From assembly GCA_016874795.1 (NCBI GenBank), contig VGTG01000040.1, positions 1 to 40,445 of the forward strand: DNA of 40,445 nt, given 5' to 3'. How positions within the stretch are numbered: the first letter of the stretch is position 1; the number at the start of each line of letters is the position of its first letter. This document shows positions 1 to 40,445 of the stretch, one piece after another. Origin of the DNA: Deltaproteobacteria bacterium. GTDB lineage: Bacteria > Desulfobacterota > Binatia > UBA12015. The notes beneath the pieces are model-generated. The model made no database searches, was not told where the DNA came from, and saw nothing but the letters and a program-made list of their open reading frames with translations. The position numbers were made by a program, and so were the translations under genes.

Positions 1-626
1 GCGAAATCGGGGCGCGAGCGGTCGACGGCGGCTTCGTAGCCGAGCTCGCGCACGAGGCGCGCGCACTTGTCGGCGCCGCTCGCGATGCCGACCGAGCGAC
101 CACCGAGAAGACGGGCGACCTGTCCCGCGATGCTGCCGACCGAGCCGGCCGCGGCGCTCACGAGAACCGTCTCGCCCGGCTGGATTTTCCCGTGGTCGAC
201 GAGGCCGAAGTATGCCGAGAGGCCCGAGTCGCCGAGCGCACCGAGATAGAAGCGGAGCGGGTGCTTCCCGTCGCCCGGAACGGGCACGAGGAAGTCGCTC
301 GCGTCGGTCAGCGAGCGCTCCTCCCACGCGAGACGCGCCATCAACAGATCGCCCGGCTCGTACGCCGCATGCCGGCTCTCGACCACGCGGCCGAGGACCA
401 GGCTCATCACTGGTTCACCGATGCGCATCGCCGGCAGCACGTCGTCGCCGCTGCCCGCGTCCATCCAGCGGCGAAATCCCGCGTCGAGCGAGATGAGCTC
501 GTTCTCCAGGAGGAGCTGGCCGGCGCCCGTCGGCGGGTGCTCGCCCGGCTCGATGCGGAAGTCGCTCTCGACCGGCAGCCCACGCGGGCGCGCGGCGAGA
601 ACGACCCGGCGATGAGACCGCTTCAC
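1..626 (-). CDS. NADP-dependent medium-chain oxidoreductase (leukotriene B4 dehydrogenase/YncB-like), 3' part outside window
   Basis: The minus strand encodes about 208 residues and runs off the left edge. The N-terminus (VVLAARPRGLPVESDFRIEP) is typical of the zinc-free MDR reductases that reduce the C=C bond of enones or act as quinone reductases. The cofactor loop GETVLVSAAAGSVGS, about residues 160-175, has the AxxGxxG pattern of NADP-binding members. No ATG fits: the ATG at 631 is closed after two codons, so I use GTG at 626, one base after the TetR stop, which matches where family members begin. It is probably co-transcribed with the TetR gene and may reduce an enone intermediate of the neighbouring pathway (inference). 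The substrate is unknown. Confidence 0.85.
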   Translation of the reverse strand, partial: MKRSHRRVVLAARPRGLPVESDFRIEPGEHPPTGAGQLLLENELISLDAGFRRWMDAGSGDDVLPAMRIGEPVMSLVLGRVVESRHAAYEPGDLLMARLAWEERSLTDASDFLVPVPGDGKHPLRFYLGALGDSGLSAYFGLVDHGKIQPGETVLVSAAAGSVGSIAGQVARLLGGRSVGIASGADKCARLVRELGYEAAVDRSRPDF

Positions 627-627
627 G

Positions 628-1302
628 TCATACGGCGCGCGCGCGAGCGCCGACTCCCTGCAGGAGCTGTGGAGCGAGTGTGAGAATCATGCGCCCAACG
701 TCGTCGAAGTCGAGCCGTTCGCGCAGCCCGAGGAGCTCGGTCGTGTCGATCAACGCGCCCAGCGCGAAGAAGAGCCAGGTGTGGGCGCGCAGGTCGAGGT
801 CCTGCGGCACGAGGCCCTGCCGGCGCGCGTCCTCGTAGAGGCCCTGCACGAAGTCGAACGTCTCGAGGAACTGCGCGCGCAAGCGGTCGCGGACTTCGGG
901 GTCCTCGGCGTCGAGCTGAGCGCGAGCGCGCAGCAAGAGCGGAGCCGGGTCGCGCTGGAGCCGGTCGAAGTACCACTGCCCGAGCCCGAGCAGGGCGTCG
1001 AGCGGCGTCGCGCTGTCACGCACCATCTGGCGCCAGGGGCCCACGATCTCTGCGGCGCAGCGATCGATCGCGGTCAGGTAGAGCTCGCGCTTGCTCGCGA
1101 AGTAGCGGTAGACCGTCGGCTCGCTCACCCCCGAGCGGGCGGCGATCTCCGCCGTTCCCGTCTCGCGATAGCCCTTGCGGGCGAAGAGCTCGAGGGCGGC
1201 GTGCAGGATCTCCTCGCGGCGCTCGAGCGCCGGTCGCCGCTTGGCGCGAGGGCGGGGCCGAGGTGCGGAGCGGGGCCGGGGTGCGGAGCGGGGCCGGGGC
1301 AT
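628..1302 (-). CDS. TetR/AcrR family transcriptional regulator (TetR-1)
   Basis: 224-residue one-component repressor. The N-terminal helix-turn-helix lies at about residues 34-78 (HAALELFARKGYRETGTAEI, then GVSEPTVYRYFASKRELY); the rest is the variable ligand-binding domain. The first 24 residues are an unusual Arg/Pro-rich tail (PRPRSAPRPRSAPRPRPR) encoded by an 18-bp tandem repeat. I chose ATG at 1302; the reading frame is open further upstream but runs across the operator and into the neighbouring gene. It is divergent from the carotenoid oxygenase at 1403, with a perfect palindrome between them, so it most likely represses that operon and itself until it binds a pathway ligand (inference). 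Confidence 0.9.
   Translation of the reverse strand: MPRPRSAPRPRSAPRPRPRAKRRPALERREEILHAALELFARKGYRETGTAEIAARSGVSEPTVYRYFASKRELYLTAIDRCAAEIVGPWRQMVRDSATPLDALLGLGQWYFDRLQRDPAPLLLRARAQLDAEDPEVRDRLRAQFLETFDFVQGLYEDARRQGLVPQDLDLRAHTWLFFALGALIDTTELLGLRERLDFDDVGRMILTLAPQLLQGVGARARAV
1262..1297. repeat. Two 18-bp tandem repeats inside TetR-1
   Basis: Two exact copies of GGTGCGGAGCGGGGCCGG, preceded by a partial copy at about 1252-1261. They encode the SAPRPR repeats of the TetR-1 N-terminal tail. The unit is a multiple of three, so copy-number change would keep the frame. Confidence 0.85.
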
Positions 1303-1311
1303 CGATTTCTG

Positions 1312-1339
1312 CTCATAGCACTTGATCGGCAACGGACAA
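1312..1339 (-). promoter_or_regulatory. Candidate promoter of TetR-1
   Basis: On the minus strand TTGTCC (1339-1334) and TATGAG (1317-1312) are 16 bases apart, each matching 4 of 6 sigma-70 consensus bases, just upstream of the TetR ATG at 1302. The match is weak and the call rests mainly on position. Confidence 0.3.
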
Positions 1340-1350
1340 AGGAATAGTGA
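1322..1350 (+). promoter_or_regulatory. Candidate promoter of the rightward catabolic operon
   Basis: TTGATC (1322-1327) and TAGTGA (1345-1350) are 17 bases apart. The -35 is fair and the -10 poor, but the -10 position falls in the left arm of the palindrome at 1345-1360, as expected for a repressed promoter. The first gene starts at 1403 after a purine-rich GGAGAGCAAA ribosome-binding site. Confidence 0.3.
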
Positions 1351-1360
1351 GGCCTCACTA
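1345..1360. promoter_or_regulatory. Perfect 16-bp palindrome, likely TetR-1 operator
   Basis: TAGTGAGGCCTCACTA is a perfect inverted repeat with no spacer, lying in the 100-base gap between divergent TetR-1 (ATG 1302) and the carotenoid oxygenase (ATG 1403). Its length, symmetry and position are typical of TetR operators in catabolic and fatty-acid regulons. That TetR-1 binds it is inference. Confidence 0.75.
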
Positions 1361-1402
1361 ACCATCGATCCGCGGCCGGCTCCGGCGCGGAGGGAGAGCA
1401 AA

Positions 1403-2809
1403 ATGGGCAAGGTCGTGAATCGGGAGGGGAACGAGTACCTGAGGGGCAACTTCAGCCCGATCGACGACGAGATCGAAGTCCGCGAGCTCGCCGTCACCGG
1501 AGCGATCCCCTCTGCGCTGACGGGTCTCTACCTGCGCAACGGACCGAACCCGATGTTCGAGCCGCTCGGGAGCTACCACTGGTTCGACGGCGACGGGATG
1601 CTGCACGGGATCCGCCTCGAAGGCGGCAAGGCCAGCTACCGGAATCGCTGGATCCAGAGCCGCGGCCTCGCAGCGGAGAAGCGTGCCGGACGCGCCGTCT
1701 ACGGCGGAATGAAGACCATGAGCCTGACCGACCCGGCGCTCGTCGGCGAGTCGGGGCCGCTCAAGAACACGGCGAACACGAACGTCATCCGCCACGCCGG
1801 GCGGATTCTCTGCCTGATGGAAGGTGCCGTACCCACGGAGGTGAAGCCGGACCTCGGCACGGTCGGCGAGCACGACTTCGCCGGCCGGCTGCAGACGCCC
1901 TTCACCGCTCATCCGAAGCTCGACCCGGAGACCGGCGAGATGCTCGCCTTCGGCTACATCCCGACCCTGAAGTACCTCCGCGTGAGCCCGACGGGCGAGC
2001 TCTTGCAGAGCGAGGACATCGGCGTCGGAAAGCCGACGATGATGCACGACTTCACCTGCACGACCGGCCACGCGATCTTCATGGACGCCCCCGCGCTCCT
2101 CGATTTCGAGTCGTTCTTTGCCGGCGGCCCGATGGTCAAATGGGATCCGAGCTACGGCACCCGGATCGGCGTCATGCCGCGCACGGGCCGGGGCAGCGAC
2201 ATCCGCTGGTTCGAGATCGACGTCGGCTACGTCGTCCACTTCATGAACGCGTGGGAGGAAGGCCGCAAGATCATGGTCGACGGCTTCCGCTTCAGGGAGA
2301 TGGACTTCGGCACGAGTGACGGCAAGATCCCCGACCCGGACGGCTTCCTGACGCGCTTCACGATCGACCTCGACGCCGGCTCCGTCAAGCTAGAACGGAT
2401 CGGCGAGCTTCCCGGCGAGTTCCCCCGCGTCCGTCCCGAAGTCGAGGGCAGGAAGCACCGCTACAGCGTCGCGGCGACCTTCGTGAAGGGCCCGCCGAGC
2501 GGGCCGCGATTCGACTCGGTCACCCTGTACGACTCCACTTCGGGCAAGCAGAGCACGCACGCGTTCCGCGACGGCGAGATCACCGGCGAGCCGGTCTTCG
2601 CGCCGGATCCGTCCGGGACCGCCGAGAACGACGGCTGGATCCTCACCATGGTCAGCGACGCCGAGGGCGCGCATACCGACCTCGTCATCCTCGACGGGCA
2701 CGACCTTTCCGAGACGGCTCGTGTGCACATGCCGCGGCGAGTGCCATTCGGGTTCCACGGCAACTGGCTGCCGGACGGCTCGGAAGCGTTGACCACGCCG
2801 CGTCGCTGA
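1403..2809 (+). CDS. Carotenoid oxygenase (CCD/RPE65) family dioxygenase, copy 1
   Basis: 468-residue non-heme iron oxygenase of the CCD family, a seven-bladed propeller that splits alkene C=C bonds of carotenoids, apocarotenoids or stilbenes to aldehydes. The four iron-binding histidines are visible: H170 (FTAHPK), H215 (MMHDF), H279 (VVHFMNAW) and H452 (GFHGNW). The family signature LRNGPNPMFEPLGSYHWFDG follows near residue 45. I start at ATG 1403 because GGAGAGCAAA lies just before it; upstream in-frame codons overlap the operator. It is the first gene of the long plus-strand run and divergent from TetR-1. A second member opens the opposing operon at 39587. The family is certain; the substrate is not determinable here. 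Confidence 0.93.
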   Translation: MGKVVNREGNEYLRGNFSPIDDEIEVRELAVTGAIPSALTGLYLRNGPNPMFEPLGSYHWFDGDGMLHGIRLEGGKASYRNRWIQSRGLAAEKRAGRAVYGGMKTMSLTDPALVGESGPLKNTANTNVIRHAGRILCLMEGAVPTEVKPDLGTVGEHDFAGRLQTPFTAHPKLDPETGEMLAFGYIPTLKYLRVSPTGELLQSEDIGVGKPTMMHDFTCTTGHAIFMDAPALLDFESFFAGGPMVKWDPSYGTRIGVMPRTGRGSDIRWFEIDVGYVVHFMNAWEEGRKIMVDGFRFREMDFGTSDGKIPDPDGFLTRFTIDLDAGSVKLERIGELPGEFPRVRPEVEGRKHRYSVAATFVKGPPSGPRFDSVTLYDSTSGKQSTHAFRDGEITGEPVFAPDPSGTAENDGWILTMVSDAEGAHTDLVILDGHDLSETARVHMPRRVPFGFHGNWLPDGSEALTTPRR

Positions 2810-2850
2810 AGCGATCGCGCGATGACGCGGCCTTCCGTCCGAAAGTCGCG

Positions 2851-2880
2851 TTGCTCGTGATCTCGAAGCGCGGATACGAT
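2851..2880 (+). promoter_or_regulatory. Possible internal promoter before the TonB receptor
   Basis: The 139-base gap after the carotenoid oxygenase is the largest in the operon. It holds TTGCTC (2851-2856) and TACGAT (2875-2880), 18 bases apart. The match is weak; the receptor could have separate expression, or the gap may only be a leader. Confidence 0.2.
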
Positions 2881-2948
2881 CGTACTACTTCGCAGCCGTG
2901 TCGCCGGCCGCCGGCACACCGATCGGTCTCGCTCGAGGAAGCTTGCAC

Positions 2949-5453
2949 ATGAGAAATCGCCCCGCCGCTCTTCACAAACTCTTGCTCCTCTGCTTCGCCC
3001 TCGCGGTACCCGTGCGCCTCGCCCAGGCCCAGCCCGAGGCAGAAGACCCGAAGGCGCTCGATCCGGAGGCGCTGAAGCCCGAGGCGTTGGATCCAAAGTC
3101 CCTGACCGAGGAGCCGCGTGGCTGGGATCAGCCGCCGCCCGGCGACGTGATCGTGCCCCCGAGCCAGCGTCCTCGGGACGGCGGCGTCGAAGCGATCACC
3201 GTGACGGCGCAGAAGCGTGTCGAGAACATCCAGGACGTGCCGATCTCGATCACCGCGCTGACGGCCGAGTTCATCGAGGACTCGGGTCTCACCAACGTCC
3301 TGAACATGGCGCAGTACCTGCCGAACGTGCAGATCAACGCCGTCACCGACTCGCGCTCGACCGCGATCCGGATCCGCGGCATCGGCAGCGACGGCAACAA
3401 CGCCGGCATCGATCCGAGCGTCGGCGTCTTCATCGACGGGATCTTCCAGGGCCGGACGGGAGCTGCCTCGATCGTCGACCTCTCCGACATCGAGCGCATC
3501 GAAGTCCTGCGCGGCCCGCAGGGCACGCTCTACGGCAAGAACACGGCGGCGGGAGCGATCAACGTCGTGAGCAAGCGGCCGGTCCTGAACGAGTGGGAAG
3601 GGCTGATCGAAGGCATCGCCGCCAACTACTCGAACGAGGAGGTGCGCGGCTCGATCAACGTTCCCCTGATCGACGACCGCGTCGCGGCACGCGTTTCCGG
3701 CTACTGGGTGAACCGCGATCCCTTCGACGAGCTCTGGAGCACCGGCGCCGGCGTCAACGACGCCAATCGAAGCGGCGCCCGCCTCCGCACCCTCTTCGAC
3801 ATCAGCGACGATCTCGAGCTCCTCGTCTGGGCAGACTACGGGAACGAGAACAGCACCTGCTGCGTCGCCGACATCATCGCGTACGACGGCGTTCCCAACC
3901 TCGACGTCGCTTTCAAGCCCGGAGGTTTTGCCGTTCCGCCTGGCGCGACGGTCGGATTCCTCGACACTCTGGGCCCGGTGCCGCCGGTCGACCCGTTCGA
4001 CCGCATGGTCGACGCGAACGCGCCGAGCTCCAACGACGTCACGGTCTGGGGAGTCGCGGGCGAGCTGAACTACGACATCGGCGACTACGTCGTCACCTGG
4101 CTCAACGCGTACCGCACCTTCGATTCGTTCAGCGTTCTCGACGGCGACTTCTCCAGCTTCGACGCGGTCTTCCAGCAGACGGACGAGCAATTCCAGCAGG
4201 CGTCATCCGAGCTTCGCCTGACCTCGCCCTACGGTGAGGACCTCGAGTACGTCGTCGGCCTCTACTTCTACTGGCAGAAGGACGACACCGTCGGGATGAC
4301 GGGAATCGGGCCCGACTGGCTCGACGTGTCTTCGCTCGGGCCGATCCTCGAAGCGGAGCTCGGCGAGGACGCGCCACGCGTCGTGCAGAACACCGACACC
4401 AACACGCACCAGACCTTTGCCTACGCGGCCTTCGGGCAGGGGACGTACCACTTCTCGGAGGAGTGGTCTCTGACGATCGGGTTGCGCGGCACCTACGAGC
4501 AGAAGGACCGCGTCGGCAGCCAGATCGCCGGCTTCACCGCGGTCGACGCAGGGCCCTTCGGTCCGGATCGGTTCGCGGACGAGTCGTTCTCGGTCTTCAA
4601 CCTCTCGCCGATGGGCTCGCTGCAGTACTTCCCGACCGACGACTCGATGATCTTCGCCCGGGTGGCGCGAGGCTTCAAATCGGGCGGGTTCAACCAGCTG
4701 CGGACGGTCGAGGGCCTGAACACGCAGTTCGACGACGAGGTGGCGACCGACTTCGAGATCGGCTTCCGGAGCACCTGGTGGGACGGCATGGTGACCGTCA
4801 ACGCGACCGGCTTCTACACCCTCTACGACGACTTCCAGGCGCAGGCGTTCGACGGCAACTCGTTCGCCGTGACCAACGCCGGCAGCTTGACGAGCTACGG
4901 GGTCGAGACCGACGCGCTCTTCGTACCGCACCCGATGATCGTCTTCGGCCTCGGGACCGGCTACAACGTCGCGAAGTACGACGACTTCCCGAACGCGCCG
5001 TGCACCGCCCAGCAGGCGTACCTCGAGCGCCTCGCGGCCGGAAACCTGATCGCGCCGACCGGGTGCAAGCAGGACCTCTCCGGGCAGCCGCTCGACAACG
5101 CCCCGCAGTGGTCGATCTCGAGCTTCGCGCAGCTCACCTACCCGATCGGCGAGCTGCCGCTCGTCGACTGGCCGACGCTCGGATTCCTGCGGGCCGAGTA
5201 CAACTATCGCGATGTCCTCTTCCTGCAGCAGGACCTCGACGAGCAGCAGATCGAGCCGCCGCTGAACCTCGTCAACCTGCGCGCGGGGCTGCGCACCGAG
5301 GACGAGCACTGGGAGCTCACCCTCTGGGTGATGAACCTCACCGACGCCGACTACCAGGTCGTGTCGTTCGACGTTCCGATCGTCAGCGGATACGCGAGCA
5401 TCAACGGACCGCCGCGAACCTTCGGCGCGACGTTGCGCTACAACTTCTTCTGA
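2949..5453 (+). CDS. TonB-dependent outer-membrane receptor
   Basis: 834-residue outer-membrane transporter that uses TonB energy to import large or poorly soluble substrates. Residues 1-27 form a Sec signal peptide (basic start, LLLLCFALAV core, AQAQ cleavage region). A linker with four five-residue repeats (DPKAL-type, residues 33-52) precedes the TonB box AITVTAQKR. The plug domain follows (NIQDVPISITAL; IERIEVLRGPQGTLYGKNTA; GAINVVSKRP), then a barrel ending in the expected C-terminal aromatic (LRYNFF). The plug is of the type common in sphingomonad-like catabolic receptors rather than classic siderophore receptors. ATG 2949 was chosen because it begins the signal peptide. Between an oxygenase and a P450, it probably imports the pathway's hydrophobic substrate (inference). 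Confidence 0.92.
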   Translation: MRNRPAALHKLLLLCFALAVPVRLAQAQPEAEDPKALDPEALKPEALDPKSLTEEPRGWDQPPPGDVIVPPSQRPRDGGVEAITVTAQKRVENIQDVPISITALTAEFIEDSGLTNVLNMAQYLPNVQINAVTDSRSTAIRIRGIGSDGNNAGIDPSVGVFIDGIFQGRTGAASIVDLSDIERIEVLRGPQGTLYGKNTAAGAINVVSKRPVLNEWEGLIEGIAANYSNEEVRGSINVPLIDDRVAARVSGYWVNRDPFDELWSTGAGVNDANRSGARLRTLFDISDDLELLVWADYGNENSTCCVADIIAYDGVPNLDVAFKPGGFAVPPGATVGFLDTLGPVPPVDPFDRMVDANAPSSNDVTVWGVAGELNYDIGDYVVTWLNAYRTFDSFSVLDGDFSSFDAVFQQTDEQFQQASSELRLTSPYGEDLEYVVGLYFYWQKDDTVGMTGIGPDWLDVSSLGPILEAELGEDAPRVVQNTDTNTHQTFAYAAFGQGTYHFSEEWSLTIGLRGTYEQKDRVGSQIAGFTAVDAGPFGPDRFADESFSVFNLSPMGSLQYFPTDDSMIFARVARGFKSGGFNQLRTVEGLNTQFDDEVATDFEIGFRSTWWDGMVTVNATGFYTLYDDFQAQAFDGNSFAVTNAGSLTSYGVETDALFVPHPMIVFGLGTGYNVAKYDDFPNAPCTAQQAYLERLAAGNLIAPTGCKQDLSGQPLDNAPQWSISSFAQLTYPIGELPLVDWPTLGFLRAEYNYRDVLFLQQDLDEQQIEPPLNLVNLRAGLRTEDEHWELTLWVMNLTDADYQVVSFDVPIVSGYASINGPPRTFGATLRYNFF
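3045..3104. repeat. Four 15-bp imperfect tandem repeats in the TonB receptor linker
   Basis: Four consecutive 15-base units encode DPKAL, DPEAL, KPEAL and DPKSL, between the signal peptide and the TonB box. The copies have diverged at third positions, so this is an old repeat rather than a fresh slippage product. Confidence 0.8.
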
Positions 5454-5458
5454 TTCTG

Positions 5459-6691
5459 ATGCGAGAGCTGCCGCCGTTCGAGTACGCTCCGCTCTCTCCC
5501 GAGCACCTGCGCGATCCCTATCCGCTCTTCCAGAGGGCGCATCGCGAGGCGCCGGTCTTCTTCAGTCCCGCGTTCCAGCTCTGGATCGTCACGCGCTACG
5601 ACGACATCTGGACCGTGCTGAAGGACCCCGAGCGCTTCAGCTCCGCCGCTTCGACGACCGTCGGCACCGAGGTGCCCCAGGAGGTGCGGGCGGTGCTTTC
5701 GGAAGGCTACGGCGAGGTCGACACGCTCGTCACCAACGATCCGCCCGCGCACACCCGGTTTCGCTCGCTGGTGAACAAGGCGTTCACTCCCCGCCGCGTC
5801 GCCGAGCGCGAAGAGCACATCCGTGAGATCGCCGGCCGCCTGGTCGACGGCTTCGCCGGCGACGGGCAGGCGGATCTCGTCGCGCGCTTCGCGGTGCCCC
5901 TGCCGCTCACCGTGATCGCCGAGATCCTCGGCGTGCCGACCTCCGATCTCGCGACGTTCAAGCGCTGGAGCGACGACATCACGGCACGCTTGATGCCGCT
6001 TCCGCTCGAGCGGCAGGTCGAATGCGCGAGGAGCCTCGTCGAGTTCCAGCACTACGTCAGCGGCATGCTCGACGAGCGCGAGAGGGATCCGCGCGACGAC
6101 ATGCTGACCGATCTCCTGAACGCGCGGATCGCGGGAGTCGAGCCGCTCACGCGGGCGGAGATGCTGAGCATGCTGCAGCAGATCCTCGTCGCGGGAAACG
6201 AGACCACGACGAGCTTGATCGGCAACATGGTCGCTCTCTATGCGTACCGGCCCGACGAATGGCGCGCGATCGGCGCGGATCCGAGCCTCGCGCCGGCCGT
6301 CGTGGAAGAGGTGCTGCGCCTCGAATCGCCGGTGCAGGGCCTCTTCCGGACGACGACCGAAGAAGTCGAGCTCGGCGGCGCGACGCTGCCGAAAGGGGCG
6401 CACCTCCAGCTCCTCTACGGAGCGGCGAACCGCGACGAAGCCCACTTCCCGGAGTCCGACGAGCTGCGACCAGGCCGGCCGAACGGTGCGGCTCACCTCG
6501 CCTTCGGGGGCGGCGTGCACTTCTGCCTCGGCGCGGCGCTCGCACGCCTCGAAGGGAGGATCGCCCTCGAAACGCTGACGCGCCGCCTTCCCGAGATCCG
6601 TCTCGATCCGATTCGGCCGAGCGTGCGGCGCCCGCACTTCTTCTTGCGGGGCTTCGAGCAGCTCTGGATCACTTGGAAAGTCGTTCCTTGA
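5459..6691 (+). CDS. Cytochrome P450
   Basis: 410-residue soluble bacterial P450. Visible motifs are the I-helix AGNETTT (245-251) for oxygen activation, the ExxR pair E284-R287, and the heme loop FGGGVHFCLGAALAR with the thiolate ligand C356. There is no membrane anchor. Length and motifs fit the CYP families that hydroxylate terpenoids, steroids or fatty acids in catabolic operons. ATG 5459 lies 5 bases after the receptor stop; the frame is open much further back, but only inside the receptor gene. No ferredoxin or ferredoxin reductase gene is in the window, so electrons must come from elsewhere. It overlaps the next gene by TTGA. Confidence 0.94.
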   Translation: MRELPPFEYAPLSPEHLRDPYPLFQRAHREAPVFFSPAFQLWIVTRYDDIWTVLKDPERFSSAASTTVGTEVPQEVRAVLSEGYGEVDTLVTNDPPAHTRFRSLVNKAFTPRRVAEREEHIREIAGRLVDGFAGDGQADLVARFAVPLPLTVIAEILGVPTSDLATFKRWSDDITARLMPLPLERQVECARSLVEFQHYVSGMLDERERDPRDDMLTDLLNARIAGVEPLTRAEMLSMLQQILVAGNETTTSLIGNMVALYAYRPDEWRAIGADPSLAPAVVEEVLRLESPVQGLFRTTTEEVELGGATLPKGAHLQLLYGAANRDEAHFPESDELRPGRPNGAAHLAFGGGVHFCLGAALARLEGRIALETLTRRLPEIRLDPIRPSVRRPHFFLRGFEQLWITWKVVP

Positions 6692-9084
6692 GCGGCTCGC
6701 TCGCGCCGAAGCGCGCGCTTCAGGGCATTCGCGTGGTCGAATGCGGCGAAGGCGTGTCGGCGCCGTTTTGCGCTCGCGTCCTCGCCGATCTCGGCGCCGA
6801 GGTCTGGAAGGTGGAGCCGCCGGACGGCGACGTGTCGCGCACCTGGGGACCGTTTCCGGGCGGTGCACGTGATCCCGAGAGCAGCGCCGACTTCGCCCAT
6901 CTGAACGCGGGAAAGAAGAGCGTACGTCTCACGGGCGAAGCGCGCGAGGATGGCGCGACGGTCGCGCGCCTGGTCGAAACGGCCGACGTCGTCGTGACGA
7001 ACCTCCCGGCGGGGGCGCGTGAGCGAGTCGGCCTCGACGTCCCGACGATCGAGCGTGCGCACCCGGGGCTCGTGGTGCTCCAGCTGAGCGCCTACGGCGC
7101 CTCGGGGCCCTGGGCCGAATCGCCGGGCCAGGGCGTCAACGTTTGCGCCGTCGCCGCGATCAGCGTCATCCTCGGCGAGCCCGGGAGGACGCCGCTCTCG
7201 TTTCCGCCGGATCTGCCGGGCCTGCAAGCGGGGCTGCACGGTGCGGCGGCCGTCTTGACCGCGCTTCTCGGACGCAGGACGAGCCGTTCGGGACGCCGCA
7301 TCGACGTCGCGGAAACGGACGTGCTCGCCTACTACGCCGGCGGGATGTCGCTCTTCATCCTCGGGTCCGGCGGCGCTTGGATGCGGCGCGGCTTCGAGCG
7401 CCACGGCGGGATCTATCCGTCGGGGTTCTACCCGTGCGGCGACGGCTTCGTCTTCATCGCGACGCAGACGCGCGCGCAGTGGGCGGGCTTCCTGCGGCTC
7501 ATGGGCGATCCCGAGTGGGCGCACGAGGATCCGGTCCTCCAGGACGGCGTCGCCATCGGCTGGAAGCGCGCGGAGGAAGTCGATCTCCACTTCATTCCGT
7601 GGCTGCTCGATCACACGCGTGCCGAGCTGACGGAGATGGCGCGCGCCGCGGACCTCGTGCTCGGACCGATCAACGGCCCGGACGACGTCCTGGCGAGCCG
7701 CCATCTCGAGGAGCGCGGCTTCTGGGCGCACGCGCGCCTCGGCGGCTCGCGCGTTCGCCTTCCGGGGATGGGCTATCGGCTCTCTGCGACGCCCGCGGCC
7801 CTCGGCGAAGCGCCCCGCCTCGGCGAGCACGCTGCCGTCGACCTGCCGGAGCCTCGCCGGCGCGAAGCGACCACGAACGGCGCCGGGCAGGGATCGCGGC
7901 GGCCGCTCGCCGGCTACCGCGCGATCGAGTTCGGCTTCAATTGGGCAGGGCCGATGGTCGGACAGATCCTCGCCGACATGGGGATGGAGGTGATCAAGGT
8001 CGAGACCGCCGGGCGTCTCGATTTCATGCGGCACTGGAAGCACGCGCGCCGCTTCTTCCACAACGCGAACCGCGGCAAGCTGTCCGTTTCGATCGACGTC
8101 AAGAAGAAGGATGGGCGCGAGCTCGTCCGCGCTCTCGTGGCCAAGTCCGACCTCGTCTTCGACAACTTCGCGGCCGGCGTCATGGAGCGGCTCGGGCTCG
8201 GTTACGAGGACCTGCGCGCGGTGAAGCCGGACATCGTCGCGCTTTCGATGGCGATGGCGGGACAGACGGGTCCGCTTCGTCACCTGCGCGGGTTCGCGAC
8301 GATCGCGACGGGGTTCGCGGGCCTCGAGGCGCAGGTCGGCTATCCCGACACCGGCCCGACGGGGCTGCCGGTCATCGGGCTCGGCGACGCGAACGCGGCG
8401 ATCCAGGGCGTGGTCGCCGCCCTCGCAGCACTCTGGCACCGCGAAGAGACGGGCGAGGGCCAGCGTATCGACCTCTCCCAGGTCGAAGCGGCGACGGCGC
8501 TCGTCGCGCACTCCCTCGCGCTCCGGCAGCTCGATCCCGACGCCTCGTTCGTTCCCCGCGGCAACGAGCACGAGAGCATGGCGCCGCACGGGATCTATCC
8601 CGCCGCCGGCGAGGACCGCTGGATCGCCCTCGCGATCGGCAGCGACGCCGAGTGGGCCGCGCTCGCCTGCGCTCTCGGGGAGCCGGCGTGGGCGACCCGG
8701 GCTTCGCTCGCCACGGCTCCCGGGAGGTGTGCGGAGAGGCAGGCCATCGACGCGGAGCTCTCGCGATGGACCGCGCGGCACGACCGCGACGAGCTCGTCG
8801 ACCGGCTTCGCCGCGGCGGCCTCGCAGCCTCGCCCGTGCTCGCGATCGACGAGCTCCAGACGTGGCCGCAATTCGTCGCGCGCGGTCTCGTGCGAAGCAC
8901 GCCGAGCTTCGACGGTGGTAAGGAGCTGGTCTATCGCACCCCGTGGCAGCTCGCAGGCGAAGCGGAGCCGCCGAGCGGCTCGTCGCCTCGGCTGGGGGAG
9001 CACAACGACTACGTCCTCGGAAAGCTCCTGGGGCTCGAGCCCGAGCGCTTCGCCGAGCTCGTCGGTAGCGAGGTGATCCATTGA
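6688..9084 (+). CDS. Fused tandem class III CoA-transferase (two CaiB/BaiF domains)
   Basis: 798 residues, about twice the usual 400, made of two consecutive CaiB/BaiF domains. Domain 1 (about 1-400) starts GIRVVECGEGVSAPFCARVL; domain 2 (about 405-798) starts GYRAIEFGFNWAGPMVGQIL. Class III enzymes move CoA between acids through an aspartyl-CoA intermediate. At that position domain 1 has RIDVAETD (Asp) and domain 2 has RIDLSQVEA (Glu), so the two halves may not be equivalent. I use TTG 6688, overlapping the P450 stop as TTGA; the next in-frame start, GTG 6733, would remove the first strand. The following ligase starts with the same TTGA overlap, supporting this choice. It probably activates a pathway acid (inference). 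Confidence 0.9.
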   Translation: MSGSLAPKRALQGIRVVECGEGVSAPFCARVLADLGAEVWKVEPPDGDVSRTWGPFPGGARDPESSADFAHLNAGKKSVRLTGEAREDGATVARLVETADVVVTNLPAGARERVGLDVPTIERAHPGLVVLQLSAYGASGPWAESPGQGVNVCAVAAISVILGEPGRTPLSFPPDLPGLQAGLHGAAAVLTALLGRRTSRSGRRIDVAETDVLAYYAGGMSLFILGSGGAWMRRGFERHGGIYPSGFYPCGDGFVFIATQTRAQWAGFLRLMGDPEWAHEDPVLQDGVAIGWKRAEEVDLHFIPWLLDHTRAELTEMARAADLVLGPINGPDDVLASRHLEERGFWAHARLGGSRVRLPGMGYRLSATPAALGEAPRLGEHAAVDLPEPRRREATTNGAGQGSRRPLAGYRAIEFGFNWAGPMVGQILADMGMEVIKVETAGRLDFMRHWKHARRFFHNANRGKLSVSIDVKKKDGRELVRALVAKSDLVFDNFAAGVMERLGLGYEDLRAVKPDIVALSMAMAGQTGPLRHLRGFATIATGFAGLEAQVGYPDTGPTGLPVIGLGDANAAIQGVVAALAALWHREETGEGQRIDLSQVEAATALVAHSLALRQLDPDASFVPRGNEHESMAPHGIYPAAGEDRWIALAIGSDAEWAALACALGEPAWATRASLATAPGRCAERQAIDAELSRWTARHDRDELVDRLRRGGLAASPVLAIDELQTWPQFVARGLVRSTPSFDGGKELVYRTPWQLAGEAEPPSGSSPRLGEHNDYVLGKLLGLEPERFAELVGSEVIH

Positions 9085-10754
9085 CTGCGCCGGAGCTGCC
9101 GCAGTTCTCGCCGGAGTACCGCGAGCGCTTCGTCTCGCGAGGCCTCTGGCTCGATCGAACCCTGCACGACTACTTCGCCGAGGCCGTCGCCGCGGCGCCG
9201 TCGCAGGTCGCGATCGTCGAGGGCGACCGGCGCGTCACGTTCGCCGAATGGGACGACCTCGCGCGCCGCGCTGCAGCGGGCCTCGTGCGGCTCGGCCTCC
9301 GCAAGGGCGACGTCGTCACGGTGCAGCTGCCGAACTGGCTCGAGATGTGCGTCGTGCAGATCGCGCTGTCGCGCATCGGCGCGATCATCCAGCCGATGCA
9401 CACCGTCTACCGCGAGCGCGAGATGGCTTCGATGCTCGAGTTCTGCAACTCGCGCGCCGTGATCGTCCCCGAGGAGCACGCGGGCTTCGCGCACGCGGCG
9501 GCTGCCTGCGCTCTGCGCGGGCAGCTCCCCGACCTCGCGCACGTGATCGTCGCGCGCGGCGAGTGCGCGGGGGCGGTGCCCTGGAGCGAGATCGCCGCAA
9601 GCGACGCCGGACTCGAAGCGTACGAGCGCGCCCATCCGGCGCACGCGGACGACGTCTTCTACCTGAACTTCACCTCCGGGACGGAGGGGGCGCCGAAGGG
9701 GTTCCTGCACACGCACAACACCCTTCTCTCGGTGCTGAAGCGCTTCGCCGAAATGCAGGCGCAAGCCGACCCGTCTTCCGCCAGCGACGTGATCCTCGCC
9801 AACAGCCCGATGACGCATTCCTTCGGCCACCTGACGACCTACCAGGTGCTCCTCCGGAAGGTGCGCATGGTCCTCGCCGCGCGCTTCTCGCCCGCGGAGA
9901 CGCTGCGGCTCGTCGCCCGCGAGCGGGTCACCGCGATCTCGGGGACGCCGGCACACCTGATCAGCTTGCTGCAGCACCCGAGCTTCCCGGAGACCGACAC
10001 GACGTCGATCAAGAGCGTCGGCGTGGGCGGCGCGGCGTGCCCGCCGCAGCTCATGGCGGACATCGAGAGGCACTTCGGGGTGCGCGTCGGCAACATGTAC
10101 GGAATGGGCGAGAACATCGTCCACACGCGGACCCTCCCGAGCGACGCGCCCGACGTGGTGCGCGAAACGGTGGGCTTGCCGGTGCCGGGTGCCGAGCTCG
10201 AGATCTTCGCCGACGATCACGCGACCGTGCTGCCCCGCGGCTCGGTCGGCGAGATCGCGTTCCGCGGCCCGACGCTCTTCCTCGCCTACTACCGAAGCCC
10301 TTCGCTGACGCGCGCCACCCGCAACGACGACGGCTGGTTCTTCACGGGCGACCTGGGCTTCGTCGACGACCGCGGCTACCTGCACATCGCCGGCCGCAAG
10401 AAGGAGCAGATCAATCGCGGCGGGACGAAGATCCACCCGAAGGAGATCGAGGACTTGCTTCATTCCCATCCGAGTGTCGCACGCGCCGCCGTCGTCGGGA
10501 TGCCGGACGATCGACTCGGTGAGCGCGTGTGCGCCTACGTCGAGCTCGTGCCGGGCGCGGGACTGTCGCTCGAGGAGGCGCGCACCTTTCTCGAGTCGAA
10601 GCGCGTCATGAAGTACAAGCTGCCCGAACGACTGGAAGTCGCCCGCGAGCTCCCGCAGACGCCGACCGGCAAGATCCAGAAGGGCCCGCTCCTCGAGGAC
10701 ATCGCGAGGAAGCTCGAGCGCGAAGCCGCGTCACTCGGCGGAGGCCGAGAGTGA
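9081..10754 (+). CDS. AMP-dependent acyl-CoA ligase (class I adenylate-forming), copy 1
   Basis: 557-residue cytosolic ligase that adenylates a carboxylic acid and forms its CoA thioester. The ATP loop FTSGTEGAPKGFLHTHN is near residue 200, the hinge GWFFTGDLGFVDDRGYLHIA near 420, and the catalytic lysine is K531 in PTGKIQKG. It resembles cyclohexanecarboxylate- and fatty-acid-CoA ligases. The start is TTG 9081 in a TTGA overlap with the previous gene; the N-terminal sequence then has normal family length. Having both a CoA-transferase and a ligase suggests the pathway activates more than one acid (inference). Confidence 0.92.
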   Translation: MTAPELPQFSPEYRERFVSRGLWLDRTLHDYFAEAVAAAPSQVAIVEGDRRVTFAEWDDLARRAAAGLVRLGLRKGDVVTVQLPNWLEMCVVQIALSRIGAIIQPMHTVYREREMASMLEFCNSRAVIVPEEHAGFAHAAAACALRGQLPDLAHVIVARGECAGAVPWSEIAASDAGLEAYERAHPAHADDVFYLNFTSGTEGAPKGFLHTHNTLLSVLKRFAEMQAQADPSSASDVILANSPMTHSFGHLTTYQVLLRKVRMVLAARFSPAETLRLVARERVTAISGTPAHLISLLQHPSFPETDTTSIKSVGVGGAACPPQLMADIERHFGVRVGNMYGMGENIVHTRTLPSDAPDVVRETVGLPVPGAELEIFADDHATVLPRGSVGEIAFRGPTLFLAYYRSPSLTRATRNDDGWFFTGDLGFVDDRGYLHIAGRKKEQINRGGTKIHPKEIEDLLHSHPSVARAAVVGMPDDRLGERVCAYVELVPGAGLSLEEARTFLESKRVMKYKLPERLEVARELPQTPTGKIQKGPLLEDIARKLEREAASLGGGRE

Positions 10755-11899
10755 GCTTCGGCAAGATCACCGAGGAGGGCCTCGCGAAGCTGCGCGGTCG
10801 GATCGGCGTCGAGCGGAAGGGCTCGAACATGCACCGGAGCGGCCCTCTCCATCTCACCGCGGAGACGATCCGGCGGTTCGCGCTCGGCTCGGGGGACGAC
10901 AATCCGCTCTACGTCGACGGCGACTACGCCCGCGCGAGCCGCCACGGCGCACGCATCGCACCGCCGAGCATCACGGGCTTTCTCGAGCGCTCGAACGGCG
11001 CCTCCGACGGCTTCCCCGGATGCCACACGATCTGGCGCGAGGCCGCGTACGAGTGGACCCGCGCGATGCGCGCGGGCGAGACCCTCGATTCGAGCTCCTA
11101 CCTCCGCCGCGTCGAGATCCTGCCGAGCAAGTTCGGCGGCGGCCGGGCCGCGGTCCAGGACTACGAGACGGTGATCGTCGACGCCGAAGCGAATCCGATC
11201 GGGCGCTACGACACCTCGTGGCACCGCTTCGAGCGCTCGAGCGCGAAGCAGGCGAGCACACTCAAGCACCGCGAGCTCCCGATGTACTCGCCGGAGGACA
11301 TCGAGCGCATCAAGGCGGACTACAAAAAGGAGAAGCGGCGCGGGGCCGAGACGCTGTACTGGGAAGACGTCGAGCCCGGGGAGGAGATCCCCTTCGTCGT
11401 GAAGGGTCCGACGACGCAGATCAGCAAGTTCGCCTTCGAGAGCTGGCTCGGCGCGGGCGGCTGGTTCGTCGGCCACAAGCTCGCCTTCGAGTTGTTCGAC
11501 CGGCACCCCGGCCTTCCCTTCGTGAACGAGCAGGGCATCCCCGAAGCCCCGGTCGCCATCCACTGGTCGAACGAGCGCTCCCAGAAGATCCTCGGGCTGC
11601 CCGGTGCGTACGAGTCGGGCTACGAGCGCACGAGCTGGATCGTGAACATGCTGATGAACTGGATGGGCGATGCCGGCCACCTCTACCGGCTGACGCAGCG
11701 CTATCCGACGTTCAACCTCCTCGGCGATACGACATGGTGTCACGGCACGGTCCAGTCGAAGGTCGTTCTCGACGAAGCGATCGACGGCAAGCGGCACGCC
11801 GTTCGCTGCGACGTCTGGACGGTCAACCAGCGCGGCGACACGACGACGACCGGCGAAGCCGTCGTACTCCTGCCCAGCCGCCGGCAGATTCCGGCGTGA
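10751..11899 (+). CDS. Double-hotdog MaoC/FAS1-type acyl-CoA dehydratase
   Basis: 382 residues with two hotdog segments, the size of fused (R)-specific enoyl-CoA hydratases. The N-terminal half (about 1-160) is the FAS1_DH/MaoC_N type: LTAETIRRFALGSGDDNPLY followed by DYARASRHGARIAPPS. The C-terminal half begins at LYWEDVEPGEEIPF and is a divergent partner domain. Expected role: hydration of an enoyl-CoA or the reverse. The start GTG 10751 overlaps the ligase stop (GTGA). The classic MaoC D-x4-H catalytic pair is not obvious in the second half, so the active site needs modelling. Confidence 0.8.
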   Translation: MSFGKITEEGLAKLRGRIGVERKGSNMHRSGPLHLTAETIRRFALGSGDDNPLYVDGDYARASRHGARIAPPSITGFLERSNGASDGFPGCHTIWREAAYEWTRAMRAGETLDSSSYLRRVEILPSKFGGGRAAVQDYETVIVDAEANPIGRYDTSWHRFERSSAKQASTLKHRELPMYSPEDIERIKADYKKEKRRGAETLYWEDVEPGEEIPFVVKGPTTQISKFAFESWLGAGGWFVGHKLAFELFDRHPGLPFVNEQGIPEAPVAIHWSNERSQKILGLPGAYESGYERTSWIVNMLMNWMGDAGHLYRLTQRYPTFNLLGDTTWCHGTVQSKVVLDEAIDGKRHAVRCDVWTVNQRGDTTTTGEAVVLLPSRRQIPA

Positions 11900-11909
11900 A
11901 GGAGGCGGC

Positions 11910-12689
11910 GTGAAGCACGAGGTCTTGGAGGAGCTCTTCTCGCTGCGCGGTCGCGTGGCTCTCGTCACCGGCGGCGGATCGGGGATCGGTGCGGGATGTG
12001 CGCGGCGGCTCGCCGAGCTCGGCGCCGATGTCGCGGTCGCCGATCTGCGCTCGAGTGAAGCCGAACGGGTCGCCGCGATCGTCGCCGGGGCGGGTGCGAG
12101 CCCGCTCGCCTTGCAAGCCGACGTCTCGGTCGAAGGCGACGTCGCCGCGATGGTCGAGCGTACGGTCGCGGAGCTCGGCGCGATCGACATCCTGGTCAAC
12201 AACGCCGGCATCTACCCGTCGCATCCGATCGCGGAGATGCCCGTCGACGAGTGGGACCGCGTATTCGCCGTGAACGTCCGCGGCGCGATGCTCTGCACGC
12301 GCGAGGCGGCGCGCGCGATGCGACTTGCGGGGCGGGGCGGCACGGTGGTGAACGTATCGTCGATCGAGTCGTTTCATCCCTCGTTCGTCGGCTTGCCCCA
12401 CTACGGAGCGTCGAAGGGCGCGCTCAACATGCTGACGAAGTGTGCGGCACTCGAGTACGCGCCCGACCGCATCACGGTGAACGCCGTCTGCCCGGGCGGG
12501 GTCGAGACGGAAGGGACCCGGCAGGCCTTCGGCGACGGCTTGAAGGAGCAGCTCGAGCAGCGGATCCCGCTCGGCCGCGTCGGCCGGCCGGAGGAGATCG
12601 GCGCGGTCGTCGCATTCCTCGCCGGACCGGCCGGCGCTTACATCACCGGCGCGACTTTGGTCGTCGACGGCGGCTACCTCGTGAGCTGA
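11910..12689 (+). CDS. Short-chain dehydrogenase/reductase (SDR-1)
   Basis: 259-residue classical SDR. The cofactor loop TGGGSGIG is at 20-27, NNAG at 97-100, and the catalytic set is S150/S151, Y165 and K169 (YGASK). An acidic residue after the second strand (VAVADLR) favours NAD(H). It ends with the usual TGATLVVDGGY tail. GTG 11910 is preceded by a strong GGAGG at the right distance. Likely an alcohol/ketone or 3-hydroxyacyl-CoA oxidoreductase of the pathway. It is similar to SDR-3 at 16401. Confidence 0.9.
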   Translation: MKHEVLEELFSLRGRVALVTGGGSGIGAGCARRLAELGADVAVADLRSSEAERVAAIVAGAGASPLALQADVSVEGDVAAMVERTVAELGAIDILVNNAGIYPSHPIAEMPVDEWDRVFAVNVRGAMLCTREAARAMRLAGRGGTVVNVSSIESFHPSFVGLPHYGASKGALNMLTKCAALEYAPDRITVNAVCPGGVETEGTRQAFGDGLKEQLEQRIPLGRVGRPEEIGAVVAFLAGPAGAYITGATLVVDGGYLVS

Positions 12690-12707
12690 GGAAGAAGGAG
12701 CATCGCG

Positions 12708-13256
12708 ATGGCGGAAGAGAAGGACTCGTCGTACTGGATCGTGGAGCAGCAGCTCGCGCAGATCGACCCCGCGCTCGTCGACAAGTGGGGCGATCCGAAC
12801 AAGCATCCGGAGACGCAGCTCTCGAAGGAGGAGCAGCGCCAGATCCTCGAGGCGGGCCGCGAGGTCTTCATCTCGCACCTCACCAAGGAAGGCTTTCCGA
12901 TGGTGACGGTGCACGTCTACTGCCTCATCGAGGGCGAGCTCTGGAGCACGAGCGTCAAGGGGCGCGTCAAGGCGAGCGCCTTCAAGCGCGACCCGCGGAC
13001 GGCTCTCTGCATCTCGTCGAGCGGGCTCACCCTGCCATTCGGGGGCGGCATGACGATCAAGGCGCGCGCGGAGGTGATCGAGGACCGCGCCGTCGTGGAG
13101 CGCGTCTGCGCCGAGCACGGCCGGCGCTACTACACGAGCCCGAAGGCGCAGGAGCTCTTCGCGGGGACGCTCTTCACACCGAACCGGGTCGCCCTCAAGT
13201 TCGCCATCGACTCCATCGTGAGCTGGAAGAACATCGGGATGAAGTCGGAGGCCTGA
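12708..13256 (+). CDS. Pyridoxamine-5'-phosphate-oxidase-like (PPOX split-barrel) flavoprotein 1
   Basis: 182-residue small protein with the PPOX split beta-barrel pattern: a conserved strand FISHLTKEGFPMVTVHVY, then GELWSTSVKGRVKASAFKRD, then LCISSSG. Such proteins bind FMN, F420 or heme and act as small reductases or oxidases; the ligand cannot be told here. ATG 12708 follows a GAAGGAG site. A second PPOX protein (18201) is in the same operon, not a close copy. Placed directly before the flavin reductase at 13261. Confidence 0.78.
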   Translation: MAEEKDSSYWIVEQQLAQIDPALVDKWGDPNKHPETQLSKEEQRQILEAGREVFISHLTKEGFPMVTVHVYCLIEGELWSTSVKGRVKASAFKRDPRTALCISSSGLTLPFGGGMTIKARAEVIEDRAVVERVCAEHGRRYYTSPKAQELFAGTLFTPNRVALKFAIDSIVSWKNIGMKSEA

Positions 13257-13260
13257 CCGC

Positions 13261-15204
13261 GTGAGCGCGGCCGAGCACCTCTTTCGTCCTCTCCAGGTCG
13301 GCCCGATGCGGGTGCCGAACCGGATCGTCGAGACGACGTACTCGATCAACTCGGGTCGCGCCGACGGGCTGCCGGATGCGCCCTTCATCGAGCATCACCT
13401 GCGTCGAGCCCGCGGCGGCGCGGGCTGGATCGGCAACGAGACGTGGCTTCTCCCGACGCCGCTGCCGCCCGGTCGGGCCGACGAGATCCTCCCCGGCACG
13501 GGGGCGGTGCGGTTCGCGATCTACGACCATCCGGAGTTCGTCCCCCGCGTGCGCACGTTCACCGGCGCCGTGCACGCCGCCGGGGCCGTCGCGGTGATGC
13601 AGCTCACCCACCTGCAGTCGCTGATGTGTCCCTCGCCGGTGACGATGGCGCTCAACGCGGACACGATCCCGCACGCGCTCGAGGAAGAGGAGATCGAGCG
13701 CATCCTCCAGACCTACGCGATCGCCGCCGAGCGCTTTCGCGACGCCGGCGCCGACGCAATCGAGATCCACTGCGCGCACGAGACGCTGCCGCAGTGGTTC
13801 CTTTCCCCGGCGACGAACCATCGCAACGATCGGTGGGGGGGCTCGGAGGAGAACCGCATCCGCTTCGTGGTCGAGGCGGTGCGCTTCGCTCGCTCGCGCG
13901 TGTCGCGCGACGTCGCGATCGGGCTTCGGATCTGCGCCGACGAGCATCGCGAGGACGGCTACGACCTCGCCGCCATGCGACGCATGGCGGCGGCGATCTG
14001 TGCCGCAGCCGACATCGACTATCTGAGCGTCGACGTCGGATCGACCTGGGGCCGGCCGAGCTACGTTCCGCCGGTGCACGTCCCGGTCGCCGGCTTCGCT
14101 ACGTACGCGGCGGCGATCCGCGAGGTGGTTCCCGTCCCCGTCGTGTACGCCGGGCGGGTGAACGACCCGGAAGTCGCGGCCTCACTCGTCGCGAGCGGGC
14201 GTGTCGATCTCGTCGGCATGACGCGCGCCCTCCTCGCCGATCCCGAGATGCCGCGGAAGCTCCGCGAAGGGCGCGCGCACGAGATCCGGAAGTGCATCGC
14301 CTGCAACACCTGCATCGGCAAGGTCGTGCACGCCGAGGTGAAGACGCCGCTCTGCGCCGTCAACCCGGTCGTCGGCCACGAGCTCGATTGGAAGGAGGAG
14401 CCGGCCGCGGCGCGCAAGCGGGTCCTCGTCGCCGGGGGCGGGCCCGCGGGTCTGGAGGCGGCGCGTGTCGCCGCGGAGCGCGGGCACGAGGTGATCCTCT
14501 GCGAAGCCTCCGGGGAGCTCGGCGGGATGATGCGTCTCGCTGCGGCGACGCCGGGCCGAAGCGCGTTTCTCGATTTTCCCGTGTTCCAGGAGGGCGCGCT
14601 CGCTCGCCTCGGCGTCGAGGTCCGGAAGGAGAAGCGGCTGACTGCCGCGGAGGTCGCGACGCTCCGGCCCGACGCGGTGATCGTCGCGACCGGCGGCGTT
14701 CCGCGACGGAGTCCTCTCACGGGCGCGAACGTCGTCGACTTCGCACGGGTGCTGCGCGGCGAGGCCGAGGTGGGCGACCACGTCGTCATCCTCTCCGAGG
14801 ACGACCACATGATCACGCCCGGCGTCGCCGACTACCTCGCGGCGCAGGGGAAGCGCGTCGAGATCGCACACAAGTGGCTGATGCCGGCTTCGCAGGTCGA
14901 TCGCTACACGCAGGGCGAGGTCTTCCACCGGCTCTACTCTGGCGGAGTCGTGATCCATCCATCGACGCGCGTGCGTGCCTTCGCGGAGCGCCGCGTCCGC
15001 ACCTACAACGCGCACACCGGAAGGGAAGGCGCGATCGACGACGTCGACACGGTCGTCGTCTGCGTCGGTGCCGAAGCGGACGACGCGCTCTACCACGAGC
15101 TCGAGGGCACGGTCCCCGAGCTCTACCGGATCGGCTCCGCATTCGCGCCGCGCTCGATCGCCGACGCGACACAGCACGGCGCGAGCGTCGCTCGGCTGCT
15201 CTAG
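13261..15204 (+). CDS. Old-Yellow-Enzyme family FMN/4Fe-4S/FAD oxidoreductase (2,4-dienoyl-CoA reductase/TMADH type)
   Basis: 647 residues with the full three-part build of FadH, BaiCD/BaiH and trimethylamine dehydrogenase. Residues 1-340 are an FMN TIM barrel (HCAHETLPQWFLSPATNHRN; ENRIRFV). The 4Fe-4S site is C345-x2-C348-x2-C351-x13-C365, closer in spacing to TMADH than to E. coli FadH. An NAD(P)/FAD pair of Rossmann domains begins at VLVAGGGPAGLEAARVAAERG. Expected role: reduction of a conjugated dienoyl- or enone-type intermediate, as after oxidative cleavage of a polyene. The start GTG 13261 is five bases after the PPOX stop. The exact substrate is unknown. Confidence 0.88.
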   Translation: MSAAEHLFRPLQVGPMRVPNRIVETTYSINSGRADGLPDAPFIEHHLRRARGGAGWIGNETWLLPTPLPPGRADEILPGTGAVRFAIYDHPEFVPRVRTFTGAVHAAGAVAVMQLTHLQSLMCPSPVTMALNADTIPHALEEEEIERILQTYAIAAERFRDAGADAIEIHCAHETLPQWFLSPATNHRNDRWGGSEENRIRFVVEAVRFARSRVSRDVAIGLRICADEHREDGYDLAAMRRMAAAICAAADIDYLSVDVGSTWGRPSYVPPVHVPVAGFATYAAAIREVVPVPVVYAGRVNDPEVAASLVASGRVDLVGMTRALLADPEMPRKLREGRAHEIRKCIACNTCIGKVVHAEVKTPLCAVNPVVGHELDWKEEPAAARKRVLVAGGGPAGLEAARVAAERGHEVILCEASGELGGMMRLAAATPGRSAFLDFPVFQEGALARLGVEVRKEKRLTAAEVATLRPDAVIVATGGVPRRSPLTGANVVDFARVLRGEAEVGDHVVILSEDDHMITPGVADYLAAQGKRVEIAHKWLMPASQVDRYTQGEVFHRLYSGGVVIHPSTRVRAFAERRVRTYNAHTGREGAIDDVDTVVVCVGAEADDALYHELEGTVPELYRIGSAFAPRSIADATQHGASVARLL

Positions 15205-15222
15205 CTCAGCTAGGGGAGGAGG

Positions 15223-16404
15223 ATGGACTTCCGCGACTCGAGCGAGGACGCCGCCTTCCGGGCCGAGCTGCGCGCCTGGCTTGCGCGAAGCCTCGCCGAG
15301 GCGGGAGGGCTCCCCTCGGACCCGTCGGCGGCGGCCCTCCATTCCCGCGCCTGGCAGCGCCGTCTCGCCGAGGCGGGCTACGTCGGCCTCGCCTGGCCGA
15401 GGGAATACGGCGGCCGGGCGGCACCTCCGACGCAGCAGGTGATCTTCGCCGAGGAGTGCGCGCGTGCGGGGGCGCCGCCGCTGATCAACGGAATCGCTCT
15501 CGGCATCCTCGCACCGGCGCTGATCCAGCACGGCAACGAAGCGCAGAAGCGCCGCTTCCTGCCGCGCATCCTCTTCGCCGAAGACCTCTGGTGCCAGGGC
15601 TTCTCGGAGCCGGGTGCGGGCTCGGACCTGTCCTCGCTGCAGACGCGCGCCGTCGTCGACGGGGACTTCCTCATCGTGAACGGACAGAAGGTGTGGACGA
15701 GCCTGGCCCCCATCGCGGACTGGTGCTTCCTCCTCGTGCGCACCGGCGAAGAGCGCACGGGGCCGCGCGGCATCACCTACGTCTTGATGCAGATGTCGAG
15801 CGCCGGCGTGCGCGTTCGACCGATCCGTCAGATCACCGGCAAGAGCCACTTCAGCGAGATCTTCCTCGAGGACGTGCGCATTCCGCTCGCGAACGTCGTC
15901 GGCGAGCTGCACGGCGGCTGGAGCGTGGCGCGCGCGACGCTCGCCGCGGAGCGGAGCGGGCTCTCCGGAGTGGTCGAGCTCGAGCGCTCGTTGACGGCCT
16001 TGCGCGGTCTCGCGGCGGCGCGCGGCGCCCTCGGAGACCCGGTCGTGCGCCAGCGTCTCGCCGGTCTTTGGGTCGAGAAGGAAGCGCTCAAATGCACCGG
16101 CTACCGCGTCCTGACGAAGCAGCTCCGCGGCGAGGCGCTTGGACCGGAGGCCGCGATCGGCAAGCTCGCCGCTTCGGAGTTCCGCCGCGCTGTGATGGAC
16201 ACGGCGCTCGAGCTCCAGGGCCCCTACGCGATGCTCGGCCGCGGCAATCCGCGTGCGCTCGAGCGCGGGCGCTGGCAGGGACTCTACCTCGACGCGCGCG
16301 CCTACACGATCGGCGGCGGCACGTCCGAGATCATGCGCAACATCATCGCGGAGCGCGCGCTGGGTCTTCCCCGCAGCGTTCCACTAACGGGAGGATTTCG
16401 ATGA
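15223..16404 (+). CDS. Acyl-CoA dehydrogenase
   Basis: 393-residue FAD acyl-CoA dehydrogenase. Seen in order: N-terminal helical domain (YVGLAWPREYGG), FAD/substrate segment GFSEPGAGSDLSSLQTRA, beta-domain VNGQKVWTS, and C-terminal helix TSEIMRNIIAERALGLPR. At the position of the medium-chain catalytic Glu (YEGT) there is Gly365 (GGGT), as in many mycobacterial FadE and steroid-type dehydrogenases, so the base must sit elsewhere in this chain or in a partner. No second subunit is adjacent. ATG 15223 follows GGGGAGGAGG, a strong ribosome-binding site. It overlaps the next gene by ATGA. Confidence 0.92.
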   Translation: MDFRDSSEDAAFRAELRAWLARSLAEAGGLPSDPSAAALHSRAWQRRLAEAGYVGLAWPREYGGRAAPPTQQVIFAEECARAGAPPLINGIALGILAPALIQHGNEAQKRRFLPRILFAEDLWCQGFSEPGAGSDLSSLQTRAVVDGDFLIVNGQKVWTSLAPIADWCFLLVRTGEERTGPRGITYVLMQMSSAGVRVRPIRQITGKSHFSEIFLEDVRIPLANVVGELHGGWSVARATLAAERSGLSGVVELERSLTALRGLAAARGALGDPVVRQRLAGLWVEKEALKCTGYRVLTKQLRGEALGPEAAIGKLAASEFRRAVMDTALELQGPYAMLGRGNPRALERGRWQGLYLDARAYTIGGGTSEIMRNIIAERALGLPRSVPLTGGFR

Positions 16405-17180
16405 CGACGGCTCTCGAGAGGCGGTTCTCGCTCACCGGCAAGGTCGCCCTGGTATCCGGCGCGGGGCAGGGGATCGGTCGCGGCATCGCGCTCTGCCTCG
16501 CGGAAGCGGGTGCGGCGGTCGCGGTACAGGATCTGGAGGGCGCTGCGGCGCGCCGGGTGGCAGACGAGATCCGGGCGCTGGGAGGCTCCGCCGCCGCTTC
16601 GGCGGGCGACATGACCCGGCCGGAGACGATCGACGGGTTCCTCGACACGGCGCAGAGGGAGCTCGGCCGGCCGGACATCCTCGTCAACAACGCCGGCATC
16701 TACCCGTTCTCCAGCTTCCTGGAGATTCCGCTCGAGGAGTGGGACCGCGTGCTCGCGCTGAACCTGCGCTCCGCGTTCCTCGCGACGCAGAAGGCCGGCC
16801 GCATCATGGCCGACGGCGGCCGCGGCGGCCGCATCGTCAACGTCGCGTCGATCCAGGCGCTGCGGCCCTCCGGACCGGGCGTCGCGGCGTACAACATGAG
16901 CAAGGCCGGCGTCGTGATGCTGACCAAGTCGGCGGCGCTCGAGCTCGCGGCGTTCGGTATCGGCGTGAACGCGGTCGCACCCGGGATCGTCGCGACGCCG
17001 GGAACGAAGACGATCATCGACACCAACCAGCTCGGCGACCCGAAGGACCTGGTCCCTCTCGGCGGGCGCTGGGCGACGACCGACGACGTGGCGGACGCCG
17101 TCCTCTATCTCGTGAGCCCCGCCGGCGCTTACGTCACGGGCGAGACGATCGTGATCGACGGCGGCTACCTGCTGAAGTGA
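16401..17180 (+). CDS. Short-chain dehydrogenase/reductase (SDR-3)
   Basis: 259-residue classical SDR with SGAGQGIG at 19-26, NNAG at 96-99 and catalytic S150, Y164 and K168 (YNMSK). The C-terminus GETIVIDGGY is standard. Acidic D44 after the second strand suggests NAD(H). It overlaps the acyl-CoA dehydrogenase stop by four bases (ATGA), so the two are translationally coupled. Its pattern around the active-site loop (NNAGIYP, then EEWDRV) is shared with SDR-1, which suggests a duplicated pair acting on related alcohols (inference). Confidence 0.9.
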   Translation: MTTALERRFSLTGKVALVSGAGQGIGRGIALCLAEAGAAVAVQDLEGAAARRVADEIRALGGSAAASAGDMTRPETIDGFLDTAQRELGRPDILVNNAGIYPFSSFLEIPLEEWDRVLALNLRSAFLATQKAGRIMADGGRGGRIVNVASIQALRPSGPGVAAYNMSKAGVVMLTKSAALELAAFGIGVNAVAPGIVATPGTKTIIDTNQLGDPKDLVPLGGRWATTDDVADAVLYLVSPAGAYVTGETIVIDGGYLLK

Positions 17181-17190
17181 GAGGAAGCAC

Positions 17191-18180
17191 ATGATTCATC
17201 CCGACGACGAGTATCGGCACGCTTGCCCCGACGAGATCCGCCACCTGCTCTGGGGCGACACGCTCTGGGTCAGCGTCGTCGATCGCGAAGCCAACGTCTT
17301 TGGCGTCAATCACTTCCACCTGACCAACAAGGGCTACGGCCGCTTCGAGGCCCTCTACGTGATCGACGGCGTGCAGCAGCTCTACGGCAACAAGTTCCCG
17401 CTCGTCGTCGCACCCGACAAGGGTCCGTGGAGCGACGGCCGGCTCTCGTACGAGGTCGTGAAGCCGCTCGAGGAGATCCGTATCCAGCTCGACGGCCCGC
17501 GCTACGGCTTCGACCTGACGTTCCGCGGGCGCTTCCCCGTGTTCGACTACCACGACAGCGTGCACGGGAATCCGCTCGGTCGCTTCCACACCTACGGCGG
17601 CCACTTCGAGCAGGGCATGCTCTGCACGGGCTCGTTCGAGATCCGCGGCGGGCCGTGCAAGGGAGAGACCCGCCGGATCCACAGCTTCGCGCACCGCGAC
17701 CACTCCTGGTCGACGCGCTTCGCCGACGAGCCGTCCTGGGAGACGGAGCACGGAGATCATCCGGCGCACTTCTGGCCGTCGATCCAGCTCCCCGACAAGC
17801 ACATCAATGCCTTCGGGATCATGGAGGTCGGCGGCATGGGCCTGCCTCCGGGCGAGCGACCGGTCGGCGGCTTCTGCTCGACGGCCGAGGGCTCGCGCGC
17901 GATCCTCGACGCTTCCGCGGAGATCCTCACGGAAGACGACCGGCGTGTCGCCGCGGCATTCCGTTACCGGATCGTGCTGCCCGACCGGCAGGTCGTGCAC
18001 GTCCGCACCGGCCGCAAGCACGGCCAGGTGAAGCTCTGGGACCGCGGCGAGAACGACCTCGAGAATCGCCTCGACTGCTACGAGCCGTTCTTCGACTTCG
18101 AGGTCGAGGAGACGGGCGAGCGCGGCTACGGCGTCGCCGAGTACTCGATCCAGCCGCCGCGCCCGCGCTGGCTCGTGTGA
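17191..18180 (+). CDS. DUF7064/DUF7065-like protein, copy 1 (CrtC/AttH lipocalin-type fold suspected)
   Basis: 329 residues with no signal peptide or membrane segment. It is related along its whole length to the product of 21751: both share DDEY near the start, RYGFDLT, the block FAHRDHSW, HFWPS, DKH-NAFG, and FFDFEVEETGERGYG near the end. I recognise this as the two-domain DUF7064/DUF7065 group, recalled from memory rather than searched, whose HRDHSW block resembles lipocalin-like hydratases/cyclases of the CrtC/AttH type. If that holds, it would act on a hydrophobic substrate by hydration or isomerisation. That function is a guess; the paralogy is certain. ATG 17191 follows GAGGAAG. Confidence 0.7.
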   Translation: MIHPDDEYRHACPDEIRHLLWGDTLWVSVVDREANVFGVNHFHLTNKGYGRFEALYVIDGVQQLYGNKFPLVVAPDKGPWSDGRLSYEVVKPLEEIRIQLDGPRYGFDLTFRGRFPVFDYHDSVHGNPLGRFHTYGGHFEQGMLCTGSFEIRGGPCKGETRRIHSFAHRDHSWSTRFADEPSWETEHGDHPAHFWPSIQLPDKHINAFGIMEVGGMGLPPGERPVGGFCSTAEGSRAILDASAEILTEDDRRVAAAFRYRIVLPDRQVVHVRTGRKHGQVKLWDRGENDLENRLDCYEPFFDFEVEETGERGYGVAEYSIQPPRPRWLV

Positions 18181-18200
18181 CGTCGCGAGGGGAGGACGCC

Positions 18201-18659
18201 GTGAGCGAGCAGGAAGCCTGGGAAGACCTGAACGCCTTTCGCATGAGCGATGCCGACGCCTGGGAGGTCGTCGCGCGCGCCGCCGGCTGCACGGTGACCT
18301 TCGCGCGAAAGGACGGCCACACGATCGGCGTCTGGGTGTCGCACGCGGTGCTCGACGGCGATCTCTACGTCAGCACGACGGCGAATCGCCCGAAGACGCG
18401 GGCATGGCTGCGCGACCCGCGGATGTCGGCGTGCTTCGCGGTTCCCGGGGTCGGCTCGGTGACGGTCGTCGGGAGGATCGCGCTCGGCGAGGAGCCGCGG
18501 CTCCGCCGCCGCTTCCTCGAGGCGCTGTGCGATCGTCTCGCCATCCCGGCGGAGGCACGTGCTTCGTGGATCGGCCACATGGACACGGAGGGGCGGGTGA
18601 TCGGCAAGGTCGCGGTCGAGAACCTGATCACCTTCGACGAGCGGAAGCTCGAGTTCTGA
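18201..18659 (+). CDS. PPOX-type flavoprotein 2
   Basis: 152-residue PPOX split-barrel protein: CTVTFARKDGHTIGVWVSHA, then TTANRPKTRAWLRDPRMSAC, then SVTVVGRIAL, which is the usual strand order of the small FMN/F420 group. GTG 18201 has GGGGAGG eight bases before it. GTG 18177, in a GTGA overlap with the previous stop, is in the same frame and would add eight residues. Role in the pathway is unknown; a flavin-linked reduction of an unsaturated intermediate is possible. Confidence 0.78.
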   Translation: MSEQEAWEDLNAFRMSDADAWEVVARAAGCTVTFARKDGHTIGVWVSHAVLDGDLYVSTTANRPKTRAWLRDPRMSACFAVPGVGSVTVVGRIALGEEPRLRRRFLEALCDRLAIPAEARASWIGHMDTEGRVIGKVAVENLITFDERKLEF

Positions 18660-18676
18660 GCGAGAGGACCGGGGTC

Positions 18677-19654
18677 GTGAGCGAGATGGGAGACGCGCTG
18701 GCGCGGTTCATCGCCGAGGCGACCGGTGGGCCGGCGGAGGTGAGCGACATCGCCCGCATCCCCGGCGGGTTCTCGTACGAGACCTGGACGGCGCGGGCGA
18801 AGTGGTGTTCCGGCGAGAGCCGGGTCGTCGTTCGCCGCGAGCCGCGCGGCGGCGTCCTCGAGCCGTACGACGCGACGAAGGAGTACCGCATCCTGAAAGC
18901 CCTCGCCGGCACGACGGTGCCGGTGCCGCGCGCTCTCTGGCTCGACGAGACGGGTCGAGTCCTCGGCAGACGCTTCTACGTCATGGAGTTCGTCGAGGGC
19001 GAAGTCCCGCTGCCGTGGGACGAGTCGATCTCGGACGAAGTGCGCCGCGAGATGCACTGCCAGTTCACCGACCTCCTCGCCGAGCTCCACACCGTGGAGT
19101 GGCATGGGCTCAGCCTGGATTTCCTCGGCGTTCCCGCGGATCCCGCCGACCCCGCCGCGCTCGAGCTCGACCGCTGTCGCGAGGTGCTCGACCGCGTCGC
19201 GCTCCGCCCGTATCCGTTGCTGCAAGAGATCCTCGCCTGGCTCGACGAGCGCCGGCCGCGGGCGCCGCGCCTGTCGCTCGTCCACGACGACTACCGGATG
19301 GGAAACTTCGTCTGGCGCGACGGGCGGATCGTCGCTCTTCTCGACTGGGAGCGCGCCTTCGTCGGCGACCCGATGACGGATGTCGCGTTCACGCGTCTCG
19401 AGAACCTCGCCGGCTGGTGCAGCGTCGCCGGCGAAATGGCCGCTCGCTACACCGCGCGATCGGGGATCGAGGTCGGCGAGGAGCGAGTGTCGTACTACTC
19501 CGTGCTGGAGCAATTGAAGGCGACGCTCGTCGGGCTGACCGGTCTACGTGCCTTCGCGGACGCGCGCACCAGCGATCTTCGTCTCGTGCAGATCGGCGAG
19601 TTCGCCGAGCGGGCGATCGCGCCGCTCGCGGCCGGGATCGGAGTCGGACGATGA
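18677..19654 (+). CDS. APH/ACAD10-type phosphotransferase (possible 4-hydroxyacyl-CoA kinase, LvaA-like)
   Basis: 325-residue protein-kinase-like phosphotransferase of the APH family. The catalytic loop is HDDYRMGN (H203, D205, N210) and the metal-binding DWE motif is at 223-225; YVMEFVEGE marks the hinge. The N-terminal GGFSYETWTAR is the nucleotide loop. Related enzymes include the kinase part of human ACAD10/11 and Pseudomonas LvaA, which phosphorylate 4-hydroxyacyl-CoA so it can enter beta-oxidation. The directly coupled small gene downstream resembles the LvaA helper, supporting this over antibiotic resistance. Start GTG 18677; ATG 18686 is an alternative. Confidence 0.82.
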   Translation: MSEMGDALARFIAEATGGPAEVSDIARIPGGFSYETWTARAKWCSGESRVVVRREPRGGVLEPYDATKEYRILKALAGTTVPVPRALWLDETGRVLGRRFYVMEFVEGEVPLPWDESISDEVRREMHCQFTDLLAELHTVEWHGLSLDFLGVPADPADPAALELDRCREVLDRVALRPYPLLQEILAWLDERRPRAPRLSLVHDDYRMGNFVWRDGRIVALLDWERAFVGDPMTDVAFTRLENLAGWCSVAGEMAARYTARSGIEVGEERVSYYSVLEQLKATLVGLTGLRAFADARTSDLRLVQIGEFAERAIAPLAAGIGVGR

Positions 19655-20145
19655 GTGTGCGGACTCTGGCGGCGGAAGCGTTGCTGGCGGGAATGGCGCG
19701 CTGCGTTCGCGAGTCGATCCTTCCCGCGCTCGCCGATCCGCACGCGCGTACGCAGGCCGAAGTGCTGGCCGTGCTCCTCGACGGTCTTCCGGCCGCGCTC
19801 GACGAGTCGAGCCGTGCGGCGGCGCGCGCGGACGGCGACGCGGCGCGCGCCGTCCTGGCGGAGCTGGGCGAACCCGCGAAGCCGCCGCCCGATCCGTCCG
19901 CGACCCTGGCGGATGTCGTCGCCGACACCCATGCGTTGCACGCGGCTCTGGCCGGTCTCGCCGCACGCACGCGCGCCGCCGGCGCGAATCAGACGCTCGA
20001 GCGACTGCAGCGCTATTTCCTCGCGAGTGCGCTCGCCGAGCAAGCGACGACTGCCGAGCAGGCGGGCGATTTCGCGAAGCTCAGCGCGAAGGAAGATGCG
20101 GCGCGCCGCGGAGGCGGCGGCGAGGCGAGCGGAGGAGGCGACTGA
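19651..20145 (+). CDS. DUF6285/LvaB-like small helper protein (tentative)
   Basis: 164-residue, mostly helical, Ala-rich soluble protein. The opening LAAEALLAGMARCVRESILP followed by ALADPH resembles the start of DUF6285 proteins (a helical segment ending in LPAL), which are encoded next to APH-type kinases and include LvaB, needed for LvaA activity. It overlaps the kinase gene by ATGA and the following dehydrogenase by one base, so it is translationally coupled. The C-terminal tail (GGGGEASGGGD) is low complexity. The family call is by partial resemblance and context. Confidence 0.55.
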   Translation: MSVRTLAAEALLAGMARCVRESILPALADPHARTQAEVLAVLLDGLPAALDESSRAAARADGDAARAVLAELGEPAKPPPDPSATLADVVADTHALHAALAGLAARTRAAGANQTLERLQRYFLASALAEQATTAEQAGDFAKLSAKEDAARRGGGGEASGGGD

Positions 20146-21206
20146 TGGCGACGATGCGCGGAGCGGTCCTGGTCGAGCCCTACTCGATCCGGCTGGAGGA
20201 GTTTCCCAAGCCCGAGATCGACGACGACGGCGCGGTCGTCATCCGAACCGAGGGGGTCGGAATCTGTGGCAGCAACCTGCACTGGTGGACCGGCGGCGGT
20301 CCGGCGACCCGGCTGATGACGTTTCCGATGATCGGCGCTGGCGGACACGAGTTCGCCGGCGTCGTCGAAGCCGTCGGAGCGCGCGTGACGCGCGTGAAGC
20401 CGGGCGACCGGGTGACGATCGACCAGTTCGAGAGCCGCTCGTGCGGCGCCTGCTCGCAGTGCACGACGGGTCTCTTCACACAGTGCGAGAGCATCGCCGC
20501 GCCGGGCCTCGAAGGGTTCTTCGACTATCTCAAGTTCACCGAGCGGGGCCTGTATCGGATCCCTGACGGCATCGAGACGCACGTTGCCGCGCTGGTGCAG
20601 CCCTACGCGTGCTCGGTGAGTGCCGTCCGCCGCGCCGGGCTAGTCGGCGGCGAGAAGGTGGTGGTGCTCGGCGCCGGCGTGCTCGGACTTTGCGCCGCGG
20701 CCGCGGCCAAGGCGCTCGGCGCGGAGCGGGTCATCGTCACGGCGAAGTACGAAGCCCAGAAGAAGCTCGCGAAGCGCTTCGGCGCCGACGTCGTCGTCGA
20801 GAGCGACGCCGCGGACCTCGTCGACCGCTTGCTCGCCGAGACCGCCGGACGGGGTGCCGACCTCGTCGTCGAGACCGTCGGCAGCCACGCCCCGACTCTC
20901 CGTCAGGCGCTCGAGATCGTCCGCCCGGCGAGCAAGGTCGTCGTGCTCGGGCTCTGGGACGACCTCGTGCCGATCGACTCGTGGCAGGCGATCCTGAAGG
21001 ACGCGACGGTCCTCTTCTGCCTCAACCACGGCGTGATCGGCCACAAAGCGGACTACGAGCTCTGCCTCGACTGGATGGCGAGCGGCAAGGTGCCGGCGCA
21101 GGAGCTCGTGACGCACGTCCTGCCGTTCGCGGAGCTGGAGGAGGCCTTTCGCCTCGCCGCCGACAAGCGGAGCGGGTGCGTCAAGGTCATCGCCCGACCG
21201 CACTGA
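20145..21206 (+). CDS. Zinc-dependent alcohol dehydrogenase (MDR family)
   Basis: 353-residue Zn alcohol dehydrogenase. The catalytic zinc ligands are C41 (GICGSN) and H68-E69 (GGHEF). Structural zinc cysteines are C100, C103, C106 and C114. The Rossmann loop VVVLGAGVLGL follows. The usual CGSD carries Asn at the fourth position (CGSN), a mild variation. It would oxidise an alcohol or reduce an aldehyde, fitting a pathway that produces aldehydes by oxidative cleavage. ATG 20145 shares one base with the previous stop (TGATG). Confidence 0.92.
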   Translation: MATMRGAVLVEPYSIRLEEFPKPEIDDDGAVVIRTEGVGICGSNLHWWTGGGPATRLMTFPMIGAGGHEFAGVVEAVGARVTRVKPGDRVTIDQFESRSCGACSQCTTGLFTQCESIAAPGLEGFFDYLKFTERGLYRIPDGIETHVAALVQPYACSVSAVRRAGLVGGEKVVVLGAGVLGLCAAAAAKALGAERVIVTAKYEAQKKLAKRFGADVVVESDAADLVDRLLAETAGRGADLVVETVGSHAPTLRQALEIVRPASKVVVLGLWDDLVPIDSWQAILKDATVLFCLNHGVIGHKADYELCLDWMASGKVPAQELVTHVLPFAELEEAFRLAADKRSGCVKVIARPH

Positions 21207-21212
21207 CGAGCC

Positions 21213-21737
21213 ATGTCCGACGCGCTCTCGATTCTCGCGCCGCACTTCTTCCAGGTGGCGTACGTCGTCCCGGATCTCGCTCGCGCGGAGGCGTGGTTCG
21301 AGCGCGTGCTCGGTGTCAACCACTTCGAGCGCTTGGAAGGCGTCGTGCTCGGCGACGGCTGCCGGCACCGCGGTGCCGCTTCGAACGGGGTGCTCGACCT
21401 TTCGCTCGGCTACCTCGGGGACACGCAGCTCGAGCTCGTGCGGCCCGCCGGCGGCGTGACGCTGCACGGCGAGTTCCTCGAAACGGGCGGCCGCGGCTTG
21501 CACCACGTCGCCTTCGCCGTTCCCGATTTCGCAGCGGCGACGGCGCGGCTCACGGCGGAGCTCGGTCCCCCCGCCGCGGACGGCGTCCTCGCCGGCGGCA
21601 TGCGCGTCGAGTTCGCGTACTACGAGTGCACCGAGGCCGGGGCTTCGTTCGTCGAGGTCCTCGGCTTCGACGAAGCCGCACGCGCCTTCATGTCGGATTT
21701 GAAGGAGAAGAGCCGGCGCGCGACGGCGCGCCGCTGA
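21213..21737 (+). CDS. VOC (glyoxalase/bleomycin-resistance/dioxygenase) superfamily protein
   Basis: 174 residues with two beta-alpha-beta-beta-beta units. The first is FFQVAYVVPDLARAEAWFER; the second is GRGLHHVAFAVPDFAAATAR, ending YECTEAGASFVEVLG. Metal-binding candidates are H92-like residues in LHHVAF and E166-like residues in FVEV; the first module lacks the usual histidine at its start (FFQVAY), giving a partial metal site. Members act as epimerases, dioxygenases or isomerases, including methylmalonyl-CoA epimerase. The substrate is unknown. Confidence 0.82.
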   Translation: MSDALSILAPHFFQVAYVVPDLARAEAWFERVLGVNHFERLEGVVLGDGCRHRGAASNGVLDLSLGYLGDTQLELVRPAGGVTLHGEFLETGGRGLHHVAFAVPDFAAATARLTAELGPPAADGVLAGGMRVEFAYYECTEAGASFVEVLGFDEAARAFMSDLKEKSRRATARR

Positions 21738-21750
21738 GGAGGACGCCCGC

Positions 21751-22758
21751 TTGGTCGATCCACGAGACGAGTACCTGCACCACGCACCGGACGTCGAGAA
21801 GGGACTCTGGAGCGACAACTTCTGGCTCTCGATCTGCGACCGCGAAGCGGACGTGTTCGGGGTGAACCACGTGCACGCGAGCACGAACCGCGGCTACGCG
21901 CGCTTCAGCACGATGCTCGTGATCGACGGCGTGCCGATGCCGTGGGCGAACAAGGTCGCATTGCCGGAGGACGTCCGCACGGGTCCGTTCGCCCGGCTCG
22001 GCGAGGGGCACATGACCTACACGGTCGTCAAGCCCCTCGAGGAGATCCGCTTGACCTACGACGGGCCGCGCTACGGATTCGACTTGACCTATCGCGGCCG
22101 CTTCCCCGTCTTCGACTACCGCGACTGCCTCGGCGGCAACCCGCTCTCGGGCGCGATGTACTACGGCGGCCACTACGAGCAGGGCCTTCACTGCCGCGGC
22201 GAGCTCGAGGTGCGCGGCGGCCCGCGTCCGGGACGGCGCACGATCGACAGCTTCGCGCACCGCGACCATTCGTGGACCTACCGCTTCAGCCGGGAGACGC
22301 CCTGGGAGCTGCCGGCCGTGACCCGGCAGGAGAGCCTCGGGCACTTCTGGCCGTCGGTGCAGCTCGCCGACAAGCACCTGAACGCCTTCGGCTGGATGAA
22401 CCCGGACTTCGCCGCGCCGATCCCGGGCGCTCCGAAGGCCGGCGGCTTCCTCTCGGATGCGCGCGGCAGCCGCCCGATCCGCGACTGCACCTGCGAGGTG
22501 CGTCTCGAGGACGACGGGCGGACGGCGATGAGCTTCCGCTACCGGTTCACTCTGCCCGACGGCGAGGTGGTGCACGTCCGCAGCGGACGGAAGTACGCGC
22601 AGACCGTGAACGGGCTCATGCGCGGGGAGAACGACGCCGAGTGCACGATGGACTGCTACGAGGCGTTCTTCGATTTCGAGGTCGAGGAGACCGGCGAGCG
22701 CGGCTACGGCTGCGCCGAGTACTCGATCATGCCTCCCTTTCCCCGCTGGCGGTACTGA
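21751..22758 (+). CDS. DUF7064/DUF7065-like protein, copy 2
   Basis: 335 residues, a full-length paralogue of the product of 17191. Shared blocks include DREA-VFGVNH, VVKPLEEIR, RYGFDLT-RGRFPVFDY, FAHRDHSW, HFWPS-QL-DKH-NAFG and FFDFEVEETGERGYG. No signal peptide. I use TTG 21751 because the resulting start (M-V-D-P-R-D-E-Y) lines up with MIHPDDEY of copy 1 and GAGGAGG lies nine bases upstream. Keeping two copies in one operon suggests action on two related substrates or a heteromer (inference). Confidence 0.7.
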   Translation: MVDPRDEYLHHAPDVEKGLWSDNFWLSICDREADVFGVNHVHASTNRGYARFSTMLVIDGVPMPWANKVALPEDVRTGPFARLGEGHMTYTVVKPLEEIRLTYDGPRYGFDLTYRGRFPVFDYRDCLGGNPLSGAMYYGGHYEQGLHCRGELEVRGGPRPGRRTIDSFAHRDHSWTYRFSRETPWELPAVTRQESLGHFWPSVQLADKHLNAFGWMNPDFAAPIPGAPKAGGFLSDARGSRPIRDCTCEVRLEDDGRTAMSFRYRFTLPDGEVVHVRSGRKYAQTVNGLMRGENDAECTMDCYEAFFDFEVEETGERGYGCAEYSIMPPFPRWRY

Positions 22759-22759
22759 G

Positions 22760-23680
22760 ATGAGCGACGACACGGAGCCGATTCTCGCGATCGACGTGAT
22801 GAACCACCCGATCGAGGCGAAGCGGAGCCTCGGCGGCAATCCCTTCGAGTTCGAAGAGTTCAAGATCATGCTCGGCACGACCTTCAAGGCGGCCGCTCCG
22901 GCCGGCGGCGGGAAGGGCGCGGCGCGCGAGCGCGCCGCTTCGATCCTCGCCGGGCACGAGTCGGTCGGGGAGCTCGTCCGCGACATGGACGCGCTCGGCT
23001 ACGAGTCGATCGTCATCACCGCGACGAAGATGTGGTCCTACCGCTACCACCACCGTCTGATCCTCGACTACTCCGTCGACGACGTCGGCGAGCTCGTCGC
23101 GGAGGCGAAGGGGCGCATCATCGGCGCGGCGAGCTACGACCCGTGGCGCATCGAGGAGAGCCTGCGCGACGTCGAGAAGGGGGTCCGCGAGTACGGCTTC
23201 AAGTACGTCTGGTTCCACCCGCTGTCGTTCGGCATGGCGCCGAACGACCGCCGCTTCTACCCGCTCTACGCGAAGTGCAACGAGCTCGACATCGCGGTCG
23301 GCATGCAGGTGGGGCATTCGGCGGAGGTGCTGCCGTCGGACGTCGGGCGGCCGATGCTCGTCGACGACGTCGCGATCGACTTCCCGAACCTGCGCATCAA
23401 CCTCTCGCACACGGGCTGGCCCTGGATCGACGAGTGGTGCTCGATGCTCTGGCGCCACCCGAACGTGTACGGCGACATCTCCGCGTACTTCCCGAAGAGC
23501 CTCGACGAGCGGCAGGTCCGCTTCATGGACGGCTCGCGCGGCCGCGCAAAGGTGCTCTTCGGCACGAACGGCCTCGGCTTGAAGCCCTGCGTCGAGCAGT
23601 TCCGGGCGCTGCCGATCAAGGACGAGACGAAGCGGCGCGTGCTGCGCGAGAACGCGCGCGAGTTCCTGCGGCTCGGCTGA
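22760..23680 (+). CDS. Amidohydrolase-family (amidohydrolase 2) TIM-barrel protein with altered metal site
   Basis: 306 residues of the amidohydrolase-2 group, which includes decarboxylases and lactone or carbon-carbon hydrolases. Recognisable barrel elements: KYVWFHPLSFG, a His strand VGMQVGHSAEV, RINLSHTGWPW, and the C-terminal LFGTNGLG. Family members normally have D-x-H-x-H at the first strand and FGTD at the end; here these are DVMNHP and FGTN. The metal site is therefore altered, so hydrolase activity is uncertain. ATG 22760 begins one base after the previous stop. Confidence 0.8.
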   Translation: MSDDTEPILAIDVMNHPIEAKRSLGGNPFEFEEFKIMLGTTFKAAAPAGGGKGAARERAASILAGHESVGELVRDMDALGYESIVITATKMWSYRYHHRLILDYSVDDVGELVAEAKGRIIGAASYDPWRIEESLRDVEKGVREYGFKYVWFHPLSFGMAPNDRRFYPLYAKCNELDIAVGMQVGHSAEVLPSDVGRPMLVDDVAIDFPNLRINLSHTGWPWIDEWCSMLWRHPNVYGDISAYFPKSLDERQVRFMDGSRGRAKVLFGTNGLGLKPCVEQFRALPIKDETKRRVLRENAREFLRLG

Positions 23681-23702
23681 GACGCGTCAGGGGGAGAATC
23701 GC

Positions 23703-24431
23703 ATGGGTACGCTCGAGGGAAAGGTCGCGGTCGTCACCGGCGGCGGCTCCGGGATCGGCTTCGCGATCGCGCGGCGCTTCGCCGAGGAGGGCGCGCGGCT
23801 CGTGCTCGTCGGCCGCCGGCGCGAGCGACTGGAACGTGCGGCGGCCGAGATCGGCCGCGGTGCCGCCGGCATCCCGGCCGACGTCGGCGTCGAAGCCGAG
23901 GTGAAGGCGGTCTTCGACCGCTTGGAGCGCGTCGATCTGTTGGTGACGTGTGCAGGGGGCGCCGTCTTCGGGACGATCGACGGCCTTCCGCCCGAGGAGT
24001 GGAAGCGTCTCTTCGAGGGCCGCTTCTTCGGGCAGATCTATGCTTGTCATCACGCCGTCCCGAAGATGCCTGCCGGTGGCGTGATCCTCCTCTGCTCCGG
24101 CATCGCCGCGGCGGCGCACGTGCCCGAGTACAGCGGCGGCTCGGCGCTCTGCGGTGCCGTGAACGCGCTCGGGCGAAATCTCGCGGTCGAGCTCGCGCCG
24201 CGCGGCATCCGCGTGAACGTGATCTCGCCCGGGCTGATCGAAGGGACGGAGATCGAGAACAACCTGGACGGCGAGAAGCTCATGCAGTTCTGGCAGAGCA
24301 CGGTGGATCGCATTCCCGCGAAGCGCGCCGGGCGTCCGGGCGACACGGCGGAAGCGGCACATTTCCTCGCGACCTGCGCGTACGCGAGCGGCATCGTCCT
24401 GGACGTCGACGGAGGGTGGACGGCGGCATGA
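23703..24431 (+). CDS. Atypical SDR lacking the YxxxK catalytic pair (SDR-4)
   Basis: 242 residues with a good SDR fold signature: TGGGSGIG at 12-19, CAGG at 83-86 in place of NNAG, and the C-terminal LDVDGGW. The active-site helix reads EYSGGSALCGAVNAL. Aligning on VNAL-RNLAVELAPRGIRVN puts Gly146 at the catalytic Tyr and Cys150 at the catalytic Lys; S132 remains and Y143 is nearby. It may still bind NAD(P) but probably does not perform standard SDR chemistry, or uses Y143 differently. ATG 23703; overlaps the next gene by ATGA. Confidence 0.85.
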   Translation: MGTLEGKVAVVTGGGSGIGFAIARRFAEEGARLVLVGRRRERLERAAAEIGRGAAGIPADVGVEAEVKAVFDRLERVDLLVTCAGGAVFGTIDGLPPEEWKRLFEGRFFGQIYACHHAVPKMPAGGVILLCSGIAAAAHVPEYSGGSALCGAVNALGRNLAVELAPRGIRVNVISPGLIEGTEIENNLDGEKLMQFWQSTVDRIPAKRAGRPGDTAEAAHFLATCAYASGIVLDVDGGWTAA

Positions 24432-24871
24432 AGACTTCGAGCGGATGGTTCCGGCGGAGCGCCTTGCTCGTGCTCCTGGGATCCGGCGCGGTCGGCGCGG
24501 CGGAGGTGCAGACGGGCACGGTCGTCGTGGTCGCGACCGGGTTCGAGTCCGAGAAGGGCGAGGTGCTGATCCAGCTCGCCAATTCGCGCGCCGACTACGA
24601 AGCGGACGACGACGGCTTCAAGCTCGCGAAGATCAAGGCCTCGGGCGGCAAGGCCGAGCACCGCTTCGAAGGCGTTCCGTACGGCGAGTACGCGATCAAG
24701 ATCTTCCACGACGAGAACTCGAACGAGGAGCTCGACATCGGCTGGACCGGCCCGGAGGAGGTCTACGGCTTCTCGAACGGGGCCCGCGGCACGCTCGGTC
24801 CTCCGGACTGGGACGATGCCAAGTTCACGCTCCGCGAGCCCGAGCACACGGCGAAGATCGAGGTGAAATAG
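24428..24871 (+). CDS. DUF2141 secreted protein
   Basis: 147 residues. Residues 1-23 form a signal peptide (SALLVLLGSGAVGAA), so the product is periplasmic or exported. The rest has the DUF2141 pattern: GEVLIQLANSRADYE, GVPYGEYAIKIFHDENSNEE, and GWTGPEEVYGFSNGARG, a small beta-sandwich with an acidic DENSNEELD loop that could bind calcium. Function of the family is not known. It overlaps SDR-4 by ATGA, so it belongs to the operon although its site of action is outside the cytosol. Confidence 0.87.
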   Translation: MKTSSGWFRRSALLVLLGSGAVGAAEVQTGTVVVVATGFESEKGEVLIQLANSRADYEADDDGFKLAKIKASGGKAEHRFEGVPYGEYAIKIFHDENSNEELDIGWTGPEEVYGFSNGARGTLGPPDWDDAKFTLREPEHTAKIEVK

Positions 24872-24873
24872 AC

Positions 24874-25281
24874 ATGGCAGAACCGCAGGATACCGAGGGC
24901 ATGGTCAGAGGCGCTCTCGAGGCGTTCAATAGCGGCGACACCGAAGCGTTCCTGGGCCGCTTCAGCGACGACATGCGCTTTCGCATGAACGGCACGCACG
25001 GTTTCTCGAACCCCTGCGCGAGCAAGGCGGAGTTCGTCGATCTGGTCGGGCGTGTGGTGGCCGGTCTCTCGGAGATGATCCAGCTCGAGGTCGAGAGCTT
25101 TCACGTCGCCGGAGAATGGGTGATCTGCGAGGCGGCGGGCCGCGCGAAGACGACCGCCGGCGAGCCGTACCTGAACTCGTACTGCATGCTCTGGCACGTG
25201 CGCGACGGCAAGATTGTCGAGCTGAAGGAGTACAACGACTCGGCTCTCATCGAGCGGATGTTCTTCCCCGAAGGCCGATGA
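24874..25281 (+). CDS. SnoaL/NTF2-like protein (ketosteroid-isomerase fold)
   Basis: 135-residue cone-shaped NTF2 fold: MVRGALEAFNSGDTEAFLGR near the start, then GFSNPCASKAEFVDLV, and a closing strand SYCMLWHVRDGKIVELKEYN. Members of this fold catalyse isomerisation, hydration or cyclisation of polyketide-, steroid- and terpene-like molecules, or serve only as binding proteins. It starts two bases after the DUF2141 stop and overlaps the next gene by ATGA. Confidence 0.83.
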   Translation: MAEPQDTEGMVRGALEAFNSGDTEAFLGRFSDDMRFRMNGTHGFSNPCASKAEFVDLVGRVVAGLSEMIQLEVESFHVAGEWVICEAAGRAKTTAGEPYLNSYCMLWHVRDGKIVELKEYNDSALIERMFFPEGR

Positions 25282-25949
25282 CCTCCGGCCGCTGCGCTGC
25301 CGGAGCGGCGTTGCTCACCGCAGCCCTCGCTTCGGCGTGCGGCGACGCTACGCCGCCGTCCGCGGTGCAAGACGAGCCGCAATGCGCGCGGGTCGTGGTC
25401 GAGCGGATCGCGCTCCGCGCGGATCCGGCGTGCTCGGCCGCGAGCCACCCGCTCGCGCGGAGCCATTTGCCCGATCTCACCCTGACGCCGGGCCTCTGTT
25501 ACACGACGGGCTCGGTGCGGGCCGAGCTCGTCGACTCGACGGGCCGCTCGCTCGCCGTGCGCATCACGGCCTACTCGGGCATCAACGGCAATCCCGTCGC
25601 CGGCGCGAGCCTGGCGCCGTTTCCCGCTCCGCTCCTCGATGCGAGCGGCGCGACGCGAGCGCTCCTTTCCGTGACCGCGGCGAGCGTCATCGAGGTGCGC
25701 GACGAGAGCGGCGCCCGGGAGATCGGTGCGCTCTTGACGCGCGACGCGGGCTGGGCCGAGCTCGATCCCGCGACGGCGCTGCCGAGCTTCGTGACGGAGC
25801 GACTCGTCGTGACCGGCGGCAGCGGCGCGCTCGCCGGTGTCGTCGGCGAGGTGCTCGCGAGCGGAGACGAGTTCGTCGCCGGCGCTCCGGCGACCGGGTC
25901 GCTGTGCGGCGCCGAGCTGCTCGACCGCCTGCGGGGAGAGGCTGCCTGA
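25278..25949 (+). CDS. Predicted lipoprotein of unknown function, last gene of the rightward run
   Basis: 223 residues. The N-terminus has a lipoprotein signal with lipobox LASAC (Cys21), so it is membrane-anchored. The mature part holds several cysteines (AC, LCYTT, SLCGAEL) and beta-rich stretches but no family I recognise. It overlaps the SnoaL-like gene by ATGA and is followed by the hairpin region at 26040-26188. It may be a substrate-binding or structural lipoprotein; nothing firmer can be said. Confidence 0.7.
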   Translation: MTSGRCAAGAALLTAALASACGDATPPSAVQDEPQCARVVVERIALRADPACSAASHPLARSHLPDLTLTPGLCYTTGSVRAELVDSTGRSLAVRITAYSGINGNPVAGASLAPFPAPLLDASGATRALLSVTAASVIEVRDESGAREIGALLTRDAGWAELDPATALPSFVTERLVVTGGSGALAGVVGEVLASGDEFVAGAPATGSLCGAELLDRLRGEAA

Positions 25950-26039
25950 AGCCGGTTGCGGTGTCGCATGAAGAGGATCCTTGCTTTCGAGCTCGGGGCG
26001 AAGTGCCGTCGGGAAGGTACGGAGCTCGTGCCCGTGGTC

Positions 26040-26188
26040 GCGGGAGGGGCTGGGCGCGCTTCCGGGCGCACCTGCTCCCTTCGGCAGGTGCCAGCGCTTT
26101 GGACCGCCGTCGGGATGCGACGGCGGTCCGCGCCGCGACGATGATCGAACCAAGCGAGGCGCCCTCCAGCGCGCCCAGCCCCTCCCGC
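26040..26188. repeat. 149-bp palindromic element with 21-bp perfect inverted ends
   Basis: Arms 26040-26060 and 26168-26188 are exact reverse complements over 21 bases (left arm begins GCGGGAGGGGCTGG). A further six-base GGGCGC/GCGCCC pairing continues inward. The interior holds two perfect hairpins: 26068-26075 with 26084-26091 (GCACCTGC/GCAGGTGC) and 26101-26112 with 26118-26129. It fills much of the gap 25950-26393, which carries no gene I can support. Possible identities: a MITE-like element, a REP/BIME-type repeat, or a structured RNA/terminator. The minus strand reads RPELESKDPLHAT, vaguely like REP-associated transposases, but this is too weak to call. Confidence 0.8.
26101..26129. terminator. 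12-bp perfect hairpin, possible bidirectional terminator
   Basis: GGACCGCCGTCG, a five-base loop GGATG, then CGACGGCGGTCC. It lies between the end of the rightward run (25949) and the converging vapC (ends 26394). There is no T-run, so it is not a textbook intrinsic terminator, but stem strength and convergent position make a termination role plausible. Confidence 0.5.
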
Positions 26189-26393
26189 TCGCTCTTCTCG
26201 CGTCGACGAGATCTTCGACTGTCGCGCGAGAGAGCCGAATCCGATCTTTCGGCGACGGCGCGCTCTTCTCGAACGCCTCGTGCGACACTCGCGACGAAGT
26301 GCGAAGAACGACATCGGTCGACGGGAGACGGTTCTCGTCCGCGAGGAAGCGACCTCCTGCTCGGTCGCCGTGAGCGCCTGCCCGCCGAACGCG

Positions 26394-26822
26394 TCACGCG
26401 AGCGGGTTACGCCAACGGAGTCCGGGAAAGCGCGCGAAATCGGCGTCGTTCGAGAGGAGCTCGCACTGGTGTTCGATGGCGAGCGCAGCCAGATGAGTGT
26501 CGGTGGTCATTCCTCCGGCGACACCCGTCGCCGAGAAAAGTTGCCGGAGAACGGCGAGGTGCCGCGGTCCCGGATCGAGAACCTGGACGTGCTCGCGTTC
26601 GAGCCAGGTCGCGACATGGTCGAGCGCTTCTACGGGGTCCACCGGATCGACGAGCACCGACGCATGCGTGATCAGACGCACGAACCCAAGAGAGACGGCC
26701 CAAGCGATGCCGACCGGCTGCTCACGCGTCAGCGTCTCCTCCCACCAGGCGCGCGCGGAGGCGTGACGAGGCGCCGCCTCGTTGTGCGCGTATACGAGGA
26801 GGTTCACGTCGGGCAGGATCAC
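26394..26822 (-). CDS. vapC: VapC-family PIN-domain toxin, module 1
   Basis: 142-residue PIN-domain ribonuclease toxin. Acidic metal ligands are D5 (MILPDVNLLVYA), D108 (TTDTHLAALAIEH) and D126 (SNDADFARF); the end FPGLRWRNPL is a family hallmark. The usual PIN glutamate position shows Gly46 (SLGF), which as I recall is common in this VapC subfamily. The target would be a tRNA or rRNA site. ATG 26822 overlaps the antitoxin stop by four bases, the standard order antitoxin then toxin. Confidence 0.9.
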   Translation of the reverse strand: MILPDVNLLVYAHNEAAPRHASARAWWEETLTREQPVGIAWAVSLGFVRLITHASVLVDPVDPVEALDHVATWLEREHVQVLDPGPRHLAVLRQLFSATGVAGGMTTDTHLAALAIEHQCELLSNDADFARFPGLRWRNPLA

Positions 26823-27076
26823 CGCGCGCGGTCGCCTCGATCGCGCGCCTCGAGATCATCGACGAGCTGGTTCAGCCGCTCTGGATCGACACCTGGCCGG
26901 AAGCGGCTCGCGAACGTCCGCACCCGGAACGGCGTGGTCGCGCTCTGCGTGCCCGTCGACGAAAGACCGCGGCGAAGCACCGCGTTCACCACTTCCTTGA
27001 AGGGCCGGCCCTGGCGGTGCGCGAGCCGGCGAAGCTTGTCGGCGACGTCGTCGTCGAGAGTGAGAGTCGTACGCAC
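26819..27076 (-). CDS. vapB: VapB-family antitoxin, module 1
   Basis: 85 residues: an N-terminal ribbon-helix-helix DNA-binding part (RTTLTLDDDVADKLRRLAHR, then VVNAVLRRGL), then a C-terminal toxin-neutralising tail (FRPGVDPERLNQLVDDLE). The start is GTG 27076; nearby ATG codons are in another frame. A perfect 12-bp palindrome lies five bases upstream, a probable autoregulatory operator. Confidence 0.88.
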   Translation of the reverse strand: MRTTLTLDDDVADKLRRLAHRQGRPFKEVVNAVLRRGLSSTGTQSATTPFRVRTFASRFRPGVDPERLNQLVDDLEARDRGDRAR

Positions 27077-27080
27077 CGCC

Positions 27081-27092
27081 GCATCATGATGC
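27081..27092. promoter_or_regulatory. GCATCATGATGC palindrome upstream of vapB-1
   Basis: Perfect 12-bp palindrome five bases before the vapB-1 GTG start. Ribbon-helix-helix antitoxins usually repress their own promoter through such short inverted repeats. Binding is inferred. Confidence 0.55.
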
Positions 27093-27152
27093 GCACGATT
27101 GCTGATGTCAAGATGCGTGAGCGCGATGCACCTCGCCGGAAGGACGATGCAT

Positions 27153-27224
27153 CCCCGCCTGCTGCGTTGCGCCTCCTCGGCATAGCCTACGGCTATGACT
27201 CGTCGGGGCGCCTTGCAGGCGGGG
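27153..27224. repeat. REP-like nested palindrome
   Basis: Outer arms CCCCGCCTGC (27153-27162) and GCAGGCGGGG (27215-27224) are perfect complements; a central hairpin CATAGCC-TAC-GGCTATG lies at 27181-27197, and TTGCGCC/GGCGCC give further pairing. It is in the gap between vapB-1 (27076) and the lipoprotein stop (27321). The right arm is the unit amplified in the neighbouring tandem array. Confidence 0.65.
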
Positions 27225-27277
27225 CGCCTTGCAGGCGGGGCGCCTTGCAGGCGGGGCGCCTTGCAGGCGGGGCGCCT
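27205..27277. repeat. 16-bp tandem array, four full copies plus a half
   Basis: Exact head-to-tail copies of GGGGCGCCTTGCAGGC at 27205, 27221, 27237 and 27253, followed by GGGGCGCCT. Each unit contains a small inverted repeat GCCT-TGC-AGGC. The copies are identical, which suggests recent slippage and a likely variable copy number. There are no spacers, so it is not CRISPR. Confidence 0.95.
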
Positions 27278-27320
27278 CGATCTTCCGGCTCGGTCCGGGA
27301 ATGGATTGATTCACAAACTC

Positions 27321-30155
27321 TCAGTCCTCGAGCCGGTTGGCGTTGGCGATGTCGCCGGCCTGCGGGTCTTCCTCGACGAGGAACGAGCCGACGAGCCGGC
27401 CGGAGCCGTTCTCGCGCGGCCAGGCGCCGCAGACGAAGGGCTCGCCCTCGAGTGAGAGCGTCGCATTGCCGACTTTTGGATTGGCGGCGGTGAAGTAGGC
27501 GTCGGCGCGGCCGGTCGTGTACGCGACGCGGCTCGCCGGCGGGTAGGTCGCGAGGACGCAGTCGTCGCCCGCTCCGGCGAGGAGCTGCACGAAAGCCTGC
27601 TCGCACTCGAGCGTCATCGCGCCGGCGGGGCCCGGCTCGCCGAGTCCCGTCGTGATCACGACCGGATTCCCCTGCGTGCCCGGACCGGCGCTGTCCTGCA
27701 CGGTGAGCGTGTCGGCGGCGGTGCCGCCGTCGCAGTCGAGGAGTCCCGTGCAACCGTCGAGGCGAACGCAGTAGGTCCCGTAGGTCCCGCCGAGGATGGC
27801 CGCGGAGAAGTAGGAGGGGCCCGCGACCGAAACGGGCGCGACCAGGCCCTCGTCCGGCGCGCCGGCGACGAGATCGATCACTCCCCGTAGCTCGCCAAGT
27901 GGCGTGCCGGCCCCGAGGGCCGACGAGTAGAACGAGCCGCCGAAGCTGAAGTGGCGCGTCCCGAGCGCGCCGTCCCCGACGCGGCAGGCGAGCGAGCAGT
28001 CGCCTCCGGGCGGATCGCACTCCTCGCCGCACTCGGCGCTCGGAACTCCGTCTCCGCAGCTCGAGCCGACTTCGAGCGCGCACGCCGGCGAGCAACCGTC
28101 GCAGGCATCGAGGTTGCCGTCGTCGCACGCTTCGCCGCCGCAGAGGTCGCCGTCCCCACAGGCCGCATTCGAACGGCACGCCGCCGAGCAGCCGTCACAG
28201 CCGGTCGAGTTGCCGTCGTCGCACTCCTCGCCGGCATCGACCACGCCGTCGCCGCACGTCGGGATGCGCTGGCACGCCGCGGAGCATCCCTCGCCCGGTG
28301 GATCGCACTCCTCGCCGCAGGCGGCCACGCCGTCGCCGCAGCGCCAACCCGACTCGACCGAGCCGTCCCTGCTGCAGCCGTCGCAGTCGTTCTGGTTGCC
28401 GTCGTCACACGCCTCGGCGCCGCACGCCGCACCGTCGCCGGGGCCGGTCTCGAGCCGACACGCGGCCGAGCAGCCGTCGCAGCTCGCCGCGTTGCGGTCG
28501 TCGCACTCTTCTCCGAGCTGCACGGCGCCGTCGCCGCAGTCGCCTTCCCGCTCGAGGAGCTCGATCCGGATGAGCCGGCCGGTCCCCTCTCGATCGGGAG
28601 CGATCTCGCCGTCCGACGTGCACGTCCAGATGCTGCCGTCGTCGCCGATCTCGATCTCGCGGGTGAAGTCGACCGGCGTCGGAAGCGGGATGATCGTCCA
28701 CTCTTCGGTGGACGGCCGGAAGCGGATCATCGAGTCGGAGTTCGAGCCGGTGATCCACACGTCGCCGCTCGCGCGATCGACGGTGATCGCGTACGGCAGC
28801 TCGCTGCCGCGCGGGTGGGTCGGCAGCGGATACACCGTCCAGCTCTCGGTCTTCGGATCGAAGCGGCCGAGCACCGAGGCGCCGTATCCCGGTACCCAGA
28901 CGACGCCGTCGGGGCCGACGAAGAGACGGCGCGGGCCGTCGAAGGGCGGCTGCCACGAGCGCACCTCGCCGGTCTCGGGATCGATCCTGCCGATGCGGTG
29001 GCCGAAGAGCTGCGACCACCAGATCGACTGGTCGGGCGCGACGTCGAGGCCGTACGCGACGGGAATCGGGACGCCGCTGACGGCCGGGTCCGCCAGTGGG
29101 AGCCTGAAGTAGCGGAACTCGCCGGTCGCGGGATCGAAGCGCGCGACGTGATTCGAGCGCGTCAGCGTCTCCCACAAGATGCCGGCGTCGTCGAACCGCA
29201 GCGTGTGCGGATACGAGCCGAGGTCCTCGCCGAGACGCGGATGCGGGTAGTGCGTGAACTCTCCCGTCTCGACGTCGAGACGGATCAGCTCCTCGGGACC
29301 GGGCGCGGTGATCCACATCGAGCCGTCCGCCGCGCGCTCGACGGAGTGGCCGCCGCCCGCGAGCGGATGAGCCCGACGCTCGTTCGTCGCAGGATCGAGA
29401 GCGTACATCCCCGGCACCATGAAGACGGTGCCGTCGGCGGCGAGCTCGAGGTCGTGACAACCCGGACGCTCGACCGGATCGATCTCCCATTCGGTGATGA
29501 CCGCCCGGACGGCGTCGCCGCTCGGCGCCGGCGGCGCCGCGAAGCGCGGATAGATCGCACCGGGTCCGAAGGTCTCGAGGAGAGTCGGGCGTAGAACCGG
29601 CCGCGTCTCGTCGAAGAACGGCACTCCTCCGTAAACGGTCATGCGATCGATGACCGCGTGCCAGTCGTCGGCGGAGCGCGGCTCGCGGAACTCGTGGCTC
29701 CCGATCTGGTGGCAGTTCGCGCAAGCGCGGCTGAAGTCTCCTCGGACGCGCGCGCTCGGCCACTCGATCAGCGAGTAGAAGTAGTTGGCGGGGAGCTGCG
29801 CGTTCACGTCCCGCGCCGGCGCCAGCGTGAAGTCGACGGAGGCTCCTCGGTCGGCCGGGACGTCTTCCCGGAAGGATTCCTCGTAGCCGACGAGCCTTGC
29901 GCGAACGCGATACGCTCCCGCGTCGAGAGCGGGAAGCCGGAAGCGCCCCTCGCCGTCGGTGAAGACGCTCGTGCTCCTCGCCGCGGCGTCGTCGTAGGCG
30001 GTGACCATCACGCCCGAGAGGGCCGCTCCGCCTTCGGTGGTCACTCGCCCGCCGAGGCCCGTGCCCGACGGCGATCCGCCGGAGCTCGAGTCTCCGCATC
30101 CCGCCCAGGCGATTGCGACGATCGAGAGGAGCCCGGCCCGCCACGAGTGCGTCAT
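27321..30155 (-). CDS. Large lipoprotein: carboxypeptidase-regulatory-like domain, CxxCH heme motif, Vgb-like beta-propeller, six DUF4215 repeats
   Basis: 944 residues. Lipobox WAGC (Cys20) predicts a lipid anchor. Residues 35-112 resemble the CarboxypepD_reg fold (GEGRFRLPALDAGAYRVRAR). One cytochrome c motif, CANCH (145-149), follows. About 215-530 is a propeller with virginiamycin-B-lyase-like blades (IDPETGEV, DGVVWVPG, GDVWITG). About 545-725 has six Cys-rich DUF4215 repeats (CGDG...EECDDGN...CDGCSAAC). The last 215 residues are a beta-rich domain I do not recognise. The combination suggests a cell-surface redox or binding protein; lyase function is unproven. I start at ATG 30155, which begins the signal peptide; GTG 30170 is in frame upstream. 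Confidence 0.85.
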   Translation of the reverse strand: MTHSWRAGLLSIVAIAWAGCGDSSSGGSPSGTGLGGRVTTEGGAALSGVMVTAYDDAAARSTSVFTDGEGRFRLPALDAGAYRVRARLVGYEESFREDVPADRGASVDFTLAPARDVNAQLPANYFYSLIEWPSARVRGDFSRACANCHQIGSHEFREPRSADDWHAVIDRMTVYGGVPFFDETRPVLRPTLLETFGPGAIYPRFAAPPAPSGDAVRAVITEWEIDPVERPGCHDLELAADGTVFMVPGMYALDPATNERRAHPLAGGGHSVERAADGSMWITAPGPEELIRLDVETGEFTHYPHPRLGEDLGSYPHTLRFDDAGILWETLTRSNHVARFDPATGEFRYFRLPLADPAVSGVPIPVAYGLDVAPDQSIWWSQLFGHRIGRIDPETGEVRSWQPPFDGPRRLFVGPDGVVWVPGYGASVLGRFDPKTESWTVYPLPTHPRGSELPYAITVDRASGDVWITGSNSDSMIRFRPSTEEWTIIPLPTPVDFTREIEIGDDGSIWTCTSDGEIAPDREGTGRLIRIELLEREGDCGDGAVQLGEECDDRNAASCDGCSAACRLETGPGDGAACGAEACDDGNQNDCDGCSRDGSVESGWRCGDGVAACGEECDPPGEGCSAACQRIPTCGDGVVDAGEECDDGNSTGCDGCSAACRSNAACGDGDLCGGEACDDGNLDACDGCSPACALEVGSSCGDGVPSAECGEECDPPGGDCSLACRVGDGALGTRHFSFGGSFYSSALGAGTPLGELRGVIDLVAGAPDEGLVAPVSVAGPSYFSAAILGGTYGTYCVRLDGCTGLLDCDGGTAADTLTVQDSAGPGTQGNPVVITTGLGEPGPAGAMTLECEQAFVQLLAGAGDDCVLATYPPASRVAYTTGRADAYFTAANPKVGNATLSLEGEPFVCGAWPRENGSGRLVGSFLVEEDPQAGDIANANRLED

Positions 30156-30292
30156 GGCGTCTGATGCCACGGGTACGCGAACGGCGCCAGGCCCCGTGTT
30201 GCTCGCGCCGATGGCGCGGCAGAAGGCGATGCTCGCCGTGGCCCCGGCTGGTCCTGCGTCGAGCGATGGGCTACGCCGTCTGCCGACGCAAG

Positions 30293-30806
30293 ATGAGCCA
30301 CGACCTGATCATCGTCGGCGCCGGAACGGCGGGCTGCGTCCTGGCGGAGCGGCTCACGAGCTCCGGCAAGCTTCGGGTCCTCTTGCTCGAAGCCGGCGGT
30401 CCGCCGACCAATCGCTTCGTCTCGATCCCGGCCGGGATGCCGAAGCTCTTCAAGAGCGAGTGCGACTGGGCGTTCGAGAGCGAGCCGCAGGCCGCGGTCG
30501 GCGGGCGGCGCGTCTTCACGCGGCGCGGCAAGATGCTCGGCGGCTCCTCCAAGTTCCTCGAGCCGCCGCGTGAGCACGGATTCACGCTCGCGCCGGCCGT
30601 GGCGGCGCCTCGCTCGCGCGGGCGGCTCGGCCTGCGGAGCCCTGATCCGCTCGCGCCGCCGGTGATCGACCCGGGGTTTCCGCGGCCTCGAAGGCCTCTG
30701 GATCGCCGACGCGTCCGTCATGCCGTCGGTGCCGCGCGGACACCCGAACGCCGTGGTCGCGATGATCGCGGAGCGCGCTTCGCGGTGGATCGAGAGCGCG
30801 CTCTGA
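30293..30806 (+). pseudogene. GMC oxidoreductase (choline-dehydrogenase-like) remnant with internal deletions and a frameshift
   Basis: Three pieces of one GMC flavoenzyme remain in order. Piece 1, from ATG 30293, is the FAD-binding N-terminus (DLIIVGAGTAGCVLAERLTS to GKMLGGSS). It jumps in frame at about 30555 to the C-terminal segment GFTLAPAVAAPRSRGRL, ending PPVIDPGF. At about 30675-30685 the frame changes and the closing motif follows (LEGLWIADASVMPSVPRGHP), stopping at 30806. A normal member has about 530 residues; only about 170 codons survive, so at least two deletions occurred. It cannot make a working enzyme. It may once have belonged to the alcohol-oxidising part of the locus. Confidence 0.88.
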
Positions 30807-30853
30807 CCGAATCGTGGCGGCGCTTGCGGATTCGTTCTCGGGCGACCCGCAGC

Positions 30854-30875
30854 GCGCTCGCGAATCGCGGAGCGC
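30854..30875. terminator. Candidate hairpin between convergent genes
   Basis: GCGCTCGCGA pairs with TCGCGGAGCGC with one bulge, in the 94-base gap between the GMC remnant and the converging vapC-2. No T-run; weak call. Confidence 0.3.
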
Positions 30876-30900
30876 TCGACCCGTGAATCTCTCCTTGGCG

Positions 30901-31326
30901 TCAGCGGAGCGGATTGCGAACCGTCAATCCGCGAAAGCGGGAGAAGTCGCGGTCGGCCGTCCATAGCTCTTCGATCGCGTGTTGCCGGCACAACGCTGCG
31001 ATCCGCGCGTCATGGACTCGTGGGCCGACGACTTTCGAGTCGCGCAGCACCTCGGCAAGGACCTCGGCGTATCCGTCAACCTCGGCGAGCAAGACGGTCG
31101 TCGGAAAGGCGGTCCAGCTCACGACGGCGCCGAGTGCCTCCGCGAGCGGGGAGGGTGGATCGAAGATCCGGGGGTGCGTCGCAATGGCGAGGAACTCGTG
31201 GACGCAAGGCCATGGGAGTCCCCAGGGCTGGCGCGCCGCTTCCGTCAGCCGCGCGGTCGCCGCCTCGTGCCACGGCGACTCTTCGCGATGCGCGTAAAGA
31301 AGGATGTTCGTATCGACCGCGATCAC
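30901..31326 (-). CDS. vapC: VapC-family PIN-domain toxin, module 2
   Basis: 141-residue PIN-domain ribonuclease with a complete acidic set: D5 (VDTNILLYAHR), E44 (VHEFLAIATHPR), D106 (VHDARIAAL) and D125 (TADRDFSRF); it ends RGLTVRNPL. The start GTG 31326 overlaps the antitoxin stop (GTGA). Although it shares the general end motif with VapC-1, the two are clearly different sequences, so the modules probably arrived separately. Confidence 0.9.
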   Translation of the reverse strand: MIAVDTNILLYAHREESPWHEAATARLTEAARQPWGLPWPCVHEFLAIATHPRIFDPPSPLAEALGAVVSWTAFPTTVLLAEVDGYAEVLAEVLRDSKVVGPRVHDARIAALCRQHAIEELWTADRDFSRFRGLTVRNPLR

Positions 31327-31571
31327 GCGCCGCGGCCTTCGTACGCCAAGTCCCGCAGACGGGCCCAGTCGTCCCACGACAAGCCGGGACGGAGGCCGCG
31401 ACCGCGAAACGTGTGCGTCGACAATCGCGGTTCGAGCTTCCTCTTGGACTCGCCCCGCAACGTCTCGCGAAGTGCGTCCTCGACGACCTGCTTGAGCGTC
31501 GTGCCTCGACGGGCCGCCAATCGCTTCGCACGCTCGAGGAGAGCATCGGCAATATCGATGGTCGTCTTCAT
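31323..31571 (-). CDS. vapB: VapB-family antitoxin, module 2
   Basis: 82 residues: MKTTIDIADALLERAKRLAA opens a ribbon-helix-helix domain, followed by TLKQVVEDALRETL and a tail (FRGRGLRPGLSWDDWARLR) expected to wrap the toxin. ATG 31571 gives the normal family start; GTG 31580 is in frame but would begin inside the candidate operator. Coupled to vapC-2 by a four-base overlap. Confidence 0.88.
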   Translation of the reverse strand: MKTTIDIADALLERAKRLAARRGTTLKQVVEDALRETLRGESKRKLEPRLSTHTFRGRGLRPGLSWDDWARLRDLAYEGRGA

Positions 31572-31585
31572 ATGGGCCACCCATA
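31571..31585. promoter_or_regulatory. TATGGG-CCA-CCCATA inverted repeat at the vapB-2 start
   Basis: Perfect six-base arms with a three-base centre, touching the vapB-2 start codon. Likely autoregulatory site by analogy with vapBC loci; binding is inferred. Confidence 0.45.
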
Positions 31586-31641
31586 CTGCGCGTCGCTGGG
31601 CGGTGCAAGCTGAGCGTGAGGCGCGCCGGGGGCGCTGAAGG

Positions 31642-32109
31642 TCAGGAGGCGAAGCGGCCCTGCGCCTGGAACGCCGCGACGAAGGGCGCGTAGTCGGCCG
31701 GCTGCTGCTCCGTCGTGAGGCGCCCCGGCGGGAACGTCACCCAGGGCTGTGCGCTTCGAGTCCAGATGTCGCCGACCGGCTCGACCCAGCTCGTGTCGTC
31801 GAGCGTCCCGCCGCGCAGGCTCAGGACGCCGATCGACGGCGTCTGGCCGTGCGCGATCCGGCTGCCGCAGGCGCCGCAGAACCAGCCGAACCGTCGATTC
31901 CCCGCGTCCGAGGTACACTCGACCTTCTGCGGCGTACCGGCGACGAACGAGAAGCCCTGCTCGAGGATCGTCACCGGCGTCGAGAACCCGCCGCCGCCGA
32001 TCTTCTGGCAGTTCGTGCAGTGGCAGTTGTAGACCATGACCGGCGCGAGGCTCACGCGATAACGAAGCGCGCCGCACTGACATCCGCCTTCGAGGGGGAG
32101 GGTGACCAT
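31642..32109 (-). CDS. GFA-family (glutathione-dependent formaldehyde-activating enzyme/CENP-V-like) zinc protein
   Basis: 155 residues with the GFA zinc sites: GGCQCGALRY near the start, NCHCTNCQK at about 34-42, and FCGACGSR at about 83-90, seven or more cysteines that hold two zinc ions. The family was named for S-hydroxymethylglutathione formation, but most members have unknown roles and some act on other aldehydes. ATG 32109 gives the normal length. It is a lone gene, divergent from the lipoprotein at 32180. Confidence 0.9.
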   Translation of the reverse strand: MVTLPLEGGCQCGALRYRVSLAPVMVYNCHCTNCQKIGGGGFSTPVTILEQGFSFVAGTPQKVECTSDAGNRRFGWFCGACGSRIAHGQTPSIGVLSLRGGTLDDTSWVEPVGDIWTRSAQPWVTFPPGRLTTEQQPADYAPFVAAFQAQGRFAS

Positions 32110-32179
32110 GCTCGCGTCGTTATCATCGCGCCCCGCGTGACGAAACCTGCTTGAGTTGTGGCATGTTGTGTGCCAAAAA

Positions 32180-32752
32180 ATGCGTGTGATTCCCAAACGC
32201 TTCGCGAAGTTGCTTTCGTCGACGGCTCTCGCCGCTCTTTCCGCCGCTCTGGGATGCGGCGGGGACGACGGAATCGCCACGGTCACGGCGGACGAGATCG
32301 CCGTCGCCCACACGCCGCCCGGCGGCTACGGCGACGTGATGCCGCCGCCCATCCTCGCGCGTTGCACCGAGCCTCTGGTGGACGAAGCGCCCGATCTGCG
32401 CGGCATCTGGGCGACGGAGGAGTTGCAGGTGAGCGGCGAGCCCGCTCCCCCCGAGCACGCGCTCTGGCAGCACGTCGAGCGGATCGAGCAATGCGGCAAC
32501 CGCGTCGTCGTCACCTCGACGGGCGTGATCCACGACATGCGCGCCGACGGAACCGTGGAGAACGGCGTGCACGACGTCTCTGCGATCGACTTCCGGCCGA
32601 TCGACGTCGTCGCGACCTTCGAGGACGGGGTGCTCGTCCTGCGGCCGGTCGGTGTTCCCGGCGTCGAGGTGACGCGCGAGCGCGACGGCGAAGCGCTGGT
32701 CTGGGTCTACGGACCCTTCGCCATCGTGCGCTTGAAGCGCGTCGACGACTGA
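32180..32752 (+). CDS. Small predicted lipoprotein
   Basis: 190 residues. A basic start (MRVIPKRFAKLL) and a hydrophobic stretch lead to the lipobox LGC (about residue 30), so the product should be lipid-anchored. The mature part is beta-rich (GIWATEELQVSG, NRVVVTSTGVIHDM, GVLVLRPVGVPG), resembling small beta-barrel or lipocalin-like proteins, but I do not recognise a family. ATG 32180 was preferred over TTG 32156. No clear operon partner. Confidence 0.7.
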   Translation: MRVIPKRFAKLLSSTALAALSAALGCGGDDGIATVTADEIAVAHTPPGGYGDVMPPPILARCTEPLVDEAPDLRGIWATEELQVSGEPAPPEHALWQHVERIEQCGNRVVVTSTGVIHDMRADGTVENGVHDVSAIDFRPIDVVATFEDGVLVLRPVGVPGVEVTRERDGEALVWVYGPFAIVRLKRVDD

Positions 32753-32802
32753 GCGTCCGCCGGCCCGCGGCGTACGTGGCCCGCCCTCCCGCTGGGTTCC
32801 GG

Positions 32803-32859
32803 ATGAAAATCGAATACGATCCCGAAGCCGATGCTCTCCATATCCAGATCCGGGCGTGA
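32803..32859 (+). pseudogene. DUF2283 protein, N-terminal fragment
   Basis: An 18-codon reading frame, MKIEYDPEADALHIQIRA, then a stop. This matches the start of DUF2283 proteins (about 60-70 residues, often beside toxin-antitoxin genes). The rest of the domain is missing, replaced by the hairpin at 32872-32908. Read as a remnant. Confidence 0.65.
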
Positions 32860-32871
32860 CGAGTCCCCGGA

Positions 32872-32908
32872 GGAGCGCCGGCGCAGCGCAGCGGCGCGCC
32901 GGCGCTCC
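32872..32908. terminator. 13-bp perfect GC hairpin, candidate bidirectional terminator
   Basis: GGAGCGCCGGCGC (32872-32884) and GCGCCGGCGCTCC (32896-32908) form a perfect stem with an 11-base loop, three bases after the last stop of the leftward operon (32911). No T-run. Position at the operon end supports a termination or 3'-protection role. Confidence 0.6.
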
Positions 32909-32910
32909 GC

Positions 32911-33321
32911 TCACGCCGGGTGGAAGTACGGCACGTGCGTCTCGCTGCGCGCCTCGAACTCGACTTCGACCGCCATGCCGACCGCGACCGTGTCCGGCGT
33001 ACAGCCGCGCAAGCCGGCCATCATCGTCGGGCCCTCCGCGAGCTGAATGAGCGCCACGAGGTACGGCACGTCGCCGGCGAACGCCGGCGAGAGCGGATGG
33101 CGCACCACGCTGTAGCTCCGGATCACACCGCGGCCGAGCGCGGCGAACGACTCGAGCCGCGCGCAGAGGCAGGACGAGCAGAAGCGTCGCGGCGGAAATT
33201 GCACCCGCCGGCATTCCGAGCAGCGCTGCAGCCGGAGCTCGCCGCGCCGGCAACCCTCCCAGTAGTCGCGCGTCTCCTCGGTCGGCCGCGGCACCGGCTT
33301 TCCCGCGATCTCGTCCGTCAC
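32911..33321 (-). CDS. DUF35/OB-fold zinc-ribbon acyl-CoA-associated protein
   Basis: 136 residues. The N-terminal helix (EETRDYWEGCRRGELRLQRC) leads into a zinc ribbon C34-x2-C37-x10-C48-x2-C51, followed by an OB-fold (GVIRSYSVVRHPL; PYLVALIQLAEGP). Such proteins pair with thiolase-fold partners; in cholesterol side-chain degradation the DUF35 part of ChsH2 binds and activates the aldolase Ltp2. The start GTG 33321 overlaps the thiolase-fold gene (GTGA), so the two are translationally coupled. Last gene of the operon. Confidence 0.9.
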   Translation of the reverse strand: MTDEIAGKPVPRPTEETRDYWEGCRRGELRLQRCSECRRVQFPPRRFCSSCLCARLESFAALGRGVIRSYSVVRHPLSPAFAGDVPYLVALIQLAEGPTMMAGLRGCTPDTVAVGMAVEVEFEARSETHVPYFHPA

Positions 33322-34496
33322 GCGCGCTCCCTGCCGAGGAGAAGCGTGCAATGGCTCGAGAGGACGCCGCCCTGCGCGTGCACGAGACCGATCTCCGCTC
33401 CGGCGACCTGCCGCGCTCCTGCGTCGCCGCGCAGCTGCACCACCGCCTCGGTCAGCGCGAACATCGAGCCGGGATGCCCGGAATGAGAGTGGGAGAGGAG
33501 TCCGCCGTGCGTGTTCGTCGGGAGCCGGCCGCCGAGCGCCGTGTGACCCGCTTCGACGAAGGGGCCGCCTTCCCCCTTCGCGCAGAAGCCCAGGTCTTCG
33601 AGCTCGACGATCACGACCGGTGTGAAGCAGTCGTAGAGCTCGGCGAAGTGGACGTCTGCCGGGGACAGGCCCGCCATCGCGAACGCTCGCTCGCCCGACT
33701 CCCGCGCCGCCGAGGCGACGAGGCTCGGCGCCTGCGAGATGTGCTCGTGCGAATGTCCTTCACCGGCACCGAGCAAGTACACGCCACCGCGAGGGAAGTC
33801 CTTCGCGCGGTCGGCGCGGGTCAGGACGACCGCGGCGCCGCCGTCGGAGACGAGCGAGCAGTCGAGGAGGTGCAGCGGGTCGGCGATCAGCGGCGACGAA
33901 AGCACGTCCTGCACCGTGATCTCCGCACGTTTCTGTGCGCCGGGATGGAGAGCGGCGTGCCGTCTCGTGGTGACCGCGACCGCCGCGAGCTGCTCGGGCG
34001 TCGTGCCGTACTCGTGCATGTGCGCGCGCGCGATGAAGGCGTAGAACGCCGGCACCGGCGCCCCGTACGGAGCCTCGAACTGCGGGTCGGCGGTGGACGA
34101 TTGCTGGGCGGCCGCCTGCTCGCGCGTGAGCCCGGTACGCAGGTTGTCGGCCGAGCTGATCAGGACGGTGTCGCACAGTCCGGTCGCGATGGCCGCGGCC
34201 GCGTGCTGGACGGCCGCGAAGCTTCCGGCCCCGCCCGCGGCAAGCGTCAAGCAATGGCGCGGGAAGATCCCCATCGTCTGCGCCACGAGCTCGGCGTGGT
34301 ACATGTGCGGGTCGACCATGGAGTTGGACGTGATCAAGCCGTCGATCGCGCTCTTGTCGATGCCGGCGTCGCAGAGGGCGCGGGAAGCGGCTTCGATGGT
34401 GAGGTCGATCGTTCCCCGTCCCGGGAGGAGGCCGACCTCGGTGTCGCCGATCCCCACGATCGCGACGCTGCCGCGCAGGCTCGAGTGACGACTCAT
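33318..34496 (-). CDS. Thiolase-fold protein without catalytic cysteines (Ltp2-like, likely retro-aldolase)
   Basis: 392 residues of the SCPx/Ltp2 thiolase-fold group. The GHP motif is present (SHSGHPGSMFALTEA) and so is the conserved AELYDCFTPVV. The nucleophile segment, normally N-x-x-C-S/A-S-G, reads LAAGGAGSFAAVQ with no Cys, and the C-terminal Cys loop reads HAQGGVLSSH. Claisen thiolysis is therefore unlikely. Ltp2 of steroid degraders also lacks the nucleophile and cleaves a beta-hydroxyacyl-CoA by retro-aldol reaction together with a DUF35 protein, exactly the neighbour here. ATG 34496 overlaps the hydratase stop (ATGA). Confidence 0.87.
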   Translation of the reverse strand: MSRHSSLRGSVAIVGIGDTEVGLLPGRGTIDLTIEAASRALCDAGIDKSAIDGLITSNSMVDPHMYHAELVAQTMGIFPRHCLTLAAGGAGSFAAVQHAAAAIATGLCDTVLISSADNLRTGLTREQAAAQQSSTADPQFEAPYGAPVPAFYAFIARAHMHEYGTTPEQLAAVAVTTRRHAALHPGAQKRAEITVQDVLSSPLIADPLHLLDCSLVSDGGAAVVLTRADRAKDFPRGGVYLLGAGEGHSHEHISQAPSLVASAARESGERAFAMAGLSPADVHFAELYDCFTPVVIVELEDLGFCAKGEGGPFVEAGHTALGGRLPTNTHGGLLSHSHSGHPGSMFALTEAVVQLRGDAGARQVAGAEIGLVHAQGGVLSSHCTLLLGRERA

Positions 34497-34903
34497 CCGA
34501 GCCGCACGCGCGCGCTCCCCGGACAGAGGACGTCACCCGCTTCGTTGCGGACGTGAAGCTCGAGCGAGACCTCGCCCGAGCCCTCGTCTATCGCCGTGAT
34601 CCGGCCGCCGCTGTAGAACGTACCGCCCAGGTACCCCGCGGCTCGATTCCCGTACTCGAGCTCGAGGAGGACGCCGTCGTCTCCGAGCCACTCCATGACG
34701 CACTGGCCGAGCCAGTCGCCCTGCAGCGGTCCCTGCACGACGAGCCCGGGATAGCCTTCCTGCTCCGTCGCGTACCGCTCGTCGAAATGGATCCGGTGCC
34801 CGTTCCAGAGAGCGGCGTTGTAGAAGAAGAGATCGAGGATCGTGGGGGTGTGGGCGCGCTCGGGAAGGACGTCTCCGACGCGAATGCGATCGACCTTCGG
34901 CAT
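34493..34903 (-). CDS. MaoC/HTD2-type hotdog hydratase subunit
   Basis: 136-residue single hotdog. The hydratase motif region is FYNAALWNGHRIHFDERYA followed by GYPGLVVQGPL, as in HTD2- and mesaconyl-CoA-hydratase-type enzymes, with Asn/His in place of classical MaoC Asp/His. Probably the catalytic half of a two-subunit enoyl-CoA hydratase with the gene upstream (34916-35368), giving the beta-hydroxyacyl-CoA for the aldolase (inference). ATG 34903 has GGCGGCT-type upstream sequence, no strong ribosome-binding site. Confidence 0.88.
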   Translation of the reverse strand: MPKVDRIRVGDVLPERAHTPTILDLFFYNAALWNGHRIHFDERYATEQEGYPGLVVQGPLQGDWLGQCVMEWLGDDGVLLELEYGNRAAGYLGGTFYSGGRITAIDEGSGEVSLELHVRNEAGDVLCPGSARVRLG

Positions 34904-34915
34904 GGCGGCTCGCCT

Positions 34916-35368
34916 TCAGCGCAGGATGCGCGTGGCCTTCTCGCGCAAGACGAGAACGCCTGTGTCGGTCTCCACCTCGAGCGTCACCTCGTAGAAGCAG
35001 AGCGGACCCGACTTCCCCTCCTTCTCGTACAGGTCGGTCAGCGTTCGCCGTGCCACGAGGCGGTCGTCGCAGCGGATCGGGCGGAAGTACTGCGTCTCGA
35101 TGCCGCCGGCCATCGCGCGCCGGAACGGCAAGTCCGGCAAGAGCGGGTCGATCGTGACGCCGTCGGGCGTCATCCGATCGAGCGAGACCACGTCCCAGAA
35201 GAGCGCCACGTAGAAGAGCGGCGGCGCTTCCAGGCCGTCGAGATACTTCGCGAGCCGCTGCCGCGTCGCGACGGAGTACTTCCGGATTTCGCGTCGGGTC
35301 GCGAGCTCCGTCACGGGAGGGCGCGACCGCCCGACGTGCGCGAGCATCTCCGGCGTGAGGTGGCTCAT
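34916..35368 (-). CDS. FAS1_DH/MaoC N-terminal-type hotdog subunit
   Basis: 150-residue single hotdog of the MaoC_dehydrat_N type: TRREIRKYSVATRQRLAKYL, then GGIETQYFRPIRCDDRL and LTDLYEKEGKSGPLCFYEVT. On its own such a domain usually lacks the catalytic pair and pairs with a catalytic hotdog, here the next gene. In ChsH1-ChsH2 of cholesterol degraders the same split arrangement forms an enoyl-CoA hydratase. ATG 35368 overlaps the ligase stop (ATGA). Confidence 0.87.
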   Translation of the reverse strand: MSHLTPEMLAHVGRSRPPVTELATRREIRKYSVATRQRLAKYLDGLEAPPLFYVALFWDVVSLDRMTPDGVTIDPLLPDLPFRRAMAGGIETQYFRPIRCDDRLVARRTLTDLYEKEGKSGPLCFYEVTLEVETDTGVLVLREKATRILR

Positions 35369-36912
35369 ACCTCGCGATCCCGACCCTTCCAGTACGGCGC
35401 GCGGAGCTCGCGCTTCAAGACCTTGCCGGTCGGAGCCTTGGGAAGCGCTTCCACGAAGTCGACCGAGCGCGGCTTCTGGTAGGAGGCGAGGTGCTGCCTC
35501 GCGGCTTCGATGATCTCGGCCTCGCTCGCGGCGCAGCCGGGTTTGAGGACGACGACGGCCTTCACCGCCTCGCCCCACTCGTCGTCCGGGACGCCGATCA
35601 CCGCGGTCTCCAGAACTGCCGGATGCTTGTGGATCGCTGCCTCGACTTGCGCGGAGTAGACGTTCTCGCCGCCGCTGATGATCATGTCCTTCGCCCGATC
35701 GACGATGTAGACGTATCCGTCCGCGTCCCAGGTCGCGATGTCGCCCGTCCACATCCAGCCGTCGCGAATCGTCTCGGCGGTGAGCTCGGGCTTCCTCCAG
35801 TACTCGCGCATGTTCGCGGGCGAGCGCACGAGGATCTCGCCGGTCGTCGTGCCGTCCCGCGGGATCGTACTGCCGTCGCTCGCGGCGAGGCGCACCTCCG
35901 TCACGAACCCTTCGCGCCCGCAGGAGCGCAGGCGCTCCGGGTGGACGCCAGCGAGCGCGCTCCGGTGATCCTCCTGAGAAAGAAAGGTCATCGTGGCTCC
36001 CTCGGTCTGGCCGTACCCCTGGATCAGCTCGCAGGGGAAGGCCTCGAGCGCCGCGCGAACGACGCTCGGCGGCATCGGGCCGCCGCCGTACTGGACGTTC
36101 CGCAGGCTCGAGAGATCGAAGCGATCGAAGCCCGGCTCGGCCATCATCCAGTTCAGCATCGTCGTGATGCCGAGGAACGCGGAGACGCGCTCGCGCTCGA
36201 TGATCTCGAGAGCGAGACGTGGTGCAAAGTTCATCAAGACGACCGGACAGCCGTGCGCGAGGTAGTTCATCGCGAGCAGGACCGGAATGTGGAACATCTG
36301 CCCGGTCAGCAGGTAGACGTCCTGCGGGACGATGCGCTCCGCCACCGTCTGGTTCAGCATGCCCATGGTGGCGCTGCCGTGCGTGTGGAGCGCGCCCTTG
36401 GACTCGCCGGTCGTTCCGCCGGTGTAGAGAATGAAGAAGGGGTCACCGTCGTCGGCTTCGACCGGAGAGTCGGCTTCGCCGGCGCTTTCGATCAGGCCCT
36501 CGTAGGCGCGCTCGCCGCCGCCGTAGCCGAGCCAGTGCTCGATCTCGACGCGCCGCCGAAGCTCGCTCGCCACGGACTCGAGCTCGTGCGCGTAGACGAG
36601 GGCGCGGGGTGCGCCGTTCTCGAGGATCCGCGCGAGCTCTTCCGCGCCGAGCCGCCAGTTGAGCGGCTGTGCCACCAGGCCGCGCCGGCCCGCGGCGAAG
36701 TAGGTCTCGAGGAACTCGACGCTGTTCTTCGAGAGAATCGCGACGCGGTCCCCGGGCACGAGCCCGAGGCGGCGTCGCAGGCCGTCGCCGAGCCGCCGCA
36801 CGCGGCGCTCGAGCTCGCCGAACGTCACCCGCCGGCCGGTCGTCGCGTCGACGACGGCCTCGCGCTCCGGAGCGAGACGCGCGTACTTCGCGGGGATCGT
36901 GCCGGCGTTCAT
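35365..36912 (-). CDS. AMP-dependent acyl-CoA ligase, copy 2
   Basis: 515-residue adenylate-forming ligase. ATP loop YTGGTTGESKGALHTHG at 163-179; hinge MWTGDIATWDADGYVYIVDR followed by KDMIISGGENVYSAQVE; catalytic lysine K497 (PTGKVLKREL). Close to long-chain and steroid-side-chain CoA ligases in layout. Not a recent copy of the ligase at 9081: motif residues differ throughout. ATG 36912 with a GGAATG-type context lies four bases after the SnoaL-like stop. It supplies the acyl-CoA for the hydratase/aldolase genes downstream (inference). Confidence 0.93.
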   Translation of the reverse strand: MNAGTIPAKYARLAPEREAVVDATTGRRVTFGELERRVRRLGDGLRRRLGLVPGDRVAILSKNSVEFLETYFAAGRRGLVAQPLNWRLGAEELARILENGAPRALVYAHELESVASELRRRVEIEHWLGYGGGERAYEGLIESAGEADSPVEADDGDPFFILYTGGTTGESKGALHTHGSATMGMLNQTVAERIVPQDVYLLTGQMFHIPVLLAMNYLAHGCPVVLMNFAPRLALEIIERERVSAFLGITTMLNWMMAEPGFDRFDLSSLRNVQYGGGPMPPSVVRAALEAFPCELIQGYGQTEGATMTFLSQEDHRSALAGVHPERLRSCGREGFVTEVRLAASDGSTIPRDGTTTGEILVRSPANMREYWRKPELTAETIRDGWMWTGDIATWDADGYVYIVDRAKDMIISGGENVYSAQVEAAIHKHPAVLETAVIGVPDDEWGEAVKAVVVLKPGCAASEAEIIEAARQHLASYQKPRSVDFVEALPKAPTGKVLKRELRAPYWKGRDREV

Positions 36913-36916
36913 TCCT

Positions 36917-37339
36917 TCAGTAGCTCTTGTCGAGCGACAGCAGGCGCTCGCGGAAGCGCCAGCCCTCGGAAGCTCGGACGACGGTGTCGCGGTAGACGCC
37001 GGCCGACAAGACCGCGATGCGCCCGTCCGCCGTCGCCAGCAGGGTCAGGGTGGAAACGACCACGGCGGAGTCCTGCTCTTCGGACTCGAAGAAGACGTTC
37101 GAGATCACGTGCCGGCGCTGGTCGCTCTGGGATTCGAGCGCGTCGCGGATCAGCTGAAGGATGGCGGCCCGCCCGTCATGCGGCTCGCCGAAGTCGCCGC
37201 CGCCGATCCGGAGCCGCATCCGGGCATCGACGGTGAAGCAGCTCTCCAGGACGTCGAGGCGCTTCTCGTCGTAGGCCCAGGCCGAGCGGGCGAGCAGCTC
37301 GTGGATCGTGAGCTTGTCGGCCGTTCCGAGCGCGCTCAC
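36917..37339 (-). CDS. SnoaL/NTF2-like protein
   Basis: 140-residue NTF2 fold of the bile-acid-dehydratase/ring-hydroxylating-beta-like group: IHELLARSAWAYDEKRLDVL, FTVDARMRLRI, RRHVISNVFFES, and the closing SAGVYRDTVVRASEGWRFRE. Possibly an isomerase or dehydratase. The start GTG 37339 overlaps the SDR stop (GTGA). A different SnoaL-like protein of similar type begins beyond the right edge (40342-40445). Confidence 0.86.
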   Translation of the reverse strand: MSALGTADKLTIHELLARSAWAYDEKRLDVLESCFTVDARMRLRIGGGDFGEPHDGRAAILQLIRDALESQSDQRRHVISNVFFESEEQDSAVVVSTLTLLATADGRIAVLSAGVYRDTVVRASEGWRFRERLLSLDKSY

Positions 37340-38145
37340 GACGACATTCCCAGGACGTCGGTCGTGCCGCGCCAGGCGAGGGAGCCGCCGTCGATCAGCC
37401 AAAGGATGCCGTTGACGAAGCTCGCCTCGGGGCTCGCGAGGAAGCACACGAGGTTCGCCACGTCGCGCGGCGTTCCGAGCCGCGGCACGAGATGCGACCG
37501 GATCATCATGCTCTTCAGGGCCTCGGGCTCGGGCGAGGCATCGACGAACTTCGTCACCATCATCGTCTCGACCGCCGCCGGGCAGTACGCGTTGACGCGG
37601 ATGCGATCGGGAGCGAGATCGACGGCCAGGTTCTTCGTCAGGGTCGCGATTCCCCCCTTGCTCGCGCCGTAGGCCAGGTTCTGTGGAAACCCGAGAAACG
37701 AGGCCGTCGAGCCGGCGTTGATGATCGAGGCGTTCGGGCTCTCGCGGAGAAAGGGTACGGCGTACTTCGCACAGAGGAACGGCCCGACGAGGTTGATGCC
37801 GAGAATCCTCTCGAAGGTGGCCTTCGACATGGTCTCGAGGGTGTACTCGTCGCCGATCATGCTCTCGTGCGTGCCGGCGTTGTTGTGCAGGACGTCGATG
37901 CCGCCGAGATCGGCCGCGGCGCGCGCCATCAGCGCCTGGACCTGCCCCTCGTCGGTCACGTCGCAGTGCGCGTAGTGCGCGTCGCCGCCGCTCGTGCGGA
38001 TCTCCGCCGCAGTCGCCGCGCCCGCTTCGTCGTCCACGTCGGAGACCAAGACGCGGGCGCCGCGTTCCGCCGCGACGCGCGCGGTCTCGGCGCCGATCCC
38101 CTTGGCGGACCCCGTGATGACGAAGCGTAGACCGCGAACGTTCAT
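37336..38145 (-). CDS. Short-chain dehydrogenase/reductase (SDR-5)
   Basis: 269-residue classical SDR: TGSAKGIG at 11-18, NNAG at 88-91, and S146, Y159, K163 (YGASK). D36 at the end of the second strand (VLVSDVDDE) points to NAD(H). It directly follows the carotenoid oxygenase with a four-base overlap (ATGA), so it most likely oxidises or reduces the carbonyl product of that enzyme (inference). Confidence 0.92.
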   Translation of the reverse strand: MNVRGLRFVITGSAKGIGAETARVAAERGARVLVSDVDDEAGAATAAEIRTSGGDAHYAHCDVTDEGQVQALMARAAADLGGIDVLHNNAGTHESMIGDEYTLETMSKATFERILGINLVGPFLCAKYAVPFLRESPNASIINAGSTASFLGFPQNLAYGASKGGIATLTKNLAVDLAPDRIRVNAYCPAAVETMMVTKFVDASPEPEALKSMMIRSHLVPRLGTPRDVANLVCFLASPEASFVNGILWLIDGGSLAWRGTTDVLGMSS

Positions 38146-39587
38146 TCCTTCCCCTCTCCGTCCTCGGCCCGGAACCAATTCACGTGAAAGCCGAAGGGCA
38201 GCCTTCTCGGCATGCGGACGCGCGCGATCGGGCCCGCTTCGACGTGCCGCGCGTCGACGACGCACACGTCGGTGGTGCTCTCGACGTGGTCGTGATCGGT
38301 GAAGAGCAGCCAGCCGTCGTCCTCGGCGGTACCCTGCGGGTCCGGGGCGAACACGGCCTCGCCGATGTGATGCTTCTCGCCGGTGTACCAGGTCGCGCGC
38401 GCGTTCGTTCGATCGTCGTACTTGACCAACGTGTCGAAGAGCCCGATGGTGCTCCGCTCGCCCCGGAAGCCGCACATGTAGTGGTGGCGCGTGCGCCGGC
38501 CGTTGCGACCCTCGTTGAAGCGGCAGAAGTCGCCCTCCATGTCGTCGAAACGCTCGGCCGTGGCGGTGCTGCGCGCGAGGTCGATCTTGAAGCGCGTCGC
38601 GACACCGGCCTGGGCGGAGGCGCTCGACTCCGTCAAATCGCCGTCCATGTCCATGCCGTACTGCGGGTTGGTATTGAAGGTGCCGGACACCTCGACCACT
38701 CCGTCCTCGCACCATCCGTTCCAGAAATGCTGAACGTGGCCGTTCTCGATCTCGTACCACCGCATGTCCTCCGCGCGGCCGAAGCGCGGCAGGACGCCGA
38801 GGCGGGTTCCGGCCTCCGGGGTGTACTTGACCATCGGGCCTCCCTCGGTGAGCGCGCTCATGTCGAACAGGAGCGGTGAGTCGAGAAAGACCGCGTGCTT
38901 CTCGGTGATCACGAAGTCGTGGATCATCGACGGCGCCGGCGTCGGCAGGTCGACGGCGTGGACGAGCTTTCCCTCGGCGTCGGCGACGAAGTAGCGCAAG
39001 TAGGGAGGAATGGGAGAATACGCGAAGAAGAGCATCTCCTTCGTGATCGGGTCGATCCGCGGGTGCGCGGTGATGCCGCAGGGCAGCTTGCCGTCGAAGT
39101 CACGCACGCCGAGGGTTTCGAGATCCGCCGTGACCTCCACGGGCATCCCCGTCTCGTAGAGCGCGAAGCGCCTGCCGGCGTGCTGGATGATGTTCGTGTT
39201 GGCCGGGTTCTTGATCGGCCCGGCGCCGCCGACCAGCGCCGGATCGGGAAAGCTCATCAAGTCGGCCAAGCCGGGATAGAGCGCTCGGCCGGCACGGATC
39301 TCCGCCTCGAGCATCGGCGTCCGGATCCAACGGTTCCGATACGAGACGCTTCCGTCCTTGAAATCGACGGCGTGTAGCATGCCGTCGCCGTCGAACATGT
39401 GATAGCGGCCGAGCGGCTCGAATCGCGGGTTGGGGCCGTTCTGGATGAACGTTCCACGGAGCCGATCGGGGAGCTCGCCGCTCACCCGGCACCCCGGCAC
39501 GTCGAGCTCGTCCGGGACCGGGGCCATGTGGCCCGAAAGGAACGGTTGGCGGCGTGCGTTCGTGACGAAGTTGGATGCGACGGTCAT
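38142..39587 (-). CDS. Carotenoid oxygenase (CCD/RPE65) family dioxygenase, copy 2
   Basis: 481 residues. Iron-binding histidines H175 (GITAHPR), H223 (MIHDF), H287 (VQHFWNGW) and H468 (GFHVNW) are all present; the family block is IQNGPNPRFEPLGRYHMFDG. It has the same overall plan as the copy at 1403, with shared stretches such as NRWI, FPFGFH-NW (PFGFH) and FAPDP-GTAE-DGW, yet differs at most positions; a distinct insert NTNPQYGMDMDGDLTES lies near 310. ATG 39587 is preceded by GGAGGATC. First gene of the leftward operon, divergent from TetR-2. Confidence 0.93.
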   Translation of the reverse strand: MTVASNFVTNARRQPFLSGHMAPVPDELDVPGCRVSGELPDRLRGTFIQNGPNPRFEPLGRYHMFDGDGMLHAVDFKDGSVSYRNRWIRTPMLEAEIRAGRALYPGLADLMSFPDPALVGGAGPIKNPANTNIIQHAGRRFALYETGMPVEVTADLETLGVRDFDGKLPCGITAHPRIDPITKEMLFFAYSPIPPYLRYFVADAEGKLVHAVDLPTPAPSMIHDFVITEKHAVFLDSPLLFDMSALTEGGPMVKYTPEAGTRLGVLPRFGRAEDMRWYEIENGHVQHFWNGWCEDGVVEVSGTFNTNPQYGMDMDGDLTESSASAQAGVATRFKIDLARSTATAERFDDMEGDFCRFNEGRNGRRTRHHYMCGFRGERSTIGLFDTLVKYDDRTNARATWYTGEKHHIGEAVFAPDPQGTAEDDGWLLFTDHDHVESTTDVCVVDARHVEAGPIARVRMPRRLPFGFHVNWFRAEDGEGKE

Positions 39588-39605
39588 GGATCGATCCTCC
39601 GAATT

Positions 39606-39618
39606 GACGTCCGACGTC
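39606..39618. promoter_or_regulatory. GACGT-CCG-ACGTC inverted repeat in the leader of CCD copy 2
   Basis: Perfect five-base arms around CCG, between the candidate start point and the ribosome-binding site of the carotenoid oxygenase. It may be a second operator half or part of the TetR-2 -35 region (TTGACG at 39604-39609). Confidence 0.35.
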
Positions 39619-39622
39619 GAAA

Positions 39623-39651
39623 AATATACCTGAGGTAGATTAGTCCGTGAA
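39623..39651 (-). promoter_or_regulatory. Candidate promoter of the leftward operon
   Basis: Minus-strand TTCACG (39651-39646) and TATATT (39628-39623) are 17 bases apart; the -10 matches 5 of 6 bases and the region is unusually AT-rich for this DNA. The inverted repeat at 39627-39637 overlaps the -10. Confidence 0.5.
39627..39637. promoter_or_regulatory. TACCT-G-AGGTA inverted repeat, likely TetR-2 operator
   Basis: Perfect five-base arms with a one-base centre, between divergent TetR-2 (39647) and the carotenoid oxygenase (39587), overlapping the candidate -10. It differs from the TetR-1 palindrome, so the two regulators probably read different sites. Confidence 0.55.
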
Positions 39652-40315
39652 GCCGCGAAGTCAACGCGTCCGACGGCCGCGTCGCCGACCGGGCCGCCCC
39701 GCTGCGGGAGACGCCTCGGTCGACCGCCGCGCCTTGCTCGAGAGCGCGGAGCGCCTCATCCGGCGGCAGGGTCCCGACGTCTCGCTCGAGGCGATCGCTG
39801 CCGAGGCGGGCGTCACCAAGCCGATCGTCTACCATCACGTCGGCGGCAAGGACGCCGTCGTGCAAGGCCTCGCCCGGCGGCTCAACGAGCGGCATGCCGA
39901 GGCGTCCCGGAGAGCGCTCGAAGGCGTCGAGAATCCGCACGCGGCGATCCGCGCGTTCGTCGAAGCGCAGCTCGAGCAGATCGAGGCCGACCGCAACCTG
40001 TACCGGTACGTCACCGGGGCAGGAACGGGGAGCGCCGGCTCCGGCGTGCTCACCTCCGCCGATCAGTCCGCCGCGGGCCTGGCAGAGCTGCTCGCCGACT
40101 TGCGCCGGAGGAGCAGGAGCGGGAGCGGGGGCGCGGGCGGGGGCGGGGGCGCGGCGGCCCTCCCCTGGGCCTACGGGATCATCGGCATGCTGCACTTCGT
40201 GGCACTCTGGTGGCTGCGCGATGCCGATCGCAGCCGAGCCGAGCTGGCGGAGCAGCTGACCGACCTCCTCTGGGCCGGTCTGCGCGGTGAGGGACGCCGG
40301 CGCGCACGAGGGTGA
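39647..40315 (+). CDS. TetR/AcrR family transcriptional regulator (TetR-2)
   Basis: 222 residues. A basic tail (RRPRRRPGRPAAG) precedes the helix-turn-helix at about 46-70 (VSLEAIAAEAGVTKPIVYHH, then VGGKDAV). The remainder is the effector domain, with a glycine/serine-rich low-complexity insert (about 155-172) encoded by G-runs. It ends in AWGIIGM-like helices typical of the PF19344/TetR C-terminal type. The start GTG 39647 is the only one before the HTH that avoids the operator. Probable repressor of the carotenoid-oxygenase operon and itself (inference). Confidence 0.9.
   Translation: MKPRSQRVRRPRRRPGRPAAGDASVDRRALLESAERLIRRQGPDVSLEAIAAEAGVTKPIVYHHVGGKDAVVQGLARRLNERHAEASRRALEGVENPHAAIRAFVEAQLEQIEADRNLYRYVTGAGTGSAGSGVLTSADQSAAGLAELLADLRRRSRSGSGGAGGGGGAAALPWAYGIIGMLHFVALWWLRDADRSRAELAEQLTDLLWAGLRGEGRRRARG
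40121..40149 (+). other. G-quadruplex-capable G-run cluster inside TetR-2
   Basis: Five runs of three to five G separated by one to three bases (GGG, GGGGG, GGG, GGGGG, GGGGG) within 29 bases of the coding strand. They encode the SGSGGAGGGGG linker in the effector domain. Confidence 0.7.
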
Positions 40316-40341
40316 GCGCGCCGGCTGGTCGGACGAGGGGC

Positions 40342-40445
40342 TCACTGCCCGGGCGGCGGATCCTGGTCGACGAGGATGTCGCGCCGTGCGAACTTCCAGC
40401 CGGTTTTTGTCTTTACGAAGCGGTCGCGGTAGATCCCGGTGTTGC
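40342..40445 (-). CDS. SnoaL/NTF2-like protein, C-terminal part (5' end outside window)
   Basis: The last 33 codons of a minus-strand gene are visible, with stop TGA at 40344-40342. The sequence GIYRDRFVKTKTGWKFARRD is the closing strand pair of SnoaL-like NTF2 proteins, similar in type to the end of the product of 36917-37339. It converges with TetR-2, 26 bases away. Confidence 0.75.
   Translation of the reverse strand, partial: NTGIYRDRFVKTKTGWKFARRDILVDQDPPPGQ

Follow-up and report, generated by a model that had tools for sequence, protein, structure and literature searches.

Does a carotenoid-cleavage-type dioxygenase (CCD1), a TonB-dependent receptor and a cytochrome P450, encoded side by side, form a front end through which a large hydrophobic compound is imported intact and then oxidised, as a first-pass annotation had proposed? 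Bacterial uptake and mineralisation of large terpenoids, products of carotenoid breakdown among them, are, to our knowledge, poorly known. On the evidence set out below, we lean towards reading the locus as the part of a TetR-controlled regulon that imports and degrades a terpenoid-type (isoprenoid) compound. One regulator appears to switch on an import receptor of the outer membrane together with intracellular enzymes that cut and oxidise terpene-like molecules, perhaps a novel mode of nutrition based on carotenoid-like or other terpenoids.

Gene content of the locus

The window, the whole analysed stretch of 40,445 nucleotides, contains the three as real genes, and Pfam profiles and start codons confirmed the previously assigned positions (1403-6691) exactly. 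CCD1 (1403..2809, plus strand; ATG at 1403) matches the RPE65 profile (E 8.6e-127; 424.5 bits) over positions 1-469 of 469, which places it in the RPE65/CCD superfamily, and its iron-ligand histidines H170, H215, H279 and H452 are kept in all 123 aligned CCD sequences. About 140 bases lie between its stop codon and the likely ATG of the TonB-dependent receptor (2949..5453, plus strand; open frame from 2898), in which the plug (6.5e-22) and barrel (4.1e-37) domains both score above the Pfam cut-offs. The P450 (5459..6691, plus strand; Pfam p450 8.7e-26, with full-length matches to solved P450s) begins five bases after the receptor stop at 5453. CCD1 and the receptor gene share a GC3 of about 0.9, the codon signature of the GC-rich host genome. 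The trio are the first three genes on the plus strand only, since a TetR-family regulator divergent from CCD1 (628..1302; Pfam TetR_N 1.2e-18) and an MDR-type oxidoreductase truncated by the contig end (3..626; Pfam ADH_N_2 1.7e-23) precede them on the minus strand. Homologues of this oxidoreductase lie beside the same TetR in the related genomes G001, G002, G031, G051 and G484.

A signal-peptide-like N terminus was recognised, by eye and hydropathy, in the receptor and in neither CCD1 nor the P450. Cleavage and P450 oxidation are thus most likely cytosolic and follow import, which agrees with the earlier suggestion that the compound is oxidised inside the cell.

The P450 gene opens a CoA-type catabolic operon of 16 genes on the plus strand. 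It is followed by a two-domain CaiB/BaiF family III CoA-transferase (6691..9084; Pfam CoA_transf_3 in two stretches), an AMP-forming acyl-CoA ligase (9081..10754; AMP-binding 1.3e-79), a MaoC/FAS1-dehydratase-like protein (10775..11899; FAS1_DH_region), the short-chain dehydrogenase-type gene SDR1 (11910..12689; adh_short_C2), a PNPOx-family protein (12708..13256; PNPOx_N), an OYE/dienoyl-CoA-reductase-like flavoenzyme (13261..15204; Oxidored_FMN; NCBIfam TIGR03997 at 482 bits), a PimC-large-like acyl-CoA dehydrogenase (15223..16404) and SDR2 (16386..17180). Because the OYE, acyl-CoA dehydrogenase and CaiB genes score below the NCBIfam cut-offs, no named reaction was assigned to them. The distal part encodes DUF7064-like protein a (17191..18180; 59% identical to protein b), an APH-family kinase (18404..19654; Pfam APH 2.8e-35; best solved relatives 3dxp and ACAD11), a zinc-type alcohol dehydrogenase (20028..21206), a VOC protein matching Glyoxalase_4 (21213..21737), DUF7064 protein b (21751..22758), an Amidohydrolase_2 protein (22760..23680) and SDR3 (23703..24431), the final gene of the conserved operon; the kinase gene lies between the two DUF7064 genes. 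A SnoaL-like gene (24862..25281, plus strand) follows; G483 and G031 also carry one at the 3' end.

Operon conservation, receptor co-occurrence and the palindrome

At the level of sequence, the operon and its gene order are conserved in 8 of 148 genomes of the class (marker DUF7064b, E <= 1e-120). DUF7064b was found only in the host genome itself in a phylum sample of 395, and plasmid-borne relatives of it were not found. The P450 orthologues (62-77% identical) come first in the operon in seven relatives. Receptor orthologues (55-70% identical) occur in 9 of the 148 genomes, namely in all eight that have the operon and in one (G003) of the 140 that lack it, a distribution which indicates that receptor and operon belong together. 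The receptor gene lies at the other operon end, after SDR3, in three of the seven operon relatives (G001, G002, G010) and is unlinked in four. As a conserved unit, the trio was not borne out: CCD1 is missing from this place in all seven relatives and was rejected as an ancestral operon member. Besides the probable cytosolic location of the two enzymes, what stands of the proposed uptake-and-oxidation front end is the co-occurrence of the receptor with the P450 operon and a palindrome common to receptor and CCD genes.

CCDs of four clades lie at the operon edges in four of the eight genomes, compared with about 0.3 expected under uniform placement, a figure that takes no account of relatedness among the genomes or of the general tendency of catabolic genes to cluster. 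Around the operon of G001 and G002 no CCD was observed, so that a neighbouring CCD does not appear to be required. The host genome has eight further RPE65-family genes besides CCD1. A second grouping of a CCD (with a one-mismatch palindrome), a receptor and a P450 was observed on its contig C134. Among 80 CCD loci of named genomes, no receptor lay beside a CCD at the similarity thresholds used; a CoA ligase was seen 3' of the CCD in three actinobacterial loci (L010, L012, L015). The CCD1 homologue of G028 (72%) was rejected as a guide to function: its neighbours encode hydantoinase/oxoprolinase and beta-helix proteins, and the operon is absent there.

A scripted search located the perfect 16-bp palindrome TAGTGAGGCCTCACTA (TAGTGA-N4-TCACTA; 1345..1360, unstranded) in the gap between TetR and CCD1, 42 bp 5' of the CCD1 ATG, as the sole match in the window at <=2 mismatches (0.11 expected). 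Twelve distinct exact sites were found in 249 loci, which cover a minor part of each genome: eight precede seven CCD genes and four precede receptor genes, so that exact copies stand 5' of six CCD genes other than CCD1 and of four receptor orthologues. The half-sites are fixed and the N4 spacers vary. At <=1 mismatch, the palindrome occurs in 13 of 34 CCD upstream regions from nine related genomes (12 plus the window site), in 0 of 12 from other genomes and nowhere in 1,193,558 control bases. Within 400 bp of the receptor it was absent from 8 of the 12 copies examined, including those of the family-f1 relatives. The window TetR has its recognition-helix region VSEPTxYRYF in common with TetRs encoded divergently from the receptor (G484, G051, G031) and from a CCD (G010). 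We propose from these sequence patterns that the palindrome is a candidate TetR operator of a CCD-plus-receptor regulon. In the host genome, CCD1 is located between the TetR and receptor genes and separates the candidate operator from the latter; in the relatives, a sigma-54 activator occupies the place where the TetR-controlled unit joins the P450 operon here.

Candidate substrates and a proposed route

By the naming convention, a P450 with more than 40% identity to a member belongs to the same family. The window P450 is 43.9% identical to CYP109Q5 (6GMF) over 376 aligned residues and would by this measure be a CYP109, without a formal name. CYP109Q5 is described in the available part of its report as a terpene monooxygenase that hydroxylates ionones and steroids (PMC6389848); the window P450 sits in a catabolic operon. 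Of three NCBIfam models matched by CCD1, the best is the 8'-apo-carotenoid 13,14-cleaving dioxygenase NF052295, at 347.1 bits and below its cut-off of 675, and the lignostilbene dioxygenase model NF053778 reaches 270.2 of a required 800. No CrtI above cut-off was detected in the host genome, which makes a carotenoid of its own a less likely substrate. The model of DUF7064b is predicted to share the fold of 25-phosphosteroid lyase (Z 26.3, rmsd 2.9 over 283 aligned residues, at about 15% sequence identity), with AttH NE1406 nearly tied (Z 25.1) and kievitone hydratase also among the predicted fold relatives, and phosphate elimination is a candidate activity.

This resemblance also favours an alternative that we regard as unlikely, namely steroid or hopanoid catabolism, in which the receptor imports a sterol-like compound, the isoprenoid side chain of that compound is processed by the P450, kinase and phospholyase, and CCD1, a hitchhiker, acts on something else. 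The combination of TonB receptor, P450 and CoA-type genes resembles the edc estrogen cluster, and the two operon genomes without a nearby CCD fit as well. A hitchhiking CCD1, however, would not explain the palindrome common to receptor and CCD genes in four other genomes, and the annotated genes of the window include no recognised edc-type extradiol dioxygenase or IOR gene.

It is improbable that chance placed a siderophore or haem receptor here and that CCD and P450 act on a compound that is endogenous or enters passively. The best solved relative of the receptor is the pesticin receptor FyuA, which we take to have a siderophore role, and its top NCBIfam match is the TonB siderophore receptor model TIGR01783, although at 137.5 bits it falls below the cut-off of 223.5; the BtuB model TIGR01779 gives 37.8 bits (cut-off 599.7). 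A Sphingopyxis receptor in a CoA-catabolic region likewise has FyuA as its closest solved match, so that FyuA marks a broad group. A chance neighbour is likewise at odds with the presence of the receptor in every operon genome and almost nowhere else, its linkage at two different positions and the palindrome shared with CCDs. Clustering with siderophore or vitamin B12 receptors, which the first-pass annotation had named as one finding that would speak against it, did not occur: the receptor stands apart from the E. coli siderophore, B12 (BtuB) and PQQ receptors in a tree that did not include FyuA and whose rows were selected for their likeness to the window receptor, which partly builds in the grouping of its sphingomonad rows. 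The "catabolic-type" plug of that annotation is not a defined plug feature. Nine plasmid receptors were also viewed; some have catabolic neighbours, in others this is less clear or not the case, and one record is unannotated.

Lignin-type stilbene or phenylpropanoid catabolism, with CCD1 as a lignostilbene dioxygenase and the operon taking up the aromatic aldehyde, is the least probable reading: lignostilbene dioxygenases match CCD1 at 218-230 bits and a TonB receptor is reported for a lignin-derived compound, but the match of CCD1 to a carotenoid 9,10-dioxygenase is better (241 bits) and the Tyr/Lys pair that binds the 4-hydroxyl is missing in CCD1, CCD2 and all 123 aligned relatives.

For the favoured terpenoid-type substrate, we infer a route that starts with the uncleaved compound. 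The TonB receptor would carry it across the outer membrane, cytosolic CCD1 would cleave an alkene bond and the CYP109-like P450 would hydroxylate in the cytosol. The hydroxylated product, or its acid, would then enter the operon for CoA activation and CoA transfer; the APH kinase may phosphorylate a hydroxyl, the DUF7064 pair may perform phosphate elimination or (de)hydration, and the OYE may reduce a dienoyl-CoA before beta-oxidation-type steps. TetR would bind 5' of CCD1 and, in relatives, 5' of the receptor gene and of CCD genes dispersed over the genome; in the host genome the unit under its proposed control adjoins the P450 operon directly, where relatives have the sigma-54 activator. More tentatively, and with appreciably less confidence than the general reading, the locus might belong to a dedicated scavenging system for carotenoid-derived terpenoids, in which one TetR controls the TonB receptor and genome-spread CCDs of several clades, with receptor, CCD and a CoA-dependent operon containing a kinase/phospholyase step joined here in one unit.

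Comparison with known systems

A literature search turned up neither a link between an outer-membrane receptor and a CCD nor a precedent for the whole combination; the accessible part of one lignin review connects no receptor with a CCD. If true, the present receptor would be the first tied to CCD chemistry. The palindrome offers a direct handle, as TetR binding is open to in vitro assay and related genomes allow the regulon to be traced, leading to more receptors and CCDs.

LSD4 and LsdA (PDB 6ojr) share with CCD1 the CCD superfamily, the four histidine ligands and a role in a catabolic route. According to the part of the LSD4 report available, Tyr-101 and Lys-134 bind the 4-hydroxyl (PMC8191317); these residues align with Met-103 and Met-139 in CCD1 and with Leu and Tyr in CCD2. 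The edc cluster of Novosphingobium tardaugens, which acts on a hydrophobic polycyclic substrate, likewise combines a P450 (EdcA) and a TonB receptor (EdcT), thought to import estrogens, in one catabolic cluster, and edcT is last in its operon, as is the receptor gene in G001, G002 and G010; the accessible text mentions no CCD (PMC7793797). Judged by annotation, no window gene was recognised as a counterpart of the extradiol dioxygenase EdcB or the oxidoreductase EdcC. Sterolibacterium denitrificans, as far as the available portions of the reports describe it, pairs the kinase 25-HSK with 25-phosphosteroid lyase (PDB 9fzn), a likeness to the kinase gene and lyase-fold protein found here within one operon; its sterol route is O2-independent, whereas the window P450 brings O2-dependent hydroxylation (PMC8449060, PMC11061730). 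Next to an O2-dependent P450, a kinase and phospholyase-fold pair would widen the range of a step known from sterol degradation that does not depend on oxygen.

Front genes and gene order

The first-pass annotation had placed three genes at the start of the contig, and all three were recovered on the + strand at the positions it gave: a carotenoid-cleavage-type dioxygenase (CCD1, 1403-2809), a TonB-dependent receptor (2949-5453, frame open from 2898) and a P450 (5459-6691). The window comprises the complete contig C40. Of the three products, the receptor alone begins with a signal-peptide-like segment; its 12-residue hydropathy maximum is 2.89, while CCD1 reaches 1.46 and the P450 0.75. The P450 is the first gene of a 16-gene CoA-type catabolic operon and is followed by a two-domain CaiB, an acyl-CoA ligase, a MaoC-like protein, an SDR, a PNPOx protein, an OYE-type flavoenzyme, an acyl-CoA dehydrogenase, an SDR, a DUF7064-like protein (DUF7064a, 17191-18180), an APH kinase (18404-19654), an alcohol dehydrogenase, a VOC protein, a second DUF7064 protein (DUF7064b, 21751-22758), an amidohydrolase and a last SDR (23703-24431). 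A TetR gene (628-1302) and an MDR oxidoreductase gene lie upstream of CCD1 on the - strand.

A second dioxygenase gene, CCD2 (38142-39587, -), is the first of its own set (32911-39587, -), which comprises SDR, SnoaL_4, acyl-CoA ligase, small unassigned, thiolase-like and ChsH2-type OB-fold genes. We take this set to be akin to retro-aldolase modules that act in the degradation of sterol side chains. The region separating the two CCD clusters encodes a large protein (27321-30170, -) whose matches are carboxypeptidase-regulatory, Vgb-lyase-like and DUF4215.

Receptor, operon and CCD genes across genomes

Among the 148 class genomes, eight contain a strong DUF7064b match (E <= 1e-120) and three more a weak one (1e-25 to 1e-32); in a 395-genome phylum sample it was found at E <= 1e-60 in its own genome (G000) only. 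Receptor matches at E <= 1e-60 occur in 9 of the 148, namely the eight DUF7064b genomes and G003 (87% complete), which has the receptor gene in two copies but lacks the operon. The operon's gene order is conserved in G001, G002 (where it spans two contigs), G010, G483, G484, G031 and G051 (also split), and G491 contains part of it. The receptor directly follows the last SDR in G001, G002 and G010 and is located elsewhere in the genome, away from the operon, in G483, G484, G031 and G051, being divergent from a window-like TetR-MDR pair in the last three. Directly before the P450, a PAS/sigma-54 activator is encoded in G001, G002 and G051 (by Pfam) and in G484 (by sequence likeness); such activators lie at L149:8513-10045, L209:3784-5319 and L208:2349-3830 of the extracted loci. 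In the window this activator is missing and the receptor abuts the P450 in its place. We read receptor and P450 operon as one functional unit.

In G000, the CCD1 and receptor genes are read as one unit, with CCD1 first. The closest CCD1 homologue (72%, G028) has an unrelated neighbourhood, and among the 395 phylum genomes only G000 and G028 carry matches at E <= 1e-135. Other CCDs follow the last SDR in G051 (contig C66) and G483 (C675) or precede the P450 in G051 (C256) and G484 (C1); together with CCD1 they form four clades. Four of the eight genomes have a CCD inside a 27-30 kb stretch surrounding the operon; if the 63 listed CCDs were placed uniformly, 0.25-0.28 genomes would be expected to have one (P 4.5e-5 to 7.5e-5 by simulation), an expectation that ignores kinship and the general clustering of catabolic genes. 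Among the P450 matches listed (150 of 259), 3/8 operon P450s and 2/143 others are at most 5 kb from a CCD, a comparison that likewise ignores kinship and catabolic-gene clustering and scores the eighth operon P450 (G483), outside the list, as lacking a CCD. Nine RPE65-family genes were counted in G000 (6.27 Mb), and 5 to 14 matches in each of eight other genomes searched of families f1 and f11.

A palindrome before receptor and CCD genes

The gap between TetR and CCD1 contains TAGTGAGGCCTCACTA at 1345-1360, the sole window match to TAGTGA-N4-TCACTA when as many as two mismatches are allowed, with 0.11 expected. Exact matches were found in 20 of 249 loci and represent 12 distinct sites, a count biased by itself because the loci are mostly CCD or receptor neighbourhoods. 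They precede CCD1, CCDs of G031 (C77), G051 (C66, the 3' edge CCD), G484 (C80), G483 (C56), G001 (C72) and G010 (C8, two sites, with a divergent TetR), and the receptors of G483 (C200), G484 (C140), G031 (C91) and G051 (C92). The half-sites are fixed and the spacers vary (GGCC, GTAG, GTGA, GTCG, ACAC, TGAC and others).

Upstream regions of 46 distinct CCDs were surveyed, 34 from nine related genomes and 12 from other genomes. Thirteen of the 34 carry the site with at most one mismatch (six exact, six with one mismatch, and CCD1, scored from its site at 1345-1360) and three more with two, while none of the 12 comes below four mismatches. Sixty control stretches of G000, G031 and G484 (1,193,558 bases), picked by contig number and covering a minor part of these genomes, yielded zero matches at 0 or 1 mismatch and three at two. 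Twenty further G000 stretches (379,566 bases), selected so that CCD and receptor contigs were among them, contained one one-mismatch and one two-mismatch site, both before CCD genes. No site lies within 400 bp of eight of the 12 receptor copies tested, including all six own-family copies other than the window's, and three f11 CCDs from the clade found before the P450 show a three-mismatch variant only. At L203:2744, L211:12213 and L235:1447, f11 CCDs have a shorter palindrome-like sequence of the TTAGTGnCCACTA type some 15 bp ahead of where the match begins; it may be the site with a different spacing. On G000 contig C134 (L322 5468-14670), another CCD gene has a one-mismatch site; SDR and luciferase-like monooxygenase genes come after it, and the opposite strand encodes a P450 and a second TonB receptor (26% identical).

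Adjacency and a near-identical recognition-helix region suggest that TetR may bind the palindrome, which is common to receptor and CCD genes. The uptake-and-oxidation front end proposed earlier is supported in part, by the association of receptor and P450 operon and by this common palindrome; none of the other operons has a CCD1 counterpart in front.

Predicted chemistry and known systems

The best P450 match is CYP109Q5 (279.6 bits, next 244.7; 43.9% identity over 376 residues), for which PMC6389848 describes ionone hydroxylation and conversion of other terpenes and steroids. The best-scoring match of CCD1 is a carotenoid 9,10-dioxygenase (241 bits), and alignments show that CCD1 lacks the Tyr-101/Lys-134 pair, which binds phenolic stilbenes according to PMC8191317. 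A CrtI-family desaturase above the cut-off is absent from G000 and, among the eight operon genomes, present in G010 only.

An AlphaFold2 model of DUF7064b (pLDDT 85.1, pTM 0.86, 18 sequences) is most similar to 25-phosphosteroid lyase (Foldseek E 1.5e-12, Z 26.3), followed by AttH NE1406 (Z 25.1) and kievitone hydratase (23.2). This resemblance and the position of the APH kinase between two DUF7064 genes suggest that a hydroxyl could be phosphorylated and then eliminated by these proteins, similar to the 25-HSK/25-PSL pair described in PMC8449060 and PMC11061730. The kinase part of ACAD11 is another close match to the APH protein, so that a CoA ester is a possible substrate.

The best-fitting reading is that a terpenoid would first be imported and then cleaved and oxidised in the cytosol. 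The literature searched did not mention the CCD link or the palindrome; catabolic clusters combining TonB and P450 are already known. Among these, the edc cluster, with its EdcA and EdcT (PMC7793797), comes nearest to the arrangement described here.

Follow-up and report, generated by a model that had tools for sequence, protein, structure and literature searches.

Two paralogous, predicted double-lipocalin proteins beside an APH-type kinase in a Candidatus Binatia acyl-CoA operon: candidate phosphate-eliminating C-O lyases

Kinase-dependent elimination and double-lipocalin enzymes

Removal of a tertiary steroid alcohol by S. denitrificans employs a kinase and a lyase in succession: the kinase phosphorylates the 25-OH-steroid and 25-PSL then eliminates the phosphate to give an alkene (PMC7411048, PMC8449060). 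25-PSL (PDB 9fzn, 9g2i, 9g4c) is the lyase partner of the 25-hydroxysteroid kinase in anaerobic cholesterol degradation, and its gene is not adjacent to the kinase gene (PMC8449060); adjacency of a kinase is therefore neither needed nor proof. In other established elimination pairs, LvaA/LvaC and ACAD10/11, a kinase is combined with an acyl-CoA dehydrogenase (ACAD) on 4-hydroxyacyl-CoA (PMC12440821). There, as is proposed here, an APH-type kinase turns a hydroxyl into a phosphate leaving group, but an ACAD-fold enzyme carries out the elimination, whereas a lipocalin-fold lyase is proposed for the present locus. For kievitone hydratase and CrtC the site of action is a C=C or tertiary alcohol position of prenyl type, and no kinase is involved; the catalytic set of CrtC is H239, W241, Y266 and D268 (PMC4717167). 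In M. tuberculosis, Rv3168 and Rv3169 form an operon under Rv3167c, which represses it, and the gene of the Rv3169 family member adjoins that of an APH-type kinase (PMC5340868). In the papers on Rv3169 that were consulted, no biochemical function is given for it.

The two proteins considered here, A and B, are encoded in the window, i.e. the whole 40,445-nucleotide stretch of DNA that was analysed. They share with 25-PSL a double-lipocalin fold predicted for the whole chain, the RDxSWxxR block and the association of the family with an APH-type kinase. They differ from it in having about 16% identity to it in structural alignment, a position in a separate clade, a shorter C-terminal half, a Ser/Thr in place of the Gly that follows RDxSW in other members, and a setting of two paralogues in a CoA-ligase operon instead of one gene. 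The 25-PSL kind of lyase itself appears to have become known only very recently, and A and B would be a variant of that kind. Kievitone hydratase has the same overall fold as A and B, with a lower structural score than 25-PSL and no sequence match found.

The paralogous pair and its operon

A (17191..18180, 329 residues from an ATG start) and B (21751..22758, 335 residues from a TTG start) lie on the + strand, as do all features given below. Both open reading frames, which the initial annotation had called, are preceded by a GAGGA-type ribosome site and have GC distributed over the codon positions as in coding DNA. Full-length alignment of the two proteins shows 57% identity (E 2e-129); they are paralogues whose genes belong to the same tightly packed operon in the genome of an uncultured Candidatus Binatia bacterium. 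Their first label, "DUF7064/7065-like", is right with its "-like" and would be too strong without it, because neither protein passes a Pfam cut-off: B scores 24.3 bits (E 4e-5) against DUF7064 in its C-terminal half, just under the gathering cut-off of 24.7, and 14.6 bits against DUF7065 (cut-off 27), and a Pfam search with A gave no match. Related Binatia proteins match both domains, and a literature search found no paper mentioning DUF7064 or DUF7065. Against the NCBIfam family Rv3169_fam (NF053593) A gives 45.8 bits (E 4e-12) and B 39.2 bits (E 4e-10), significant matches that are below the curated cut-off of 150; 25-PSL, with 391 bits, is a full member.

The neighbours constitute an acyl-CoA-type catabolic operon, in agreement with the acyl-CoA enzymes that had been read around the pair from the start. 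Upstream of A are a family III (CaiB) CoA-transferase with two matched stretches in one 1020-residue frame (6022..9084), an AMP-binding acyl-CoA ligase (9081..10754), a FadH/OYE-type oxidoreductase whose nearest NCBIfam models, mycofactocin OYE_2 and BaiCD, are both below cut-off (13261..15204), an ACAD (15223..16404) and an SDR that is a conserved neighbour and ends 10 bases before A (16401..17180). A PNPOx/PPOX-class oxidoreductase-like protein (18195..18659) separates A from the APH-family small-molecule kinase (18686..19654; PF01636, E 1.8e-35), in which the catalytic motifs HDDYRMGN and LLDWE are intact. The start of a 164-residue protein without a Pfam family (19651..20145) overlaps the kinase stop; by tblastn this gene is directly 3' of the kinase wherever a cluster has coverage (9 distinct clusters), and a test of the protein as a relative of LvaB (DUF6285) gave no such Pfam match. 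Between it and B are a Zn-dependent alcohol dehydrogenase (20145..21206) and a VOC/glyoxalase-fold protein, distantly methylmalonyl-CoA-epimerase-like (21213..21737). The ATG of an Amidohydrolase_2 family protein (22760..23680) lies one base past the B stop codon, followed by an SDR that is a conserved neighbour of B (23703..24431).

The substrate would be an isoprenoid or polycyclic compound of acyl-CoA catabolism. A cluster specific for steroids is favoured by the ACAD and OYE genes and was not accepted, as the CCD and TonB receptor genes in the window suggest carotenoid-like substrates. The link to CCDs that had been anticipated is weak: a CCD occurs in the window and at two related Binatia loci, and most loci have none. 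A CruF-like hydratase adjoins A in locus L044, where a molybdenum hydroxylase beside A was looked for and not found; in L037 and L040 there are molybdenum enzymes next to A.

DUF7064-family genes are statistically associated with APH kinases. The kinase is kept in every Binatia or Chloroflexota cluster that covers the A-B stretch, and among 38 related DUF7064-family Binatia loci an APH gene lies within 1 kb in 9 (neighbours verified by Pfam), against about 0.7% per locus expected by chance (11 APH genes per 6.27 Mb); the other 29 have no kinase nearby, and in gammaproteobacteria many A/B genes are not beside one. The distances among the kinases follow those among the lyases (Mantel r 0.69, p 2e-4, near-identical clusters collapsed), a mirror-tree correlation that is confounded by shared species history. 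A and B stand in a catabolic context, and the early concern that the family might occur mostly outside such contexts applies in part to the wider DUF7064 family: a test for seven catabolic neighbour families detected none of them at most of its Binatia loci.

A and B represent two ancient sister clades that have been retained jointly in Binatia, in two Chloroflexota and in three marine gammaproteobacteria, with one Binatia genome that has A without B as the sole exception. Strict 1:1 occurrence is ruled out by this genome and by unequal copy numbers, A:B being 5:6, 7:5 and 9:5 in the three gammaproteobacteria and 2:1 in one Dehalococcoidia genome. No plasmid record contains A.

Predicted fold, conserved block and the link to 25-PSL

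The AF2 model of A has a pLDDT of 91.8 and a pTM of 0.90, and that of B, built from A/B sequences only, a pLDDT of 86.9. Both proteins are predicted with high confidence to adopt the double-lipocalin fold over their full length, which bears out the lipocalin-like, CrtC- and kievitone-hydratase-related fold first suspected, the comparison having been with the structure of kievitone hydratase. 25-PSL is the top PDB match of both models in Foldseek (E 3.5e-11 for A, 1.2e-12 for B), and VIA alignment to it gives Z 25.9 for A (286 residues aligned, 3.1 Å) and Z 26.3 for B (287 residues, 3.0 Å). It is thus the better match in four of four comparisons (Foldseek and VIA, A and B), with AttH and kievitone hydratase trailing by just 1-3 Z units; fold families outside the listings of these searches are not counted as excluded.

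A PDB sequence search with A alone finds no match, and profiles of the A clade or the B clade do not find 25-PSL at E<=1. A mixed profile that adds five remote relatives to A and B does find it, over the full length, at E 2.5e-18. The sequence link to 25-PSL is therefore made through Rv3169_fam, since only the mixed profile recovered the lyase. In the tree A and B form a clade of their own (support 0.998). 25-PSL falls among other proteins from Binatia and gammaproteobacteria, about 5 substitutions per site away from A and B, and by this tree the pair are not orthologues of it.

The FAHRDHSW block pointed out in the initial annotation is present at residues 166-173 of A (17686..17709) and 168-175 of B (22252..22275). 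Its HRDHSW portion and further polar residues vary little or not at all among A/B sequences; the invariant positions include R169, D170, S172, W173 and R176 in A and R171, D172, H173, S174 and W175 in B. HRDHSW aligns with the RDRSW of 25-PSL (u162671), and RDxSWxxR is kept in 25-PSL and nearly all relatives. In the product-bound 25-PSL entry 9g4c the sequence is RNRSW (u162750), with Asn in place of the Asp that aligns with D170 of A. The His-Arg-Asp-His block is a plausible active site because of this Asp to Asn change in the 25-PSL complex.

Proposed reaction, its alternatives and wider meaning

A and B are probably (we estimate about 0.6) soluble C-O lyases of the 25-PSL superfamily that eliminate phosphate and, together with the APH kinase, make up an ATP-dependent dehydration module. 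This reading is preferred because the nearest solved structure, the Rv3169_fam link and the adjacent APH kinase agree. The kinase, the proposed source of the phosphorylated substrate, would act on a bulky hydrophobic intermediate by phosphorylating a hydroxyl, most probably a tertiary one or one that otherwise resists elimination. One or both of A and B would then hold the phosphoester in a tunnel formed between their two lipocalin halves, and the Asp of HRDHSW may help expel inorganic phosphate, leaving a C=C bond. In sum this would be an ATP-dependent dehydration, which would allow the CoA-ligase, dehydrogenase and reductase steps encoded in the operon to proceed. Both the reaction and the hydroxyl that it targets are deduced from relatives and gene context. 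The division between A and B may reflect two successive eliminations, eliminations distinct in stereo- or regiochemistry, or a heteromer. A point against the phosphate-lyase reading is that a single kinase would have to serve two lyases.

The initial annotation suggested that the pair could be new hydratases, cyclases or isomerases, which are not the best-supported functions; the evidence points instead to phosphate elimination after a kinase. That A and B are cofactor-free hydratases or dehydratases using acid-base chemistry like CrtC and kievitone hydratase, with the kinase serving another step, is unlikely, though it is consistent with several features: the shared fold (kievitone hydratase Z 23.4 for A and 22.9 for B), the carotenoid-like substrates suggested by the CCD and TonB receptor genes and by the CruF-like neighbour in L044, and the essential Asp that CrtC has with its HxW (PMC4717167), A and B containing DHSW. 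The HxW of the CrtC set is present in HRDHSW, and its Y-x-D pair has no reliable alignment. However, 25-PSL is the better structural match throughout, Rv3169_fam ties A and B to 25-PSL while the mixed profile finds no kievitone hydratase in the PDB at E<=10, and for a hydratase the kinase would be unneeded.

Elimination from a 4-hydroxyacyl-CoA by the kinase together with the operon ACAD, in the manner of LvaA/LvaC or ACAD10/11 and leaving A and B an unrelated role, is improbable. The nearest solved relatives of the kinase do include 3dxp and ACAD11 (8v3v, E 2.7e-18) along with Rv3168 (3ats, E 6e-15), and this type of pair is established (PMC12440821). But 4x28 and 6wy8 are the closest solved structures to the operon ACAD, whose best 60 PDB matches do not include ACAD11, and in the broader family it is the DUF7064/7065 gene that the kinase accompanies, frequently at loci where no ACAD is close by. 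There is a slim chance that the pair are non-catalytic, AttH-like carriers of a hydrophobic intermediate, perhaps a heterodimer presenting the substrate, as the structural closeness of AttH (Z 24.7 for A, 24.1 for B) and the joint travel of the two clades, one exception apart, would allow; the invariant or almost invariant HRDHSW and polar residues are the pattern of an active site and not of a mere hydrophobic pocket. It is very improbable that A and B reshape carbon-carbon bonds, as isomerases, cyclases or otherwise, in the way of the Diels-Alderases CghA, Phm7 and Fsa2. The latter, which are fungal and biosynthetic, share the fold (Z about 20-22) but score below 25-PSL, and A and B, unlike them, are located in a catabolic acyl-CoA operon.

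The phosphate-eliminating lyase reading, if correct, provides a concrete, testable function for a family named only "domain of unknown function" or "Rv3169 family", including the M. tuberculosis member that is repressed alongside its kinase neighbour by Rv3167c. A broader proposition, put forward tentatively, is that a kinase and a double-lipocalin lyase form a widespread and largely unrecognised module that dehydrates inert alcohols with ATP, of which A and B would be a two-lyase version for CoA-activated isoprenoid or polycyclic substrates. The module would then reach beyond the anaerobic sterol degraders to Binatia, Chloroflexota, the Rv3168-Rv3169 operon and marine gammaproteobacteria with 10 or more A/B copies. 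Phosphorylation followed by elimination would be a general bacterial means of removing unreactive hydroxyls from terpenoid- and steroid-like carbon, and the A/B copy number would mark genomes equipped for this chemistry.

The paralogous proteins A and B and their predicted fold

The initial annotation had described two diverged paralogous open reading frames with a conserved FAHRDHSW block, and both, A (17191-18180, + strand, 329 residues) and B (21751-22758, + strand, 335 residues), are present, with good ribosome binding sites, coding-type codon-position GC and 57% full-length identity to one another. From a CoA ligase (start 9081) to an SDR (end 24431) every gene is on the + strand, and neighbouring genes overlap or are separated by short gaps; the next ATG begins one base after the stop codon of B. 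Pfam yields a near-threshold DUF7064 match for B and none for A; the NCBIfam model Rv3169_fam (NF053593) is matched significantly yet below threshold by both A (E 4e-12) and B (E 4e-10). The operon also encodes two PPOX/PNPOx-class proteins (12708-13256 and 18195-18659), with F420-type Rv1155 as nearest model, both below cut-off. A single 1020-residue ORF at 6022-9084 contains two CoA-transferase family III (CaiB) stretches, and a 949-residue protein (27321-30170, - strand) with Vgb-lyase-like repeats, a carboxypeptidase-regulatory domain and DUF4215 is probably a surface or secreted protein.

The model of A (mean pLDDT 91.8) is an all-beta, two-barrel structure whose best solved match by both Foldseek and VIA-align (Z 25.9, 286 residues, 3.1 A) is 25-phosphosteroid lyase (25-PSL), the lyase partner of 25-hydroxysteroid kinase (25-HSK) in anaerobic cholesterol degradation. 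The VIA-align runners-up are AttH (24.7), kievitone hydratase (23.4) and Diels-Alderases (near 21), the rest scoring near 8 or below. Five remote relatives were part of the alignment behind this model; the input for B was therefore restricted to A/B sequences, and the resulting model (pLDDT 86.9) again placed 25-PSL first (E 1.2e-12; Z 26.3). The lipocalin-like fold suspected earlier was thus borne out, and the fold and superfamily assignment of A and B is well supported.

Relationship to 25-phosphosteroid lyase

A mixed profile of A, B and the five remote relatives matches 25-PSL over its whole length (E 2.5e-18), an indirect link since profiles of A only and of B only do not find 25-PSL. At the sequence level Rv3169_fam supplies an independent link, as this same curated model is matched by the PDB sequence of 25-PSL at 391 bits; since all three proteins match it, A and B belong with 25-PSL to one superfamily as its relatives, but by the tree they are not its orthologues. 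Over the stretch that aligns, what separates the two PDB sequences of 25-PSL is RDRSW in one against RNRSW in the other; this Asp aligns with the invariant D170 of A and D172 of B. The Asn form comes from the entry that contains phosphate and desmost-1,4-diene-3-one, and we infer that the depositors changed the catalytic Asp there. Another Binatia family contains a protein closely homologous to 25-PSL (410 bits; L164:7388-9694, genome G020); no kinase, ACAD (acyl-CoA dehydrogenase), CoA-ligase, SDR, CaiB, MaoC or OYE (FadH/OYE-type oxidoreductase) gene was detected in the 18 kb around it.

Association with APH kinases

In Sterolibacterium denitrificans 25-HSK phosphorylates the 25-OH-steroid and phosphate elimination yields the alkene (PMC7411048, PMC8449060). 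Between A and B the window encodes an APH kinase (18686-19654, + strand) with intact HxDxxxxN and DWE motifs. Its solved relatives include the kinase domain of ACAD11 and PDB 3ats, which we take to be Rv3168. Among 40 Binatia loci fetched for the wider DUF7064 family, the family ORF was recovered in 38, and an APH gene lies within 1 kb of it in nine of these, Pfam confirming those checked. Our own estimate of the chance expectation is about 0.7% of loci, because the window genome (6.27 Mb in 360 contigs) has 11 APH genes, each taken with roughly 4 kb. Adjacent kinase and lyase genes share a strand in 20 of 22 pairs, and their tree distances correlate (Mantel r 0.81, or 0.69 with near-identical clusters collapsed; p 2e-4), with shared ancestry as a confounder. 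At two loci, L043 and L044, a gene resembling 25-PSL (about 140 bits) starts within 4 bases after the kinase. The latter locus, from a marine gammaproteobacterium (L044:6559-10972), carries in a row an APH kinase, the 25-PSL-like protein, a CruF-like carotenoid hydratase (PF04240) and an A gene. Rv3168 and Rv3169 of M. tuberculosis form one operon repressed by Rv3167c (PMC5340868).

The initial annotation singled out the right proteins; in place of the hydratase, cyclase or isomerase chemistry it suggested, we propose, with a probability of about 0.6, an ATP-dependent dehydration module in which A and B act as C-O lyases, their reaction, substrate and division of labour being putative.

Distribution and candidate substrate

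The closest named relatives of the window genome are Candidatus Binatia and 'Deltaproteobacteria' MAGs. A is found in 8 of 148 genomes of the class, seven of which also have B; beyond the class, scanning a single genome for each species revealed the pair in one Thermoflexaceae, one Dehalococcoidia and three marine gammaproteobacteria, the last with A:B counts of 5:6, 7:5 and 9:5 plus contig-end fragments (classified whole-genome matches). Three related marine gammaproteobacterial MAGs (G148, G149 and G150; loci L037-L061) show an unusual expansion: within 3-4 Mb, each has 19-24 APH kinases as well as 11-14 full A/B paralogues. Molybdenum-dependent oxidoreductases of bis-MGD and MoCoBD type adjoin gammaproteobacterial A genes (L037:11006-13141, L040:7644-9875) and recall the water-dependent hydroxylation of anaerobic sterol degradation. 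In the tree the 26 A and the 25 B sequences make up two separate monophyletic groups that jointly form one clade (support 0.998), and the duplication is therefore older than the spread. The order SDR, A, PNPOx, APH kinase, small protein, Zn-ADH, VOC (glyoxalase-fold protein), B is conserved across Binatia and the Thermoflexaceae genome, usually with an amidohydrolase and an SDR 3' of B; one Binatia genome (L035) is without B and the VOC gene.

The nearest solved structures to the window ACAD are 4x28 and 6wy8, presumably steroid side-chain dehydrogenases, and the closest NCBIfam models to the OYE are mycofactocin OYE_2 and BaiCD. The window also encodes a carotenoid cleavage oxygenase (CCD; RPE65 family, 1322-2809), followed by one of its TonB-dependent receptors (2898-5453), and a CCD or TonB gene lies beside the conserved operon in some related Binatia clusters. 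These clues would fit a bulky isoprenoid or polycyclic compound as the substrate.
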